A DNA stretch of 64,000 bases from Collimonas silvisoli. GTDB lineage: Bacteria > Pseudomonadota > Gammaproteobacteria > Burkholderiales > Burkholderiaceae_D. How positions within the stretch are numbered: the first letter of the stretch is position 1; each line of letters begins with the position of its first letter. Shown piece by piece: positions 1 to 64,000 of the stretch. The stretch lies in the NCBI RefSeq assembly GCF_018305005.1, contig NZ_JAGQEG010000021.1, forward strand, positions 1 through 64,000. The letters run 5' to 3'. The position numbers and the translations under genes were made by a program. Below the pieces are notes generated by a model. That model made no database searches, was not told where the DNA came from, and saw nothing but the letters and a program-made list of their open reading frames with translations.

Positions 1-169
1 CAAACTGGGACTGATACAGGTTACAGACCGTTTCTGTCAAAAACCTGAAGGAAAGCTGACAAAATCCTGACAAACAGGAATTCTCATCAGGGAGCACCCG
101 AGGTCCCGTAGCTTGCGGGCTGGGCAATAGGATCGATGGCAGTCCGTAGCATGAGATCGTTTGTGAATA

Positions 170-610
170 TTAAGGAAACAGCGAGACAAACCCTGCGAAA
201 ACCAGCAATGCCGCCGCCATCAGGGAACTCCAGGCTCCGATCATATTGCCCAGATAGACCAGCCGCGCCAAGCCTTTCCCGCCGGCGGCCAAACCGCGAT
301 TTCGGGTGATCGCAGCGAGCGGCGTGGCAACGCAAAAGGCATAAGATGACAGCAGCAGCGAACCGCCGATGCCCCATTTGATCGCTGCACCGACAGCGAA
401 CGATGGCAGCAAAGCGGCGATTGCGAACATCAGCATTGCGCCAAGCGGGATACTCAGATGCGCCACCCGCCATGAATTGACGACTTGCGCCGGCGCGCCT
501 TGCTTGATGGCTCTTGCATAGGGAATACCGTAAAGCAAACCGATGAACAGAATTACTGACGCGTGAAACGCCAGATGGCGGGCGGACGATTCCATATTTA
601 AAAGACTCAT
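170..610 (-). CDS. Small four-helix membrane protein of unknown function
   Basis: The 146-residue product is almost entirely hydrophobic, with about four predicted membrane segments (near residues 14-33, 48-70, 76-97 and 120-144) and very short loops. Its ATG overlaps the stop of the upstream thioesterase-like gene (ATGA type), so it is probably translationally coupled to it and belongs to the same TetR-headed operon. The second helix, preceded by a WRxAH-like stretch, faintly recalls small styrene-oxide-isomerase-type membrane proteins. That resemblance is by eye only and is not a function call. I am confident it is a gene and not confident of its role. Confidence 0.75.
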   Translation of the reverse strand: MSLLNMESSARHLAFHASVILFIGLLYGIPYARAIKQGAPAQVVNSWRVAHLSIPLGAMLMFAIAALLPSFAVGAAIKWGIGGSLLLSSYAFCVATPLAAITRNRGLAAGGKGLARLVYLGNMIGAWSSLMAAALLVFAGFVSLFP

Positions 611-1083
611 CGAAGCAAACCACCGCCATTTGCAGCAAGCACTGCGGCGATGACCGCGTCAGGCCGGACCACCCCTTGCTTGCCCTTCACCACGCCTTTG
701 GAAGTGCCGTCGGCAACGATCTTGCCATTCACTGAAAAGCGGTGCGTCATGAAAAAATACTTCTCGTCCCAGTGCGTGATTTCCAGTGTCGACTGGAATT
801 TCTTGAACGCGCCGAGCGATTTGCGATAAGTCATCGTGTGCTCGGCGATGATCGGCATCCAGCCTTGTTTGATCATGACGCGAGCCAGTCCTGTGCGGAT
901 AAAAAGATCGACCCGGCTTAGGTCGCATAAGGTGAGGTAACGGCCGTTATTGACATGCAGGTTGATATCAAGATCGTTGGGCATGGTCAGCAGACTGATT
1001 TCGCTGATGGTCTTGCCGACCACTAACCGGGGCCGGAAGAAAGACGAGAGGAAAACATAGAAAAGACGTAGAAACAGATTCAT
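607..1083 (-). CDS. Thioesterase-like (hotdog fold) protein
   Basis: The 158-residue product has the pattern of the 4-hydroxybenzoyl-CoA-thioesterase/THEM6-like hotdog group. There is a hydrophobic N-terminus (MNLFLRLFYVFL), then an NDLDxNxHVNNGRY segment where the active-site region of these enzymes lies, and a later HRFSVNGKIVADGTSKG strand. Such proteins usually hydrolyse acyl-CoA or acyl-carrier thioesters, but the substrate cannot be read here. An in-frame GTG lies 24 nt upstream. I chose the ATG at 1083 because a GGAG is placed before it. The gene sits directly downstream of the TetR gene and overlaps the next membrane-protein gene by 4 nt, so the three look like one transcription unit. 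Confidence 0.8.
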   Translation of the reverse strand: MNLFLRLFYVFLSSFFRPRLVVGKTISEISLLTMPNDLDINLHVNNGRYLTLCDLSRVDLFIRTGLARVMIKQGWMPIIAEHTMTYRKSLGAFKKFQSTLEITHWDEKYFFMTHRFSVNGKIVADGTSKGVVKGKQGVVRPDAVIAAVLAANGGGLLR

Positions 1084-1110
1084 GAGATTGCTTACTCCGG
1101 TCGGCACTCG

Positions 1111-1677
1111 TTAATTATTCCATCGCTGAACATCTCGCTGCAGCAACAACGCTGCTTGCGCAATCGGCTCGCAGGAAGCTGCCAGACGAGCATGTAGCAA
1201 CGCGCCTTGAAATGTATTCAGGATATTCAGACTTAAACCTGCTGCGTCGCTGGCCGGCACGCCATAAGCCTGCAGCTTGGTTTGCAGCGCCAAGCGCCAG
1301 TCGGCATAAATGGCTTTGCATTTTTGATTCAAGACATTGGTCTTTTCGGTAGACATCGAAATCGCCGCCACCGGACAGCCTAGTTCGAAATCCGATTTAG
1401 TGAGCGCGGCCGACAGGGCCTTGCCCATGTCAGCGATATAGCCTTGCAATTTTGGCGCATTCGAGCAGGAGGTAATGAAAGTACCTAGCCCATATTCCTG
1501 TGCAGCCTCCAGCACCGCCGCCATCAAATCATCCTTCCCGCCGGGGAAATAATGGTAAAGCGAGCCTCTAGGCGCCTTGCAAGCGCGGGCGACATGCATC
1601 AGCGTGATCCCGGCGTAGCCATGCGTCGGTAACAGCTGAATCGCTTTCAAGACCATTTGCCCGCGGAAGTTCTGCAT
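1111..1677 (-). CDS. TetR-family transcriptional regulator
   Basis: The N-terminal helix-turn-helix is clear: LPTHGYAGITL, then VARACKAPRGSLYHYFPGGKDDL, with the SLYHYF recognition helix typical of TetR proteins. The C-terminal half resembles the LmrA/YxaF-type ligand-binding domain. An in-frame ATG at 1710 also exists, but it lies inside a near-perfect palindrome (1695-1716) that looks like the operator. I therefore prefer the ATG at 1677, giving 188 residues. The gene heads a minus-strand operon with the thioesterase-like and membrane genes, so it most likely represses its own operon and releases it on binding an acyl or xenobiotic ligand. The ligand is unknown. Confidence 0.88.
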   Translation of the reverse strand: MQNFRGQMVLKAIQLLPTHGYAGITLMHVARACKAPRGSLYHYFPGGKDDLMAAVLEAAQEYGLGTFITSCSNAPKLQGYIADMGKALSAALTKSDFELGCPVAAISMSTEKTNVLNQKCKAIYADWRLALQTKLQAYGVPASDAAGLSLNILNTFQGALLHARLAASCEPIAQAALLLQRDVQRWNN

Positions 1678-1694
1678 TTGTATAAATCTCACAA

Positions 1695-1716
1695 TTATGT
1701 ATGCACGCATACATAA
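1695..1716. promoter_or_regulatory. Probable TetR operator
   Basis: Two perfect 10-nt arms, TTATGTATGC and GCATACATAA, flank a 2-nt centre immediately upstream of the TetR coding region. The size, symmetry and position fit an autoregulatory TetR operator. It overlaps the alternative upstream ATG of the regulator, which argues against that start. Confidence 0.7.
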
Positions 1717-1836
1717 CTATAAACGAATTCGCTGGCACGCGCCAGACGCGGCTGAATGTAATTAATTGCATCATTATTTGTTTCTTAAATAATCACAGGT
1801 ATAGTTAGCCGCACTCGACACCACTAGAAAATCGCT

Positions 1837-2214
1837 ATGAAACGTATGCTGTGTGCAGTTGCGCTCGCCGCCATCAGTGCTGCCGCTCTATTGCCAACCC
1901 AGGCGATGGCGCAAGTCGGCGTAAATATCATTATTGGCACGCCGCCACCGCCGCCAAGATACGAAGTAGTGCCGCCGCCACGTTATGGCTATATGTGGGC
2001 GCCGGGGTATTGGAACTGGGACGGCCGCCGCCATGTCTGGGCTGGCGGGCATTGGGAAAGAGCACGTAACGGATACAGGTATAACCGGCCGGAATGGCGC
2101 CAGGGGCGCAATGGATGGGAACTGCGCCGCGGCGGTTGGCAGCGCGGCGATCATCGTGGGCGGCATGACGACAGACGTGATCATCACCGCGGCGACGGCT
2201 GGCGTCATCGTTAA
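1837..2214 (+). CDS. Exported WXXGXW (BcpO-like) repeat protein
   Basis: A standard signal peptide (MKRMLCAVALAAISAAALLPTQ, cleavage near AMA-Q) precedes a proline-rich stretch. Repeated aromatic motifs follow: YMWAPGYWNWDG, HVWAGGHWERAR and RPEWRQGRNGWELRRGGW. The C-terminus is Arg/His/Asp-rich. This is the pattern of the WXXGXW repeat proteins common in Burkholderiales. They are exported, and their function is poorly known, probably envelope-associated. The gene is monocistronic, divergent from the TetR operon and followed by soxR on the same strand after 121 nt. Confidence 0.88.
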   Translation: MKRMLCAVALAAISAAALLPTQAMAQVGVNIIIGTPPPPPRYEVVPPPRYGYMWAPGYWNWDGRRHVWAGGHWERARNGYRYNRPEWRQGRNGWELRRGGWQRGDHRGRHDDRRDHHRGDGWRHR

Positions 2215-2335
2215 GCTGCGCGTCTAATCTGTACGACAAAGGATGGATAGACAAAGAACGCAAAGACGCCAAGACTAAAATGTTTTTTGCAAAGTGCTAG
2301 AAGTCAGGAAACCGATAACATGTCGAGGAAATCGG

Positions 2336-2821
2336 ATGAGCGAGATATTGATTACTATCGGCGAACTGGCGAAGCGGTCCGGTGTGGCCGCAAGCGCCTT
2401 GCGCTTTTACGAAGAACAGGGATTGCTAAGCAGTAAGCGCGAAGCCGGACGGCAGCGGCAATTCTCCAGAGACGTATTGCGCCGGGTCGCCTTCATCCGC
2501 GTGGCGCAGACGGTCGGTCTCAGCCTCGACGAAATCAAGATCGCCTTATCGACATTGCCGCAACAGCGCACGCCGACCAGGCAAGACTGGGAGCGGCTGT
2601 CACGTTCCTGGCATCCTCTGCTGCAACAGCGCATAGATACGCTAACGGCGCTGCGCGATCAACTTACTTCGTGCATCGGCTGCGGCTGCCTGTCGCTTAA
2701 AAAATGTGCGCTATATAACCCTGAAGATGCTGCGAAGCGGCGCGGCACAGGACCGCGCTATTTATTGGGCGACAATGCTGCGATGGTTATCGCCGAGGAT
2801 GATTCAGGCAAGGGCGACTAG
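2336..2821 (+). CDS. soxR: Redox-sensing MerR-family activator SoxR
   Basis: The N-terminal MerR helix-turn-helix (TIGELAKRSGVAASALRFYEEQGL) is followed by the dimerisation helix. The [2Fe-2S] ligand cluster CIGCGCxxxxxC is at residues 113, 116, 118 and 124, the spacing diagnostic of SoxR. The protein senses redox-cycling compounds or superoxide through its iron-sulfur cluster. A GAGGAA (2325-2330) five nt before the ATG at 2336 fixes this start over an in-frame start at 2294. No soxS is adjacent, as is usual outside the enterics, where SoxR directly controls efflux or oxidoreductase genes. The adjacent gene is a convergent acetyltransferase. Confidence 0.93.
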   Translation: MSEILITIGELAKRSGVAASALRFYEEQGLLSSKREAGRQRQFSRDVLRRVAFIRVAQTVGLSLDEIKIALSTLPQQRTPTRQDWERLSRSWHPLLQQRIDTLTALRDQLTSCIGCGCLSLKKCALYNPEDAAKRRGTGPRYLLGDNAAMVIAEDDSGKGD

Positions 2822-2827
2822 CGTCAA

Positions 2828-3382
2828 CTAGGTGTCTACGATGCCGATGCGCGGATTGAGGCGGGAGTATATCCAGAAATTCCGCGGATGGCCGCGCACC
2901 ATGCGGAAATTGCGCAGCAAACCCTCGCATTGGAAACCGCATTTCTCCAGCACCCTGACAGAGCGCGTATTCGATTCGAGCGCGGTAGCTTGAATCCGAA
3001 CTGCGCCAAGATGCGAGAAACCCCAGTCCACTATGGCGTCGCACACCGATGGCGCAATACCTCTGCCCCAAATATCCGGGGCGAGGTCGTAGGCAATTTC
3101 GGCGGTCTTGTTCAACGCTGAGACGCTGTGAAAACCGATAGTCCCAACCAGCGTGTCAGAGTCACGCAAAACAATTGCCAGGCGAATTTCAGAAGCAGAA
3201 TCCGAGGATTCCAAAGCATTAAATTTCTGCATCAATTCGTCGAGAGAGCGCAGATCCCAGCTCGTATGATTCAGCACATGCGGCTTTGTCAGATAAGCAT
3301 ACCAGGCCGGCGCATCCGCACGGCTCAGCGGACGTAGGTAAACCAGTTCATGCGTAAACGTTGGCAGGTCGATGTAGTGCAT
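2828..3382 (-). CDS. GNAT-family N-acetyltransferase (RimJ-like)
   Basis: The 184-residue product has the RimJ/RimL-type GNAT layout: an N-terminal LVYLRPLSRADAPAWYAYL strand-helix, the central GTIGFHSV strand, and the acetyl-CoA loop in IWGRGIAPSVCDAIVDWGF. The terminal motif ALESNTRSVRVLEKCGFQCEG-like segment near residues 135-160 completes the fold. It would transfer an acetyl group from acetyl-CoA to an amine on a protein N-terminus or small molecule, and the substrate cannot be told. It ends 7 nt from the convergent soxR stop, so the two genes share a very compact 3' boundary. Confidence 0.85.
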   Translation of the reverse strand: MHYIDLPTFTHELVYLRPLSRADAPAWYAYLTKPHVLNHTSWDLRSLDELMQKFNALESSDSASEIRLAIVLRDSDTLVGTIGFHSVSALNKTAEIAYDLAPDIWGRGIAPSVCDAIVDWGFSHLGAVRIQATALESNTRSVRVLEKCGFQCEGLLRNFRMVRGHPRNFWIYSRLNPRIGIVDT

Positions 3383-3479
3383 GGATTTCGATTGCCTTCA
3401 TTACGAAAGGAGCCGCCTTTTGCGCAGAAAGCAGCCGGCCAGCCATTCCGTCTTTATTGGAGTTGCCCTGACTGAGCCA

Positions 3480-4205
3480 TCACTCGCTCAGCTTGAATGA
3501 CTCCAGTTCCCCAGTGTAGCGTTCGTTACGGACGCCGCCATTCCCATAATATTCTTCGATCGATTTAACCCAGCGCTTAACTTCCGGTACATACCAGAAC
3601 GCTTTATAGGTTCTGCCGGTTGCCGGCACAGCTGTAGTCTTTTGTACCTGTGTGACCATGGTAGTGCCGCCCTGCCCTACTTGCGCGCCTTGCACAACAC
3701 TTTGGGCGGGCTCCATCTCCGCATTCCACCGGCCTTCTTCTTCGATTTTGATTGCCTTGAATTTTCCTGCCGGCACTTCAACCGTTTCAAAGCCGACAAC
3801 CGTGAATTTCTGGCTCCATTGTTCAAATCTGTGCGCTTTATTGGGGTGCTGCTCAGTGTATTGAACTTCCCATGTTTTCCCAGCGCTCAATGGAAACGAA
3901 AGCGGCTTGTTGATCACGGTCTCCTTGCCGTTCACATCGCGACTCCGGCTCCAATCGGCGCCTGCAAACGTTTCATTTGCGGCCTGGGTTGATCCGCTTT
4001 GTTTTGTTGAGTAGTAAATGCTGGTGGAAGTGACATGGGACACCGTGACTTCAGAACGGCTCTGCGCCCATCCTGCCGATCCCTTCTCGGTCGTCGTCCG
4101 ATAGGTCCAGGTATCGCCTGCCTTGATTGAAGGTAAATCAGCAGATTGCGCAAAGACGGACGAGGAGAAGAACATAGCCATCAGACCGAGAACGATATTT
4201 TTCAT
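3480..4205 (-). CDS. Exported protein of unknown function
   Basis: Starting at the ATG at 4205 gives a clean signal peptide (MKNIVLGLMAMFFSSSVFAQ) followed by about 220 residues rich in beta-strand, Thr and Ser. Segments include SIKAGDTWTYRTTTEKG, VEVPAGKFKAIKIEEEGRWN and a C-terminal RTYKAFWYVPEVKRWVKSIEEY. The sequence resembles periplasmic or surface beta-rich proteins of the type annotated only as hypothetical. In-frame starts further upstream (to 4268) would bury the signal peptide, so I prefer 4205. The region before it lacks a strong Shine-Dalgarno. No functional motif is visible. Confidence 0.7.
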   Translation of the reverse strand: MKNIVLGLMAMFFSSSVFAQSADLPSIKAGDTWTYRTTTEKGSAGWAQSRSEVTVSHVTSTSIYYSTKQSGSTQAANETFAGADWSRSRDVNGKETVINKPLSFPLSAGKTWEVQYTEQHPNKAHRFEQWSQKFTVVGFETVEVPAGKFKAIKIEEEGRWNAEMEPAQSVVQGAQVGQGGTTMVTQVQKTTAVPATGRTYKAFWYVPEVKRWVKSIEEYYGNGGVRNERYTGELESFKLSE

Positions 4206-4523
4206 GGAAATTATTGCAGTGGGGGAAAGTTCCATAATATCGATTTCGAACCGCCGCGTCATCTTCAACTTGCCGCAATCAGGAAGTTACAACTTCAAAA
4301 CCCAAAGCCTCAATCCCGCTCCTACGGCTTTACGCCTCTTGTCGCAATGAAGCTCGGCATGAATCTCTCAATCTCAAAGCGTGGCTTGGGTTGCATTTCT
4401 TCCAGAAATCCCGCCAGCACGAAACCGGCGGCGATGGTATCGCTGCTGACGGGTTGCGACCACGGACTGCCGGACAGGGTTTGTAGATCCCACGCTGCGG
4501 CATTGTGGGCGAGTAAACAGTAC
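4206..4523. other. Short gap holding a start-less minus-strand coding relic
   Basis: On the minus strand, about 65 sense codons run from near 4518 down to a TAG at 4323-4325. They read as ordinary protein (for example AHNAAAWDLQTL and AAGFVLAGFLEEMQPKPRF) but have no credible start. The frame differs from that of the DeoR gene whose stop is at 4524. It looks like the C-terminal remnant of a lost gene, or a short unannotated product starting at an internal GTG or ATG. No RNA gene or terminator was recognised in this gap. Confidence 0.3.
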
Positions 4524-5279
4524 TTACGCCAGCGTGACTGCTATTCCCATTTTCCGATACGGCGCAATCAAGCTTTCCGCCACGCCGGCATTGGCTACGA
4601 TTTCACTGACTTGAGTCAGGGGTGCAATCTGGAACGGCGACGCGGTGTCCAGCTTTTCCGGCGACGCCAGCACCACGGTCTTCGAGGCGGCATTGCACAG
4701 CGCCCGCTTGACGCACGCCTCTTCATAATCGCCAGTGCTGATGCCCGCCTCGGGATGCAAGCTGCACACCCCCATGAAATACAGATCTGCGTGAATCCGG
4801 CCGATGGCCTCGATCGCAGCGGCTCCCACGCTGACGATCGAATGTTTGAACAAGCGGCCGCCGACCATGATGACATCTATGTGCGGATGTTCAAGCAGCT
4901 CTAGCGCAATGGACGGGCTATGCGTCACCACCGTCGCCCGTAACGCCGGCGGCAGGTACCGCGCCAGTTGCACGGCGGTGGTGCCGCCGTCGATGAACAC
5001 TACTTGCCCCGGCTGAATCATGGCGGCGGCAGCGCGGCCGATGGCGGGCTTGGCATCGCTTGAAATCTGCTGTCGTTCAACGAAGGTAGCCATCGCCGGC
5101 GACGCCGGCAAAGCGCCACCGTGGACACGCTGCAATAAACCCTCTTTCGCCAGCTGGCGCAGATCACGTCGAATGGTGTCTTCCGACAAGCCGAGCTGTT
5201 CGCTGAGCAGTTTGGCGACAATTTGCCCGTCGCGCTCAAGGATTTCCAGCAAATGTTGTTTTCGTTGCAGAGTCAGCAT
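4524..5279 (-). CDS. DeoR/GlpR-family transcriptional regulator
   Basis: The N-terminus (MLTLQRKQHLLEILERDGQI) and the helix-turn-helix LLSEQLGLSEDTIRRDLRQL with LQRVHGGA are the DeoR signature. The C-terminal DeoRC sensor domain carries VVFIDGGTTAVQLARYL and a TGDYEEA..K segment that normally binds a phosphorylated sugar or polyol. It should be a repressor released by a sugar phosphate. The ATG at 5279 matches family length (251 residues), and upstream in-frame codons are non-homologous. It is divergent from the NudK-like gene with 106 nt between starts, so the shared promoter region is the obvious target. Confidence 0.9.
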   Translation of the reverse strand: MLTLQRKQHLLEILERDGQIVAKLLSEQLGLSEDTIRRDLRQLAKEGLLQRVHGGALPASPAMATFVERQQISSDAKPAIGRAAAAMIQPGQVVFIDGGTTAVQLARYLPPALRATVVTHSPSIALELLEHPHIDVIMVGGRLFKHSIVSVGAAAIEAIGRIHADLYFMGVCSLHPEAGISTGDYEEACVKRALCNAASKTVVLASPEKLDTASPFQIAPLTQVSEIVANAGVAESLIAPYRKMGIAVTLA

Positions 5280-5385
5280 GATTTTGCCAGTGCAGTTTTT
5301 TGCACGTTTTTTCTTGATATTTAACGATATTGCATGATAAATTCTCAAAATGCAAGCCCACCGCAGCCCCCACAGGAGATCCGCC

Positions 5386-5982
5386 ATGCAAGATGACCGA
5401 GTCAAGATCCGTAACGTTGAAGTATTGTCGAACGACTGGTATTTGCTACAGAAAACCACTTTCGACTACCGCCGCACTGACGGCAGTTGGCAAATCTTGA
5501 CGCGCGAAACTTATGATCGCGGCAACGGCGCCACCATCCTGCTGTACAACCGCGAACGCCGCAGCGTGATCCTGATCCGCCAGTTCCGCTTCCCTACTTA
5601 CGGTAACGGCCATGACGGTTTTCTGATCGAAACGGCGGCCGGATTGCTCGACCAGGCCAGTCCCGAAGAAAGGATCAAAGCAGAAGTGGAAGAAGAGACC
5701 GGTTATCTGGTGACGGAAGTGCGTAAAGTATTTGAAGCCTTCATGAGCCCGGGCTCGGTCACCGAAAAACTGTATTTTTTTGTAGCCGAATACGAGCCCG
5801 GATCACGCATCGGCGATGGCGGCGGCCTGCAAGCGGAAGGCGAAGATATCCAGGTACTGGAACTGCCGCTGGACCAGGCGCTGCAAATGGTGAACAACGG
5901 TGAAATCGCAGACGGCAAGACGATCATGCTGCTGCAATACGCGCAACTGCATTTGCTGCCTTCTCTGGCTCGGAAGGCATAG
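5386..5982 (+). CDS. nudK: NudK-like Nudix hydrolase (GDP-mannose/ADP-sugar pyrophosphatase type)
   Basis: The 198-residue protein aligns in layout with NudK/GDP-mannose pyrophosphatase: an N-terminal VLSNDWYLLQKTTFDY, LIRQFRFPTYGNGHDGFLIETAAGLLD, then the Nudix box. The catalytic EVEEETGY is intact, but the first glutamate position of the classical box is Ser (GLLDQASPEER). It would hydrolyse nucleoside-diphosphate sugars to NMP and sugar phosphate using Mg2+. AGGAG at 5374-5378 sets the ATG at 5386. It faces the DeoR regulator, which may control it. The exact substrate is inferred from family only. Confidence 0.82.
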   Translation: MQDDRVKIRNVEVLSNDWYLLQKTTFDYRRTDGSWQILTRETYDRGNGATILLYNRERRSVILIRQFRFPTYGNGHDGFLIETAAGLLDQASPEERIKAEVEEETGYLVTEVRKVFEAFMSPGSVTEKLYFFVAEYEPGSRIGDGGGLQAEGEDIQVLELPLDQALQMVNNGEIADGKTIMLLQYAQLHLLPSLARKA

Positions 5983-6049
5983 TTACGAGCTGCATCTGTT
6001 CCACATCATCGTACTTGGACTGATAAGAAGCACCGCAGCGCGCAGAACC

Positions 6050-6214
6050 ATGAGCTATACCCGCAAACTCTCGGCACTCTCCGTGTTCCTGGCGGTTTCG
6101 ACAATCATCGCAGGTGTTATTGCGCGCGTTTACTCAGAGCCGATGAATAGCCGGCTGAGGGCGGCATTTCTACGCTCTCCGCTGCGCGCCGCAGCCGCTA
6201 GAACGGGCTCTTGA
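6050..6214 (+). CDS. Possible small single-helix protein
   Basis: A 54-codon frame starts at an ATG and encodes one hydrophobic segment (ALSVFLAVSTIIAGVIARVY) between a short basic N-terminus and an Arg/Ala-rich tail. Its last 17 nt overlap the 3' end of the convergent acetyltransferase gene. No strong ribosome-binding site is visible. It could be a small membrane protein or chance. Confidence 0.3.
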   Translation: MSYTRKLSALSVFLAVSTIIAGVIARVYSEPMNSRLRAAFLRSPLRAAAARTGS

Positions 6215-6674
6215 GCGTCATTTTCATCATCAGCACTTCGGCGTCTGATTCCGCCTCAACCGGAACAAACCCCAGCCCCGAGTAAATGGCATAGGCTGCA
6301 GCGTTGTCTCGATAAACACGCAGCGTTACGGCCTGCGCAGCGGTCGCACTACGTGCCTCATCGATCAGCAAGCGGCATAACACTTTGCCCAAACCATTGC
6401 CACGCGCCTCGGGCGCAACGATGATGCGGCACAAGTGAACCACGCCGGGTTGACGCAGCCGATATTGACCGAAGCCAAACCTGTCAGCCTGACTCTTGCA
6501 GAGCACGTAGCTAGCGCCGCGCTTCACCTGCAGCAGTTGCGGAAGTTCTCCTGCATCAAATGGATATTCAAGTTGCGGCCCTGCCCAACGGGCGCATGCC
6601 AAGGCATCGGGGATCCATGCCGCAATCGCCGTGTAGTCGGCAGCGACAGGCGGCCTTAGCATTAAAACGGTCAT
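6198..6674 (-). CDS. GNAT-family N-acetyltransferase
   Basis: The 158-residue product carries the core GNAT motif A: VHLCRIIVAPEARGNGLGKVLCRLLIDEA, with the R-G-N-G-L-G acetyl-CoA pyrophosphate loop. The later LRVYRDNAAAYAIYSGLGFVPVE is motif B. GAGGGAG lies just before the ATG at 6674. A longer in-frame extension to 6893 has no homology to the fold and was not used. The substrate is unknown. It is convergent with a possible small ORF and sits between nudK and msrA without an obvious functional link. Confidence 0.86.
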   Translation of the reverse strand: MTVLMLRPPVAADYTAIAAWIPDALACARWAGPQLEYPFDAGELPQLLQVKRGASYVLCKSQADRFGFGQYRLRQPGVVHLCRIIVAPEARGNGLGKVLCRLLIDEARSATAAQAVTLRVYRDNAAAYAIYSGLGFVPVEAESDAEVLMMKMTLKSPF

Positions 6675-6907
6675 ACTCCCTCTTTCAGCCAACACCAGAT
6701 AAGACAGCAAAGTAGTCGGGGAATGTTGCCATGGAAGATTTGGCAACGCAATATCCTGCTGCCGACGCATCCCAACTGCAAAGCCAAGGTGTAAGCTAAG
6801 ATTTGCAAATCCACTGTTACGAGACGCATCCTTTGTAAGGAAATCCAGACTTTGCCGACTAATCACCAGCTCCGCAAAAACCTTCCATATCAAAGAGGAT
6901 GAGCATC

Positions 6908-7654
6908 ATGGATAACTTATCAACTAAAGCCAGACAAGCTGCAGCCGCTCTACCTTGGACCAAGGGCATGCTGACAGCATGCGGGCTCGGGCTGGCGCTG
7001 CTGCTTGGGCAAAACCTTGCGTTTTCGTCAGAGGCGGCGAGAGTCGTACCGCCGCCTGCCAGCGACGAACAGGTATCCGGCGCCGAGCACGCGGAGACAG
7101 CGGTCTTCGCCGGCGGCTGTTTCTGGGGTGTACAAGGTGTTTTTCAGCATGTGCGCGGAGTCACTGACGTGGTGTCTGGCTACTCAGGCGGCAGCCGCGA
7201 CACTGCGCAATACAGCCGGGTCAGCGAGGGCGATACCGGCCATGCGGAATCTGTGCAGATCACTTACGATCCTACGCAAATCACTTATGGCAGGCTGCTG
7301 CAGATATTTTTCTCGGTGGCGCATGATCCGACCGAACTGAATCGCCAGGGTCCGGACTCCGGGACCCAATACCGTTCGGCGGTCTTTCCGGCCAACGACA
7401 TGCAGCGCAAGATTGCACAGGCGTATGTCGGGCAGATCGATAAAGCCAAGGTGTTCGGCGCAGCGTTGGCGACACGCATAGAAATCTTCCACGGCTTCTA
7501 TCCCGCCGAAGCCTACCACCAGAATTTCTTGACGCGCAATCCAAGCTACCCTTACATCGTCATCAACGATCTGCCCAAGATCGATGATCTGAAGCGCCTG
7601 TTTCCAAACCTGTACCGGGCCCAGCCGGCGCTTACCAAGGTCGCATCCCGTTAG
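6908..7654 (+). CDS. msrA: Peptide methionine-(S)-sulfoxide reductase MsrA, exported form
   Basis: The catalytic GGCFWG motif (Cys at about residue 71) starts the MsrA domain, and GDTGHAESVQITYDP, HDPTELNRQGPDSGTQYRS and the FYPAEAYHQNF segments are all present. The enzyme reduces methionine-S-sulfoxide in proteins. Unlike the cytosolic form, this one has an N-terminal hydrophobic segment (MLTACGLGLALLLGQNLAFS) and a linker, so it is probably exported or membrane-anchored and repairs envelope proteins. An ATG at 6899 directly abuts the AGAGG. The ATG at 6908 has normal spacing and was chosen. No MsrB domain is fused. Confidence 0.93.
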   Translation: MDNLSTKARQAAAALPWTKGMLTACGLGLALLLGQNLAFSSEAARVVPPPASDEQVSGAEHAETAVFAGGCFWGVQGVFQHVRGVTDVVSGYSGGSRDTAQYSRVSEGDTGHAESVQITYDPTQITYGRLLQIFFSVAHDPTELNRQGPDSGTQYRSAVFPANDMQRKIAQAYVGQIDKAKVFGAALATRIEIFHGFYPAEAYHQNFLTRNPSYPYIVINDLPKIDDLKRLFPNLYRAQPALTKVASR

Positions 7655-7687
7655 GTCGGACTCCCGGCTTTAGATTGGTCTGCAGTA

Positions 7688-7738
7688 TGTGATAAATTCG
7701 GTGTGGGCTTTGACCGCCCCACCTATTTTTTTATCACA
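7688..7738. terminator. Nested hairpin between msrA and pssA
   Basis: An inner GC-rich hairpin (GGTGTGGGC, loop, GCCCCACC) is followed by a T-run, as in an intrinsic terminator for msrA. It is enclosed by a second perfect 9-bp inverted repeat, TGTGATAAA (7688-7696) and TTTATCACA (7730-7738). The outer arm ends 14 nt before the pssA start, so the structure could also work as an attenuator for pssA. Confidence 0.6.
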
Positions 7739-7752
7739 GCCGGATTCAATTA

Positions 7753-8370
7753 ATGACCAGACCTAAGCCTTTTTCGATGATCCGCGAATTCCACCTCGCC
7801 GATTGGTTCACGCTCAGCAACGCGTTTTGCGGCGTCGGCTCCTTGTTTTCCGTGATGACATATCTGCAGACGCGCGAAGTGCTGCACCTTCTTCTGGCAT
7901 GCAGCTTGATTCCGGCGGCACTGGTGTTTGACATACTCGATGGCCGCATTGCTCGGTGGCGCGCGCAAAGTTCGGCCATGGGGCGCGAACTGGATTCGCT
8001 GGCCGATGTCATTTCGTTCGGCGTGGCGCCGGCAATCATTGCCTACGGCTGCGGCATGCAAGGGCTGGTGGACCGCATCGTTCTGGTATTTTTTGTCGCT
8101 TGCGGCGTGTCGCGCCTAGCGCGTTACAACGTCACCTCTGAAGAACTTTCCGAGGGCGGCGACAAAGTGAAATATTTCGAAGGCACGCCGATTCCAACCT
8201 CCTTGCTATTGGTGCTGGTGCTGGCTGCGGCCGCCTGGTACGGTGCTTTGGGCGAACATCTGTGGCTAGGCGTAGTGTTTGTCGCGGGTTTTCAGTTTCA
8301 CCCTCTGGTGCTGATGTTTGCCCTGTCCGGGGCCTTGATGGTCAGCCGGATCCGGATTCCAAAACTATAA
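7753..8370 (+). CDS. pssA: CDP-diacylglycerol-serine O-phosphatidyltransferase
   Basis: The CDP-alcohol phosphatidyltransferase signature D-x2-D-G-x2-A-R-x8-G-x3-D-x3-D is complete in DILDGRIARWRAQ...GRELDSLAD. Five to six membrane segments follow the type II (PssA-like) pattern of about 205-280 residues. The enzyme makes phosphatidylserine from CDP-diacylglycerol and serine at the inner membrane, the precursor of phosphatidylethanolamine. It is preceded by the nested hairpin described at 7688-7738 and appears monocistronic. Assignment to serine rather than another alcohol acceptor rests on overall similarity. Confidence 0.85.
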   Translation: MTRPKPFSMIREFHLADWFTLSNAFCGVGSLFSVMTYLQTREVLHLLLACSLIPAALVFDILDGRIARWRAQSSAMGRELDSLADVISFGVAPAIIAYGCGMQGLVDRIVLVFFVACGVSRLARYNVTSEELSEGGDKVKYFEGTPIPTSLLLVLVLAAAAWYGALGEHLWLGVVFVAGFQFHPLVLMFALSGALMVSRIRIPKL

Positions 8371-8482
8371 GGCGCAAGCGCTGGCGCCGGCAGCAGATGC
8401 GGCGCCATAAAACTGCCAAAGGCTCCCACTAGCGAGCGCAATAGGTCTACACTCATAATTAGCGCAATGCGGGAGTGACATC

Positions 8483-8800
8483 ATGACCGACTTTGATCCC
8501 AAGAGCAGTTTCCGGGGGCTGCCGTTGACTCCGGAGCAAGACGCAGAAGTGAGGCACTACATCACGGTAAAAAAACGCCATGGCGAGCCGTGGGACACCC
8601 CGGAATTGAACGCCATGCTGAAAGACATGCTGGAACCGCCGAGCGAGGATGAGGAAGAATTCGGCGATGGCCTGGACCAGACCAAAGCCGTCGCCGAGCG
8701 GGCAGCGGCAGCCATCGAAGACATCATCGACCCCATCGAAGCCAGCGAGGAGCGCAATGCGGCGATGGAATCCGAAGCGATGAAGGCACAAACACGCTGA
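8483..8800 (+). CDS. Acidic hypothetical protein
   Basis: The 105-residue product is soluble and strongly acidic in its second half (PPSEDEEEFGDGLDQ and IIDPIEASEERNAA), with an N-terminal RGLPLTPEQDAEVRHYI segment and GEPWDTPELNAML. It has no membrane segment, cysteine or recognised domain. The codon use matches the surrounding core genes and the start has a purine-rich leader, so it is probably real. Function unknown. Confidence 0.7.
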   Translation: MTDFDPKSSFRGLPLTPEQDAEVRHYITVKKRHGEPWDTPELNAMLKDMLEPPSEDEEEFGDGLDQTKAVAERAAAAIEDIIDPIEASEERNAAMESEAMKAQTR

Positions 8801-9242
8801 CCCCCGCGCTGATCTCATGACGGCGCCGCCGGCAAAGCGTCAGGCGCAGCCGCGATGTTGGCCATTGAAGCCAGAACACCGATCACTCAAACTGCTTCAA
8901 ACCCACTGCACGCGGCTTTCTACCGAGTGCCTCCCCCAACATGCTGATGGGGTAATGCCGGCCCGGGCAAGAGCCTGACAGGCGAACGGAAAAGTTGCGT
9001 GAAATATAATAGACATCGAATAGTTAGATCCCTATATTTATTTCATCAACTTTCTTGGCTAAACGAGAAGTTTAGGAGGATACTCAATGATGTCGGGGGC
9101 ATAAAATGCGACAACAGCGCCCATGCCTGTTTCCGCCCTGCCCGCGACACTGCAGTTGTTTAATCGTGCGTAGGTAATGAGTGAAAAATATCACTTCCAT
9201 TACTAATGTGATGTGTAACTATTCGATATTCGAGAGATTGCT
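8801..9242. other. Intergenic region with cold-shock gene leader
   Basis: No gene is seen except a possible five-codon leader frame. A TATAAT box at 9005-9010 is a candidate -10 for the cold-shock gene and would give a leader of about 225 nt, as cspA-type messages often have. A recognisable -35 is not obvious. Confidence 0.45.
9087..9104 (+). CDS. Possible leader peptide MMSGA in the csp 5' leader
   Basis: A strong AGGAGG-like sequence (9074-9079) precedes ATG ATG TCG GGG GCA TAA inside the putative long cspA leader. It might be a translated leader affecting downstream structure, or an accidental match. Nothing else supports it. Confidence 0.25.
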   Translation: MMSGA

Positions 9243-9446
9243 ATGGCAACAGGTACCGTTAAGTGGTTCAACGACTCCAAAGGCTTCGGTTTCATTACTC
9301 CGGACGGAGGTGGTGAAGATTTGTTCGCTCACTTCTCCGCAATTCAGATGGACGGCTTCAAGACGCTCAAAGAAGGCCAGAAAGTGAAATTCGATGTGAC
9401 GGACGGCCCAAAGGGCAAGCAGGCATCCAACATTCAAAATCCTTGA
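9243..9446 (+). CDS. cspA: CspA-family cold-shock RNA chaperone
   Basis: The 67-residue protein is a complete single cold-shock domain with RNP1 (KGFGFI) and RNP2 (DLFAHF) and the standard opening [19 protein letters not shown]. It binds single-stranded RNA/DNA and melts secondary structure. A long AT-richer leader precedes it, consistent with temperature-dependent post-transcriptional control, although whether this copy is cold-inducible cannot be read. It is monocistronic. Confidence 0.95.
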
Positions 9447-9731
9447 AAATCGATTACGAGTGGAAAACCTCGACAGCTTTTCCGTAGCTCGCGAATAAAA
9501 AGCCTGGCGCCGAAAGACTCGCCGGAACTGGGCTGGATGCTTATTGCTGATTTCGCTTGCATGCGGTTCGGACAAGTCTGATCGAGGCGTGGCATGGAGC
9601 AAACGAGACTGGAAGCCGCAATACGCTTCCATTGTCAGAATATTCGTCAATCAATTTTTACTTCGTGGAATTTCCCCCTTCTCTTCCAGCACTTCCACCA
9701 TCCGCAAACTCAACTCTTTGAGGATGAACCC

Positions 9732-10343
9732 ATGACACTCGGATTCTTGCTGACCACCTTGATCATTGTCGCATCGCCCGGCACAGGAGTGATCTACACC
9801 TTGTCTGCCGGCCTTTCACGCGGAGCAAAGGCTAGCATCCTGGCCGCGTTCAGCTGTACCTTAGGGATTCTGCCGCACCTCGGCGCCGCCATGTTTGGAC
9901 TAGCCGCGATTCTGCATGCGAGTGCGCTCGCCTTCAACGCCATCAAGTATGCCGGCATTGCCTACCTCCTGTTCATGGCCTGGAATTCCTTGCGAGAAAA
10001 AGGTGCATTGCGCGTAGACCGTGTCGAAGACAAACGCTCCGATTTTCGTGTGATCCTCGATGGCGTCCTGGTCAACATTCTCAATCCGAAGCTATCCATC
10101 TTCTTCGTCGCGTTTTTGCCGCAGTTTGTCAGCCCTCAAGAAGCGCATCCGCTGCTCCGCATGCTGGAGTTGTCGAGCGCGTTCATGCTGGCTACCTTTG
10201 TCATTTTCTCAAGCTATGGCGTGTTTGCCGCCGTCATGCGCGATCGCGTGATATCACGGCCGAGGGTGATGGCCTGGATGCGCCGCAGTTTCGCTGCGGC
10301 GTTCGGCGCCCTGGCGCTTAAGCTGGCATTAACAGATAGGTAA
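9732..10343 (+). CDS. LysE/RhtB-family amino-acid exporter
   Basis: The 203-residue protein opens with TLGFLLTTLIIVASPGTGVIYTLSAGLSRG, which holds the conserved PGP/PGT-containing first helix of the LysE/RhtB family. It continues with the YLLFMAWNSLRE loop and the LVNILNPKLSIFFVAFLPQFV motif. About six membrane helices are predicted. Such proteins export amino acids or related metabolites with the proton gradient. GAGGA at 9720-9724 supports the ATG at 9732, and the in-frame upstream extension to 9594 is not family-like. The substrate is unknown. Confidence 0.88.
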   Translation: MTLGFLLTTLIIVASPGTGVIYTLSAGLSRGAKASILAAFSCTLGILPHLGAAMFGLAAILHASALAFNAIKYAGIAYLLFMAWNSLREKGALRVDRVEDKRSDFRVILDGVLVNILNPKLSIFFVAFLPQFVSPQEAHPLLRMLELSSAFMLATFVIFSSYGVFAAVMRDRVISRPRVMAWMRRSFAAAFGALALKLALTDR

Positions 10344-10425
10344 GCAACTCTTTTGAGAACTGAATCGCCCCGGCTTTGAACTGATCTGTAACACCAGCGA
10401 ATGCTGCAAATCAGCCCACATTGAT

Positions 10426-10860
10426 TCACAGACCTGGCGCAGGTTGCTTGCGATCCGGCACAGTCAATTCTCGCAGCAACCCACCCTGAAGTACGCTGCC
10501 GTCGGTTGTACCTTCACCCTCTATGCGACGCTGACACGCGTCCCGGTCGTCCACTGGCAAGGCATTGCATCTTAACAAGGCATTTTGGCGGTCTGCCGTC
10601 GGATCGTCACTAAGATGGCCCCTTCTAGACTCTTGCAAAGCCGCACCGGCCTCTTTCAGGCAAGTCGCGCGATCCTGATTCGATTGTCCGTTAATGCATG
10701 CCGCCCGTTCTGCCTGGTAGCGCGCATTCGCTTCCCGTAGATTGCTGGCAGCCATCGCCGCGAGCGAAGCACTTGATACGAAAAGCACCAGCAGCAACCC
10801 TGCTGCCTTGCAATTGAAATACTTGGGCATTGAACTAAAAGGATTCCGGTAATTTGGCAT
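10426..10860 (-). CDS. Exported hypothetical protein with conserved cysteines
   Basis: From the ATG at 10860, preceded by GGAGATC, the product has 144 residues. A basic N-terminus and a hydrophobic stretch (AAGLLLVLFVSSASLAAMAAS) form a signal peptide. The mature part is helical, with regularly placed cysteines in AACINGQSNQDRATCLKEAG and LRCNALPVDDRDACQRR, suggesting two disulfides in the periplasm. I do not recognise a named domain. It is the last chromosomal gene before the left edge of the tRNA-Val island. Confidence 0.72.
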   Translation of the reverse strand: MPNYRNPFSSMPKYFNCKAAGLLLVLFVSSASLAAMAASNLREANARYQAERAACINGQSNQDRATCLKEAGAALQESRRGHLSDDPTADRQNALLRCNALPVDDRDACQRRIEGEGTTDGSVLQGGLLRELTVPDRKQPAPGL

Positions 10861-11050
10861 GATGATCTCCAAACTAAAATTTGAATCTAGCGGATACACC
10901 ATCTGCCGTATGTACGTTACCGAGCTTTGCAAACATATCGGAAGCTGCTCGGCGATCCCATCGAATGGGAATGAAACCGCTTGCCTGATAAGTGATTCCC
11001 CAGGCTTGGCATTCAATACGATTGCTCGTATCACAAGCCCAAATGAACGA

Positions 11051-11083
11051 AAAAAAGCCCATCCTTACGAAATGGGCTTTTTA
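11051..11083. terminator. Intrinsic bidirectional terminator
   Basis: A-rich tract, AAGCCCAT, loop CCTTACGA, ATGGGCTT and a T-run form a classic hairpin with A and T tracts on both sides. It can terminate transcription in either direction near the chromosomal edge of the island. Confidence 0.75.
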
Positions 11084-11135
11084 AACTTAATTCACTGCCA
11101 GTAATAAATGCCCCGGAACGTATCCGGGAACTAAA

Positions 11136-11167
11136 AATACTGGTAGGCACGATTGGACTCGAACCAA
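11136..11167. repeat. Distal attachment-site repeat of the tRNA-Val island
   Basis: These 32 bases are identical to 19230-19261, which covers the 3' end of tRNA-Val(GAC) including its T-arm and CCA. Only the 3' part of the tRNA is present here. It is therefore the far att copy left by site-specific integration rather than a working tRNA. It marks the left boundary of a roughly 8.1-kb element. Confidence 0.9.
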
Positions 11168-11543
11168 TTTAAGGCATCGATTCTATGCGCTTTTGCAGGA
11201 GCCTCATAGAGAGGTATCCCCCTGCATCCCCCCTCAAATACCCTCGAAAAACCCACAGAAAAACCCACGAATTTCTAGGGGTGCCGAGGGGTACGACCAG
11301 AGACAGTACACGCCAATGCATAGTTACCCTCGGACGCGGGTTCGACTCCCGCCACACCACAAAAATATCGTTTAAAATCAACAATTTAAAAATATAGTGC
11401 TGTCATTAATTGGGGAGGGGGGGTGGGGCTGTTTTGGCTCCAGAATGACAACGCAATGACAGCATTTCTTTTTTCCTCTAGCAAGGGGCGGATTCGATTC
11501 CCGGCTAAAATAAAAAGGGTCGGCCGGGATTGCCATCCGCCGA
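11168..11543. other. Left arm of the island with tmRNA/tRNA T-arm fragments
   Basis: No convincing gene. CGGACGCGGGTTC followed by GACTCCCGCCA at 11331-11354 closely resembles the 3' T-arm end of tmRNA. A weaker T-arm-like sequence (GCGGATTCGATTCCCGGC) is at 11488-11505. TGCTGTCATT (11398-11407) and AATGACAGCA (11455-11464) form a perfect inverted repeat. Together they look like nested attachment-site debris. Confidence 0.5.
11328..11360 (+). repeat. Fragment resembling the 3' end of tmRNA (ssrA)
   Basis: The 24-nt core at 11331-11354 matches the familiar tmRNA 3' sequence (GGACGCGGGTTC, A or G, ACTCCCGCCA), including a perfect 5-bp T stem GCGGG/CCCGC. No tmRNA body lies upstream. It is best read as an att remnant of an element that once targeted ssrA, or possibly a tRNA 3' end with similar sequence. 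Confidence 0.5.
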
Positions 11544-12902
11544 CTATTGGATGAGCCCTGCATCCGGCGTATAGAACAGCGTTGCATTCCCCTGCATGTC
11601 GGTTCCGCCATCACCTTCCGGGAAAATCGATTCATAGGCGTGAGCAACGGCTCGGAATCGACGGTCTTCTCTGTCCCATTTCCTGATGTAGCGGTAGTAG
11701 TTGTAAAGGATACCTTCCGTCATTTGACGTGGAGGCCCAACGATCACCGTTCCGATTTGCGGCGGCGTCCCCTCCGACATCACGACTGGAATCCAGCGAA
11801 CGGCCTCGCCGAAGCTGTACCGCGTGATGTAGTCGGCACCGGCCAGTAGGCGATTGTCAAGAAAGTCGAAAACTTCGACGGCGTTGCGGTCGTTACTGGG
11901 AAAGCCGCTCACCGGATCGACGCGGGTACGCTGGTTGAATGCCACTTGCGCGAGGAGCGAAAGGGCGGTCGGATCGATCCATGCGTGGCCCTGGTCGCGT
12001 GCCATTTCAACGACTTGTACCTGCGGCGTATCAACCTGCTGCCCGGTCTCTGCATCCTTCGTAACCAGACGCATCTGCCATTTGATTGAGCCGTTGCGCC
12101 CCCCTTGTTGTCCAGCCGAATTGACTGTCGTGCGCTCGATCGCCTTCTGGTAGAGTAATTTATCGTCCAGAGCGACGGCCGTCCCGATCAACCCCATCGT
12201 CGCGAACTGATGCTGGTTCATCCAGTAGCCGGGGTCGGCGACAAGGCCCAAACCCATTTTCATCAAATTTGCAAAACGGCTCTGGTCGCTCTCCGTCCAT
12301 CGGCTGGCTTCGGTATTGCCGTCGGTGTGACGCAAGAGATCCTCGACCAAGCAGAGTTTATATGCGGCAATTCCCCATCGAATCTGGGAATCCCAGTGCG
12401 GTTCAACCTTGGTAATGGAGAAGTAGTTTCTGATCACGTTCAGTGCATTGACCCTGTACAGCTCTTTGCCGGTGACATACCACATCACGATTTGGTGAAA
12501 GGCAACATCTGCGTCCATCGCCATTCGAACGGTGATGAAATTGCCAGTCTCATTGGCTCGCCCATGCAATATTTCGGTCCATCCTGCTTGATAGTAGACG
12601 CGGGGGTTGGGCGCACTGCGACCGTTCTTTGCAAACGCATCGAAGGCACTTGCCCACGGCTCATCCCCTTTGCGCACATGACGTTGCATCGTGTCCAGTT
12701 GGGTTTTGGTCAGACCTAGACCAGGATGGAGCAAGCCGGAAACCGGATCTCTGGTTTCATGCGCCTGAGGTGTGAAATCCGTGATGAGCTTCGGGTAGGC
12801 GTAGGTAGTCGATTGACTGCCGGTATAGGAATCCGCATGCCCAATGGCGCATGCGGCCATAATGGCGATCGCGACAGTACAGCGCAATGCAAGATTAGAC
12901 AT
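11544..12902 (-). CDS. Secreted alginate-lyase-like polysaccharide lyase
   Basis: A signal peptide (LALRCTVAIAIMAACAIGHAD) precedes an (alpha/alpha)-toroid-type sequence of the alginate lyase superfamily. HPGLGLTKTQLDTMQRHV is followed by WASAFDAFAKNG, the helix DVAFHQIVMWYVTGKELYR, and the NQH-containing WMNQHQFATMGLIGTAVALDD that corresponds to the catalytic Asn-His region of PL5-type lyases. It should cleave an acidic polysaccharide by beta-elimination outside the cytoplasm. The actual polymer is unknown. The ATG at 12902 gives 452 residues. It lies inside the tRNA-Val island as a lone metabolic cargo gene, with no exporter or regulator next to it. Confidence 0.75.
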   Translation of the reverse strand: MSNLALRCTVAIAIMAACAIGHADSYTGSQSTTYAYPKLITDFTPQAHETRDPVSGLLHPGLGLTKTQLDTMQRHVRKGDEPWASAFDAFAKNGRSAPNPRVYYQAGWTEILHGRANETGNFITVRMAMDADVAFHQIVMWYVTGKELYRVNALNVIRNYFSITKVEPHWDSQIRWGIAAYKLCLVEDLLRHTDGNTEASRWTESDQSRFANLMKMGLGLVADPGYWMNQHQFATMGLIGTAVALDDKLLYQKAIERTTVNSAGQQGGRNGSIKWQMRLVTKDAETGQQVDTPQVQVVEMARDQGHAWIDPTALSLLAQVAFNQRTRVDPVSGFPSNDRNAVEVFDFLDNRLLAGADYITRYSFGEAVRWIPVVMSEGTPPQIGTVIVGPPRQMTEGILYNYYRYIRKWDREDRRFRAVAHAYESIFPEGDGGTDMQGNATLFYTPDAGLIQ

Positions 12903-13307
12903 CAAATCACTCTCAATCAATAATAAATTAGCCCATTCAACCAGGCATTTAAAATCCGATTCCGTGCATCGGCATTGCATGGAACCGCTTGCGAAATATT
13001 TTGGAGAGACGTCAATAGACAGATTTCCGTTATTTTTAAAATCCGCATTATTGCCCGTCAATGATCCGATAATCCATATTAAACCTCTATCAGCAAATCC
13101 CTAAAATGACTCAGATTCCCCCTACTGCAATCAAGGTCCGGCTGGCCGAGAAAATGGTCGTATCCGCTCATTTTCTGAGCATCAACAATCGGCCTTTCAG
13201 TCGCACGGTGGCGAACCAAGCGTGCTCCCGTACAACTGGATGTCTCGGAAACCAAGTCAGTAGCTCTGTGACTCGACGACGTGCTAATCAATGCTGAACC
13301 GAAAAGC

Positions 13308-13334
13308 AAAAAAGCCCGCATTTACGCGGGCTTT
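13308..13334. terminator. Hairpin terminator
   Basis: An A-tract, AAGCCCGC, loop, GCGGGCTTT form a short GC stem with flanking A/T runs, able to stop transcription in either direction. It is followed directly by a T-arm-like fragment, so it may be a terminator carried along with a former tRNA/tmRNA target. Confidence 0.6.
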
Positions 13335-13423
13335 CCCGACCTAAAGGAGACGGGTTCGATTCCCGCCGCTTTCATTACAAATCAGGCCAGAACTTCGTAG
13401 CGCTTGTATTCACTTGGCTTATG

Positions 13424-13494
13424 GCACCTCGTTATGCACAAGTAGCCGATCTCTGCTTTGCCGGCGACGCCGCTACTTGTATATAACGAGGTGC
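13424..13494. repeat. 71-nt element with 23-bp inverted arms
   Basis: The arm at 13424-13446 (GCACCTCGTTAT, two variable bases, ACAAGTAGC) pairs with 13472-13494 at 21 of 23 positions across a 25-nt spacer. It could be a folded RNA, a protein-binding site or a small mobile-repeat unit. No coding sequence overlaps it. Confidence 0.65.
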
Positions 13495-14013
13495 GTCAGA
13501 GAGCCTTTCTTTTTGCCGTACCACATAGCCGGCATTTATCTTACGTGGGCATGGGTGTTACGCCCATCGTGAAGACAAGGAATGCCCACTAGAGCTATGA
13601 AGCAAGGATATCCCTACGCAAAAAACGGGATTGCCTGACTTCTCTTCATGCCGATTCTCGTTACCCTGAAGACAACATCAGCAGATAGGGACGAAAGAGC
13701 TAAATACTTGCTTATTTTCGATTTTGCACCTGTTAATTTTGATAGGTGCAAAAAAAAAATCAATGTGCGTGATTCAATCCTTCCAAGTTACATTTAATAA
13801 GAATTTATTTAACAATTTGAGACAATTAAAAATTTGATCTAGCGTAGGTCAAATTCAGAGTGATGGAAAGAATCAAGTAACCAAATTTATAGATTTTTGC
13901 AGCTCAGCAGTTAAATCGTTCGTCTTATCGGACACGTATTCGTTTTTATGTACAGGATTATTCGAAAGAGTAATAGCTCATCAATGGTGATGATTTTCAA
14001 AATGAGGCATAGT

Positions 14014-14268
14014 ATGGCTATTCAAGAAATGACATTGCAAGAAATAGATGAAGTATACGGCGCCGTTAACTGGCGGCTGGTTTCGCAAGGCTTTATTCAG
14101 ACGTTTGCTGGCAGTGTCGCCGTCGCTGTCGGTGCAGCGTCTGGCCCTCTTGGCTTTGGCCTCGTCGCTGTAGGTGGCGTAGCCATGGTCATGGGCGGAA
14201 CTGCAATGGCTGCTGGAATTGGCGACGCCTCAAACGTAGGAGCAGGTACCGTTCCTAACGCGCCATAA
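14014..14268 (+). CDS. Class II bacteriocin/microcin-like precursor peptide
   Basis: GAGG at 14004-14007 points to the ATG at 14014 and an 84-residue product. The first 17 residues (MAIQEMTLQEIDEVYGA) fit a double-glycine leader, with Gly-Ala at the cleavage point in place of Gly-Gly. The predicted mature peptide of 67 residues is hydrophobic and rich in Gly, Ala and Val, with several GxxxG spacings (GPLGFGLVAVGG, VMGGTAMAAG), typical of membrane-active two-helix bacteriocins. Downstream lie a small membrane protein, an HlyD-type adaptor and a C39 peptidase fragment, the usual partners of such peptides. The locus is AT-rich compared with the chromosome. Antimicrobial activity is inferred, not shown. 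Confidence 0.75.
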   Translation: MAIQEMTLQEIDEVYGAVNWRLVSQGFIQTFAGSVAVAVGAASGPLGFGLVAVGGVAMVMGGTAMAAGIGDASNVGAGTVPNAP

Positions 14269-14354
14269 GTATTTGAAAAACGATATCATTTTTTTTGCGG
14301 CCATTGGATCTCTCCAAAGTCTTTCGATGTCCGCAATTTCTATTAGGAATATAA

Positions 14355-14882
14355 ATGGCGGTTTTCAAAGATAAAAATGGGCAGCATTATTTAGGAGCAA
14401 TCTACCTAAAGAGTGAAAATTATTATTCAGGAAATTTTCTTCCGATATCCGAGAGAAATATCAGATTTGCACTTTCGTTTAGCAAGTTTTTTATTCGAAT
14501 TTGTTTGCTTTCACTTGTGCTTAGCGCACTAGGATTTGTCATTAAATTGTTTAATAACGAAGCCGAAATAGCTAACTATCTCCTAGCTTTTATTGGATTT
14601 GTCATTGCGCTTATTTCTGTTTTTTATTTTATTGTCGGTCCCGTAATTTTATCTAGAAAAAAGACCTCACTAAGTCGTAAAGAGATGGTCTGCTTGCGCC
14701 CGGAATCTACTCTCCTTTATGTAACAACATCTCTTGCTGCGTTTGCGTTGATGATTGATACATCATTTTTAATTTATCCTGATTTTAGATTGAATGATTT
14801 CGTCCTGCTGTTATTTACTTTGATTCCGATCATGGGAGTTTCCGGATTGGCTGCGTATCTTTACTCAAAAAAGATACGGTAG
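14355..14882 (+). CDS. Membrane protein, candidate bacteriocin immunity protein
   Basis: The 175-residue AT-rich gene encodes a protein with about four membrane helices (near 47-65, 75-98, 120-137 and 150-168) and short Lys/Arg-rich cytosolic ends. It directly follows the bacteriocin-like precursor by 86 nt and precedes the secretion adaptor, the position where immunity proteins for membrane-active peptides are commonly encoded. I recognise no family motif, so the immunity role is only positional. Confidence 0.6.
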   Translation: MAVFKDKNGQHYLGAIYLKSENYYSGNFLPISERNIRFALSFSKFFIRICLLSLVLSALGFVIKLFNNEAEIANYLLAFIGFVIALISVFYFIVGPVILSRKKTSLSRKEMVCLRPESTLLYVTTSLAAFALMIDTSFLIYPDFRLNDFVLLLFTLIPIMGVSGLAAYLYSKKIR

Positions 14883-15044
14883 ATGAAGAAGTGAATCACA
14901 GGTAGCAATTCCTTTTCGACTTTGCCGATCAAAGAAAAATAGAACAATTGGTAAAGCCCAATAAAGCTCAATCGCGAGAAATTTCCGATGGTTTAAGCAA
15001 GAGCGAATTGATCTCCGCGATCTAGCTCTCAGAGCTATCGGCAG

Positions 15045-16328
15045 ATGAATCATAGCCAAAATCAAAATCCTATGCGCCTATTTCGCGAACAAGCGCTCGC
15101 CGCCCAGCAGACAAAGTGGCTAGGCGACATCGTCCTGATCCGCCCGCTTTCGTTCACCTTCCTGAGCACTTTCGCCGTTATATTGGCGTCGATTGTCTGC
15201 ATATTTTTGGCATGGGGCAGCTACACAAAACACAGTACGGTCAGTGGACAACTGATCCCGAATACTGGCCTAATCAAAGTCTATGCGCCGCAGACTGGCA
15301 TCGTCATCGAACAGCATGTCAAGGAAGGTCAGAAGGTCAAGGCCGGGGACGTGTTGTATGTGCTCTCCAGCGAAAGGCAAAGCAGTACCCAGGGAGCGAC
15401 TCAGGCTGCCATCAGCAGCCAAGTCGAACAGCGCCAGGTCAGTTTGCGCGACGAAATGGTAAAGACGCGGCAATTGCAATTAGAAGAACGCCGCGGACTT
15501 AACAATAAAATTGCAGGTCTAGCTAACGAGCTCGCTAAGCTGGACAATCAGATTGCCGGCCAGCAGGACCGCGTCAAACTTGCTGTGGAAACCTTACAAC
15601 GCTATCAGGGCTTGCTACAGCAAGACTACATCTCAAAAGAACAATTCGAGCAAAAGCAGGAAGACCTGCTCGATCAAAAGAACCGCCAGCAAAGCCTGGA
15701 ACGTGACCGCATCAGCGTCGGACGCGAACTATCGGCACAACAGACTGAATTGACGGGTCTGTCGCTGAAACACCAGAACCAACTCGCACAGATCGACCGT
15801 ACCCTCACCAGCACCGGCCAGGAACTGACCGAAAGCGAAGCCAAGCGCCGTATTGTCGTCACCGCGCCGGAAGCCGGCATCGCCACTGCCGTGATCGCTG
15901 ACGCCGGCCAGGCGGTTGACGGCAATCGTCCCCTAGTCAGTATCGTACCGGCCGGCGCCACCTTACGCGCAGAGCTATACGCGCCCAGCCGCGCCATCGG
16001 CTTTGTGCGTCCTGGCGATCAGGTGCTGATCCGTTACCAAGCCTACCCCTATCAGAAATTCGGCCACCAAAAGGGTGTGGTCGAATCTGTCGCTAGGACT
16101 GCACTACCCAATAATGAGTTGAACGTCCTCGGCACGCCGGCAGGCGGCAGCAACACCGAGCCGATGTACCGGATTACCGTCAATCTCGCCTCTCAACAAG
16201 TGACTGCTTACGGGCGGCCGCAAACGCTGCAAGCCGGCATGCTGCTCGACGCCGACGTCCAACAAGAAAAGCTTCACCTCTATGAATGGGTGCTGGAGCC
16301 GCTTTATAGCCTGACCGGCAAACTCTGA
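15045..16328 (+). CDS. HlyD/CvaA-family periplasmic adaptor for peptide secretion
   Basis: The 427-residue protein has one N-terminal membrane anchor (about residues 38-60), a barrel-sandwich half (VYAPQTGIVIEQHVKEGQKVKAGDVLYVL), and a long coiled coil of Gln/Glu/Leu-rich heptads (about 110-270). The second lipoyl half (RIVVTAPEAGIATAVIADAGQAV) and a beta-barrel end it. This is the layout of membrane-fusion proteins that join a peptidase-containing ABC transporter to an outer-membrane tunnel in type I secretion. It stops 2 nt before the C39 gene. The full-length sequence is intact although its transporter partner is not. Confidence 0.9.
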   Translation: MNHSQNQNPMRLFREQALAAQQTKWLGDIVLIRPLSFTFLSTFAVILASIVCIFLAWGSYTKHSTVSGQLIPNTGLIKVYAPQTGIVIEQHVKEGQKVKAGDVLYVLSSERQSSTQGATQAAISSQVEQRQVSLRDEMVKTRQLQLEERRGLNNKIAGLANELAKLDNQIAGQQDRVKLAVETLQRYQGLLQQDYISKEQFEQKQEDLLDQKNRQQSLERDRISVGRELSAQQTELTGLSLKHQNQLAQIDRTLTSTGQELTESEAKRRIVVTAPEAGIATAVIADAGQAVDGNRPLVSIVPAGATLRAELYAPSRAIGFVRPGDQVLIRYQAYPYQKFGHQKGVVESVARTALPNNELNVLGTPAGGSNTEPMYRITVNLASQQVTAYGRPQTLQAGMLLDADVQQEKLHLYEWVLEPLYSLTGKL

Positions 16329-16330
16329 CC

Positions 16331-16795
16331 ATGCTCGATAGACTCTCGTTCCGCTTTAACGCAAAACTTCCGCTGATGTTGCAAACCGAGGCCACCGAAT
16401 GCGGCCTTGCATGCCTTGGCATGGTGGCCGGCTATCATGGTTATCGCACCGATCTGGCGACCCTGCGCCGCAGATACCCTATTTCGCTCAAGGGCGCCAC
16501 CCTCGGCAACCTAATCAGCATCGCCAACCAGCTCGAACTAGCTACCCGTCCGCTAAAACTTGATATCGAGGATCTGGCGCAGCTCAAGCTGCCTTGTGTC
16601 TTGCATTGGGATTTCAATCATTTTGTGGTGTTGCAGGAAGTGGGGTCACGTTCAAGGCGGCTTAAATATATACAAGACCTACACGCATGCACCGTAAACG
16701 AGTTGGGTAGTCTGTCAGCGTCCGCAGCGCCTAAACGCCTTCTGTTCTTTTTGGCGAGCACTAGGGGCAATCGGCTTGCGTTCGACAACGACTAA
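16331..16795 (+). pseudogene. Truncated peptidase-containing ABC exporter (C39 domain only)
   Basis: The first about 104 residues are a clear C39 bacteriocin-processing peptidase: LMLQTEATECGLACLGMVAG with catalytic Cys24 and oxyanion Gln18, and HWDFNHFVVL with His97. Homology then stops and about 50 unrelated residues lead to a stop. The catalytic-Asp region, all transmembrane helices and the ATP-binding domain (normally about 600 more residues) are missing. The junction abuts prophage spanin relics on the other strand, so recombination probably deleted the rest. As it stands it cannot export the peptide. A second transporter elsewhere would be required. Confidence 0.8.
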
Positions 16796-16797
16796 AA

Positions 16798-17292
16798 TTA
16801 TTTGGACGTATTTGTGACCACCTTTAGACGCGCATAGTATTCTCGCAACCCTAACGCCAACTCTCGCCAAGCCCGGCAACTGGTAGCGTTGCCGGCGTTG
16901 ACGGCAGCGATTTGAGCAAGCGAAACGCCGGCGGGCTCTCGGTCTGAATCGGCGGCAGGTCCGGGATCGTCACCTGACCAGGCGGCGTCGTACAAGCGCA
17001 CAAAGCCGGCATTAACAGCAACGCGATCGTTATCAGCTTGTGTGATGTAGATTGGTACTTGTTTTTCAACTTCCTCTCCTTTGACGTAAATGGCGTTGAT
17101 GCGGTCGACGTATTTGATCTGGGTCTGCGTCACGACCACCTGCTGCGCTTTGGCGATTTTGGTGGTCTGTCCGGCCTGCTGATTGATATAGGAAAGATGT
17201 TTCTCGCCTTCGTCTTGCTTATCCGCTCTGAATCGTCTGTATTCAGCATTGTCGGTTAAAAGAACAGCCGGACTTTTCGGCGGTTTCCATCC
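16798..17292 (-). pseudogene. Relic of a phage i-spanin (Rz-like)
   Basis: The open frame reads AEYRRFRADKQDEGEKHLSY, then QIKYVDRINAIYVKGEEVEK, VPIYITQADNDRVAVNAGFV and RLYDAAW, which is the coiled periplasmic part of Rz-type inner-membrane spanins. The N-terminal membrane anchor and a start codon are gone (an in-frame stop lies at 17293-17295). A lysis-cassette relic from a former prophage. An o-spanin is embedded in another frame. Confidence 0.6.
16851..17069 (-). CDS. Rz1-like o-spanin lipoprotein embedded in the i-spanin relic
   Basis: A 72-residue frame lies wholly inside the i-spanin frame. It begins MKNKYQSTSHKLITIALLLM and has a lipobox LCAC before a short Pro-rich outer-membrane lipoprotein (TTPPGQVTIPDLPPIQTESP). 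Nested, out-of-frame Rz1 genes are characteristic of phage lysis cassettes, which supports the identity of both. With its partner truncated, it is probably non-functional. Confidence 0.6.
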   Translation of the reverse strand: MKNKYQSTSHKLITIALLLMPALCACTTPPGQVTIPDLPPIQTESPPAFRLLKSLPSTPATLPVAGLGESWR

Positions 17293-17317
17293 TCAAGATA
17301 GAGCGAGAACCGAATAA

Positions 17318-17338
17318 AGCATCATTTGATGCTATAAT
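17318..17338 (+). promoter_or_regulatory. VapBC promoter with operator palindrome
   Basis: A perfect inverted repeat AGCATC-ATTT-GATGCT (17318-17333) abuts a consensus -10 TATAAT (17333-17338), about 29 nt before the VapB start, with AAGGAG as ribosome site. Binding of the VapB-VapC complex here would repress the operon, as in other type II modules. Confidence 0.65.
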
Positions 17339-17366
17339 TGGTTCACTTATTTACAAGGAGTGCCCT

Positions 17367-17564
17367 ATGCGTACAACAGTCAATTTGGATGACGCCCTTC
17401 TTGCCCGCGCCCAGACGCTGTGTGGCTTGGAAGAGCGCAATGCCCTGCTGAAGGAAGCGCTGAATGCATTGATTCAGCGTGAAAGCGCGCGTCGCCTGGC
17501 GCGCTTAGGGGGCAGCGCCCCCCAATTACAGGAAATTGCACGTCGCAAAGGCGAGACGCAATGA
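17367..17564 (+). CDS. vapB: VapB-type antitoxin
   Basis: The 65-residue protein begins MRTTVNLDDALLARAQTLCG, a ribbon-helix-helix DNA-binding fold of the VapB2/type II antitoxin group. A C-terminal toxin-neutralising tail rich in Arg/Leu follows. It should bind the palindrome in its own promoter and wrap around the VapC active site. Its stop overlaps the vapC start (ATGA), giving coupled translation that favours antitoxin excess. It is inside the tRNA-Val island, where such modules can stabilise the element. Confidence 0.88.
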   Translation: MRTTVNLDDALLARAQTLCGLEERNALLKEALNALIQRESARRLARLGGSAPQLQEIARRKGETQ

Positions 17565-17932
17565 TTTTGGTCGATACGCCCATCTGGATTGACCATTTGC
17601 GCGCCGGCAGCCCAGCACTCGCTGGGCTGTTAGAAATGGGGAGGGGTTATTGTCATCCCTTCGTCATCGGTGAACTCGCTTGCGGCAGTCTCGGCAACCG
17701 GAGCGAAATTTTAAATTTATTACAATCGTTACCGCAATTACCCACGGCCACCAACGAAGAAACATTGTTCTTTATCGAACAACACGAGCTCATGGGGCGT
17801 GGCATTGGGTATATTGATATCCATCTACTCGCCAGTACGGCAATCCATGCCGCCCGCCTGTGGACACGAGACAAGCGCCTCAAGGCCATCGCCGAAGAGA
17901 TGGGCCTAGCGTTTGAACCTATGACGCATTAA
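17561..17932 (+). CDS. vapC: VapC-type PIN-domain toxin ribonuclease
   Basis: The 123-residue PIN domain carries the expected acidic residues: an N-terminal ILVDTPIWIDHLR (Asp5), a FVIGELACG Glu, GIGYIDIHLLAS (Asp) and WTRDKRLKAIA (Asp). VapC toxins are Mg2+-dependent ribonucleases that cut tRNA or rRNA when the antitoxin is degraded. The usual Ser/Thr after the first Asp is TP here, a minor change. It ends immediately next to the convergent hypothetical gene (stops adjacent at 17932/17933). Confidence 0.9.
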   Translation: MILVDTPIWIDHLRAGSPALAGLLEMGRGYCHPFVIGELACGSLGNRSEILNLLQSLPQLPTATNEETLFFIEQHELMGRGIGYIDIHLLASTAIHAARLWTRDKRLKAIAEEMGLAFEPMTH

Positions 17933-18397
17933 TTACAAGGGCGCCATCTCGACGCTCTCATCCATCAGCACGTAAAACTCACCATCGCCGAAAAGGTCGA
18001 ACTGCCGCACACCCTGGAATTGGGCGGCATCGTGCATCTCGGCAAATTCAAACGCGGCCACGATCGTTATATCGGCGTCGAGCTCCCCTTTTTCATTCAG
18101 GCCGCAGTATGTACCCGCGATCAACGGTTCAAGTTCGCCAGTGTATGCATAGCCGCGGGCGATCAGCGCTGCCTTCAACACCCACCAATAGGGGCCGAAT
18201 CGCAGATAGTTCTGCGGTGCAGCGCGCACGATCTTGTTGGCAAGCCTGGCCAACATGGCTTTGAACCCCATCGTCAGCGAAACCGATTTGATCGTATCCT
18301 TGAATGCCTTCGTGTTGCCGATGATAGCGACATATTTTTCAAGTGGCAGCACTACTTCGGAGATGACACCCAAACACGGATCAACCTTATTACACAT
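17933..18397 (-). CDS. Hypothetical protein, probably phage- or element-derived
   Basis: The 154-residue product reads as a normal soluble protein: VVLPLEKYVAIIGNTKAFKD, an RAAPQNYLRFGPYWWVLKAA segment, GLNEKGELDADITIVAAFEF and FYVLMDESVEM. No membrane segment or known motif is recognised. The ATG at 18397 was chosen over one at 18427 because the integrase relic begins in that interval. Its position between vapC and a broken integrase suggests cargo from a phage or element. Confidence 0.6.
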   Translation of the reverse strand: MCNKVDPCLGVISEVVLPLEKYVAIIGNTKAFKDTIKSVSLTMGFKAMLARLANKIVRAAPQNYLRFGPYWWVLKAALIARGYAYTGELEPLIAGTYCGLNEKGELDADITIVAAFEFAEMHDAAQFQGVRQFDLFGDGEFYVLMDESVEMAPL

Positions 18398-18430
18398 GGA
18401 AAAATCGCCGCGGTTGTTGGCGGTCACCCG

Positions 18431-19292
18431 TGGCCATCGGCGAAATTGTGCAACAACTATCTGATTCCGTTGCGCGGCACCTTCGTTCTTGCCGGCCGCG
18501 TGATATGAGGGACTTGGTCAACCCGCTGGATGGCATCAATAACTCAAAGCACCAGAAGACGCCGCCTGACCCACTGACTCTCGTGGAGATGGAGCGCATC
18601 CTGGCCGATATGATTGAGCGCTTCCACCGGCAGATGGCTCACTATTTCATTTTCGCATTCCCGACTGGGATGCGGCCCGAAGAAATAATCGCGCTGCGCT
18701 GGGACGACATCGACTGGACCAACCGGACGATTCGCGTATCACGAGCAAAAACGTTCAAAGGGCAATTCAAGGATCTAAAAACGAGCGAAGTCCGCGACGT
18801 CGATCTGGTCGATCGAGCGATTAGCACGCTCGAAGCGCAGAAGCGATTTACTTACATGAAACGGGCTGAAATCTTTGAAAACCCGGTCACTGGCAGGCCA
18901 TGGCACGACGAGCGGTCCCAACGGGATCACTACTGGAAGCCATGTCTGAAAAAATTGGGGATACGAGCCAGGCGGGCCTACCAGGCCCGGCACACCTATG
19001 CGACGACCGCGCTGATGGCTGGAGTAAATCCGGCATATATCGCTAGGCAACTTGGCCATGCGAATGAAAAATGCTATTTACGGTGTATGCGAAGTGGATT
19101 GATGCCGCGGATCGCGGGAGGGAGAAAGCAAAAATGGAAGCCGTACTGCGCTTCCATTCCACTGATCTTCACTTACAAACAAATTCGAATTTGTCCCGAA
19201 TTTGCCCCAGCATCCCCGCAAACGTCGAGAATACTGGTAGGCACGATTGGACTCGAACCAACGACCCCTACCATGTCAAGGTAGTGCTCTAA
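18431..19292 (+). pseudogene. Degraded tyrosine-recombinase integrase of the island
   Basis: Catalytic-domain motifs of a phage-type integrase are obvious: FAFPTGMRPEEIIALRWDDI (first Arg), ARHTYATTALMAGVNPAYIA (His-x-x-Arg), ARQLGHAN, and in another frame LFTVYAKWIDAADRG with the nucleophile Tyr. The gene is broken three ways. The arm-binding N-terminus is missing. A frame change near 18500 separates NYLIPLRGTFVLAGR from RDLVNPLDGI. A further one-base shift falls in an A5 run at 19067-19071. The 3' end runs into the tRNA repeat, as expected for a tRNA-targeting integrase. Two shifts plus truncation make sequencing error alone unlikely. Confidence 0.85.
19230..19261. repeat. Proximal attachment-site repeat in tRNA-Val
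   Basis: These 32 bases overlap the 3' end of the intact tRNA-Val(GAC) and are duplicated at 11136-11167. Integrase relic on one side and intact tRNA on the other fit the usual anatomy of an element inserted at a tRNA 3' end. Confidence 0.9.
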
Positions 19293-19311
19293 CCAGCTGA
19301 GCTACGCGCCT
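19235..19311 (-). tRNA. tRNA-Val (GAC)
   Basis: The full cloverleaf is visible on the minus strand: acceptor AGGCGCG paired with CGTGCCT (one G-U), D-arm GCTC...GAGC, anticodon stem-loop CTACC-TTGACAT-GGTAG with anticodon GAC, T-arm GTTGG-TTCGAGT-CCAAT and encoded CCA. It lies just downstream of dnaQ, the same arrangement seen in other proteobacteria, where a tRNA follows rnhA-dnaQ. It is the integration target of the island on its 3' side. Confidence 0.95.
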
Positions 19312-19377
19312 AAAGAAGCGAAATTATAATAGCAAATCCGGTTCGTGGCTAGTGTCTCGTATGAATTTTTTATAAGA

Positions 19378-20136
19378 TTAATTTTGCGGCGGATTTTCTG
19401 CAGGGTCTGCCGCCGACTGACGCCATATGCACATGCCTTTGGCGTCTTTATCCAAACCGTTGAGCAGCAACTCATGTTCGGCCAGCTCTTCCGCGCTTGC
19501 CGGGCGCACCACGATCTCCGCCAGAGGCAGTAATTCCAGCGCCGCGCCATCACCGTCCGCATCGCCATGCCCTGCTCCCAGGTCGATGCTGAAGCTGTTC
19601 TGCCCACGCGTCATCGCCAGATACACTTCGGCCAGCAATTCCGAGTCGAGCAACGCGCCGTGCAAGGTGCGGTGCGCATTGGAGATGCCGTAGCGGTCGC
19701 ACAGAGCGTCCAGCGAGTTGCGCTTGCCGGGGTACATTTCCTTGGCCTGCACCAGGGTATCGATGACGCCGCCGATATCGCCCGAAAACGGACCGTGGCC
19801 CAGGAGTTTATATTCGGCGTCCAGGAATCCTAAATCGAAAGGCGCATTGTGGATGATGACTTGAGCGCCGCGCGTGTACTCGCGCAACTCCTCGAATATT
19901 TCAGCAAACTTTGGCTTATCGCTGAGAAAGGCGGTGGTCAAGCCGTGGACTGCCAGCGCACCTTCTTCAGAATCGCGTTCGGGATTGATATAGCGATGAA
20001 AATTATTGCCGGTCAGGCGCCGGTTCATCAGTTCAACGCAACCGATTTCGATGATGCGGTCGCCCGTGCGCGGGTTGAGGCCGGTGGTTTCGGTATCAAG
20101 AACAACCAACCTATTTTCTCTATTTTGCAACCCCAT
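19378..20136 (-). CDS. dnaQ: DNA polymerase III epsilon (proofreading) subunit
   Basis: All three DnaQ exonuclease motifs are intact: Exo I LVVLDTETTGLNP, Exo II IIHNAPFDLGFLDAEYKLLG, and Exo III AHRTLHGALLDSELLAEVYL. The C-terminal extension (about residues 190-252) that contacts the alpha subunit is present. It removes misincorporated bases during replication. In many proteobacteria it adjoins rnhA. Here rnhA is about 18 kb away at 38.1-38.5 kb, with accessory genes between. Confidence 0.95.
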   Translation of the reverse strand: MGLQNRENRLVVLDTETTGLNPRTGDRIIEIGCVELMNRRLTGNNFHRYINPERDSEEGALAVHGLTTAFLSDKPKFAEIFEELREYTRGAQVIIHNAPFDLGFLDAEYKLLGHGPFSGDIGGVIDTLVQAKEMYPGKRNSLDALCDRYGISNAHRTLHGALLDSELLAEVYLAMTRGQNSFSIDLGAGHGDADGDGAALELLPLAEIVVRPASAEELAEHELLLNGLDKDAKGMCIWRQSAADPAENPPQN

Positions 20137-20319
20137 CGCCCTTTTCCCTATCTATTCTCGTTCCGAATTGTAGCAAATAAGCTTGTCGACGGACCTGCCC
20201 CTTTCTGACCGCAGAATTAACCGGGATTGTTACTCCTTCACAACATCCGTGAATATAGACATGCCGGGAGCCATGTGAGCCGCCAACAACGTCAATAATT
20301 CATTGTCGGATGCTTGCGG

Positions 20320-23300
20320 TCATATTCCAGGGCCATGGGGTTCTGTCTTTCGATCGCTGTCTCGGTGCATGATGAAATCGGCGAACTGCTCCACTGGCAT
20401 GGGTTTCCCAAAATAATAACCTTGCATCAAGTCGCAGGAAATCTCTTTCAAGAAATTAAGTTGCGACTCGGTTTCCACCCCTTCGGCCACCACTTCCAGG
20501 CGCAAGCTGTGCGCCAACGCGATAATACTTTTGACGATGGCGGAATCATCCAGATCCTGGGGCACATCCTGCACAAAGGATTGGTCGATCTTGATCGTGT
20601 CGACGGGGAAGCGTTTCAGGTAAGCGAGGGAGGAATAGCCGGTGCCGAAGTCGTCGATCGTCAGCCGCACCCCGAGGCTGTGCAGCCGATGCAACGCCTG
20701 CAAATTGTCTTCGGCATTTTCCATGAGAGTGCTCTCGGTGATCTCCAGCTCCAGCAACTCCGGCGGCAGTCCGATTTCCGCCAAGACACGTTCCACCGTG
20801 GTGGTGAAATCGTTCTGCAGCTGGCGCACGGAAAAATTCACCGCCACCCGCATGGCCGGCATGCCGGACTTGATCCAGTTCTGCAGCTGCGCGCAGGCAG
20901 TGCGGAGAACCCATCCGCCGATGACGTTGATCAGATCGGTTTCCTCAGCCAGCGGAATGAATTCCTTTGGCCCGACCATGCCGCGAGTCGGGTGATGCCA
21001 ACGCACCAATGCTTCCATGCCGACGATCTCATGGGTATCGAATCGCACTTGCGGCTGATAGAAAACTTCCAGTTCATGCCGGTTCAATGCGTCGCGCAGG
21101 TCGCTCTCCATGCGCATTTTTTCGGAAATGGCTGCCTCCATCGAAGCTTCGAAGAATTTGAAGCCGGAGCTGGCTTTCTTGGCGCGGTACATTGCGGTAT
21201 CGGCATGCTGCAGCAAGGTTCCGACGTCGACGCCGTCCTGCGGATAGAGCGAGATGCCGATGCTGGCGCTGACGAAGATGCCGTGGCCGTCGATTGAAAA
21301 AGGCGCGGACAGAGAATTACAAATGTTCTGGGCGACGGTGCTGGCAGCATTGGGGCCTGTCATGTCGGCCAGCACCACGGTGAATTCGTCGCCGCCAAGG
21401 CGTGCCACGCAGTCGACGATGCGCACGCTGCGCCGGATCCGCTGCGCCACCAATATCAGCAGCTGGTCGCCGATATCGTGACCGAGGGTGTCGTTTACGT
21501 ACTTGAAGCGGTCCAGGTCCAGGAACAGTACCGCCACCGCGTCGCCGGTCAGTCTTGCCTGCTCGACGCTGCGCTTCAGCTGATCGAAGAACATGGCTCG
21601 GTTCGGCAAACCGGTCAACGAGTCGTTGAAGGCCAGGTCGCGCACTCGTTTCTCCGCCCGGTTGGCCTCGATGATGCGCCGCACCCGCTGCGACAGGACG
21701 GCGAAGTGGATCGGCTTGGGGATGTAGTCGCTGGCGCCGGCAGTGAACGCCCGCTCTACCGAAAGATTGTCTTCCAGGCCGGTAATCATCAGCACCGGGA
21801 TATTTTGATGGGTGGGCAGCGCTTGCAGCCGGGCGCAGGCGGTAAAGCCGTCCATCACCGGCATCACCGCATCCATCAGGATCACCTCGGGCTGTATGCG
21901 CCTGAGCACGCGCAGGGCCTGGGCGCCATTTTCAGCCTCTGCCACCCGGAAGCCGTCCCTTAGCAAGGTGTAGCGCAATGCACTGCGGGTGCTGCGATCA
22001 TCGTCCACCACCAGCACCAGGGCGCTCCCTTCCACCGGTTTGGAACTGCGATAGTTTTCGTCGTACACCTCGCCGTAAAGCTGTGCCGCGACATTGTCGA
22101 AGGCTGAACGCAGCTGCGGCAGCAGTGAACCGATTTGACTGGTCTGCTGAATGAGCGCCAGCTCCTCCGCTTCCTTGGCCAATTGCGCCATGCTGGCGGC
22201 GCCCAGGTTGCTGCTGCTGCCCTTGATGGCATGCGCCGCGGCCCGGGCCGACTCTGCATCTTTCTGACGGACCGCCGTTTCCAGTCGTTCCAGGTAGGCC
22301 GGCGTATCTTCCAGGTATGGCGTCACTGCCTGTTGCAAAGCGGGTCCCAGGATTTCCCGCAGCTTGTCGAATACAGTCCGGTCCAGAGGACTGTATCCGC
22401 TCTCGGCCAAGCCAGCCGTCGAGACCCCGGGCAAGGCCGGCGCGGCATCGGTGGAACCCTGGATCAGCCAGCGCTCCAGCTTGTGCCGCAACTCAATCAA
22501 GGTGATCGGTTTTGCCAGGTAATCGTCCATGCCCGCAGCCAGGCATTTTTCCACATCCCCGGCTTGGGTATTGGCAGTCATGGCGACGATGGGCGTGCGC
22601 CGCCCTTCCGGCTCTTCGAAATTACGGATGCGCGAAGTGACCTCGTAACCGTCCATCTCCGGCATATTGCAGTCCATGAGAATGAGATCGAAGCGGCTGC
22701 GCTGGACGGCATCGATTGCTTCCCAGCCATTCGAGGCGGATTCGCAACGGCAGCCGCTGGTGGCAAGCATGCTGCTTGCCACCACCTGGTTGGTGCGGTT
22801 GTCGTCAACCACCAGTACCCGATACTCCCTGGCGGCATCAGGAAGCTTGCCGGGAAGATTGGCCGCAGGCGGCTCGACAGCGGCTGTTTGCTCGCCTGGC
22901 AACAGATTTCGGATCGCGTCCAACAGACGATTCAAGCGCAGCGGTTTGCCCAGATGGCCGTCGGCTTCCAAAGGCTTGTCGCTCTTCGGCGAGCCGTAGC
23001 GCTCTAACAGCAACAGACGGGTCGACGACAGCGCCGGATCGGACCGGATATGCCGAGCCAGGGCCGGATCCGCATCCTTGCCTTCGAGCGTACTGCGGTC
23101 GACGATGACCAATGCGTAGGGCGAGTGTTTGGTCCGCCCCAGTTCAGCCGTCAGCTCGGCAGCGCTGCAGACCGCGTGGCAAGACATGCCGTGACGCGTC
23201 AGGCTTTGCTCCAGGAAGTTGCGTACGACTTCGCTTTCTTCGGCCACCAGCACCCGCACCCCGGACAAGGCGTCTTCCGCGGTCGCCATGACCTGCGCCT

Positions 23301-24798
23301 CGCCCGCTTCGCAAACGATCGTGAACCAGAAGGTGGACCCTTGTCCGGGTTGGCTGACGACGCCGATCTCGCCGCCCATGAGCTCCACCAGTTGCTTGCA
23401 AATTGCCAGGCCGAGCCCGGTGCCGCCGTATTTGCGGGCGGTGGCAATGTCCGCCTGGGCGAACGATTCGAACACATGCCTGGCCGCGTCCTGGTCCATG
23501 CCGATGCCGGTGTCGCTCACCTCGACCCGCAGGCCGAAGCCATCGCCGCTGCCCTCGGTGCGCGAAATGCGCACCGCCACCTCGCCTTGTTCGGTGAATT
23601 TCAAGGCATTGCCGACCAGGTTGATCAGCACTTGCCGCAAGCGCATCGAATCGCCTTTGATCCGATCGGGGACGTCGGGAGCCAGCAGGTAGCCTAGCTC
23701 CAGCCCACGTTGCTGTGCCTGCTTGGCCAGCAGGTCGAGAATTTCCTCCACCAGCTTGCGCAAATCGAAGTCGATCTTCTCCAATACCAGCTTGTTGGCT
23801 TCGATCTTGGAGAAATCAAGGATGTCGTTGATTAAATCGATCAGCGTGTGGGCTGAGTTCCAGGCCACTTCGACGCATTCCTGCTGGGGTTTGGTGAGAC
23901 GCATTTCCTTGAGCATGTCCAGCATTCCCACCACCCCGGTCAAAGGGGTGCGCACTTCGTGGCTGACGGTGGAAGCGAATTGCGCCTTCATCATCGCCGC
24001 GTGCAGCGCCTGGTCGCGCGACTGTTTCAATTCCGTTTCCCGCTCTTCCAGCACTGCCATCATTTTATTGAAGGCCTGGGCCATGTCGACCAGGTCGCGC
24101 GGTCCCTCCGGAGCGGCGCGCATGCCAGACTCGCCGGCTTCGGCGCGCCCCATCAGGCCGGACAAGGCGTTCAATGGCCGGATCAAATGGCGCGCCAGAA
24201 GACGCATGACTCCTAGCAGGATAAGCGCGAAGGACAGCGTAATGGCCAAATTGACGAGCAGCAAGGACAGCACCAGGCGATTCATGGTCCCCTTGCCGAG
24301 CACGATATGGACATACCCAAGGAGTTGCGGCTTGAAGTCCTGCAGCTCGAACGGCGACGCCCCCTCATGGCCCTGGTAGACGGGTGCGCCGAAACGCCAT
24401 TCATCGTCGGTTTCCAGCTCCAGCATGGCTTGGGTCAGGGCGCGCTCCGGCCGCAATGCCTGATTCGGCTTGACTATCGCGCCTCGCTTGGTTTCTGACA
24501 GCAGGACCTGGTGGGCCGCATCGGTGACCTCTACCTGTTTCACGTCGGGGAAGGCGAGCGTGGTAGCGACTTCATCGCGAACATTGTCGGCGGAATGGTA
24601 AAGCAAGGCCAGGGTGCTCTGGCGTGCCAGATTCTCAGCGATATGCTGGCCCTGCTCTATCAGATAGCCTCGCATGCGCCGGCTGGTCTCCCACGAATTC
24701 ATCAAGGACGAGAACAGCGCCAGGCCCAGGATCGAGGCGGTGACAATCGCCATCAGCTGGCGGCGGAATCCGGTGCGGCGCAAGTAGGCTTGCAACAT
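20320..24798 (-). CDS. Giant hybrid histidine kinase with REC, Hpt, GGDEF and EAL domains
   Basis: The 1492-residue protein has, in order, TM1 (about 15-31), a periplasmic sensor, TM2 (about 175-198), HAMP, HisKA with His280 in STVSHEVRTPL, and an HATPase with GGTGLGLAI near 458. A receiver-like domain with acid substitutions (514-630) follows, then a canonical receiver (Asp709), an Hpt domain (His856), a second canonical receiver (Asp976), GGDEF (1135-1139 intact, with an RIVD inhibitory site) and EAL (1262-1264 intact). It could therefore relay phosphate within one chain to control both making and breaking c-di-GMP. It lies 136 nt downstream of the binding-protein gene, on the same strand as the TonB receptor, suggesting shared input. 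Confidence 0.93.
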   Translation of the reverse strand: MLQAYLRRTGFRRQLMAIVTASILGLALFSSLMNSWETSRRMRGYLIEQGQHIAENLARQSTLALLYHSADNVRDEVATTLAFPDVKQVEVTDAAHQVLLSETKRGAIVKPNQALRPERALTQAMLELETDDEWRFGAPVYQGHEGASPFELQDFKPQLLGYVHIVLGKGTMNRLVLSLLLVNLAITLSFALILLGVMRLLARHLIRPLNALSGLMGRAEAGESGMRAAPEGPRDLVDMAQAFNKMMAVLEERETELKQSRDQALHAAMMKAQFASTVSHEVRTPLTGVVGMLDMLKEMRLTKPQQECVEVAWNSAHTLIDLINDILDFSKIEANKLVLEKIDFDLRKLVEEILDLLAKQAQQRGLELGYLLAPDVPDRIKGDSMRLRQVLINLVGNALKFTEQGEVAVRISRTEGSGDGFGLRVEVSDTGIGMDQDAARHVFESFAQADIATARKYGGTGLGLAICKQLVELMGGEIGVVSQPGQGSTFWFTIVCEAGEAQVMATAEDALSGVRVLVAEESEVVRNFLEQSLTRHGMSCHAVCSAAELTAELGRTKHSPYALVIVDRSTLEGKDADPALARHIRSDPALSSTRLLLLERYGSPKSDKPLEADGHLGKPLRLNRLLDAIRNLLPGEQTAAVEPPAANLPGKLPDAAREYRVLVVDDNRTNQVVASSMLATSGCRCESASNGWEAIDAVQRSRFDLILMDCNMPEMDGYEVTSRIRNFEEPEGRRTPIVAMTANTQAGDVEKCLAAGMDDYLAKPITLIELRHKLERWLIQGSTDAAPALPGVSTAGLAESGYSPLDRTVFDKLREILGPALQQAVTPYLEDTPAYLERLETAVRQKDAESARAAAHAIKGSSSNLGAASMAQLAKEAEELALIQQTSQIGSLLPQLRSAFDNVAAQLYGEVYDENYRSSKPVEGSALVLVVDDDRSTRSALRYTLLRDGFRVAEAENGAQALRVLRRIQPEVILMDAVMPVMDGFTACARLQALPTHQNIPVLMITGLEDNLSVERAFTAGASDYIPKPIHFAVLSQRVRRIIEANRAEKRVRDLAFNDSLTGLPNRAMFFDQLKRSVEQARLTGDAVAVLFLDLDRFKYVNDTLGHDIGDQLLILVAQRIRRSVRIVDCVARLGGDEFTVVLADMTGPNAASTVAQNICNSLSAPFSIDGHGIFVSASIGISLYPQDGVDVGTLLQHADTAMYRAKKASSGFKFFEASMEAAISEKMRMESDLRDALNRHELEVFYQPQVRFDTHEIVGMEALVRWHHPTRGMVGPKEFIPLAEETDLINVIGGWVLRTACAQLQNWIKSGMPAMRVAVNFSVRQLQNDFTTTVERVLAEIGLPPELLELEITESTLMENAEDNLQALHRLHSLGVRLTIDDFGTGYSSLAYLKRFPVDTIKIDQSFVQDVPQDLDDSAIVKSIIALAHSLRLEVVAEGVETESQLNFLKEISCDLMQGYYFGKPMPVEQFADFIMHRDSDRKTEPHGPGI

Positions 24799-24934
24799 GG
24801 TGGGCTCGTCAAAATGTGGGAAAAGAGCCGTCGCGTACTGAACGGCCGCGCGTATTACACCTGCATCCCATGACTAATTCTGTGCATTGGTTTGCACTTC
24901 ATTTTGTACGTCATTTCCTAGCTCATTTCATACA

Positions 24935-26047
24935 CTAAGGCTCAGGAAAAACAAAATCGAAACTGCGCTGCAGCCGATAGTCGATGTTCAAACCAATGTG
25001 GCTGGCGGTACGCAAATTCACCGCCGTGAGCACCTCGCGCAACGGCGCCACGCCGCGCTTGCGGGACTCTCCTGCAAGTACGCCGAGAGCGGTATTAGCC
25101 AAGTCGTGGCCCAGCCCCAGGTTGTTCGGATATAAGGCAAACAGGGCGCCCTTCCTGACGTGCAGGAAGCTGCTGGAAAAAAACGGCACGCCATGGCTCC
25201 AGGATTCCTTGAGGACCAGCGGCAAAATCGTGTCCTCGTCCACCGTGGTGGCGTCCTGGAGCAGCCAGATCGCGTCAAGCCGGCTGTCGGCTGCGGCAAA
25301 AGCGGCTTCGTATAGACGCGCCGCCGAGGCCAGATCGTGCGCTTCATGGATCACCAATTCGAAGCCGAGAGTCTTGGCTGCTTCGCGCGCCAGTTTGATC
25401 AGCCAATCGTTGTGCTGCGGATCGTAGACTACGGTTATCCTTTTTATCCCGGGCAGCAGTTTTTTCAGGAGCGCGAACAGCAGGGCCGGATCAGGTGTCA
25501 GGCTGATGCCGGCCAGGTTGCGGCTCTCGCTCTCGGGCACCGAAAGCACGCCGCCGACCACCACCGCGATATCCCGCTCCAGCCCGGATGCGGCCTTCAG
25601 CCCTTGACGCCCGAGCGCAATCACCACCTTGACGCCGCCGCGCGTCAACTGCGCGCTGAGCTCGGCCGGATTGCTGTTCGGTCCGACCGGGTAAGTGTTC
25701 ACCGGAACTTTGGCTTGCTCCTGGATGCCTTCGATAATCTTGGCAAAGATACTGCGATAGGGTTCGCCGATATCCGGATAAATCACTGCAATCGCGCCTT
25801 TGCTGTCGCTGATGTCCTGCCGCTTTGGCGCGGCATCCAGGGCGGCCAGCACGATCGGCGTGGATTCATTGTGCAGCATAGGCGCTTCGGCAGCGCTTTC
25901 ACTCCAATTCTGGAACCGGTCTTTTACGACTCCGACGCGCTTACCGAGGTCAGGCGGCGCACCCTCCTGCTGGCTGGCATGGACGAGCGTACATGCCAGC
26001 AGCAGGACCAAGCCGGTCTCGATCCGCGATGCGGCTGCATGTCTCAT
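24935..26047 (-). CDS. Periplasmic ABC-type substrate-binding protein (ABC_sub_bind type)
   Basis: From the ATG at 26047 the product has a signal segment (GLVLLLACTLVHAS) and a two-lobed binding-protein core. GAIAVIYPDIGEPYRSIFAKI, GGVKVVIALGRQGLKAAS, KRITVVYDPQHNDWLI, and LDAIWLLQDATTVDEDTILP match the TrpX/ABC_sub_bind family pattern. No ABC permease or ATPase is nearby. Instead it sits between a TonB-dependent receptor and a hybrid kinase, so it probably serves as a periplasmic sensor or relay for the kinase rather than as part of a transporter. Longer in-frame starts (to 26185) overlap the receptor gene and lack a signal peptide. Confidence 0.82.
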   Translation of the reverse strand: MRHAAASRIETGLVLLLACTLVHASQQEGAPPDLGKRVGVVKDRFQNWSESAAEAPMLHNESTPIVLAALDAAPKRQDISDSKGAIAVIYPDIGEPYRSIFAKIIEGIQEQAKVPVNTYPVGPNSNPAELSAQLTRGGVKVVIALGRQGLKAASGLERDIAVVVGGVLSVPESESRNLAGISLTPDPALLFALLKKLLPGIKRITVVYDPQHNDWLIKLAREAAKTLGFELVIHEAHDLASAARLYEAAFAAADSRLDAIWLLQDATTVDEDTILPLVLKESWSHGVPFFSSSFLHVRKGALFALYPNNLGLGHDLANTALGVLAGESRKRGVAPLREVLTAVNLRTASHIGLNIDYRLQRSFDFVFPEP

Positions 26048-26075
26048 CCTGAGAGGCCGGATTACCACGAATGGC

Positions 26076-28187
26076 TCACAACTTGTGTTGAAACTGCACA
26101 TAGAAGGTGCGGCCCGGGAGCGGCAAATCAAAAGGAATGTTGCCCGGAGCGAAGCTCGGATCCCTGGCGTCCCGATTGAACACATTCAGCACCGTGGCGC
26201 TGACGTTCCAGTCGCCGATCACCTTCTCTTTCCTCACATTCAGGTCTAGCGTCGTATAGTCGGCAATCGGCGGCCGGGTGTCGCCCGGCTGGCGCTTGCG
26301 GTCAGCCACATGGTTGACCGTGGCGCCCAGCTGCCAGAGCGGGGCAAAGCGCCAATCGGATCGAGCGAACAGCCGTTGGCGGGGCGCCAGGCCGGCGTCT
26401 TGGCCGCTAGTCTGATCGGTGGAGTGTTGCAGCGAGTAGTTGCCGGTTAGCCGCAGATTGCGCGTTGCATCCCAAATCGCTTCCAGTTCCAGGCCGCGGC
26501 CGGTCTGGTCGCCGGTATTTTGCGCGGTGGAGCCGGTCGACGGGTCGGCATTCGGCACAAACTGAATGATGTTGTGCATGCGGTAGTAGAACAAGCTCAG
26601 GTTGGTTTGCAGCGTTTGAGTGGGCTGCCATGCGAACGCCAGCTCGCGGGTGACGATGGTTTCCGGTTTAAGGCTGGGATTGCCTATCGTGACCGGATTG
26701 TTGATGCTGTATTGCTCGGTGTATGACGGCGCCCGGAAAGCGCTGCCATAGAGTGCCTTGACGGAAAAATTATAAGCAGCATCCCACACCAGTGCCAGAC
26801 GCGGATTGACCGTGCTGCCGAAATCGGAATAGTGGTCCTCGCGCACGCCCGAAGTCAAGGTCCAGTCTTTGGCCAGGGTCCACTCATCCTGCACAAACGC
26901 ATAACCGACAGTGCGTTTATGCGGCGTCAGGAATACGCTGCTGGTGCCGTTGACATCAACGATACTGCCCAAGGGAACGAACTCGACCCCAACCCCGGGA
27001 ACCGCCACGATCCTGAAGTTCTTGCTCTCGCTGGTCTGGTACATGTCTTCAATCCGGAAGCCGGCGCCGAGCCGGATCCGGTGCTTGTCGAAGCCGGTAT
27101 AGAAGCCCGACAGGCTGAATTGGCTGTCGCGTTCAGCGTGTCCGGGATTGCCGATGACGCCGTTCGGGAAGGCTCCGGCGAAGGCGCCCGGCGGAAACAG
27201 CACCGTTGCCGGCGATGCCTGCAGCTCGTTGACATTCTTCACCGATGCCTGCGCGGTGACATCCCAATTGCGAAAGAAATTGGGATTGGAGTAGGTCAGA
27301 TCGGCATTCCAGCGTTGCGCTCTCACCCGTGCCTGGGGATCCAGGCTGCTTGCCAGGCCGACACCGGTGCCGGTTTCCTGGTTCTGGTAACCGGCACGAA
27401 AACGCCATAACTCGTAGGCGATATCGACCTGCATATCCAGATTGCCGCGCATCATTTGCTCGTGGCCGGGGGCCAGGGAAGCATGGGTTCCGAAAATTTT
27501 GTCGAGATTGGTTTGCGCATCTGCGTCTATCGTTTTATTGGCGCCGTTGGTATGGCCGCCCCCCAGATAGAAAGCCACGTCCAGCGGACCCATTTTGCCG
27601 CCATGCTGGAACCAGGCGTCGTAGCTACCGAACGATCCGGCCCGCACGCCATACTCGGTGCCGTTGATGTCGGCCGCGGTCTTGGTGATGATGTTGATGA
27701 CCCCGGCGAAAGCATCGGCGCCATACAGCGCAGATCCAGGGCCGCGGATGACCTCGATACGGGCTATGTGTTCGACCGGCACGCCGCCCCAGGCCAGGTC
27801 GCGGTTGCCAAGAAAGGCGTCATTGACGGGGATGCCGTTGATCAGCATCAATGTCTGCGGGTTGTATAGGGTGGTGATGCCGCGGAACGAATATATCGGA
27901 TCGTTGTACAAACCTGAGTAGGAGACATGCAGGCCGGGTACGCTTTCCAGCACTTGATTCATATTCGTCGCCCCCATGGCCTGGATATCCTGGTCGGTAA
28001 TCACCGAGGCTACCGCCGGCGCCCGGGAAATGTCTTGCTGGCTGCCGGTGGCGATACTGACGAAAGCTTTCTTCCCATATGAAAGGGCCAAGTCGTCTTC
28101 TTCGTTATTTTGCTGAGCCGAAGCCACGGCGGCGCTCAGACACAGGACGGCAGCGCATGGAATTTGAGATTGCCAGTGTTTTTTCAT
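26076..28187 (-). CDS. TonB-dependent outer-membrane receptor
   Basis: The 703-residue protein has a signal peptide (CAAVLCLSAAVASAQ) and a plug domain with VASVITDQDIQAMGATNMNQ, the RIEVIRGPGSALYGADAFAG motif and GVINIITK. A 22-strand barrel ends in the C-terminal aromatic signature ...GRTFYVQFQHKL. The plug lacks an added N-terminal signalling (STN) domain. It imports or senses an unknown ligand using TonB energy. It is the first gene of a same-strand set with the binding protein (28 nt downstream) and the giant kinase. Confidence 0.93.
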   Translation of the reverse strand: MKKHWQSQIPCAAVLCLSAAVASAQQNNEEDDLALSYGKKAFVSIATGSQQDISRAPAVASVITDQDIQAMGATNMNQVLESVPGLHVSYSGLYNDPIYSFRGITTLYNPQTLMLINGIPVNDAFLGNRDLAWGGVPVEHIARIEVIRGPGSALYGADAFAGVINIITKTAADINGTEYGVRAGSFGSYDAWFQHGGKMGPLDVAFYLGGGHTNGANKTIDADAQTNLDKIFGTHASLAPGHEQMMRGNLDMQVDIAYELWRFRAGYQNQETGTGVGLASSLDPQARVRAQRWNADLTYSNPNFFRNWDVTAQASVKNVNELQASPATVLFPPGAFAGAFPNGVIGNPGHAERDSQFSLSGFYTGFDKHRIRLGAGFRIEDMYQTSESKNFRIVAVPGVGVEFVPLGSIVDVNGTSSVFLTPHKRTVGYAFVQDEWTLAKDWTLTSGVREDHYSDFGSTVNPRLALVWDAAYNFSVKALYGSAFRAPSYTEQYSINNPVTIGNPSLKPETIVTRELAFAWQPTQTLQTNLSLFYYRMHNIIQFVPNADPSTGSTAQNTGDQTGRGLELEAIWDATRNLRLTGNYSLQHSTDQTSGQDAGLAPRQRLFARSDWRFAPLWQLGATVNHVADRKRQPGDTRPPIADYTTLDLNVRKEKVIGDWNVSATVLNVFNRDARDPSFAPGNIPFDLPLPGRTFYVQFQHKL

Positions 28188-28293
28188 TGTCGACCCATTT
28201 GATGGAACACAAATGCCGCCAAGAGACGCCAGGCCGCCCTCACCTCACTTCACCTCCTGCCAATCTCCCCGCTGCCCTACCCTATAGTTTTTG

Positions 28294-29100
28294 TTATTCT
28301 TGCTGCCAAAGGCGCCACGCCGGCCCCTCATAGCGCAGTTGCGAACATCGCAGTGGAAACGTCGCACCTTCGGGACGCTGGCTGGCTTCCAGATAACACG
28401 GGGGCATGCCCGCCATGAATGAAGGCAGCAGGAACAGGTAGCACTCGCGCGGCGAGAACCCCATATCGAGCGGAATCGCCACGACCACGCCGCCATAGTT
28501 GATCGGCAGCTGTCGTCCCATCCTGGCCAGGCCTTTCTCTATTTCAAACGCCAATTGCAGATACGGGCCTTGCGCTATGTGCTCGTGCTCCATGCGGGCC
28601 AGAATCGCCGGTATCCGTTCGTCTACTTGAAGCGTGGCTACCGGCCGGCCATATCCCAGGATGCGCTTGTGCAGCTGCAGCTCCTGTTCCAGGATTGCTT
28701 GCAAGGCTTCCCCCGCAAGCATGCGCTGATGGGCGCGAACCAGGAAATCCGCCGCGGCGAATTCCGGCTGCCAGCCATAAATGCTTGCTTCCGAAACGGC
28801 AATCGCGGCTGCGACGCCAAGCGCGCCGGTACTGCGGGCGCTACCTGCCAAGGCAGCGACGCGATTGTTCCACAAGCGGGGATCCGGATAGCTGGTGTAG
28901 GTCCAAAGAGCATGCAGCAGCGCCGTTTGCTGCGGTGAAAAACGGCGGCCGGTAATGCCGAAGGCATACAGTGCTATCCAATCCATGTCTTTCAGGTCGG
29001 CATGCAGATCGTGGCCCCGGAACACCGCCCGCTCTCCCGGAAAACATGCGCCCATGCGGGTGCGCAAGGGCCCTTCATAATCCAGCAAAGCGTTGCTCAT
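28294..29100 (-). CDS. Citrate-synthase-fold protein B (degenerate active site)
   Basis: The 268-residue product keeps citrate-synthase architecture: YAFGITGRRFSPQQTALLHA, RSTGALGVAAAIAVSEASIYGWQP (where the HGG region should be), RILGYGRPVATLQVDERIPA (replacing PGFGHRVY), and a C-terminal PLRCSQLRYEGP like the RPRQLYTGP end. Both catalytic histidines of true citrate synthases appear replaced (Tyr and Arg). The ATG at 29100 overlaps the stop of the partner gene. It probably pairs with protein A to make a heteromeric enzyme or binding unit. The reaction is not known. Confidence 0.65.
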   Translation of the reverse strand: MSNALLDYEGPLRTRMGACFPGERAVFRGHDLHADLKDMDWIALYAFGITGRRFSPQQTALLHALWTYTSYPDPRLWNNRVAALAGSARSTGALGVAAAIAVSEASIYGWQPEFAAADFLVRAHQRMLAGEALQAILEQELQLHKRILGYGRPVATLQVDERIPAILARMEHEHIAQGPYLQLAFEIEKGLARMGRQLPINYGGVVVAIPLDMGFSPRECYLFLLPSFMAGMPPCYLEASQRPEGATFPLRCSQLRYEGPAWRLWQQE

Positions 29101-29918
29101 GCATGCTCCTTCGAGAAAGCCGGGCCAGGATCGTTTTCGAGATCCAGTTCGAAGAAAGGAAATTGGCGAAAACCTTGCTTGCCTTGTTCCAGCGCGTGGG
29201 CGGCGGCGCCGGGCAGCCGCAGCAGCAGGGCCAGCATCTCGCCCTCGCTGGGAGAGAAATCCAGATCCGCGAGCGCAGCAGCGGCCACGCCTGTCATTGC
29301 CAGCGGATGGCCGGCGGCGGTTTCCAAAGCGGCCTGCTCCTGCGCCAGCCACGCCAGGCGCCCTGCCGGCATGATCTCAACCAGATGCACCAGGGTCTGG
29401 CGCACCGGGTTGGCGCATTGTTTGCCGTAGGGATCGAAGCCAGGCGGATGTTCCGGCTCAGGCCACACCTGCTGGCGGGTCGGCGCAGCCGGACCAGCCA
29501 GGCTGGAGCGCCAGGCTGCGAGTTCAGTGCCGTTATTCTGCCAAGCCTCCAAAGCCAGGAAGACTTCGCGGGCGCCGCCGTAGGAACCGGCGCCGACAGC
29601 CAGCGCCGCCATCAGTACCGAGGCGGCAGTTGAACCGCCGACCCCGGCCGCCATCGCGGCATGCACCGAGGGATCGCGCGGCCCCGGGTTGGCTAGCGCC
29701 ACAGCCAGAATTTCCAATGCGGCAGCGACGTTCGGCGTTGGGCGCTCGCCTTTGAACAGCAGATACAGGTATTCGGTGTAGCGGGCTTTGCCAAGCAAGT
29801 CGCCGTAGACGTCGTAACCCCGGCAGTAGCAGGCTGCGGCAGCGAAAGGATTGTCCGCTTCCGGCTCTTCGTGCCAGATGCTGGTGCGAATGCTGTTGGG
29901 ATTTTCCTGGCCGCTCAT
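29097..29918 (-). CDS. Citrate-synthase-fold protein A (citryl-CoA-lyase-like)
   Basis: The 273-residue product shows the small citrate-synthase/citryl-CoA-lyase pattern: CYCRGYDVYGDLLGKARYTE, YLYLLFKGERPTPN, GSTAASVLMAALAVGAGSYG followed by GAREVF, then PPGFDPYGKQCANPVRQTLV, and a C-terminal large-domain helix MLALLLRLPGAAAHALEQGK. The usual HGGA and PGFGHR catalytic histidines read YGGA and GFDPYG. It is preceded by the SDR gene and overlaps gene B by 4 nt (translational coupling). A CoA-thioester aldol or lyase role is plausible from the fold but unproven. Confidence 0.68.
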   Translation of the reverse strand: MSGQENPNSIRTSIWHEEPEADNPFAAAACYCRGYDVYGDLLGKARYTEYLYLLFKGERPTPNVAAALEILAVALANPGPRDPSVHAAMAAGVGGSTAASVLMAALAVGAGSYGGAREVFLALEAWQNNGTELAAWRSSLAGPAAPTRQQVWPEPEHPPGFDPYGKQCANPVRQTLVHLVEIMPAGRLAWLAQEQAALETAAGHPLAMTGVAAAALADLDFSPSEGEMLALLLRLPGAAAHALEQGKQGFRQFPFFELDLENDPGPAFSKEHA

Positions 29919-29944
29919 CTGATCTCCTGTCGTTGTAGATACTG

Positions 29945-30694
29945 CTAAAGCAGGCTCATGCCGCCATCGACAACAATTTCCTCGCCGACCACGTATGCCG
30001 AGTCTTCCGAAGCCAGGAACAGGGCAACCTTGGCCACCTCTTGCGGACTGCCGAAACGCTTGCTCGGCGATTTTTGCTCGATCCCGCTTTTTATTTCCTG
30101 GGCCATGTCTGGCGGCAGGCCGAAGCGGTCGAAGATGGGCGTGGCGATGGGGCCGGGGCTGATCGCATTGATCCGGATCCCGCGGCCGACAAGTTCCAGG
30201 GCCAGCGATCGCACTAGCGAGCGCAAGGCAGCCTTGCTGGCGCCGTAGACGCTGAAATTGGGCGAGCCCAATTGGTTGGTGATGGACGTGGTGACGATAA
30301 TGGAGGCGTTGGCGCCGAACAAAGGCAAGGCTTTCTGGATGGTGAAGAATACCCCTTTGAAGTTGATCCCCATGATGTCGTCGAACTGGGTTTCGGACAC
30401 CAGTTCAATCGGCGCTGCAGTTGCAACGCCGGCGTTGACGAACAACACATCCAAGCGCTTGAAATGGCTTTCCACCTGCTGCATCAAAGCGGCGATTTCG
30501 GCCAGATTTCCAGCGTCGCTACGGATGATCAGGGTTTCACTGCCCAGCTCCTCTCGGGCACGCGCCAAACCGTCCGGGTCGCGCCCCGTGATCGCCAGCC
30601 GGGCGCCGTGTTCCAGGAACAGTTTTGCGCTGGCTAAACCGATGCCGCTCGAACCGCCGGTGATCAGCACCGTCTTCCCTGTGAGTTTATCCAT
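29945..30694 (-). CDS. Short-chain dehydrogenase/reductase (SDR)
   Basis: The 249-residue classical SDR has the cofactor loop TGGSSGIG, VNAG in the fourth strand, catalytic Ser in VTTSIT, the YGASK active-site pair, and the terminal EEIVVDGGMSLL. It should oxidise an alcohol or reduce a ketone with NAD(P)H. The Arg in the TGRDPDG loop region favours NADPH. The ATG at 30694 has GAGGA at normal spacing, whereas one at 30700 abuts it. It lies between the TPP enzyme and the citrate-synthase-like pair, so it may reduce an acyloin or keto product of the TPP enzyme. Confidence 0.9.
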   Translation of the reverse strand: MDKLTGKTVLITGGSSGIGLASAKLFLEHGARLAITGRDPDGLARAREELGSETLIIRSDAGNLAEIAALMQQVESHFKRLDVLFVNAGVATAAPIELVSETQFDDIMGINFKGVFFTIQKALPLFGANASIIVTTSITNQLGSPNFSVYGASKAALRSLVRSLALELVGRGIRINAISPGPIATPIFDRFGLPPDMAQEIKSGIEQKSPSKRFGSPQEVAKVALFLASEDSAYVVGEEIVVDGGMSLL

Positions 30695-30703
30695 TGTCAT
30701 TCC

Positions 30704-32563
30704 TCATAGATTGCCGGCTAAAACGCGCATACGAACATTCATCGGCGGCACCTCCTCGCCATCGACGAGCACGTCCAGCAGCGTTGGCCCTTGGCGCTTG
30801 CACATGGCGGCGATATCCAGCTTGACCAGATCCTCCGGGGCGCGGATGGTATGGGCTTCGGCACCCATGGCGCGCGCCAGGGCGGCGAAATCGGTAGGAG
30901 GCAAATCGCAGCCGATACGTTCGGCACCGGCCAGCCGCTGGCCGTGCTTGACCATGCCCAGGGCCTGGTCGTTGAGGACGACGAAGATGACGGATAGCTT
31001 CTCGGCGACCGCAACCGAGATTTCCTGGCCATTCATCAGAAAGCTGCCGTCGCCGGTGATGCACACCACCGGCACTTTCGGATTGCCGGCTGCGGTGCCG
31101 ATGGCGCCGCCGATGGCCCAGCCCATCGGCGCAAAGTTCATGATGGCCCGCATCCAGCCGCCATAGGTCTTGCGGCGCCCCGGCGCGCGCGCGCTGCCGC
31201 CGCCGCCTTGCCGCCTTTCAGCTACGCGGCGGTCCTTGGGCTGCAGGTAATGGATAGCCCAGGCAACGCTATTGCCGGTATCGGCGAGAAAACGGGTGGT
31301 GGGCGGAAATAGCCGGCCCAGCTCGCCCATCAGCCGCTGCGGCAGGATCGGTATGGCGCTGCTAGTGTACTTATCCGGACTCGCCAGCATGGTATCCGGC
31401 TCCCAGTTGTCGCTATGCTGCTTGCGCACGAAGCGCCGCTGTTCATATTCGAAATTTCCGGCTCGCCGGACGTCATGCATATGCTTGTTCAGCCGGTTGA
31501 AGATCGACAGTATGCGTCCCCGCATGTGAAAACTCGCCATCGGGGTGTGGGTCAGGTGTTCTTCGGAATCGTCGATATGCACCAGCCGCGCATTGAGCAG
31601 ACTATCGCTCCAGCCACTGCTGTTCCACTCACCCATGCCGGTACCGATGGCCATGATCAGATCGACCGACTTGTCGCTCAGAGCCGCTTCTGCCGAAGCG
31701 TGGCCGGCGAAGCCGAACACGCCGCGGAAAAGCGAGTGGCGCGGACTCACCAGGCCCTTGCCGTCCGGCGTGGCGATCACAGAAGCGCCGGTCAAATCGG
31801 CGAACTGGAGAATTGCGCCGATAGCCTCGCCGCAGCCGGCGCCAATCAGCACAACGATATTTACGGCCCTCGACAACATCAGTTGCAGTGTTGCCAGCGC
31901 TTCGTCGTCAACCGCCGATGACGGCTGCAGCAGCGCCTGCAAGTCATAAGAGGGAGCCAGTTGCGTGTTGGTGCTGCGAAATACGTCCACCGGCATGCTT
32001 AAATGCACTGGCCCCATCGGCGCCCTGATGGCGCGCTGCAACGCAGTCATGAGTTTGTTCTCGAACTGCTGCGGGTGGGACACCAGCGAATTGTAGTGAG
32101 TACAGTGCTGCAGCATGCCCAGCGTATCGATTCCGGTACAAGTGGATTCCTGCAGCGGATGTTTGCCGAAGGTAGGCAAGGCCGGCTGCGCCGTGATTAC
32201 CAGCAAGGGAATATTGTTGTCGTAGGCGCAAGCCACACCGGTGATCAAATTGGTGGAGCCGGGCCCTGAGGTGGCGCAGCAGACACCGATTTTGCCGGTT
32301 TCCCGGGCATAGCCGTCGGCCATATAGGCAGCTCCCGCTTCGTGGCGCGCCAGGATGTGGCGCACGCCGCCACGGCGGCCGCTTCTGGCAAGCGCATTGA
32401 AAAGCGGCTCGATAGCGCCGCCGGGAACGCCGAAGACATATTCGATTTCCATTTGCTCAAGATAGGCCACCAGCAGGTCTGCTATTTCCATAGGCGGCTC
32501 GGGAGGCAGCTCCAGCTGCTCGCCTAACATATCGTTGTACACCTGCAAATTATCGGCACTCAT
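30704..32563 (-). CDS. ThDP-dependent enzyme, acetolactate-synthase-like
   Basis: The 619-residue protein has the three-domain acetolactate-synthase/benzoylformate-decarboxylase layout. The PYR domain contains the catalytic Glu in ILARHEAGAAYMADGYAR. The middle domain has VLIGAGCGEAIGAIL. The PP domain contains the ThDP motif GDGSFLMNGQEISVAVAEKL through FVVLND. A basic, glycine-rich insert (QGGGGSARAPGRRKT, about residues 465-490) precedes the PP domain and is unusual. GGGAGA before the ATG at 32563 sets the start. It is the first gene of the SDR/citrate-synthase-pair operon. Decarboxylation and carboligation of a 2-keto acid is expected; the substrate is unknown. Confidence 0.82.
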   Translation of the reverse strand: MSADNLQVYNDMLGEQLELPPEPPMEIADLLVAYLEQMEIEYVFGVPGGAIEPLFNALARSGRRGGVRHILARHEAGAAYMADGYARETGKIGVCCATSGPGSTNLITGVACAYDNNIPLLVITAQPALPTFGKHPLQESTCTGIDTLGMLQHCTHYNSLVSHPQQFENKLMTALQRAIRAPMGPVHLSMPVDVFRSTNTQLAPSYDLQALLQPSSAVDDEALATLQLMLSRAVNIVVLIGAGCGEAIGAILQFADLTGASVIATPDGKGLVSPRHSLFRGVFGFAGHASAEAALSDKSVDLIMAIGTGMGEWNSSGWSDSLLNARLVHIDDSEEHLTHTPMASFHMRGRILSIFNRLNKHMHDVRRAGNFEYEQRRFVRKQHSDNWEPDTMLASPDKYTSSAIPILPQRLMGELGRLFPPTTRFLADTGNSVAWAIHYLQPKDRRVAERRQGGGGSARAPGRRKTYGGWMRAIMNFAPMGWAIGGAIGTAAGNPKVPVVCITGDGSFLMNGQEISVAVAEKLSVIFVVLNDQALGMVKHGQRLAGAERIGCDLPPTDFAALARAMGAEAHTIRAPEDLVKLDIAAMCKRQGPTLLDVLVDGEEVPPMNVRMRVLAGNL

Positions 32564-33008
32564 GTCGAAATCTCCCTTGGTGGCAGGAAGCTTGCTGTGA
32601 TTCGTCAACGCGCATCGGACATCGTCATGGACATGCGATGCAGAATGAAAACATTTCTTAATAGAAATTATTGTAATCCTCTCTTCTCAAACCGCAAAGC
32701 GAATAATCAAATCGAACTGCTCTGCTCACTATCAAAATCAAGGCGGCGTGGTGACGTGGTGTTTAAGGCAGCAAGTCGTAACGGCTAGGAAGATAGATGC
32801 AGAACGCTGCTTGCGGTCATCTTTAGTTATTGCAATGAGTCCGTTATGCCAACACTGCTGGATGGCTTGGCTGAGATGTCGCCACCTATCAAAAATGACA
32901 GGTGTTTTTCTGATGCCGAATGCATTATTGTCAACAGACAACTAATGTTTTCTTGGGCGGATTTCCCGTAGAGTGCGACGGCTTTTTTAAATAAAAAAGG
33001 AGAAATCA
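32564..33008. other. Intergenic region between divergent accessory operons
   Basis: About 440 nt separate the TPP-operon start from the divergent GspE-like gene. I see no gene, RNA or strong terminator. AAAAGGAG just before 33009 is the ribosome site of the ATPase. Promoters for both directions should lie here, but none stands out. Confidence 0.5.
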
Positions 33009-35396
33009 ATGCATGCCGATTTAGGGTGGCCATCACCGCCACACTTCGAGTTGATCTCTACATCCCCCACAACGAACGACGGCAGCACGCCCTGCATCAT
33101 TACCTTGAACGACGGCCATCGGAAAGTCGGCAACCTGCTCAGGTTTGACCAGGAGGCATCAATTATCGAGTTCCAGCCGGAGCGCGCCGTCGACAGTCTT
33201 CGTATCGGCGTTTCCACCCTCAAAAGCATCCGTTTAACGGCGCCGACAGAGCTAAAAAAATTGGAACTGCCTTTAACGGTAGAAATGCAAGCAGGCCCGT
33301 CCGTCTCCGCCAAGAAAAAATGCATGATTTTCTTCAAGGACGGAGAGCATCTGATTTCTGAAACCGTAGGTTACGTTCCTCGTGAAATCGGACTTTTTCT
33401 ATTTCTTGTCAGTGCTGGCAACAGCGTTTTTCGCTGGTTTATTCCGACCGAAGCAATTGCCAGCTATCAGATTGGCGACAAGCTCGGCAAGATGCTGGTG
33501 GACGGGAAAATTGTGTCGTCGGAGGCTGTCGATGCCGGCTTGAAAAAACAAACCCAGCTGCGGGAATCCAAGCTGGGGGAGTATCTGCAGCTGGAAAGCC
33601 TGGTCACAAAAGATCAAGTGGAAATGGCTTTGCAAAGACAGCGATCGTTGCCTCATCTCAGACTTGGGGAAGCGCTGATTCAAGAGAACCTGATTACTGA
33701 GGAACAACTGGCGCAAGCGCTTGAGAAGCAGGCAGAGGACAGGAAGTTGCACTTGGGCGAAGTTCTTATCGCCATGGGTGTCGTCGACAAGGAAAACATC
33801 AAGAGGGTATTGGCGCAAAAACTTGGCATTCCTTTTGTTACGCTGCCCGACTTTCAGTTTGATTTGGGCTTGACCAAGATCGTACCTGCCGACTTGGTCC
33901 GCAAATATACAGTAATGCCGCTATACCGGACCCAATCACGTATGGTGGTAGCGATGGAAGACCCTTTGTCGTCGGAGGCCTTGAAGGCATTGACGTTTTG
34001 CAGCAAGCTCGCAATCGACCCCGTCATGGCGTCCGAGGCCAGCTTGGGCGTTGTCATTTCGAAATTTTATGGGGCACAGGGAGAACGTCAGGATATCGCC
34101 GAATTCGTTTCCAAATTAGACGAAGGCAGCAGCATCGAAGCTGGCCAGGTTGTGCATGAGGTAATTACAGAATCCGACAATGTCGTGGTGCGCCTGGTCA
34201 ACAAGATCATCCTTGACGCATTTGAACAAGGCGCCTCCGACATTCATATCGAAGTCATGAAAGGAAACGAAGCTACCCAGGTCCGCTTTCGCAAGGACGG
34301 CGTTATGGTCGATTATTCGGACATTCCGGCAAACTACCGCAATGCCTTAATTTCCCGCCTTAAAATCATGAGCCGCCTCGACATTTCCGAGAAACGGCGC
34401 TCGCAGGACGGGAAGCTGAATTTCGAGCAATTCGGTCCGGCGAAAATCGAGCTTCGGGTTGTTACCATGCCGACTGCCGAAGGCCTGGAAGACATCGTCA
34501 TGCGGATACTTACCGCTCCCAAGGCCTTGTCCCTGGATGCATTGGGCCTGTCTCCCCGGATACTGGAAGGACTCAAGAAACTCGCCGTCAAACCCCACGG
34601 CCTGCTATTTGTGTGCGGCCCGACCGGGTCTGGCAAGACGACAACCTTGCATTCCTTGCTCAGTCATATCAATACGCGCGAACGCAAAATATGGACGGTC
34701 GAAGATCCGATAGAAATTACCCAGAAAGGCCTGCGGCAAGTCCAGGTCCACGCAAAAATCGATTTGACTTTTGCGACCGTATTGCGCAGCTTCTTGCGCG
34801 CGGATCCGGATGTCATCATGGTCGGGGAAACACGGGATCCGGAAACCGCCAAGACCGTCATAGAGGCGTCGCTCACCGGTCATCTGGTGTTTTCAACCTT
34901 GCACACCAATAGTGCCGTCGAAAGCGTCATCAGGCTATTGGATCTCGGTATCGATCCCTTCAATTTTGCGGACGCCCTGCTGGGGGTTGTCGGTCAACGG
35001 CTGTCACGTAAATTGTGTACAGCCTGCCGTCAGCGCTACGCCGCCACGGACGGGCAAATCCAGATGCTTGCCTATGAATACTGCTTGGAAACCCAACTCC
35101 AGCCTGCCGAGATAATAGCGGAGTGGCGCAAGCAATATGGCGACGACGGCAACACACTCGCTTTATACAAGGCGTCCGGCTGTGAAAAATGCAGCGGGAG
35201 CGGCTACAAAGGCAGATTGGGAGTACATGAATTGCTGCTTAATACCCCGGCTATCAAGAAAAAAATTCATGCGAGAGCGAATGTCCCGGATATCTTGCAA
35301 ACCGCTATCGAGGAAGGCATGCGTACCTTAAAACAAGACGGAATCGATAAGATATTTCAGGGCTTGACCGATTGGGAGCAAATAAGAATGCTCTAG
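33009..35396 (+). CDS. Orphan GspE/PilB-type secretion ATPase with MshEN repeats
   Basis: The 795-residue protein has Walker A GPTGSGKT (537-544), the Asp box DIHIEV, Walker B near DVIMVGETRD (about 601-610), the His box HLVFSTLHTNS, and zinc cysteines C670/C673 and C725/C728. These are all signatures of type II secretion and type IV pilus assembly ATPases. Ahead of these lie four LGxxL repeats (about 157-260) of the MshEN type, which in relatives bind c-di-GMP. An extra N-terminal beta-rich domain (about 10-150) is unusual. No inner-membrane, pilin or secretin partners are adjacent, so it may power a system encoded elsewhere. Confidence 0.88.
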   Translation: MHADLGWPSPPHFELISTSPTTNDGSTPCIITLNDGHRKVGNLLRFDQEASIIEFQPERAVDSLRIGVSTLKSIRLTAPTELKKLELPLTVEMQAGPSVSAKKKCMIFFKDGEHLISETVGYVPREIGLFLFLVSAGNSVFRWFIPTEAIASYQIGDKLGKMLVDGKIVSSEAVDAGLKKQTQLRESKLGEYLQLESLVTKDQVEMALQRQRSLPHLRLGEALIQENLITEEQLAQALEKQAEDRKLHLGEVLIAMGVVDKENIKRVLAQKLGIPFVTLPDFQFDLGLTKIVPADLVRKYTVMPLYRTQSRMVVAMEDPLSSEALKALTFCSKLAIDPVMASEASLGVVISKFYGAQGERQDIAEFVSKLDEGSSIEAGQVVHEVITESDNVVVRLVNKIILDAFEQGASDIHIEVMKGNEATQVRFRKDGVMVDYSDIPANYRNALISRLKIMSRLDISEKRRSQDGKLNFEQFGPAKIELRVVTMPTAEGLEDIVMRILTAPKALSLDALGLSPRILEGLKKLAVKPHGLLFVCGPTGSGKTTTLHSLLSHINTRERKIWTVEDPIEITQKGLRQVQVHAKIDLTFATVLRSFLRADPDVIMVGETRDPETAKTVIEASLTGHLVFSTLHTNSAVESVIRLLDLGIDPFNFADALLGVVGQRLSRKLCTACRQRYAATDGQIQMLAYEYCLETQLQPAEIIAEWRKQYGDDGNTLALYKASGCEKCSGSGYKGRLGVHELLLNTPAIKKKIHARANVPDILQTAIEEGMRTLKQDGIDKIFQGLTDWEQIRML

Positions 35397-35459
35397 CCAT
35401 GGATCGAACCACCATCCACCTATTCATTCTGGAGGTGGATGGGATTTTGTCCAAAACGA

Positions 35460-35876
35460 TCAAGGGTTATTTGCCTTTTCCGCCGGCGTCGCTTGCTTGA
35501 CAACTGCCGCGGCCTCCGCGTCGAAATACAGCTTCAAGGCCATGATCTCGCGCGAAACCTCCACAGGAAAACCTTTGCGCGTCCCTCTTTGATCCAACAA
35601 AAGTTCGGCAAACAATTTCTCGCAGGCGGAGCGCCGCAGCCAGACGTCGGCAAAGTTGTTGGCGATCCGCGGAAAATGTTTGATTAGCCACAAAGGCCAG
35701 ATCTCTGTAGGCAGCGATATCAGCCAGTTGTACGTCCGCTCTTGCAAATTCAAATCGGCAGGACCTAGCATTCGGCGCAACTGCTCCCAGTTTTTCTCTT
35801 GCCTGATCCGCAGCGCATCATCGAGCACGGCTTTGGCTTCCGAGATTGAGACTTTTTCGAATGGAATCATGTCCAT
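35460..35876 (-). CDS. Small protein of unknown family, copy 1
   Basis: The 138-residue product is related along its length to the product of the gene at 37523-37921 (most residues identical between MDMIPFEKVSISEAKAVLDD and REIMALKLYFD). It is soluble and rich in Trp/Leu, with LISLPTEIWPLWLIKHFPRI and GTRKGFPVEVSREIMALKLY as the best-kept parts. GGGAGG before the ATG supports the start. I do not recognise the family. Two copies flank a truncated chemoreceptor gene. Confidence 0.75.
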   Translation of the reverse strand: MDMIPFEKVSISEAKAVLDDALRIRQEKNWEQLRRMLGPADLNLQERTYNWLISLPTEIWPLWLIKHFPRIANNFADVWLRRSACEKLFAELLLDQRGTRKGFPVEVSREIMALKLYFDAEAAAVVKQATPAEKANNP

Positions 35877-36109
35877 ATTGCCTCCCAAGAAATAACGGTT
35901 ATCGAATCGAATTCAATACTATCTAAACAACAATAAATCATCTGGCATGGTCGTTACCACCCTCTATCGCCGCACTGATTTTGTTGCCATATGGCATTAA
36001 TAATACGCCAGTACCGCCCTGTCATGCAGACACTTGACAAGGACCGCATACAAACGTGTCTGCAGCGCGATTCTTCAAAATTGAAAATATCGCGCATCAG
36101 TTACAGGAG

Positions 36110-37486
36110 TTAAAACTGCTCCCAATCCTCGGCGGAACCGGTTTGACCGCCGGCGACTTGCAACCTGGAGTCGTTGGCGATGACTTTGCCCGGATTTTTT
36201 TTCCTGCTCAAGAGCATGACCTTGGCATTCTTGGACAGCACCGCGGTTTGCTCATGCGGGCTGCCAGCTGCGGGCATCGTCTTAAAGACAGGCGCGCCAC
36301 GAGATGCATCGAGCTTGAACATGCTGACGACTTGCGACAAATTGCCGGCGTGGTCTTGCAGCGATGCGGCGGCAGCGGCGGCTTCTTCCACCAGCGCGGC
36401 GTTTTGCTGGGTGACCTGATCCATCTGGCCAATCGCCTGGTTGATTTGCTCGATGCCGCTGCTCTGTTCCTGGCTGGCTGCGGTAATCTCGGACATGATG
36501 TCGGTAACCCTTTGCACGCTATCGACGATCTGCTCCATGGTCACCCCGGCTTCGGCCACCAGCTTGCTGCCGACCGCCACTTTGTCCACCGAATCGCCGA
36601 TCAAGCCCTTGATTTCCTTGGCCGCGGTGGCGCTGCGCTGGGCCAGATTGCGCACTTCGCTTGCCACCACCGCAAAACCTCTGCCCTGCTCGCCGGCGCG
36701 CGCCGCTTCGACCGCCGCATTCAAGGCCAGGATATTGGTCTGGAAAGCAATGCCGTCGATCACGCCGATAATGTCGACGATCTTCTTCGAGGAGGCATTG
36801 ATCGAATCCATGGTTTCAACTACTTGCGACACTACCGTGCCGCCCTTGACCGCCACGCTGGAGGCGGATACGGCGAGTTGATTCGCCTGGCGCGCATTGT
36901 CGGCGCTCTGCTTGACCGTACCGGTAATTTCTTCCATCGATGCGGCGGTTTCTTCCAGCGAACTAGCCTGCTGTTCGGTGCGCGACGACAGGTCGAGATT
37001 GCCTGCGGCGATCTGGTGCGAAGCGACCTTGACGGATTCGCTGCTGCGGCGGATTTCTCCGAGGACCGCCGCGATTTTATCGACGAACAGGTTGAACGCG
37101 CCGGCGATCTGCGCCAGCTCATCTTTACCGGTGGCGTCAAGACGCCGCGTCAGGTCGCCATCGCCGGAAGCGATTTCCTGCATCGCATCGCGAATCAGTT
37201 CCATGCGCTTGAGCGCCTGCACCACCAGCACGGTCATCGCCAAGGCCGCCAGCGCGATGATCAGCAGCGCCGTGACGGCCGATGTGATCAGCATCGAGGT
37301 CATCGCCTGGGTTGCCTCGGCGTAGTCCATCACCACCACCAGCATCCAGTCCGTGCCGGCGATTTTGCTCGCATACAATCTGCCGTCGCGATCGTTGAGG
37401 CGGACACTGTTGCCGTCCTTGGCATGTTCGATATCCGCCAGTTTTTGCGCTGACAACGTGCTGTCAAGCGCCGCCACAGGCTTCAA
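36110..37486 (-). pseudogene. N-terminally truncated methyl-accepting chemotaxis protein
   Basis: The open frame retains the end of a periplasmic sensor domain, TM2 ([20 protein letters not shown]), HAMP, and a complete cytoplasmic hairpin with [20 protein letters not shown], plus a C-terminal DWEQF-type tail resembling a CheR-docking pentapeptide. The first membrane helix and most of the sensor are missing. Going upstream in frame, the sequence runs into the stop codon of the small gene copy 2 within about 12 codons. It could start at the TTG at 37486 but would lack its anchor and sensor. Probably a recombination product and not a working receptor. Confidence 0.75.
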
Positions 37487-37522
37487 GGCCAGTGCCGCAT
37501 TGGGATGGGCAATAGGAGTTAT

Positions 37523-37921
37523 TTACCATGTCGTCGGCTGCCTGGCGACGGAGGCGGCGTCCTCGTCGAAATACAGCTTCAGGGCCATGATCTCGCGCGA
37601 CACCTCCACCGGAAAACCTTTGCGCGTTCCCCGTTGATCCAGCAAGAGTCCAACAAATAATTTCTCGCAGGCGGAACGCTGCCCCCAGACTTCGGCAAAG
37701 CGGTTGGCGATACGCGGAAAATGCTTGATTAGCCATAAAGGCCAAATCTCTGTAGGCAGGGTTAGCAGCCAGTTATATGTCTGCTCCTGCAAATTCAGGT
37801 CAGCAGGACCTAGCAGGCGGCGCAAATGCTCCCAGTTTTTTTCTTGCTTGGCGCGTAGCTCTTCATCGAGTACGGCCTTTGCCTCCGACACTGAGACTTT
37901 TTCGAATGGAATTGAATCCAT
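37523..37921 (-). CDS. Small protein of unknown family, copy 2
   Basis: The 132-residue paralogue of the product at 35460-35876 starts at an ATG with AGGAGG upstream (37921). Its C-terminus (DEDAASVARQPTTW) is shorter and diverges exactly where the truncated chemoreceptor sequence begins. Its TAA is in the same frame as the chemoreceptor fragment. The likely history is duplication of copy 1 by recombination into the chemoreceptor gene. Function unknown. Confidence 0.75.
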   Translation of the reverse strand: MDSIPFEKVSVSEAKAVLDEELRAKQEKNWEHLRRLLGPADLNLQEQTYNWLLTLPTEIWPLWLIKHFPRIANRFAEVWGQRSACEKLFVGLLLDQRGTRKGFPVEVSREIMALKLYFDEDAASVARQPTTW

Positions 37922-38096
37922 GACGCCTCCTGAAAACGGGAACCATCGAGTCGAATCTGACGCAGCAACAACAAATCGCGGCGCATGACAATTTAGCGCT
38001 CGGCCACAAGCAAACTTATATTTCCACATGGAAATATATTCTACATCTAATTAATCGCTGCATGCCGGCTTTCATTAGCGAGCCGGCGCCATACCT

Positions 38097-38531
38097 CTAC
38101 ACAACCGTGGTCACGCCGCGGTTGGCGAGCTGGTCGGCGCGCTCGTTGCCGACGTGGCCGGCATGCCCCTTGACCCAGCGCCATTCGATTTTATGCCGGG
38201 CCTGCGCCGCATCCAGCGCCTGCCACAGATCGACATTTTTCACCGGCTCGCGCGCCGCGGTTTTCCAGCCGCGCGCCTTCCAGCCATGAATCCATTCGCT
38301 GATTCCTTTTTGCACGTACTGGCTATCGGTAAAGACCGTCACCTCGCAGGGCCGGGTCAAAGCTGTCAGCGCTTCGATTACCGCTTTCAGCTCCATCCGG
38401 TTGTTGGTCGTATTGCGTTCACCGCCAAACAATTCCTTTTCCTTGCCATCCGCCACCAACAGCGCGCCCCAACCGCCGGTACCGGGATTGCCTTTGCAAG
38501 CGCCATCGGCAAATATTTCTACTTTATCCAT
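38097..38531 (-). CDS. rnhA: Ribonuclease HI
   Basis: The four catalytic acids are in place: [11 protein letters not shown] (Asp), [11 protein letters not shown] (Glu), TVFTDSQYV (Asp) and NERADQLAN (Asp), with the KGH loop ([16 protein letters not shown]). The enzyme degrades RNA in RNA-DNA hybrids. The ATG at 38531 gives 144 residues, and the upstream in-frame codons are not conserved. It normally sits beside dnaQ, but here dnaQ lies about 18 kb away. Confidence 0.95.
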
Positions 38532-38614
38532 ACTTGTATGATTCACTTTCACTGCTTTGTTATGACGGCGCACCAAGGCTGCTCAGCCCGCCGCGTGTTG
38601 AAAACACTAGCTTA

Positions 38615-39400
38615 CTACTCTGCTCCGCCCTGATCCGTCTTGTGAATCTTGTTAGTGGCCGGCACCCCCCGCCCAGCCTTGATTACCTGTTTGCTGAAAG
38701 CGGGGCCGATCAGGTGCATGCCTTTCACGCGCTTGATCGCCTGCACAATGTATACCGCGCCGAAATACGGCCACCAGCGATTGCCGGCCTTCTCCATGAA
38801 GGCGAAGCGGTGCAGCCATTTGCTGCTGGTATACGGCGGCGCGTAACAGCCGAAATGGCCGCGATTGACTTCCATGTTCAGCAGTTTCAGCCAGTCTTTC
38901 AGGCGCAGCAAACTGATGAACTCGGCGTTCTGCGGCAAGAAGTGCACGCCCGACATGCGGCCGACGGTTTGCCGGATACCCCACAGGCTGGCCGGATTGA
39001 AACCGCAAATGATAACCTGCCCTTCCGGGATCAGCACCCGTTCGACCTCGCGCAAGATCTGATGCGGCTCGGCCGCGAATTCCAGCACATGCGGCAACAC
39101 CACCAGATCCAGGCTCTGCGAGGCAAACGGCAATTCGGCAAAATCATGAGTCACCACCACCCCGGCATGCGCTTCGCCGGCCTCGGGCAGGCGGCTATCT
39201 GTCAGCCACTTGTGGCGCATCCGGTTGGCTTGCAAGGATTTGATTTGCGGCACGCCGATCTGCATCGCATTGAAGCCGAAAATATCCGCCGTCATCGCGT
39301 CCAGACGCGCCTGCTCCCATTCCAGCATGTAACTGCCGGTGGGCGTCTGCAGCCAGGGGCCGAGCGCTATAATGGATTTTTCTGACGACGGATGTGCCAT
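38615..39400 (-). CDS. SAM-dependent methyltransferase (UbiE/YafS-like)
   Basis: A class I methyltransferase region with [40 protein letters not shown] and [20 protein letters not shown] follows an N-terminal helical part. The 261-residue length and its position between gloB and rnhA match the yafS-like gene conserved in this neighbourhood. The target of methylation is unknown. Its ATG (39398-39400) overlaps an ATG on the opposite strand at 39399, so transcription starts of this gene and gloB are packed into the same few dozen bases. Confidence 0.88.
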
Positions 39401-39446
39401 GCCTGCCTTAATGGATAAATCTCTGAATGAATCGCTGAGTGAGTCA

Positions 39447-40241
39447 ATGAGTAAGCCCTTGAATGTATTGGCAGTGCCGGCATTTAACGACAATTATCTC
39501 TGGCTGATCAACGATGGCCGCCATGCTGCGGTGGTCGACCCTGGCGACGCCCAGCCGATTCTGGCCGCACTCGACGCCCATGGCTTGGTACTTGTCGCTA
39601 TTTTACTGACACATCACCATGCTGACCATGTCGGCGGCGTACAAACTTTGCTGCGGCATTTCAACATCCCGGTATTCGGCCCTGCCGGCGAAACCATCGC
39701 CGGCGTCAGCCAGACGCTGAGCGAAGGCGATATTGCCGCCATTCCGCAACTGGGGCTGAAATTATCGGTGCTGGACGTGCCTGGCCATACCAGCGGCCAT
39801 ATCGCCTATGTGGCGCAAGGCCAGCCTTGGCTGTTTTGCGGCGACACGCTGTTCGCCGGCGGTTGCGGGCGCCTGTTCGAAGGCAGCCCGGGACAAATGG
39901 TCGATTCACTGGCGAAGCTGAGCCGCTTGCCGGATGACACCCAAGTGTATTGCGCGCATGAATATACCGTGTCGAACCTGCGCTTTGCGCTGGCGGTAGA
40001 GCCGGACAATTCCGCCCTGGCGGCCCGCATGGCAAACGAACAAGCCAAACGCGAACGGCAGCAAGCCACCGTACCCTCGACCATCGCTCTGGAAAACGCC
40101 ACCAACCCCTTCCTGCGTTACCAGCAGCCAACCATTCTTGCCAGCCTGCGCGCCAGCGGCCGCCTTATCGGCCAACACCAGCAAGCCGACCCGGTTGCGG
40201 CATTTGCCGCGCTGCGCGAATGGAAAAACAATTTCAAATAA
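39447..40241 (+). CDS. gloB: Hydroxyacylglutathione hydrolase (glyoxalase II)
   Basis: The metallo-beta-lactamase motif [10 protein letters not shown], the [10 protein letters not shown]-terminus, [31 protein letters not shown] and the [11 protein letters not shown]-terminal signature identify glyoxalase II. It hydrolyses S-D-lactoylglutathione to lactate and glutathione. I place the start at the ATG at 39447 (264 residues), matching family length. An upstream ATG at 39399 is in frame. A TATAAT at 39369-39374 could serve as its promoter. It is divergent from the methyltransferase gene. Confidence 0.92.
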
Positions 40242-40454
40242 ATCGGCAAGCCGGAACGGCTGCGCAGTGATTCATTGTAAATGTCGGTTATATAGTCTCC
40301 GCATATCGATTTATTAAAAGTAATACCTAATAAATCAATCACTTATCGCTTGTAACAGTGCAATTTTTGCTTGACGGGAGAAAACCGCCTTACGTACACT
40401 GCGTCTAATCCATTATTACCGGTTGATGACATCCCGGTCACATAAATTGAACCC

Positions 40455-41966
40455 ATGTATCAGCTAAAACTCAAGACTTTCGCTTTTGCCGCGCTCGCTT
40501 TTTTCGGCGCCCCGCTCTTGGCCCAGGCCAACGACATTTCCATCTACACCCCCACTTTCAGCTTGATTGACCCGAACGATCCCAGCGCCGGCATGCTCGG
40601 CATGGAGCAGGTCGACATCTGGGCTCGCATCCGCAAAGGTTTCGGCATCCCCGATCTGGACAACCAGCAGGTAGTCAGCCAAACCGATTTTTACAGCGCC
40701 CGCCCGGACTATTTCGAACGCACCACGGTGCGCGCTTCGCGCTATCTGTTTCACGTAGTACAAGAATTGGAAAAACGCGGCATGCCGACTGAACTGGCGT
40801 TGTTGCCGTTCATCGAATCGGCCTTCAATCCGCAAGCCTATTCCAGCGCCAAGGCGGCGGGCATGTGGCAGTTCGTGCCGGCTACCGGACGCGACTACAA
40901 TCTCAAGCAGAACATGTTCAAGGATGAGCGTCGCGACGTCCTGGCTTCCACCGACGCCGCGCTGACTTACCTGCAAAAACTGTACGGCATGTTTGGCGAC
41001 TGGCAACTGGCGCTGGCTGCCTATAACTGGGGCGAAGGCTCGGTGCAGCGCGCCATCAACAAGAACCAGGCCGCCGGCCTGCCGATCGATTTCAACAGCC
41101 TGGCGCCGCTGATGCCGGCGGAAACCCGCAATTACGTGCCCAAGCTGCAAGCGGTCAAGAACATCATTGCAGCGCCGGACATGTACAACATCACGCTGCC
41201 TAAGGTGGACAACCAGCCTTACTTTGTCACTATCGGCAAGACCCGCGATATCGACGTCAAGGTCGCCGCCCAGCTGGCGGAACTGTCGCTGGATGAATTC
41301 AAGGCCCTGAATCCGCAATTCAACCGCCCGGTGATCATCGGCAGCAGCGACACCAAGATCCTGCTGCCTGAAAGCAATGCGGAGAAATTCAAGAACAACC
41401 TGACCAAGTGGACCCAGACGCTTTCTTCCTGGACCTCGCATACCGTCAGCAGCGCCCGCGAACGGATTGAAACCATCGCCGCCCGCTTCGACACCACACC
41501 GGCGGTGATACGCGAAGTCAACCACATTCCGCCAAGAATGCTGCTAAAGGCCGGTTCCACCATCCTGGTGCCGAAAACCGAAGCCGCCAGCAGCGATATC
41601 ACCGCCGAAGTAGCCGACAACGCCACCATGGCAGTCACCCCGGACGCTCCCGAAACCCGCCGCATCTACGTCAAGGTCGGTAAGCGCGACACCCTGGCCT
41701 CGATCGCCTCGCGTTATCACGTCAGCGTGAGCCAGGTGAAAGCATGGAACGGCTTGCGCCATGACGGCGTCAGCCGCGGTCAAAGCCTGCAGTTGCAAGT
41801 GCCGAACCGCATGGTAGCCTCGAACTCCGGCAGCAAGCAAGCCGGCCACAACGTGCGCTACCATAAGGCGACTGCAACGGCTAGCCGCAGCAGCAAGAAC
41901 AAGGTGGCAGCCAAAAAGAGCGGCAAGCCGGTGGTCCTGGCCTCTTCCCGAGGCGCGCGCGGCTGA
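40455..41966 (+). CDS. mltD: Membrane-bound lytic murein transglycosylase D
   Basis: A signal peptide (TFAFAALAFFGAPLLAQA) precedes the SLT domain with catalytic Glu121 in LPFIESAFNPQAYSSAKAAG and MWQFVPATG. AAYNWGEGSV follows, then C-terminal LysM-like regions (around 345-380 and 405-450; VKVGKRDTLASIASRYHVSV is clear) and a basic tail. It cleaves glycan strands to 1,6-anhydro products. No lipobox is seen, so membrane anchoring by lipid is not supported here. A hairpin-T tract follows at about 41991-42029. Confidence 0.93.
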   Translation: MYQLKLKTFAFAALAFFGAPLLAQANDISIYTPTFSLIDPNDPSAGMLGMEQVDIWARIRKGFGIPDLDNQQVVSQTDFYSARPDYFERTTVRASRYLFHVVQELEKRGMPTELALLPFIESAFNPQAYSSAKAAGMWQFVPATGRDYNLKQNMFKDERRDVLASTDAALTYLQKLYGMFGDWQLALAAYNWGEGSVQRAINKNQAAGLPIDFNSLAPLMPAETRNYVPKLQAVKNIIAAPDMYNITLPKVDNQPYFVTIGKTRDIDVKVAAQLAELSLDEFKALNPQFNRPVIIGSSDTKILLPESNAEKFKNNLTKWTQTLSSWTSHTVSSARERIETIAARFDTTPAVIREVNHIPPRMLLKAGSTILVPKTEAASSDITAEVADNATMAVTPDAPETRRIYVKVGKRDTLASIASRYHVSVSQVKAWNGLRHDGVSRGQSLQLQVPNRMVASNSGSKQAGHNVRYHKATATASRSSKNKVAAKKSGKPVVLASSRGARG

Positions 41967-41990
41967 TATTTCCAGCAACACCGGATCAAA

Positions 41991-42029
41991 AAACCCATGG
42001 CGCCGCACTGCGCGCGCCACGGTTTTTTT
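41991..42029 (+). terminator. Intrinsic terminator after mltD
   Basis: Imperfect GC-rich arms CCATGGCGC and GCGCCACGG are separated by a short loop and followed by a run of seven T, just downstream of the mltD stop. Confidence 0.6.
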
Positions 42030-42177
42030 AAAACCACGCTCGATATCAAAAATACGTGATTGCCGGCAGTGCTGACAGAGTTGCCGTGAGCGCGGTGAAC
42101 CCCTACAATCTTGCCCTGTTCAACAAGAATCACACCAAGCGCCTGCGGCACTAACGGCGCGCACATCTGGAGTCAAT

Positions 42178-42960
42178 ATGGCATTCCTGCAAGGCAAAAA
42201 AATTCTGATCACGGGCTTGCTGTCCAACCGCTCGATCGCTTACGGCATCGCGCAAGCTTGCAAGCGCGAAGGCGCCGAGCTGGCGTTTACCTACGTAGGC
42301 GAGCGTTTCAAGGAACGCATCACTAATTTCGCCAAAGAATTCGATAGCGAATTGATTTTCGACTGCGACGTTGGCAGCGATGAGCAAATCAACGCCTTGT
42401 TCGCCGACCTCGGCAAATCCTGGGATCAACTGGACGGCCTGGTGCACGCTATCGGTTTCGCTCCCAGCGAAGCGATTGCCGGCGATTTCCTGGACGGCCT
42501 GTCGCGCGAAGGTTTCAAGATCGCGCACGATATTTCTTCCTACAGTTTCCCGGCAATGGCAAAAGCCGCACTGCCGATGCTGCGCCCGAATTCAGCGCTG
42601 CTGACACTGACCTACCTGGGTTCGGAACGCGTCGTCCCCAACTACAACACGATGGGCCTGGCCAAGGCGTCGCTTGAAGCCAGCGTCCGCTACCTGGCTG
42701 GATCGCTAGGCCCCAAGGGTGTGCGCGTGAACGGCATTTCAGCCGGCCCGATCAAGACCCTGGCCGCGAGCGGCATCAAAGGTTTTGGCAAGATCCTGGG
42801 GTTTGTGGCTGAACACGCGCCGCTGCGCCGCAACGTTACGGTAGAGGATGTCGGCAATACCGCCGCCTTCTTGCTGTCGGACCTGTCCAGCGGCATCACC
42901 GGTGAAATCACCTATGTCGACGGCGGCTTCTCGCGTGTGGTAGGCGGTATCGCCGAATAA
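42178..42960 (+). CDS. fabI: Enoyl-[acyl-carrier-protein] reductase
   Basis: The 260-residue FabI has the extended SDR pattern: [20 protein letters not shown], the VHAIGFAP strand, catalytic Tyr-x6-Lys in [14 protein letters not shown], and [10 protein letters not shown] in the substrate loop. It catalyses the last reduction in each fatty-acid elongation cycle using NADH and is the triclosan/isoniazid-type target class. Monocistronic by spacing. Confidence 0.95.
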
Positions 42961-43467
42961 TCTGGTGAGCAGCCGCGTCGGCATCGTTATTTTCCATAAG
43001 GCTGCTCCCATTATTGAATTGCAAATATTTGCCTGTATCTGAATGCGCAAAACATGCGCGCGAACAACGCTACAGCCGCAAATCGGCAGCTAATTCACAG
43101 CAGTCGCATGAATTAGCTGCATCAAATGTAAAAGTAATGTATTATTCTGTGCTGCGTTGCAATATGAACGCAGACAGCCAGTTACTGGATTCCGATCATA
43201 TCTATTCCATTGACGCTGTAAAAAACAATAAGTAGCTGCGCAAGCCTAAGCGTGTCCTGGCCTTAAATTGGGACATCGCATTGTAAAAGCCCTCCCGCCT
43301 TGTGTGTCGATCCTGACACCGTCCCGGCGCAAAGCTTTTGTGCCGAAATTTCTTTGTATTTGTTTCTTAGTCATTTCGTTGGTTGGCGTTGCTTTTTTGC
43401 GTTCGCTGCATTCGTCGCATGGTCGACTGTCTGTAGTCTATGACGCTGCACTTTACGAAAGAAAAAA
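42961..43467. other. Long leader region of the DEAD-box helicase gene
   Basis: About 500 nt without a convincing gene. A hairpin GAGCAGCC/GGCTGCTC (42967-42974, 43000-43007), with an outer AATAAT/ATTATT pair that includes the fabI stop, may end fabI transcription. The remainder is AT-richer and resembles the long leaders of cold-responsive helicase genes. Confidence 0.4.
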
Positions 43468-44868
43468 ATGACTTTTGAATCACTAGGCCTCCACACGTCC
43501 GTTATCAAAGCACTGACCGAAGCTGGCTACACAAAACCCACAGGCGTTCAAGAACAAGCTATCCCTGCCGCTATCGAAGGCCGTGACTTGCTGGTTTCCT
43601 CGCAAACCGGTTCCGGCAAGACTGCAGCATTCATGCTGCCGGCATTGCACAAATTCGCCTCGGAGCAACAAGCTGCTCCGGCTGGCAAGACCCCTAATCA
43701 AGAAATGCAAGCCTCCCGTTCACGCGGCGAGCGTCCACGTTTCAAGCCGGCACAACCAAAGATGCTGGTATTGACACCGACCCGCGAACTGGCTTTGCAA
43801 GTGACTACCGCTACCGACAAATACGGTTCACACATGAAGCGCGTCAAGGCGATCTCGATCCTGGGCGGCATGCCTTATCCAAAGCAAATGCAACTGCTGG
43901 CCAAGAATCCTGAAATTCTGGTCGCTACTCCAGGCCGTTTGATCGACCATATGGAATCTGGCAAGATCGATTTCTCGCAACTGCAAATCCTGGTGCTGGA
44001 CGAAGCTGACCGCATGCTCGACATGGGCTTCATCGACGACATCGAAAAAATCGTCGACGCTACGCCTGAGTCGCGTCAAACCATGCTGTTTTCGGCGACG
44101 CTGGATGGCGTTGTCGGCAACATGGCAAAGCGCATCACCAAGAACCCGCTGATCATTCAGATCGCCGGTTCCGCCACCAAGCATGAAAACATTCAACAGA
44201 AGGTTCACTTCGTCGACGATCTGTCGCACAAGAATCGCCTGCTGGATCACCTGCTGCGCGACGTCACCATGGATCAAGCGGTGGTATTTACCGCCACCAA
44301 GCGTGATGCCGACACTATCGCCGACCGTCTGAACATCGCCGGTTTCGCGGCTGCCGCTTTGCATGGCGACATGCACCAAGGCGCGCGTAACCGCACCCTG
44401 GACAGCCTGCGTCGCGGTCAAGTGCGCGTTCTGGTAGCTACCGACGTTGCCGCTCGCGGCATCGACGTCCCGGCCATCACCCACGTATTCAACTACGATC
44501 TGCCGAAATTCCCGGAAGACTACGTCCACCGTATCGGCCGTACCGGCCGTGCCGGCCGTAACGGTGTTGCGGTATCGCTGGTGAATCATGCTGAAGGCGT
44601 CAACGTCAAGCGCATCGAACGTTTCACCAAGCAATTGATCCCGGTCGATGTGGTTGAAGGTTTCGAACCAAAGCGTTCGGCATCTGCTCCGCGCTCGAAC
44701 CACAAACCAGGCGGCTGGAAACCAGGCGACAACCGTGGCGGCCCGGCTAAACCAGGCGGCCGTACTTTCAGCAAGCCAGGCGCACCGCGTAAAGACGGCG
44801 GTGGCGGCGGTTACAAAGGCAATCGTTCGAACGACAGCGGCGCTCGTCGCTCGTTTGGCGACCGCTAA
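43468..44868 (+). CDS. rhlE: ATP-dependent DEAD-box RNA helicase (RhlE-like)
   Basis: All helicase motifs are present: Q motif (GYTKPTGVQEQAIP), SQTGSGKT, PTRELALQV, TPGRL, LDEADRMLDMGF, SAT, the motif IV-V region with ATDVAARGIDVP, and HRIGRTGRAGR. The C-terminus is a Gly/Arg/Lys-rich tail (PGGWKPGDNRGGPAKPGGRT) that binds RNA nonspecifically. It remodels rRNA or mRNA structure, often at low temperature. RhlE versus another DEAD subfamily is a likely but not certain label. A strong terminator follows. Confidence 0.9.
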   Translation: MTFESLGLHTSVIKALTEAGYTKPTGVQEQAIPAAIEGRDLLVSSQTGSGKTAAFMLPALHKFASEQQAAPAGKTPNQEMQASRSRGERPRFKPAQPKMLVLTPTRELALQVTTATDKYGSHMKRVKAISILGGMPYPKQMQLLAKNPEILVATPGRLIDHMESGKIDFSQLQILVLDEADRMLDMGFIDDIEKIVDATPESRQTMLFSATLDGVVGNMAKRITKNPLIIQIAGSATKHENIQQKVHFVDDLSHKNRLLDHLLRDVTMDQAVVFTATKRDADTIADRLNIAGFAAAALHGDMHQGARNRTLDSLRRGQVRVLVATDVAARGIDVPAITHVFNYDLPKFPEDYVHRIGRTGRAGRNGVAVSLVNHAEGVNVKRIERFTKQLIPVDVVEGFEPKRSASAPRSNHKPGGWKPGDNRGGPAKPGGRTFSKPGAPRKDGGGGGYKGNRSNDSGARRSFGDR

Positions 44869-44925
44869 GTAACGCTGAATAAGCCGAGCGGTCTTGATGA
44901 TCGCTTTGCAATTCTCGTCATAAAT

Positions 44926-44959
44926 AAAAATGCCGCTGAAAATTTCAGCGGCATTTTTT
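44926..44959 (+). terminator. Strong intrinsic terminator after rhlE
   Basis: AAAAATGCCGCTGAA-AATT-TCAGCGGCATTTTTT is a perfect hairpin with A and T tracts, about 60 nt after the helicase stop. It can also insulate the convergent EamA gene. Confidence 0.9.
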
Positions 44960-44997
44960 ATTGGGCGTGTCGTAAGTAATACATTGTAATCAATACT

Positions 44998-45858
44998 TCA
45001 TGTCGACCATCCCAGCATCACTGCCCCCAGCGCTATTACCGCGCAAGACAATAGCCTGCGCACGGTCAGCGCCTCGCCCAAAAACAGGCGGGCGATCAAT
45101 GCTGCAAACAATACCGAAGTTTCACGCAAAGCCGATACCGGCCCCATAGGCGCCAAGGTAATCGCCCAAATCACAATGCCATACGCCAGCAGCGACATCG
45201 CGCCGCCGCCCAGTGCATTCCAGGTGGCGCGCTCACGCAGGGCAATCCGCAAGCTGCCGTGCATCGACAGATAAATCACCAGCAAGGGCAAGCCGTCGAG
45301 CAAGAACATCCAGCCGGCGTAGGATGCGGCGCTGCCAGCCAGGCGTGAACCGAGGCCATCGACGATGGTGTAGCCGGCGATGAACAGGCCGGTGGTGAAC
45401 GCCGACAATGGGGCATCCCATTGCCCGCTGACAGCTGGGCTGCCGCCGCGCTTGAATTTGATCTGCGCCAGGCTGATGATGCCGAGCGAGATCAAGGCCA
45501 CGCCAATCAGGGTCAGGGCTCCCAACTGCTCGCCGGCCGTCAGGGCGGCCCCGAGCGACACCAGCAATGGCGAGGAACCGCGTGCAATCGGATAGGATTG
45601 ACCGAAATCGCCAGCCCGGTAAGCGCGGACTAAAAACAGGTTGTAACCGGCGTGCAAAACTACCGACAGCAGAATATAGGGCCAACTGGCAGGCGCCGGC
45701 AGCGGCGCCCACAGCACAATGGGAACCGCCGCTATGGCAGAACCGATGGTCATCAAGGTGATGGCCCACAAACGATCGCCGCTGCTTTTCAGCATGGCGT
45801 TCCAGGATGCATGCAGCAAGGCCGCGCACAATACCAAAGCAATCACGCCAGCCGTCAT
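44998..45858 (-). CDS. EamA/DMT-family transporter
   Basis: Ten predicted helices are arranged as two EamA repeats, the first opening with VIALVLCAALLHASWNAMLK and the second ending with RETSVLFAALIARLFLGEAL. This is the drug/metabolite transporter pattern, exporting a small metabolite of unknown identity. Length 286 residues is typical. No regulator adjoins it. Confidence 0.88.
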   Translation of the reverse strand: MTAGVIALVLCAALLHASWNAMLKSSGDRLWAITLMTIGSAIAAVPIVLWAPLPAPASWPYILLSVVLHAGYNLFLVRAYRAGDFGQSYPIARGSSPLLVSLGAALTAGEQLGALTLIGVALISLGIISLAQIKFKRGGSPAVSGQWDAPLSAFTTGLFIAGYTIVDGLGSRLAGSAASYAGWMFLLDGLPLLVIYLSMHGSLRIALRERATWNALGGGAMSLLAYGIVIWAITLAPMGPVSALRETSVLFAALIARLFLGEALTVRRLLSCAVIALGAVMLGWST

Positions 45859-45945
45859 GCGCTAGCTCCGCGGGAACACCTTGAATACTTGAACATGGAT
45901 TTGAAATGACGGCGCTGAGTAGCAAAACCGTAGATTGTAAATGCA

Positions 45946-45980
45946 ACGCGGGGTTTGCGCTCATTGCGCAAACCCCGCGT
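45946..45980 (-). terminator. Perfect 15-bp hairpin after the osmoprotectant operon
   Basis: ACGCGGGGTTTGCGC and GCGCAAACCCCGCGT pair perfectly across a 5-nt loop, 23 nt beyond the stop of the ABC ATPase gene at 46003. No U-tract follows in either direction, so it may act as an mRNA-stabilising stem or Rho-assisted end rather than a textbook terminator. Confidence 0.55.
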
Positions 45981-46002
45981 ATACCTGCCGCCGCAAGAAT
46001 GA

Positions 46003-47121
46003 CTAAGCGCGCGTGCGGCCGGAACTGAGATAATCGGCGATCGAATCCTGGGTCACTTCTCCCAGGTAGCTATTGTCCTGGCCGATCACCGGCATCCAGC
46101 TGGTGCTGTGCTTGTACATCTTGGACAGCACCACGCGCAGATTTTCATCCGGCGCGGCGCTGACGGCAAACGGCTTCATCTTATCGATACAAAGGCCCTG
46201 CGCGCCGCGCGCGTCGCGCCTCGCCACATAACCCAGCGCATGATTGGCAGCATTGGTGACCGTCACGTAACGATAATCGTGTTCGTCCATCACGCCGTAG
46301 GCGGCCGCCATGCTGGCGTCTTCCAGCACGGTCGCCGAGTTGGCGGCGGCGTCGCCGGCGCGCACCAGCAGCAGGCGCTTCAAGGTTGCATCCTGGCCGA
46401 CGAAAGAGCCGACGAATTCATCCTTGGGACGCGCCAGCAAAGTATCCGGATGATCCACCTGCACCAGTTTGCCGGCACGGAAAATAGCGATCTTGTCGCC
46501 TAGCTTGATGGCTTCGTCGATATCGTGGCTGACCATGATGACGGTCTTGTTGAGCTGGCGTTGCATCTGGAAAAATTCATTTTGAATCGATTCGCGATTG
46601 ATCGGATCGACGGCGCCGAACGGCTCGTCCATCAACAACACCGGGGGATCGGCCGCCAAGGCCCTGATCACGCCGATGCGCTGCTGCTGGCCGCCGGACA
46701 TCTCACGCGGATAGCGCGACAGGAAGCGTTTGGGATCGAGCGCCACCATCGCCATCAATTCGGTAGCGCGCTCGTGACAACGTTTCTTGTCCCAGCCGAG
46801 CAGACGCGGCACCACGGTAATATTTTCTTCGATGGTCATGTTGGGAAACAAGCCCACCTGCTGGATCACATAACCGATTTTGCGGCGCAAGCTGACTTCA
46901 TCGAGGCCGGTAGTGTCTTCGCCGTTCAGCAGTACGCGGCCGGAAGTCGGCGTAATCAGGCGGTTGATCATTTTCAGCGTAGTGGTCTTGCCGCAGCCGG
47001 AAGGCCCCAGGAACACGCAGATTTCACCTTCGGCAACCGTCAGGTTAACCTCATTCACCGCCTTCACCTTGTTGCCGTCTTTTTGGGTGAATACTTTACT
47101 GAGTTGGTCGAGTTGAATCAT
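46003..47121 (-). CDS. Osmoprotectant ABC transporter ATP-binding protein
   Basis: The 372-residue ProV/OpuCA-type ATPase has Walker A GPSGCGKTT, signature MSGGQQQRIGVIRALAADP, Walker B LLMDEPFGAVDP, and the His loop in VSHDIDEAIKLGD. Two CBS domains (about residues 250-365; VSAAPDENLRVVLSKMYKHS) are typical regulatory modules sensing ionic strength. It powers glycine betaine/choline-type uptake. Its start overlaps the permease stop by 4 nt. Last gene of the operon. Confidence 0.92.
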   Translation of the reverse strand: MIQLDQLSKVFTQKDGNKVKAVNEVNLTVAEGEICVFLGPSGCGKTTTLKMINRLITPTSGRVLLNGEDTTGLDEVSLRRKIGYVIQQVGLFPNMTIEENITVVPRLLGWDKKRCHERATELMAMVALDPKRFLSRYPREMSGGQQQRIGVIRALAADPPVLLMDEPFGAVDPINRESIQNEFFQMQRQLNKTVIMVSHDIDEAIKLGDKIAIFRAGKLVQVDHPDTLLARPKDEFVGSFVGQDATLKRLLLVRAGDAAANSATVLEDASMAAAYGVMDEHDYRYVTVTNAANHALGYVARRDARGAQGLCIDKMKPFAVSAAPDENLRVVLSKMYKHSTSWMPVIGQDNSYLGEVTQDSIADYLSSGRTRA

Positions 47122-47771
47122 GATTTTTGCATTCCTTTCGGTGTAAGCAGCCGCTGCAGAACCTGCAGCAGCATGTCGGCGATAATCGCCAGCAAGCTGA
47201 TCAATACCGCGCCGACTACCAGTTTTTGCATATTGCTTTGGCTGATGGCGTGCAGGATCAAGACGCCCAGACCGCCGGCGCCGATAATCGCCGCCACCGC
47301 CATCACGCCGATATTCATTACCACGGCGGTACGCACGCCGCCCAGGATCACCGGCACCGACAAGGGCAGATCGACCAGCCGCAAGCGCTGCCAGAAGGTC
47401 ATGCCGATACCGATCCCGGCTTCCTTGATGCCGTGGTCAATGCCGTCCAGCGCCAGATAGGTGTTGCGCATGATCGGCAGCAAGGAGTACAGGAACACTG
47501 CCGTAATCGCGGGCAGCGGCCCAATTCCTTGGCCGAAACGGGAAAACAAGGGGATCATCAAACCGAACAGGGCGATCGACGGCAAGGTCAGAATCACGGT
47601 AGCCAGCCCCATCAGCGGACTGGCCAGCCAGCGGTGGCGGATCATCACCACGCCCAGCGGCACGCCGATCAGAATCGCCAGGCCGACCGCAATCCCCACC
47701 AGCATCAGATGCTGAATCGTGAGATGCAGGATTTCCGGCCAGGCGCTCAGTAAATAATTAAAGAATGTCAT
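47118..47771 (-). CDS. Osmoprotectant ABC transporter permease (second)
   Basis: The 217-residue inner-membrane permease of the OpuCB/YehW type has about five helices with the permease loop GIKEAGIGIGMTFWQRLRLV followed by LPLSVPVILGGVRTA. It overlaps the binding-protein gene (47768-47771) and the ATPase gene at the other end, so the three are translationally coupled. Confidence 0.9.
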   Translation of the reverse strand: MTFFNYLLSAWPEILHLTIQHLMLVGIAVGLAILIGVPLGVVMIRHRWLASPLMGLATVILTLPSIALFGLMIPLFSRFGQGIGPLPAITAVFLYSLLPIMRNTYLALDGIDHGIKEAGIGIGMTFWQRLRLVDLPLSVPVILGGVRTAVVMNIGVMAVAAIIGAGGLGVLILHAISQSNMQKLVVGAVLISLLAIIADMLLQVLQRLLTPKGMQKS

Positions 47772-48706
47772 TCGGCGTCCCGTCCTTGAATCAAACCTTC
47801 GGCGCGCAGGAAATCCGCGGCGACCTGGGCTATCGGCAGCTGGTCGATATCCACTTTCTTATTCATCTCGGTCATCTTGGCGGTATCGATCTTGGCCGAC
47901 AACGCGTTCAGTTGTTCGGCTAGTTGCGGGTTGGCGTCCAGGATTTCCTTGCGCACTATCGGCACCGCACTATAAAAAGGGAAAAACCCTTTGTTATCCT
48001 GCAGCAGCTTCAGATTGAAGCCTTGCACCCGGCCGTCAGACGAATACGTCAGCCCGACATTCAACTGATCGTTATGCAAGGCGGTATACACCAGGCCTGC
48101 ATCCATCTGCTTTACTTCACTGCGGTCCAGGTTGAAGCCATATAAGGCTTGCAGCGGGCCAAGGCCATCCGGGCGCGAAGCAAACTCGAAATCGACTCCC
48201 ATCAGGTATTTTTTATCGGGATCTTGCTGACGCGCCTGATTAATCTTGTTCGCCAGATCTTCGATGGTATTCAAACCCTCTTCATCGGCGCGTTGCTGCG
48301 GCACTGCCAGCGCATAAGTGTTGTTCAATTCAGATGGCTTGAGCCAGACCAGTTTCCTCGGCGCATCCAGTTCCTTGACCCGTTGATAGGATTGCTCCCG
48401 GTCCAGCTTTTCATCGATCTTGTTGTACACGATCAGGGCGGTGCCGGTGTAATCCCAGACGATATCGATCTGGCCGCTTTCCAGCGCCTGACGCATGATG
48501 GTAGTGCCGAGGCCGCTCTTCAAATCGACCGCATAACCTTTGGCGCTCAGATACTGCTGTGTCATGGACGACAGAATCAATTGCTCGGTAAAGTTCTTGC
48601 CGCCGACCACCAGACCGGCCGCGCTCGCTTGCGCCATGCCGAGCAGGCCAAGCGTGAAGGCGAACAATAACCTTATGCGTGACACTTCGAAATGTAATGT
48701 ATGCAT
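47768..48706 (-). CDS. Osmoprotectant-binding periplasmic protein (YehZ/OpuAC type)
   Basis: A signal peptide (LLFAFTLGLLGMAQASA) precedes an OpuAC-like two-lobed protein: LVVGGKNFTEQLILSSMTQQ at its start, then DIVWDYTGTALIVYNKI and LTYSSDGRVQGFNLKLLQDN. It should capture glycine betaine or a related osmolyte. The exact ligand is not readable. Preceded by the first permease gene after 29 nt. Confidence 0.9.
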   Translation of the reverse strand: MHTLHFEVSRIRLLFAFTLGLLGMAQASAAGLVVGGKNFTEQLILSSMTQQYLSAKGYAVDLKSGLGTTIMRQALESGQIDIVWDYTGTALIVYNKIDEKLDREQSYQRVKELDAPRKLVWLKPSELNNTYALAVPQQRADEEGLNTIEDLANKINQARQQDPDKKYLMGVDFEFASRPDGLGPLQALYGFNLDRSEVKQMDAGLVYTALHNDQLNVGLTYSSDGRVQGFNLKLLQDNKGFFPFYSAVPIVRKEILDANPQLAEQLNALSAKIDTAKMTEMNKKVDIDQLPIAQVAADFLRAEGLIQGRDAE

Positions 48707-48735
48707 ATTCTTTTCCTTATTAGATTAGGCCGCCA

Positions 48736-49452
48736 TCAGCGCAATAGACCGCGCTTGCTCAGGTAAGCATTGCTGCCCAGCGAGACGATCGCGTCCAGCA
48801 TCAGCGCCAGCACTGCGGTGGCGGTAGCGCCCAGCAGCAGTTGACCGTGGTTGTTCAGATAGATGCCTGGAAAAATCAGGCCGCCCAGGCTTTCGCCGCC
48901 AATCAGGATCGACAATGGCGCGGTGCCGACATTGATCGCCAGTGCGGTACGGACACCGCCGACGATAATCGGCAAGGCATTCGGCAGCTCGACCCGGAAC
49001 AATACCTGCAGCGGCTTCATGCCGATGCCCTTGGCCGCCTCCTTCATCGCCGGCGAGACCTGCCGCAAACCCTCATAGGTATTGCGCACGATAGGCAGCA
49101 GCGACGCCAGCCACAAGGCGATGATGGCCGGCTTGTCGCCGATGCCGAACAAGGCCAGCGCCAGCGCCAGTACCGCCATGGAGGGAATGGTGTTGCCGAT
49201 ATTGAAGATCTGCATCCATTTTTCGGCATGGCGGGCAAAGTACGGCCGGCTCAACACGATGCCGGCCGGAATGCCGCACAGCAGCGCCAGCGACATCGAC
49301 CATCCGACCAGCACCAGATGACGGCCGGTGTAATAAAGCAGATCACCCTGATATTGATGGATAACGGCGGGGCCGATCGACCAGCCAATGGCAGCCACGA
49401 CCAACATAGTGACGGCTGCTCCAACCATGGCGTTGCGATAGCGATTCGTCAT
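48736..49452 (-). CDS. Osmoprotectant ABC transporter permease (first)
   Basis: The 238-residue permease is paralogous to the one at 47118, with the coupling loop MKEAAKGIGMKPLQVLFRVE and LPNALPIIVGGVRTALAI. GGGAG before the ATG at 49452 sets the start, and the in-frame extension to 49578 is not conserved. First gene of a permease-binding protein-permease-ATPase operon of the OsmU/YehZYXW class, usually induced by osmotic stress. Confidence 0.9.
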   Translation of the reverse strand: MTNRYRNAMVGAAVTMLVVAAIGWSIGPAVIHQYQGDLLYYTGRHLVLVGWSMSLALLCGIPAGIVLSRPYFARHAEKWMQIFNIGNTIPSMAVLALALALFGIGDKPAIIALWLASLLPIVRNTYEGLRQVSPAMKEAAKGIGMKPLQVLFRVELPNALPIIVGGVRTALAINVGTAPLSILIGGESLGGLIFPGIYLNNHGQLLLGATATAVLALMLDAIVSLGSNAYLSKRGLLR

Positions 49453-49623
49453 GCTTACTCCCTTGCATAAGCAGCGGCAAGCAAAACGCGTGTCGCGACA
49501 CGCCGGCATTTGCCGACAAGCGCGCAACCGGCTTTCTTTTCCGCTGCGTATTGAATGACGCCAGGCACAGGACAGCATAGGTATAGCCGGAACCCGTCAG
49601 CGCGACATACAAATCGATTTTTT

Positions 49624-49755
49624 ATGATCTCGTCCGGTCTTCCCGCGGGGAGGACATTGAACAAGCCGACTACCGCATGGGGCGGCAAAGAATGCGAGGA
49701 CATCCCCGACTTTGATGAAACTCCGGCGCTGCCGAAGCGTAAGACAACCCGCTGA
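49624..49755 (+). CDS. Possible 43-residue protein
   Basis: An ATG-started frame encodes a short soluble peptide (SSGLPAGRTLNKPTTAWGGK, then ECEDIPDFDETPALPKRK). The codon use is plausible for this genome. No ribosome-binding site of note and no known family. Low confidence. Confidence 0.25.
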   Translation: MISSGLPAGRTLNKPTTAWGGKECEDIPDFDETPALPKRKTTR

Positions 49756-49990
49756 CGCGAGTCACGAAACCCAAAAATGTGCAGTTGAGGCAGCACAATG
49801 TTGTTGAGAGTTTGCCATTATACCCAACTTTCTTGATGACGTCTAGTAATGAGATTGGGAAAAGCTATTACCCGAATGTCTGAAGACCAAGATAGCACAA
49901 CATTTTCCAGCTAAACACGGGAAAAATATGATTCTTTCAGCAATAAAAGCTGGGGGAATAAAGAGGAAGCAGAAGGGAGTAAAGCTAGTC

Positions 49991-50032
49991 GAAGAAATCA
50001 CCATGGCTGGATAACCATGGCGACTTCTTCGG
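49991..50032 (-). terminator. Hairpin downstream of eda
   Basis: CGAAGAAATCACCATGG pairs with CCATGGCGACTTCTTCG (15 of 17 positions) across an 8-nt loop, about 20 nt beyond the eda stop. The T-tract is weak, so it may be a terminator or a stabilising 3' stem. Confidence 0.55.
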
Positions 50033-50050
50033 GAGGGAGAGAGAGTTGGC

Positions 50051-50707
50051 TTACAGCGCCTTGCGCAACTGGCTGGCGGCTACAGCCAGTGCAGTGATGC
50101 GCGCCCAGTCGCCGGATTTCAGCAGGTCTTTAGGCGTCAGCCAGGAACCGCCGACGCAGGCGACATTTTTACAAGCCAGGAATTCCGGCGCGCTATCCAG
50201 CGAAATGCCGCCGGTCGGGCAAAATGTGACATCGCCCAGAGGACCGGCAATCGCATTCAACATGCCGACGCCACCCGCCGGCACCGCCGGGAACAGCTTC
50301 AGCTGACGAAAACCGGCTTCCCGCGCCGCCATCACTTCGGACGGCGTCATCACGCCCGGCAACAAAGGCAGACCGCTGGATTTGGCGGCAGCGATCAAGG
50401 CCGGCGTCAAGCCAGGAGAAACGCCGAACACCGCACCCGCATCGCGGGCCGCGACGAATTCGTCAGCCTGGGTCAAGGTGCCGACGCCGACAATCGCGCC
50501 CGGTACTTGCTCAGCGATGGCGCGGATTGCCGGCAGCCCATGCAGCGTGCGCAAAGTCACTTCAAGCACGCGAATCCCGCCTGCGACCAGGGCTTTCGCC
50601 AGCGGCACTGCATGCGCGATATCGTCGATCGCAATCACCGGAATCACCGGCGATGCACGCATGATGTCTAACAATTGGTTGCCGTAAAGGAGATTTGTGG
50701 ATGTCAT
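50051..50707 (-). CDS. eda: KDPG aldolase (2-dehydro-3-deoxyphosphogluconate aldolase)
   Basis: The 218-residue class I aldolase has [40 protein letters not shown] with the catalytic Glu, [14 protein letters not shown] with the Schiff-base Lys, and [10 protein letters not shown]. It splits KDPG into pyruvate and glyceraldehyde 3-phosphate. The ATG overlaps the edd stop (ATGA), so the two Entner-Doudoroff enzymes are coupled. Confidence 0.95.
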
Positions 50708-52584
50708 ATCGTGGCTTTCTGTGGTTGTTCCGAATGGTCGGCGGTTTCCGGGCTATGCAAAACAGGCGGCAAGCCAAAGCTGGTAGCGCCCTCTTCGGCC
50801 GCGCTCACGGTATTGCGGAACATCGCAAACAGTTCGCGGCCCATGCCAACTTGATTGGCGGATAAGTCGGTCGCCAGCGGCTGGCGCTGCGCCCATTCTG
50901 CGGCGGGCACCAAGGCTTCCAGTATACCCTGCTCGGCGTCCATGCGAATCATGTCGCCGTCGCGCACCAGGCCCAGCGGGCCGCCGGCCAGCACTTCCGG
51001 CGTCACATGGATCGCTGCCGGCACCTTGCCCGACGCGCCCGACATGCGGCCATCGGTAATCAAGGCCACATGGCGGCCGGCGTCCTGCAAAATCCCCAGC
51101 GCCGGCGTCAAGGCGTGCAATTCCGGCATGCCGTTGGCGCGCGGGCCTTGATGGCTCAATACCGCAACAAAATCGCGATCCAGTTCGCCGGCGCGGAAAG
51201 CTTTCATGAACGCATCTTGCGAATGGAACACCAGCGCCGGCGCTTGCACTACCCAATGCTCTTTCTTCACCGCAGAAATCTTGATGACCGAGCGTCCCAG
51301 GTTGCCGGTCAGCAGGCGCAAGCCGCCGTCAGCGGAAAATGGCGCAGTGGCAGTCCGTAATACCGAGTCATCGCCGCTTAATTTCGGCGCCGGCTTGAAT
51401 ACCACCGACTCGCCTTCCAGGAACGGCTCGGCGCAATGCGCGCGCAGGCTGTCGCCAAGGATGGTCTTGACATCTTCATGCATCAGGCCGGCATCCAGCA
51501 ATTCGCGAATCACGAAACCGGTGCCGCCTGCAGCATGGAAATGATTAACGTCGGCGTCGCCGTTTGGATAAATCCGGGTGACCAGCGGCACCACGGCGGA
51601 CAGCGCATCGAAATCGTTCCAGTCGATGACGATCCCGGCGGCCTTGGCAATCGCCACCAGATGCAAGGTGTGGTTGGTGGAGCCGCCGGTCGCCAGCAAC
51701 GTGACGATGGCGTTGACGATGCTTTTCTCGCTGACCACATGGCCGACCGGCAAGTACTGATTGCCGCGGTCGACGATTCTCAAAGCCTGGCGCGCCGCCT
51801 CGGCGGTCAAGGCGTCGCGCAGCGGCGTATTCGGGGTGATGAATGCCGAGCCGGGCAGATGCAAACCGAGCGCCTCCATCAGCATCTGGTTGCTGTTGGC
51901 GGTACCGTAGAAAGTACAGGTGCCGGCGCTGTGATAAGACTTGGCTTCCGCCTCCAGCAATTCGGCGCGGCCGATTTTTCCTTCCGCGTAGAGTTGGCGG
52001 ATCTTCACTTTCTCTTTGTTGGTCATGCCGCTGGTCATCGGCCCGCCGGGAATGAACACCGCCGGCAAATGACCGAAATGCAGAGCGCCGATCAACAGGC
52101 CAGGCACAATCTTGTCGCAGATGCCGAGATAGACCGCGGCGTCGAACATATTGTGCGACAGTGCAATCGCAGTCGCCATCGCAATCGCATCGCGCGAGAA
52201 CAAGGACAATTCCATCCCCGGCTGGCCCTGCGTCACGCCGTCGCACATGGCTGGCGTACCGCCGGCAAACTGGGCGACGCCGCCGGCGGCGTGGACCGCA
52301 TCCTTGATAATTTGCGGATAACGTTCGAACGGTTGGTGCGCGGACAACATGTCGTTATACGAAGACACGATCGCGACCGATGAACTTTTATCCTGTTTCA
52401 GCCTCAACTTGTCATTGGTTGGAAATGCGGCAAAACCGTGCGCGAGATTGGTACATGACAGCGCCCCACGCTGCACATCCTGGCGGCGCGCATGCTCCAG
52501 ACGCGCCAGATAGGCGCTACGATAAGGCTGGCTGCGTGCAACGATACGTTCGGTGACTTTGGCGACGCTGGCTTGAACAGACAT
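50704..52584 (-). CDS. edd: Phosphogluconate dehydratase
   Basis: The 626-residue dehydratase carries family segments including [40 protein letters not shown] with an iron-sulfur Cys, [20 protein letters not shown] and [20 protein letters not shown]. It makes KDPG from 6-phosphogluconate in the Entner-Doudoroff pathway. Its promoter lies in the 312-nt gap shared with the divergent pgi, where TTTTGTAGTAAAATTT (HexR-like) occurs. Confidence 0.95.
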
Positions 52585-52896
52585 GATTTAATCCTTGAAA
52601 CAGTAGAAATTTGAAATTTTACTACAAAATAATCCCGCAATGCCAACTTACAGCGATTTTTACCACCGCTTGCTTTTTCTTTACCGGTTTTTCAAACCAA
52701 CCCGCTCTATCCGCAAAGCAGTACGCTTAAACATACAGCAAACCACCTCAGCCATCTGGAGAAAACAGCAAGCTGCTTGGTTATCACATACCGAAAAGCA
52801 ACTCCAAACAGATACACCGTAAAATAATTTGTAGTGAAATTACCGCCGACGTTGTATAGTCGTATAAATTCCTGACCGACAATAAAGACTCCGGAT
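52585..52896. promoter_or_regulatory. Divergent edd/pgi promoter region with HexR-like sites
   Basis: Two sequences share the core TTGTAGTRAAAWT: AAATTTTACTACAAAAT at 52614-52630 (reading toward edd) and TTTGTAGTGAAATTACCGC at 52828-52846 (toward pgi). They resemble the palindromic HexR boxes of proteobacterial sugar genes. No gene lies between. Confidence 0.55.
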
Positions 52897-54552
52897 ATGC
52901 CACAACCAGCGCTTAATACTACTGCCAGCTTTCAAGCCTTGCATGCACATTACGCAGCGATCAAGGATTTATCGTTGCGCGAACTGTTTGCCGCCACCCC
53001 TTCCCGCTTTGAACAGTTCTCTCTCAAAGCAGCCGGCCTATTCCTCGATTATGCAAAAAACAATGTCAGCGCGGAGACCATGGCGCACTTGTTTGCCCTG
53101 GCGCGCGAACGCCAGGTCGAAGCGCAGCGCCAGGCCATGTTTGCCGGCGCAAAAATCAATACCACCGAAAATCGCGCGGTGTTGCACACGGCGCTAAGAG
53201 CACCACGCCTGCCTGCACTGGAACTGGACGGCCAGCAGGTCAGCGCCGATGTGCACGCGGTGCTTGCGAGAATTCAGACTTTTACCGACGCGCTTCGTTC
53301 CGGAGCATGGCTGGGATACAGCGGCAAGCCGATCACGGATATCGTCAATATCGGCATCGGCGGCTCCGACCTCGGCCCCAAGATGGTATGCCAGGCGCTG
53401 CGCCCCTACCAGCGGGCCGATCTGGATCTGCACTTCGTCTCCAACGTCGACGGCGACGATCTTGATGCAGTGCTGACCCAAGTCGATCCGCAAACCACGC
53501 TGTTTGTCATCGCCTCGAAAACCTTCACCACCGCGGAAACCATGATGAACGCGCACTCTGCGCGCAGCTGGTTTTTGCAAAATGCGGCCGGCGCACAAGA
53601 GTCCGATTTACGCAAACATTTCGTCGCCGTCTCCACCAATGTCGAGGGCGTCACGGCGTTCGGCATCGACGCCGCCAATATGTTCCCGTTCTGGGATTGG
53701 GTCGGCGGCCGCTATTCGGTGTGGTCGTCGATCGGCTTGCCGGTAGCGCTGGCGGTCGGCTTCGAGCAATTCAGCGAATTCCTGGCCGGTGCGCACGCCA
53801 TGGACCAGCATTTCCAAAACGCGCCGCTGGAACAAAACATGCCGGTGATCCTGGCTTTGCTGGGCGTCTGGTACCGCAATTTCTTTGACTACCGCTCGGT
53901 ATCGATTGCCCCCTATCACCAGGACCTGGGAAGTTTTCCATCCTATCTGCAGCAGCTTGACATGGAAAGCAACGGCAAGCGCGTCAGCCTCGACGGCAGT
54001 CCGCTTGGGGAAGAAACTTGCCCGATCATCTGGGGCAATGTCGGCACCAACGGCCAACACGCCTACTTTCAATTGCTGCATCAGGGCACCGACATTACGC
54101 CGGTCGATTTTATAGCGACATTGAACGCCAGCCATCACTTGCCCGGCCATCAAGCCGCGCTGCTGGCCAACTGTTTCGCCCAGTCGGAAGCACTGATGCG
54201 CGGCAAATATGCGGACGAAGTACAAGCGGAAATGCAGGCCAAAGGCATGCCGGCCAAACAAATCGCCGCCCTGCTGCCGCATCGCACCTTCCCTGGCAAT
54301 CGTCCCAGCAACACCATCCTGATGGAGGCGCTGACGCCGGCCAACCTGGGCGCGCTGATCGCCTTGTATGAACATAAGGTATTCGTCCAGGGCGTTATCT
54401 GGGACGTCAACAGTTTCGACCAATGGGGTGTCGAACTGGGCAAGGTTTTGGCCAGCAATATCCTGAGCGAATTGACCGCCGCCCCTGCTCCGCAAGGCCA
54501 CGACAGTTCGACCAACGGCTTGATCGCGATGGCGCGTTCGGCTTTGTCATAA
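52897..54552 (+). CDS. pgi: Glucose-6-phosphate isomerase
   Basis: The 551-residue enzyme has TDIVNIGIGGSDLGPKMVCQ, FVIASKTFTTAETMMNAHSA, GGRYSVWSSIGLPVALAVGF, and QGVIWDVNSFDQWGVELGKV, all PGI signatures. It interconverts glucose 6-phosphate and fructose 6-phosphate, so fructose-derived sugar can enter the Entner-Doudoroff route. First gene of the row pgi-zwf-hexR-AGE-kinase; a HexR-like box is about 50-70 nt upstream. Confidence 0.96.
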   Translation: MPQPALNTTASFQALHAHYAAIKDLSLRELFAATPSRFEQFSLKAAGLFLDYAKNNVSAETMAHLFALARERQVEAQRQAMFAGAKINTTENRAVLHTALRAPRLPALELDGQQVSADVHAVLARIQTFTDALRSGAWLGYSGKPITDIVNIGIGGSDLGPKMVCQALRPYQRADLDLHFVSNVDGDDLDAVLTQVDPQTTLFVIASKTFTTAETMMNAHSARSWFLQNAAGAQESDLRKHFVAVSTNVEGVTAFGIDAANMFPFWDWVGGRYSVWSSIGLPVALAVGFEQFSEFLAGAHAMDQHFQNAPLEQNMPVILALLGVWYRNFFDYRSVSIAPYHQDLGSFPSYLQQLDMESNGKRVSLDGSPLGEETCPIIWGNVGTNGQHAYFQLLHQGTDITPVDFIATLNASHHLPGHQAALLANCFAQSEALMRGKYADEVQAEMQAKGMPAKQIAALLPHRTFPGNRPSNTILMEALTPANLGALIALYEHKVFVQGVIWDVNSFDQWGVELGKVLASNILSELTAAPAPQGHDSSTNGLIAMARSALS

Positions 54553-54624
54553 CAAGATTATATTTTCTTCGCCACCCGGCATCCATCTCTCACTAGCGGT
54601 AGTAATTTATAGGTCTTATTTATC

Positions 54625-56097
54625 ATGGCTCTTGCAGAATTTGATTTGGCAATCTTTGGCGGCACCGGCGATCTGGCAATGCGTAAGCTGCTGCCTGCAA
54701 TGTATGCGCGCGACCGCGCTAACGATTTGCCGCCGGATGCGCGCATCCTGTGCATCGGCCGCCATGACAGCAGCGATGAGGATTTCATCAAGCACGTAGA
54801 GCGCGACGCCAAGCCGCATATCGGCAAGGAAAGTTTCGACGCCGCCATCTGGCAGCGCTTTTGCAAACGCATCAAATACGTCGGCATGGACGCCACCGAT
54901 GCCGGCTCGTACAAAGCACTGGTCGAAGCCATGCGGCCCGACCACGCGATTACCAATGTGTTTTACCTGGCGACGCCGCCCAGCCTGTTTTCAAAAATCT
55001 GTAAAAACCTGGCTGCCAGCGGCCTAGCTACCGCCAACTCACGCGTGGTGCTGGAAAAACCCCTGGGCCGCGACCTCGCCAGCGCCAAGCAGATCAACGC
55101 CGAAGTTGGCGAAGTGTTTTCCGAATCGCAGATTTTCCGGATCGACCATTACCTGGGCAAAGAGACGGTGCAAAACCTGCTGGCGCTGCGCTTCGGCAAT
55201 GTATTGTTTGAACCGCTGTGGCGCCGTGAATGGATTTCCGATGTGCAGATCACGATTGCCGAAGAACTGGGAGTCGGCAACCGCATGGGCTACTACGAGA
55301 CTTCAGGGGCCTTGCGCGACATGCTGCAAAACCACTTGCTGCAACTGCTGTGCATCGTCGCCATGGAACCGCCGGTATCGATTACGCCAGATGCAGTACG
55401 CGATGAAAAGCTCAAGGTGCTGCGTTCGCTGAAACGCTTCACGCCGACTACGCTGGCGCAAAACGTGGTGCGCGGGCAATACCGCTCCGGCCATGTCGAA
55501 GGCGTCGCCGTACCGGGCTATCGCAAGGAAGCCGACGCCAATCCGCACTCACGCACCGAAACCTTCGTCGCGCTCAAGGCCGAAGTCGATACCTGGCGCT
55601 GGGCCGGCGTACCGTTTTATCTGCGCACCGGCAAACGCATGGCCGATCAACTGGCGGAAATCGTGATTCGCTTCAAGACCATTCCGCATTCGATTTTTGC
55701 CCAGCCGAACAGCAGCTTTGAACCGAACTGCCTGGTCATCCGCTTGCAGCCGGACGAAGGCTTGACTCTGAACCTGATGGCCAAGACGCCGGGCGACGGC
55801 ATGCGCCTGAAACCGGTCGAGCTGGAACTGAATTTCCGCGAAAGCTTCAAATCGCCGCGCATGGAAGCTTACGAGCGCTTGCTGCTGGACGTCTTGCGCG
55901 GCCAATTGACACTGTTCATGCGTAGCGACGAACTGGAAGCCGCTTGGGAATGGGTAGAACCGATCCTGGAATTCTGGGATCAGGAAGAAGATGATCCGAT
56001 TCCCTACAACGCCGGCACCTGGGGGCCGGCCGCGGCCAGCGCCCTGATTGCACGCGACGGCTTGCAATGGCGCGAAGAAGCGTTGCCGGAACTATAA
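54625..56097 (+). CDS. zwf: Glucose-6-phosphate 1-dehydrogenase
   Basis: The 490-residue enzyme has the NAD(P)-binding FDLAIFGGTGDLAMRKLLPA, the RIDHYLGKETVQNLLALRFG substrate motif, WAGVPFYLRTGKRMADQLAE, and the NAGTWGPAAASALI end. It oxidises glucose 6-phosphate to 6-phosphogluconolactone. It is 72 nt after pgi and 1 nt before hexR. A second, related zwf is at the right edge of the window. Confidence 0.96.
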   Translation: MALAEFDLAIFGGTGDLAMRKLLPAMYARDRANDLPPDARILCIGRHDSSDEDFIKHVERDAKPHIGKESFDAAIWQRFCKRIKYVGMDATDAGSYKALVEAMRPDHAITNVFYLATPPSLFSKICKNLAASGLATANSRVVLEKPLGRDLASAKQINAEVGEVFSESQIFRIDHYLGKETVQNLLALRFGNVLFEPLWRREWISDVQITIAEELGVGNRMGYYETSGALRDMLQNHLLQLLCIVAMEPPVSITPDAVRDEKLKVLRSLKRFTPTTLAQNVVRGQYRSGHVEGVAVPGYRKEADANPHSRTETFVALKAEVDTWRWAGVPFYLRTGKRMADQLAEIVIRFKTIPHSIFAQPNSSFEPNCLVIRLQPDEGLTLNLMAKTPGDGMRLKPVELELNFRESFKSPRMEAYERLLLDVLRGQLTLFMRSDELEAAWEWVEPILEFWDQEEDDPIPYNAGTWGPAAASALIARDGLQWREEALPEL

Positions 56098-56098
56098 A

Positions 56099-56959
56099 AT
56101 GACCATGCTACTGGACGCGATCCGGACTCAGATCGACTTGTTGTCGAAGTCGGAGAAGAAAGTCGCGTTGACCATACTCGATAATCCACAGCTGGCGTTG
56201 GCGGAAAACATCACTGCCCTGGCGAAAAACGCACAAGTGTCGGAACCGACGGTGGTGCGTTTTTGCCGCGCCATCGGTTACGAGGGCTGGCATGATTTCA
56301 AGCTGAAACTGGCGCAAAGCCTGGCGGTGGCGCTGCCGGGCGCCAACGAAATGCTGGCGCAAGACGATATCGCCGCCGATCTGGTCAACAAGATCTGCAG
56401 CCGTTCGATCAACACCCTGCTCGATCTGCGCAACCATTTAAGCGCCGATGCAATCCAGAAAGCGCTGGACGTTTTGCTCAAGGCGAACAAGATCGAATTC
56501 TACGGCCAGGGCACTTCCGGCATCGTTGCGGCGGACGCCCAGCATAAATTTTTCCGCTCCGGCGTGCCCACCGTCGCCTACTCCGATCCGCATATCCACA
56601 GCATCGCGGCATCGCTGCTGCAACCGGGCGATGCGGTGGTCGCCATCTCGCAGCGCGGCGGCAACGCCGCCCTGCTGCGCAGCGTGCAGCTGGCAAAAAA
56701 AGGCGGCGCCGATATTATCGTGCTGGGTCCTAGCGGCACGCCGCTGGCCGAACTGGCCACGGTGCTGGTGCCGATCGACCTGAGCTTCAATATCGACCCC
56801 TACACGCCGATCTCGGCGCGCCTGGCGCATCTGGTGGTGATCGACATCCTGGCAGTTGGACTGGCGCTCAAGCGCGGCCCCGAATTCCGCAAGAAAATGC
56901 AGAACGCGCAAAAAGCCTTGCAGCAGTTCGACATGCAATTCGATTCGTTTTTCCGTTGA
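56099..56959 (+). CDS. hexR: HexR-like RpiR-family regulator
   Basis: The 286-residue protein has an N-terminal RpiR helix-turn-helix (ITALAKNAQVSEPTVVRFCR) and a C-terminal SIS domain (IEFYGQGTSGIVAADAQHKF, GDAVVAISQRGGNAALLRSV) that binds phosphosugars, KDPG in characterised HexR proteins. It probably represses the surrounding genes until KDPG accumulates. Its start is 1 nt after the zwf stop. A second HexR domain is fused to glucokinase nearby. Confidence 0.92.
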   Translation: MTMLLDAIRTQIDLLSKSEKKVALTILDNPQLALAENITALAKNAQVSEPTVVRFCRAIGYEGWHDFKLKLAQSLAVALPGANEMLAQDDIAADLVNKICSRSINTLLDLRNHLSADAIQKALDVLLKANKIEFYGQGTSGIVAADAQHKFFRSGVPTVAYSDPHIHSIAASLLQPGDAVVAISQRGGNAALLRSVQLAKKGGADIIVLGPSGTPLAELATVLVPIDLSFNIDPYTPISARLAHLVVIDILAVGLALKRGPEFRKKMQNAQKALQQFDMQFDSFFR

Positions 56960-57001
56960 CGACGCTTTATCGCCAGCGACGCACCTATAAAAAATACAAC
57001 C

Positions 57002-58222
57002 ATGAGACCAGCCGCCACCCCAGCCAACTATCGCGATCCGGAATTCCTGCGCGACAGAATGCGGCGCGACATCGCCTTCTTTCATCCGCGCGCGATTGAT
57101 CCGAACGGCGGCTTCTTCCATTATCTGAACGACGACGGCAGCGTCTACGACAGCGCCAGCCGGCACCTGGTCAACAGCAGCCGGATGGTGTTCTGCTACG
57201 CCCTGGCCTGGCGCCTCGACGGCAAGGAAGAATATCGAGATGCAGCGCGGCACGGCTTGCACTTCCTGCAGCAACGACATTGGCAGCCGTCTTACGGCGG
57301 TTATGCCTGGGTGCTGGAAAACGGCGTCGCCGTCGATCGCACCCAACATTGCTACGGCCTGGCGTTCGTGCTGTTGGCGCATGCTCATGCCCTGCGCATC
57401 GGCATCGGCGAGGCAGCCGACGGCGTCGCTGCCACTTTTGACTTGATGGAGAAATTGTTCTGGTCGGAAGCGGACGGCTTGTACGCCGACGAAGCGACAC
57501 CCGCAGGTGTAGTGTCGCCTTACCGCGGCCAGAACGCCAACATGCACAGTTGCGAAACCCTGATCGCCGCCTTTGAAGCGACTGGCGAGCAGCGCTATCT
57601 GCAGCGCGCCGAGCTGTTGGCGCACAACATCACAGTCCGGCAAGCAGCGCTGGCGGATAGCTGGATCTGGGAACACTACCACGCCGACTGGAGCGTGGAC
57701 TGGGAATACAACCGCCACGACAGCAGCAACATGTTCCGTCCGTGGGGTTTTCAGCCCGGCCACATGACCGAGTGGGCCAAACTGCTGTTGCTGCTGGAAC
57801 GCCACCGCGCACATTTGCAAGGCGACGCCGGTTGGCTGCTGCCGCGCGCCCGGGCATTGTTCGATGTCACCATGCCGGCCGCCTGGGATCAGGAATTCGG
57901 CGGCCTGGTGTACGGGCTGGCGCCGGATGGCAGTGTCTGCGACGGCGACAAATATTTCTGGGTGCAGGCGGAATCGCTGGCCGCCGCGGCCCTATTGGCG
58001 GCCCGCAGCGGCGACGACGCTTATTGGGACAGCTACAACAAGTTGTGGGAATACAGCAGCGCACATCTGATCGACCAGGAGCGCGGTGGCTGGTACCGCA
58101 TCCTGCAGCGGAACAACCTGCGCTATGGTCCCGAAAAACCGCCACACGGCAAAACCGATTTCTATCATCCGATGGGCGCTTATCTGGAAGCATTGGCCGC
58201 TGTCGGCAGCCCGCTTGAATAG
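57002..58222 (+). CDS. AGE-family sugar epimerase/isomerase
   Basis: The 406-residue (alpha/alpha)6-barrel protein has FHPRAIDPNGGFFHYLNDDG, RTQHCYGLAFVLLAHAHALR, NANMHSCETLIAAFEATGEQ, WSVDWEYNRHDSSNMFRPWG, and QPGHMTEWAKLLLLLE, typical of N-acylglucosamine 2-epimerase relatives. In a hexose operon beside a PfkB kinase and pgi, mannose/fructose isomerisation is a reasonable guess. 42 nt separate it from hexR. Confidence 0.85.
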   Translation: MRPAATPANYRDPEFLRDRMRRDIAFFHPRAIDPNGGFFHYLNDDGSVYDSASRHLVNSSRMVFCYALAWRLDGKEEYRDAARHGLHFLQQRHWQPSYGGYAWVLENGVAVDRTQHCYGLAFVLLAHAHALRIGIGEAADGVAATFDLMEKLFWSEADGLYADEATPAGVVSPYRGQNANMHSCETLIAAFEATGEQRYLQRAELLAHNITVRQAALADSWIWEHYHADWSVDWEYNRHDSSNMFRPWGFQPGHMTEWAKLLLLLERHRAHLQGDAGWLLPRARALFDVTMPAAWDQEFGGLVYGLAPDGSVCDGDKYFWVQAESLAAAALLAARSGDDAYWDSYNKLWEYSSAHLIDQERGGWYRILQRNNLRYGPEKPPHGKTDFYHPMGAYLEALAAVGSPLE

Positions 58223-58264
58223 CTTGCTTGAATAAGCGCTTGAACAAACCACATTAAACATTGC

Positions 58265-59239
58265 ATGGATGCTGTCATGTCTGAAACCACCAAACTCGCT
58301 CAACCCTTCCCCCAATTCGTCAGCGCCGGCGAAGCACTCACCGATTTGATCCGGGTCGGCGCCGATCAATGGCTGAGCAAAACCGGCGGCTCGACCTGGA
58401 ACGTGGCGCGCGCCGCCGCCAGCCTGGGCGCCTCATCCGCCTTTGCCGGCGCCATCAGCCAGGACTGGTTCGGCGACGAACTGTTTGCCGCCAGCCAGGC
58501 TGCCGGACTCGATCTGCGCTTCCTGCAGCGGGCGGCGCGCTCGCCGCTGCTGGCGGTGGTCTATGAAACCACGCCGCCGCAATACAATTTCATCGGCGAC
58601 AACAGCGCCGACCTGTCTTTCGATCCCGGCGCACTGCCCGCCGACTGGCAGCAGGCGGCGTTATGGGTACACTTCGGCGGCATCAGCCTGACGCGCTCGC
58701 CGCTGGCCGAGCACTTGATCGAACTGGCCGAGGATCTGCACAGCCGCGGCGTAAAAATCAGCTATGACCCGAATTTTCGCAATGTGATGGATCAGCGCTA
58801 TGACCCGGTGCTGAAAAAGATGGCACAACTGGCGGACGTCATCAAAGTCTCGGATGAAGATCTGGCCGGCTTGTTCCGCACCGATGATTCCGAGGCCGCC
58901 TTGGCGACGCTGCGCGGCTTCAATCCGGATGCAACCGTATTGCTGACCTTGGGCTCCCAGGGCGCCGCGATCCATGCGGGCGATCAATATTGGCAGGTGG
59001 CACCGCCATCTATCACCGTTGTCGACACGGTAGGCGCCGGCGACGCCGGCATTGCCGGCCTGATCTACTCGCTGATACAGGAAGCCGCTTTGGCATCGGA
59101 AACATCCCATCAGCCGTCAGCCCCCGACTGGTTGCAGCATCTGCGATTTTCAGTCGCCTGCGGTTCGGCTGCCTGCCTGAACGCCGGCGCCAAACCGCCG
59201 CAATTGGCGCAAGTGCATGGACTACTGGAAAAGATCTAA
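58265..59239 (+). CDS. PfkB-family carbohydrate kinase (fructokinase-like)
   Basis: The 324-residue ribokinase-fold protein has an N-terminal FVSAGEALTDLI, the GGSTWNVARAAASLGA substrate loop, the DTVGAGDAGIAGLIYSL ATP/anion-hole motif with catalytic Asp, and KISYDPNFRNVM. It likely phosphorylates fructose (or another ketohexose) to the 6-phosphate. An alternative ATG at 58277 is possible. Last gene of the pgi row. Confidence 0.87.
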   Translation: MDAVMSETTKLAQPFPQFVSAGEALTDLIRVGADQWLSKTGGSTWNVARAAASLGASSAFAGAISQDWFGDELFAASQAAGLDLRFLQRAARSPLLAVVYETTPPQYNFIGDNSADLSFDPGALPADWQQAALWVHFGGISLTRSPLAEHLIELAEDLHSRGVKISYDPNFRNVMDQRYDPVLKKMAQLADVIKVSDEDLAGLFRTDDSEAALATLRGFNPDATVLLTLGSQGAAIHAGDQYWQVAPPSITVVDTVGAGDAGIAGLIYSLIQEAALASETSHQPSAPDWLQHLRFSVACGSAACLNAGAKPPQLAQVHGLLEKI

Positions 59240-59618
59240 GACGGCAAACGCCTCACTCGCAAACGCTCGTAGTGCCAGGAAAATGTATCAAAATTACTTG
59301 TAGTAAAAATACAGATTAAAGAATTTCCTTAAATAAACAAATAAGAAGATCACTAAACAAGGGTATTTTTCAATAGACCTTTCCGCTGCCACAACTATGC
59401 GTTACATGCATGAAAAATCAGCCAGTGCTGTAAATTAGCAACAGAAATATAGTAAAACTACACAAATAAAACAAAAATTTCACAAACCGGTTTACCATTC
59501 TTAACAACAAAGAAATCGGCATTACTACAAGCAATAACGGAAGCCCGGTTCAAGAATTTCGAGCAGCACAAGACTCGGAAAGCAGTGGTCAACGCCACAT
59601 TTTTACTTAGGAGATGAA
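59240..59618. promoter_or_regulatory. Porin promoter region with repeated HexR-like half-sites
   Basis: This 379-nt AT-rich gap holds TTGTAGTAAAAATACAG (59298-59314), TATAGTAAAACTACACAA (59449-59466) and GCATTACTACAAGC (59519-59532), all variants of the same TTGTAGTAA motif. TTAGGAG before 59619 is the ribosome site. It looks like a multi-site regulated promoter for the porin. Confidence 0.5.
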
Positions 59619-60743
59619 ATGAGAAAATCTGTTTTGAAAGCCATGCCGTTGGCCAAGCCACTCGCGGTTGCGGCAGTTCTGGCTTGCGCCTTCGCTGGCC
59701 AGGCCCAAGCGCAAACCAATGTGATCATCTACGGTCGCGTTGACGCAGGCATCAACTACCAAAGCAATCAAGTAGGCAAAGACGCAAATGGCAACACCAT
59801 CCGCGGCGGTCAATGGGGTGTCGGCGGCAACGAATGGGGTACCAGCATGATCGGCTTCAAGGGCACCGAAGATCTGGGTGGCGGCCTGAAAGCGATGTTT
59901 ACCCTAGAAAGCGGATTCCAAGCCGACACCGGCCGTTTCAACGGCACTGGTCTGTTTAATCGCCGTTCGACTGTTGGCTTGAACGGTGGCTTCGGTACCG
60001 TGAAAATCGGCCGCGATCTGGCGCTGCCAAGCGACCGGGTATGGAGCATCGATCCTACCGGCCAACAGAACATGAGCACTGCGACCTTGTTCAAAGGCCG
60101 CAACTGGCCACAAACCAGCAACCAGATTCAGTACATCACGCCAGATATGGGCGGCCTCTACGTGCACGCCATGTACGGCGCTGGCGAAGCGGCAGGATCG
60201 TTTACCCGCGGACCAGCTGGTTCAGGGATTGGCAACAGCACCGGTCTCGCAATTGGTTTCGTACAGCCAACCTATGAATTGCTGGCGATGTACGATACGG
60301 CACGTGACGAAAACGGCACTTACGACAGCTTGTTCTCGCGCTCCAAGGAAATCACTGTCGGCGGCAACGTTACCATCGGCGCCGTCAAACTGTACGCTGG
60401 CTGGCAAAATCTGTCAGCACCGGCACAGCCTCTGGCAGCTAGCGGCATCGGCGCAGCCAACAAAGCCAATCAATTCTGGCTCGGCGCCAACTACCAGCTG
60501 AATCCGGCTCTGACACTGATCGGCGCGGCTTATCACGTCAAGCTTAACCACGATGTAGGCAGCGCCAATCTGTTCATGCTGGGCGCCAACTACAGCCTGT
60601 CCAAGCGGACTCTGCTGTACGCGAGCATCGGTACTATCCGCAATGGTTCGAACACCGATTTCCAAGTTCAAACCGGCGACAGCACTGGCTTGACTGGACA
60701 GAACCAAAACACGTTCTACACTGGTATCAGCCACTCGTTCTAA
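59619..60743 (+). CDS. Gram-negative general porin
   Basis: A signal peptide (KPLAVAAVLACAFAGQAQAQ) precedes a 16-strand porin sequence opening with NVIIYGRVDAGINYQS, containing a GFKGTEDLGGGLKAMFTLES loop, RSTVGLNGGFGTVKIGRDLA and ending in Phe (GISHSF), as required for BAM recognition. It should let hydrophilic sugars cross the outer membrane. Its placement between sugar kinase and glucokinase genes and its HexR-like promoter sites suggest hexose-linked expression. Confidence 0.93.
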   Translation: MRKSVLKAMPLAKPLAVAAVLACAFAGQAQAQTNVIIYGRVDAGINYQSNQVGKDANGNTIRGGQWGVGGNEWGTSMIGFKGTEDLGGGLKAMFTLESGFQADTGRFNGTGLFNRRSTVGLNGGFGTVKIGRDLALPSDRVWSIDPTGQQNMSTATLFKGRNWPQTSNQIQYITPDMGGLYVHAMYGAGEAAGSFTRGPAGSGIGNSTGLAIGFVQPTYELLAMYDTARDENGTYDSLFSRSKEITVGGNVTIGAVKLYAGWQNLSAPAQPLAASGIGAANKANQFWLGANYQLNPALTLIGAAYHVKLNHDVGSANLFMLGANYSLSKRTLLYASIGTIRNGSNTDFQVQTGDSTGLTGQNQNTFYTGISHSF

Positions 60744-60868
60744 GACGGCAAGCATCGATGGGCGCGCCGCTTGAGCTCGGCGCGCCGGTTGACCTTGTCA
60801 GCACTACCGTTGTGCTTGCTGCGTAAGTGGCATTAGTGAGAGACGTCCCTGGGTAACCCCCAGACTTT

Positions 60869-60897
60869 GCCCATTCGCGTGCGAATGGGCATTTTTT
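60869..60897 (+). terminator. Terminator after the porin
   Basis: GCCCATTCGC and GCGAATGGGC form a perfect hairpin followed by ATTTTTTAT, about 125 nt past the porin stop. Confidence 0.75.
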
Positions 60898-61042
60898 ATG
60901 GGCGACAAGTTTGTACACCCGCTGTCAAAGAGCGAATGTGGGGCGACGGATGTGTGGCGATAAAGCGGATCAGAGATGGCGGAAGCGCCGAGATGCGCCG
61001 CTTACTCTCCTCGATGAAGAAAGTAAGCGGCGCTGCGAATCA

Positions 61043-63016
61043 TTACTTGATATGTGAAATCACATTCGGCGACAAGGTCACCTCTTGCTCGCTGCGTGCC
61101 GACTGCACCGGCTTGCCGTCGCCTTCAGCCGTCATCTTGTCGCTGGCGGATTCGCCCAGCGAGGCGATATGCGTCAGGATGCCGCGCTTGGCCTGGCGCT
61201 GCAATTCGGCAAACGGACTGGAACGGTTAAGCGACACGCCCACCGCCAGCACATCGACCAACAGCAACAGCAAAATCCGCGACACCATCGGAATGTGCAT
61301 CATGCTGCTTTCATCGTGCTCGACCGCCAGCGTGTAGTGCGCGCGCTTGGCCAATTGCGAATTGCTCGGCGCCAGGGCAATGATGGTGGCGCCGGAATGC
61401 ACCGCAACCTCGACCGCCGGCGCCAGATGGCGCAAGCGTCCTGAATTCGAAATCACCACCACGACGTCGCTGCTTTTCAGCATGGCGGCCGAAACTTCCT
61501 GCAACTGCGGATCGGTGTACGCCGACGATGGAATGCCCAGGCGGAAAAACTTTTGCTGTGCATCTTCCGCCACCAGGCCGCAGCTGCCGAAACCGTAAAA
61601 CTCGATGCGGCTGGCCTGGCTCAATACTTCAATCACTCGCGACAAGGTATCGGCGTTGAGATTGTCGCGCACTTCCATCATCGCTGAAATGGTGTTGTCG
61701 ACCACCTTGACGCCGACATCCAGCGACGAATCGCCGACATGAACCTGGCTGTGCGCGACCGGCACCGTACCGGTGACGCCGGAGGCCAGCTTCAGTTTGA
61801 AATCGGCCAGACCCTGGCAACCCATGGTGCGGCAAAAACGAATCACGGTTGGCTGGCTGACATCGGCGCGCCGGGCGATTTCTGAAATCGGTTCGCTCAT
61901 CACTGCGCGCGGATGGGCCAGGATCAGGCTGGCGACTTTTTGCTCGGCCGGTGAAAACTGATCGCGCGCCTTGCGGATTTTTTCCAGGATAGGCACGGCG
62001 TTGCCGCCACCCAGATGTTCGGAAAGAATCGCCGCAACACCGACAAAAGCCGGATAAGGCGCAGTAATGACAAAGGTCGGGATTTTGGCCAGATAACTGC
62101 CGAAACGCCCTTTGCTCTCGAAGCGCGCACGGAACGGCGAGCGCGCGAAATACTCGCCCAGGCGCGGCACCACGCCGCCGCCGATATACAAGCCGCCCAA
62201 GGTTCCCAAGGTGACTGCAACGTCGGCCGCGACGGTTCCCAGCATCGCGCAAAAGCATTCGACCACGTCCATGCACAAAGCATCCTGGCCTTGCAGCGCG
62301 CGCTCGACGATTTGCGCCGTATGCAGCGGCTCAGGCTTGGCGATGCCCTGCAGATCGGCCAGCGCCTGATAAATCATTTCGATGCCGGGGCCGGACACCA
62401 GGCGTTCGGCCGAGACGTGCGAATAAGTACGCCAGCAATAAGCCAGCACCGCCGCCTCGCGCGCATCGCCCGGGGCGAAGGTGACGTGGCCGCCTTCGCT
62501 GCCCAACGCAATCCAGCGCCCCTCGGTCGGAATCAGGCCGCCGACGCCGAGCCCGGTGCCGGCGCCGACCAGGCCGATCACGCCTCCGCTCTGCGCCCTG
62601 CCACCGCCGACCTGGATGCAGTGCGCATGCTCCAGATGCGGCAAGGACATCGACAGCGCGGTGAAATCGTTGACCACCAGCAGCGTATCCAGATTCAGGC
62701 GGCGGCGCGTGTTTTCAATCGAGAATTCCCAATGGTGATTGGTCATCTTGATGTCGTCGCCCTGCACCGGATTGGCAATCGCGATGGCGGCATGGCGCAC
62801 TTGCGGATGGGCGCTGGCCGCCAAATACGCCTCGACCGCCAGCGCGAATTCGGCATAGTCGGCACAACGCAGGGTTTGTATCGTGTCGATCTGGCCCGGT
62901 GCGCGCTCAAGCGCAAAGCGGGCATTGGTGCCGCCGACATCTGCCAGCAGACGCGGACCATCCAGATAGCTGGTAGCCGGATTCTCGCTAGCGCTCATGA
63001 TCGTGGATGAAGACAT
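61043..63016 (-). CDS. glk: Bifunctional glucokinase/HexR-type regulator fusion
   Basis: Residues about 1-340 are a bacterial glucokinase (GPRLLADVGGTNARFALERA, LVGAGTGLGVGGLIPTEGRW, ALGSEGGHVTFAPGDA). Residues about 345-640 are a complete RpiR/HexR regulator with helix-turn-helix (ISEIARRADVSQPTVIRFCR) and SIS domain (IEFYGFGSCGLVAEDAQQKF). This fusion is known in Burkholderia relatives. It couples glucose phosphorylation to phosphosugar-responsive repression in one chain. The second zwf ends 106 nt upstream, so they may share a transcript. Confidence 0.93.
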   Translation of the reverse strand: MSSSTIMSASENPATSYLDGPRLLADVGGTNARFALERAPGQIDTIQTLRCADYAEFALAVEAYLAASAHPQVRHAAIAIANPVQGDDIKMTNHHWEFSIENTRRRLNLDTLLVVNDFTALSMSLPHLEHAHCIQVGGGRAQSGGVIGLVGAGTGLGVGGLIPTEGRWIALGSEGGHVTFAPGDAREAAVLAYCWRTYSHVSAERLVSGPGIEMIYQALADLQGIAKPEPLHTAQIVERALQGQDALCMDVVECFCAMLGTVAADVAVTLGTLGGLYIGGGVVPRLGEYFARSPFRARFESKGRFGSYLAKIPTFVITAPYPAFVGVAAILSEHLGGGNAVPILEKIRKARDQFSPAEQKVASLILAHPRAVMSEPISEIARRADVSQPTVIRFCRTMGCQGLADFKLKLASGVTGTVPVAHSQVHVGDSSLDVGVKVVDNTISAMMEVRDNLNADTLSRVIEVLSQASRIEFYGFGSCGLVAEDAQQKFFRLGIPSSAYTDPQLQEVSAAMLKSSDVVVVISNSGRLRHLAPAVEVAVHSGATIIALAPSNSQLAKRAHYTLAVEHDESSMMHIPMVSRILLLLLVDVLAVGVSLNRSSPFAELQRQAKRGILTHIASLGESASDKMTAEGDGKPVQSARSEQEVTLSPNVISHIK

Positions 63017-63121
63017 GGTGTAAAACTTTCACTTAAATACTGTTAGTAGGATGGGCGGAGCAATTGCGACTACATTACTTATGCGCCTTGCCACGCTTCT
63101 CAATTTTTTCAATCAGGCGAC

Positions 63122-64000
63122 TCAACGATCTTCCGGCCATTGAGCGCCGGCGCGCGCCATCATCGCAAACGATGCGGTCGGCCCCCAACTGCCTGCCATA
63201 TACGGTTTAGGCGGGGACGAACTGCCTTGCCAATGGCGCAGCAACGGCTCGACCCAACGCCACGCGGCTTCTTGCTCGTCACGCCGCACGAACAAGGATA
63301 AATTTCCACGGATGGCATCCAGTAGCAAGCGCTCATAGGCTTCGGCCCGGCGCTGCTTGAATGCCTGGTCGAACGCCAGGTCAAGCGCCACCGGCTGCAC
63401 CGTCATGCCATCGCCCGGCTGTTTTGCCAGGCAATGCAATTGAATCGATTCGTCCGGCTGCAGCCGGATCACCAGGCGGTTGCTGCTGGCTCCTGACTGG
63501 CCGCCCGGCATCGGCAAGATGGCGTGCGGGATCGGCCGGAAGGTGATCACGATTTCCGCCGTGCGCTGCGCCAGGCGTTTACCGGTGCGCAAGAAAAACG
63601 GCACCCCGGCCCAGCGCCAGTTATTGATCTCGGCATGCAGCGCAACGAAAGTTTCGGTCTGCGATTGCGCGGCCACTCCCGGTTCTTGCTGATATGCCGC
63701 GACCGACTGCCCTTCGACGGCGCCGGACACATACTGGCCGCGCACCGCTCTGAACTCCATGTCTTCCGCCGAGAACGGCTTCAAGGCGCGCAACACGCGC
63801 AGTTTCTCGTCGCGCACCGCATCGGCGTCCAGCGAAGTCGGCGGCTCCATCGCCACCATGCACAATAACTGCAGCAAATGGTTTTGCACCATGTCGCGCA
63901 TGGCGCCGGTGGCGTCATAGAATTCGCCGCGGCCCTCGACACCCAACTGCTCGGCAATCGTCAACTGCACATGGGCCACCGACTCGCGCCGCCACAGCGG
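63122..64000 (-). CDS. zwf: Glucose-6-phosphate 1-dehydrogenase, second copy (5' end beyond window)
   Basis: The visible 292 codons match Zwf: [60 protein letters not shown] and [15 protein letters not shown] at the end. The N-terminal NADP-binding part lies past base 64000. It differs clearly from the copy at 54625. Placed upstream of the glucokinase fusion, it forms a glucose-specific module, while the first copy lies in the pgi row. Confidence 0.92.

What the first reader, a model, noticed from the sequence alone, without database searches (positions are those of the whole stretch)
28294..32563. Uncharacterised operon: ThDP enzyme + SDR + two coupled citrate-synthase-fold proteins
A carboligase-type enzyme, a reductase and two overlapping citrate-synthase-like genes form a tight minus-strand operon with no known pathway that I can assign. 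The combination suggests acyloin or hydroxyketone formation followed by CoA-linked chemistry, possibly a secondary metabolite or signal.
Basis: inference. Interest (0 to 1): 0.8.

Follow-up and report, generated by a model that had tools for sequence, protein, structure and literature searches.

The report
Predicted signal-synthesis operon with sensors
Four linked enzyme genes, including a pair of citrate-synthase look-alikes that have lost the usual catalytic residues, travel across distant bacteria together with sensor genes, which suggests that they make a small molecule that bacteria release and then sense, of a chemistry not yet described.

Summary
In detail: ThDP enzyme, SDR and two citrate-synthase-fold proteins form a tight minus-strand operon (32563-28294). 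They are not accidental neighbours: ThDP relatives accompany CS1 in 44 of 46 GTDB loci. The unit is larger than reported: TonB receptor, PF04392 binding protein and hybrid kinase with GGDEF-EAL follow and co-travel. In 294 genomes of the family all 29 with CS1 also have the binding protein, and 20 more have the receptor side alone. In a phylum sample 4 of 10 CS1 genomes lack the binding protein; three of these carry a different sensor kinase beside the enzymes.

CS1 and CS2 have the citryl-CoA-lyase fold but lack the triad that 17 ordinary relatives keep, so citrate chemistry is unlikely. The ThDP enzyme keeps its catalytic residues; its nearest solved relatives are BbmA/CsmA, CybE-type formers of alpha-hydroxy-beta-keto acids. 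Some loci add sulfotransferase and APS kinase. In Collimonas a lux-box palindrome, also found before the genome's own luxI, lies upstream.

Best reading: synthase plus sensor of an undescribed diffusible metabolite, AHL-controlled in Collimonas. Product and direction (made, not degraded) are inferred, not shown.

The parts
30704..32563 (-). ThDP enzyme (CybE/CsmA-like carboligase)
   Evidence: TPP_enzyme N, M, C domains; best solved relatives BbmA 268 bits and CsmA 232; Glu75, GDG504-506 and Asn531 in 44 of 44 aligned sequences
29945..30694 (-). SDR reductase
   Evidence: adh_short_C2; relative present in 24 of 46 loci
29097..29918 (-). CS1, citrate-synthase-fold protein without the canonical triad
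28294..29100 (-). CS2, second citrate-synthase-fold protein without the canonical triad, start overlaps the stop of CS1
26076..28187 (-). TonB-dependent receptor
   Evidence: Pfam Plug and barrel; relative in 38 of 46 loci
24935..26047 (-). Periplasmic binding protein PF04392 (likely start 26047, signal-peptide-like N terminus by eye; longest frame starts at 26185)
   Evidence: relative in 35 of 46 loci; in 29 of 29 CS1 genomes of the family
20320..24798 (-). Hybrid sensor kinase: sCache_4, HAMP, HisKA, HATPase, receivers, Hpt, GGDEF, EAL
32884..32903 (-). lux-box-like palindrome upstream of the operon
   Evidence: same pattern before the genome's own luxI

Best explanation
The seven-gene directon 32563-20320 is a synthesis-and-sensing module for an undescribed small diffusible molecule. 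Proposed working: (1) the ThDP enzyme decarboxylates one 2-oxo acid and couples it to a second, giving an alpha-hydroxy-beta-keto acid or its acyloin [inferred from nearest characterised relatives and intact ThDP motifs]; (2) CS1 and CS2, encoded side by side with overlapping genes, act as an obligate pair, probably a heterodimer, that uses the citrate-synthase fold for a step other than citrate chemistry, for example condensation or ring closure with an acyl donor [fold predicted and triad loss shown; pairing and reaction inferred]; (3) the SDR, where present, reduces a carbonyl, and in some genomes a sulfotransferase with APS kinase adds sulfate [genes shown, steps inferred]; (4) the molecule leaves the cell, returns to the periplasm through the TonB receptor, is bound by the PF04392 protein, and the loaded protein sets the hybrid kinase, whose GGDEF-EAL output changes c-di-GMP [domains and co-occurrence shown, relay inferred]; (5) in Collimonas the operon is switched on by the AHL/LuxR system through the palindrome at 32884-32903 [site shown, regulation inferred].
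For: Not accidental: of 46 loci, ThDP relatives in 44, CS2 in 44, TonB in 38, SBP in 35; ThDP on the same strand just upstream of CS1 or SDR-CS1 in 40 of 46; TonB, SBP and kinase all above 60 bits in 31 of 46. Asymmetry in 294 family genomes: CS1 strong (E<1e-50, my cut) in 29, SBP strong in 49, both in 29 (Fisher p 2.7e-27, not corrected for kinship); in 14 receptor-only loci fetched SBP adjoins a kinase in 14 and no ThDP/CS relative above 60 bits is seen in any. In distant genomes of the phylum the trio ThDP-CS1-CS2 persists in 9 of 9 fetched strong-hit loci while the sensor changes: TonB-SBP-kinase in 5 of 9, a giant Ser/Thr-kinase/histidine-kinase protein plus response regulator in 3 of 9. 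Biosynthetic tailoring: sulfotransferase in 7 of 46 loci, APS kinase in the 2 frames tested. [quoted passage not shown] Lux box.
Against: No product, ligand or phenotype is shown. No exporter is part of the conserved set. The ThDP family also holds lyases, so the flow could run the other way. In the phylum sample 4 of 10 strong CS1 genomes (G065, G085, G117, G121) have no SBP match, so the TonB-SBP receiver is not universal. The ThDP of L012, L014, L015 and L021 (32-37%, opposite strand) is only a little closer than own-genome paralogues (26-29% over 250 aa or more) and may be a different enzyme. Pairwise-distance correlations of ThDP with CS1/CS2 are moderate (0.43-0.50 over 38 loci; 0.70-0.71 over 35 after I dropped those four). 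The lux box is Collimonas-only: present in L002-L004, and no site with 12 or more of 16 matches in the other 41 of 44 loci scanned. TonB receptors usually serve nutrients or metallophores (general knowledge).
Confidence: 0.58

Rival explanations
1. Catabolic uptake module: the TonB receptor imports an environmental compound, the binding protein and kinase sense it, and ThDP enzyme, SDR and CS pair cleave it (ThDP lyase and citryl-CoA-lyase-like retro-aldol direction).
For: CS1/CS2 are nearest to a lyase; TonB receptor in 38 of 46 loci; receptor-only genomes could be sensing the compound without using it.
Against: No inner-membrane permease or sulfatase is part of the conserved set, while sulfotransferase and APS kinase are found in some loci; distant loci add SDR/MaoC, FkbH-like, methyltransferase and AMP-ligase genes, which look biosynthetic; the triad needed for lyase chemistry is missing.
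Confidence: 0.22
2. Metallophore system: the enzymes make a small hydroxy-carboxylate chelator that the TonB receptor takes up and the kinase monitors.
For: TonB receptor in the operon; citrate-like enzymes can make chelators (general knowledge).
Against: No Fur-box-like site above chance in the window or L002-L004 (recalled consensus; L005 reaches its best score in 12 of 200 shuffles); no permease; output domains are c-di-GMP enzymes.
Confidence: 0.12
3. Internal metabolic operon: an acetolactate-like side pathway whose neighbours only share regulation, without a secreted product.
For: ThDP enzyme belongs to the acetolactate-synthase superfamily; SDR is generic.
Against: Far below the curated acetolactate-synthase cut-offs; sensor coupling in the family survey and sensor change in distant loci.
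Confidence: 0.08

Closest known systems
CybE / CsmA / BbmA ThDP enzymes of furanolide pathways (cyanobacterin); ScyA of scytonemin
   Same: Same ThDP superfamily, nearest solved relatives by sequence; CybE couples two 2-oxo acids (passages in PMC12395478); ScyA models match but far below cut-off
   Different: No CybF-type 3-oxoacyl-ACP-synthase gene among the seven (CybF annotation from PMC8777810 passages); a CS-fold pair and sensor genes instead
Citryl-CoA lyase (6hxp; PRK06224 models) and ATP-citrate-lyase core
   Same: Fold and length
   Different: Both paralogues lack the His/His/Asp triad and are below the curated cut-offs
LuxP-LuxQ type relay (comparison recalled)
   Same: Periplasmic binding protein without permease beside a hybrid sensor kinase with a periplasmic cache domain
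   Different: Outer-membrane TonB receptor added; GGDEF-EAL fused to the kinase; ligand unknown
CqsA/LqsA alpha-hydroxyketone signalling (search listing)
   Same: Possible acyloin-type signal with kinase sensor
   Different: CqsA/LqsA use PLP (recalled); here ThDP plus a CS pair
Collimonas AHL system (LuxI/LuxR)
   Same: Possible upstream controller: same palindrome before luxI; AHL production and luxI/luxR homologues in Collimonas reported (PMC11288634 passages)
   Different: Separate locus and chemistry

Membership tests
Acetolactate synthase (TIGR00118 and kin) | Score above curated cut-off | tested here: not met
   284 bits against 538.35; the 25 models shown of 55 are all below cut-off
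[quoted passage not shown]
   (44 of 44 sequences, window included, frames over 450 aa); meaning of the motifs recalled
[quoted passage not shown]
   BbmA 268 bits, CsmA 232, next an acetolactate synthase 185; scores are modest, so subfamily membership stays open
[quoted passage not shown]
   needs an enzyme assay
Furanolide (cyb) gene cluster | CybF-type 3-oxoacyl-ACP-synthase gene beside the ThDP gene | tested here: not met
   no such domain in the seven genes
Citryl-CoA lyase / citrate synthase | Fold | tested here: met
   (predicted models)
Citryl-CoA lyase / citrate synthase | Catalytic His (HGG), His (GHR), Asp (N[VI]D) | tested here: not met
   controls 16/17, 17/17, 16/17; CS1 (33): Ser/Tyr/Leu with His in 4, gap, Thr/Ser/Pro; CS2 (29): Ile/Val/Leu107 (Tyr108 in the pairwise alignment), Arg152 in 29, Ala/Gly; roles of the residues recalled
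Citryl-CoA lyase / citrate synthase | NCBIfam curated cut-off | tested here: not met
Quorum-sensing-like synthase/sensor module | Synthase genes coupled to sensor genes across genomes | tested here: met
   29 of 29 family genomes; neighbourhoods; but 4 of 10 CS1 genomes of the phylum sample lack the SBP, three of them with another sensor kinase
Quorum-sensing-like synthase/sensor module | Diffusible product that activates the sensor | not testable with these tools
   needs metabolomics and a reporter assay
LuxR/AHL regulon | lux box upstream, like that of the genome's own luxI | tested here: met
LuxR/AHL regulon | AHL-dependent transcription | not testable with these tools
   regulon paper doi 10.1093/femsec/fiac100 not held
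Siderophore system | Fur box upstream | tested here: not met
   recalled consensus: window and L002-L004 at chance; L005 reached in 12 of 200 shuffles

The most novel reading that the evidence does not exclude
A new class of bacterial chemical signal: its synthase is a ThDP carboligase plus an obligate pair of citrate-synthase-fold proteins that have lost the citrate triad and do a new reaction, and its usual receiver is a TonB receptor, periplasmic binding protein and c-di-GMP hybrid kinase. The core is shared by beta- and gammaproteobacteria and Geobacter relatives, is sulfated in some genomes, is overheard by receiver-only species, and sits below AHL quorum sensing in Collimonas.
Probability: 0.4. 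Interest if true: 0.92.

Novelty: new variant of a known kind. Interest (0 to 1): 0.74.

Why it matters
If true, a widespread unnamed signal or metabolite of environmental proteobacteria becomes directly findable: synthase genes, receptor genes, natural receiver-only strains and a regulatory site are all defined here. It would also give the citrate-synthase fold a use without citrate chemistry, and link AHL sensing, a second secreted molecule and c-di-GMP in a fungus-feeding genus.

Tried and rejected
Considered and set aside: accidental adjacency (rejected); furanolide pathway membership (no CybF-type gene); YerE/JanthE-type carboligases (JanthE called YerE-like in PMC12247030 passages; no sequence comparison made); the citrate synthase family protein of C. 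pratensis named in PMC12542777 (passage; not compared by sequence). No CS1 match in the plasmid collection. All ten literature searches were seen as listings, with passages read from six papers; none described the module, but most subscription papers are not in that library. Seventeen weak hits of the phylum search served as controls; three further checks of such loci (L088-L090) showed no ThDP relative. The promoter and terminator scan was at chance level. Distance correlations were inconclusive.

Limits: the kinase count (41 of 46) takes any kinase relative at E<=1e-6 and is inflated; one search uses over 60 bits. Genome searches score only a few first-look candidates per genome, so absences may include misses; 9 of the 20 receptor-only family genomes and 5 genomes of the phylum sample were checked by fetching the locus (at most 20 kb). 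In four of the five distant TonB-SBP-kinase loci the kinase match is weak (48-52 bits); Pfam was run on one of them (L081). In some searches the starts are those of the longest frames. In one search I left out control frames longer than 345 aa and identical copies.
Full report
What is there. The window comes from a Collimonas-like genome (closest loci are Collimonas; own genome G000, contig C133). Four minus-strand genes, 32563 to 28294, encode a ThDP enzyme, an SDR and two citrate-synthase-fold proteins, with gaps of 9, 26 and -4 nt. Pfam and NCBIfam support the first two. CS1 and CS2 have no Pfam match and only sub-threshold citryl-CoA-lyase matches. Predicted structures place both on the citryl-CoA-lyase fold. 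The directon continues with a TonB receptor, a PF04392 binding protein and a hybrid kinase with GGDEF and EAL domains.

Are they together by accident? No. A CS1 scan of GTDB genomes gave 46 loci, among them Collimonas, Massilia, Noviherbaspirillum, Pseudoduganella, Azonexus, Rhodoferax, Sulfuricella, Methylomonas, Geobacter and Pelotalea. Of the 46, ThDP relatives occur in 44 (one a fragment, four divergent in sequence and strand), CS2 in 44, TonB in 38, the binding protein in 35, the SDR in 24. ThDP is on the same strand just upstream of CS1 or SDR-CS1 in 40 of 46; it is on the opposite strand in 4 (L012, L014, L015, L021) and unseen in 2 (in L032 the contig ends there; L007 has about 2.5 kb upstream without it). 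In 31 of 46 TonB, binding protein and kinase all score above 60 bits. L006 carries CS1-CS2-CS1-CS2-CS2 and L011 two ThDP-CS1-CS2 sets.

Distant relatives. In a sample of 398 genomes of the phylum, 37 match the CS1 model at E<=0.001; 10 match with E below 1e-30, one of them our own. The nine others were fetched: ThDP and CS2 relatives adjoin CS1 in 9 of 9. Five also have TonB, binding protein and kinase, four of these in the order TonB-CS1-CS2-ThDP-SBP-kinase. Three have instead a protein of 1,727 to 1,771 aa next to a response regulator; Pfam of the one in L085 shows Ser/Thr kinase, AAA, GAF, HisKA_3 and HATPase domains, and the other two were recognised by eye from similar starts. In the ninth (L083) an AMP-binding ligase follows. 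In the same sample the binding protein is found in 6 of the 10 strong CS1 genomes and missing in 4 (G065, G085, G117, G121), three of which are those with the giant kinase. So the enzymes usually keep the company of sensors, but not always of the same sensor.

Synthase-receptor asymmetry. In 294 genomes of the family, CS1 is strong (E<1e-50) in 29 and the binding protein in 49; all 29 CS1 genomes are among the 49. Of the 20 receptor-only genomes I fetched 9, plus 5 genomes of the phylum sample: SBP adjoins a kinase in 14 of 14, TonB is near in 11 of 14, and no ThDP/CS1/CS2 relative above 60 bits is seen in any. In G606 the receptor genes lie far from the synthase genes (L147, L148). Receivers without makers, and within the family no maker without a receiver, is what one expects of a sensed product; it does not by itself exclude a sensed nutrient.

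The enzymes. ThDP: the Glu, GDG and Asn motifs are conserved in 44 of 44 sequences. Best solved relatives are BbmA (268 bits) and CsmA (232), then acetolactate synthases (185 and less). [quoted passage not shown] that BpmA is the PDB's BbmA is my reading. The primary paper was not held. CS1/CS2: aligned with 17 ordinary citryl-CoA-lyase-like proteins, the three catalytic positions of the controls (16/17, 17/17, 16/17) are not kept in 33 CS1 or 29 CS2 sequences. CS1 keeps Arg234 (33/33) and His241 (32/33), where CS2 mostly has Phe and Cys; CS2 keeps Arg162 (29/29), where CS1 has His, Tyr or Asn with one Arg. This split retention fits an obligate pair, but a heterodimer is inferred.

Tailoring. 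A sulfotransferase-like gene recurs in 7 of 46 loci; Pfam confirmed it in the 6 proteins tested, from 5 of these loci. APS kinase was found in the 2 frames tested, L030 and L038. This supports biosynthesis with optional sulfation.

Regulation. The palindrome ACCTGTCATTTTTGATAGGT lies at 32884-32903; with 3 mismatches allowed the window is expected to hold 0.16 matches and holds two sites, each read on both strands. It is present in L002, L003 and L004; in the other 41 of 44 loci scanned, L005 included, no site reaches 12 of 16 matches. In the whole genome the pattern gives 14 forward and 13 reverse matches against 2 and 2 for the control pattern. One lies between the luxR-like and luxI-like genes, about 60 nt before luxI. 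That the palindrome looks like a lux box is recalled; its place before luxI is the test. AHL production in Collimonas is reported (PMC11288634, passages). No Fur-box-like site exceeds chance in the window or L002-L004.

Conclusion. The best-supported reading is a synthesis-and-sensing module for an unknown diffusible molecule, probably AHL-controlled in Collimonas. Catabolic and metallophore readings remain possible at lower probability. None of the ten literature searches turned up a description of the module, but that library is partial.

Noticed in passing
window 13728-13747 and 13948-16795: Second lux-box-like site, upstream of a small protein whose start resembles a double-glycine leader peptide (by eye), an HlyD-family secretion protein and a Peptidase_C39 frame: looks like a bacteriocin export cluster possibly under AHL control.
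   Followed up: partly
G000 loci L163, L165, L168, L169: Other lux-box-like sites lie beside genes for a phosphoesterase, an S1/P1 nuclease, a family 85 and (weakly) a family 79 glycosyl hydrolase, a plausible AHL regulon.
   Followed up: partly
L163:2116-3717 (-): A YopJ-family serine/threonine acetyltransferase domain (Pfam) beside one of these sites in the same genome.
   Followed up: no
window 33009-35396 (+): Divergent T2SSE/MshEN ATPase gene; MshEN is a c-di-GMP-binding type of domain (recalled). Of the 46 loci only L003 shows it near the operon.
   Followed up: no
L008, L009, L013, L018, L019, L020, L026: A family of long frames stands divergent to the operon in seven loci; the one tested (L026) is aconitase B. 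Chance, shared history or a citrate link is open.
   Followed up: no
G000:C209:9248-9748: The luxI match is reported with one in-frame TGA; an open frame of 184 aa starts at the expected place. Not examined further.
   Followed up: no
L031 around 6781-8930: In Noviherbaspirillum denitrificans the operon looks degraded: ThDP fragment, no CS2 found.
   Followed up: no
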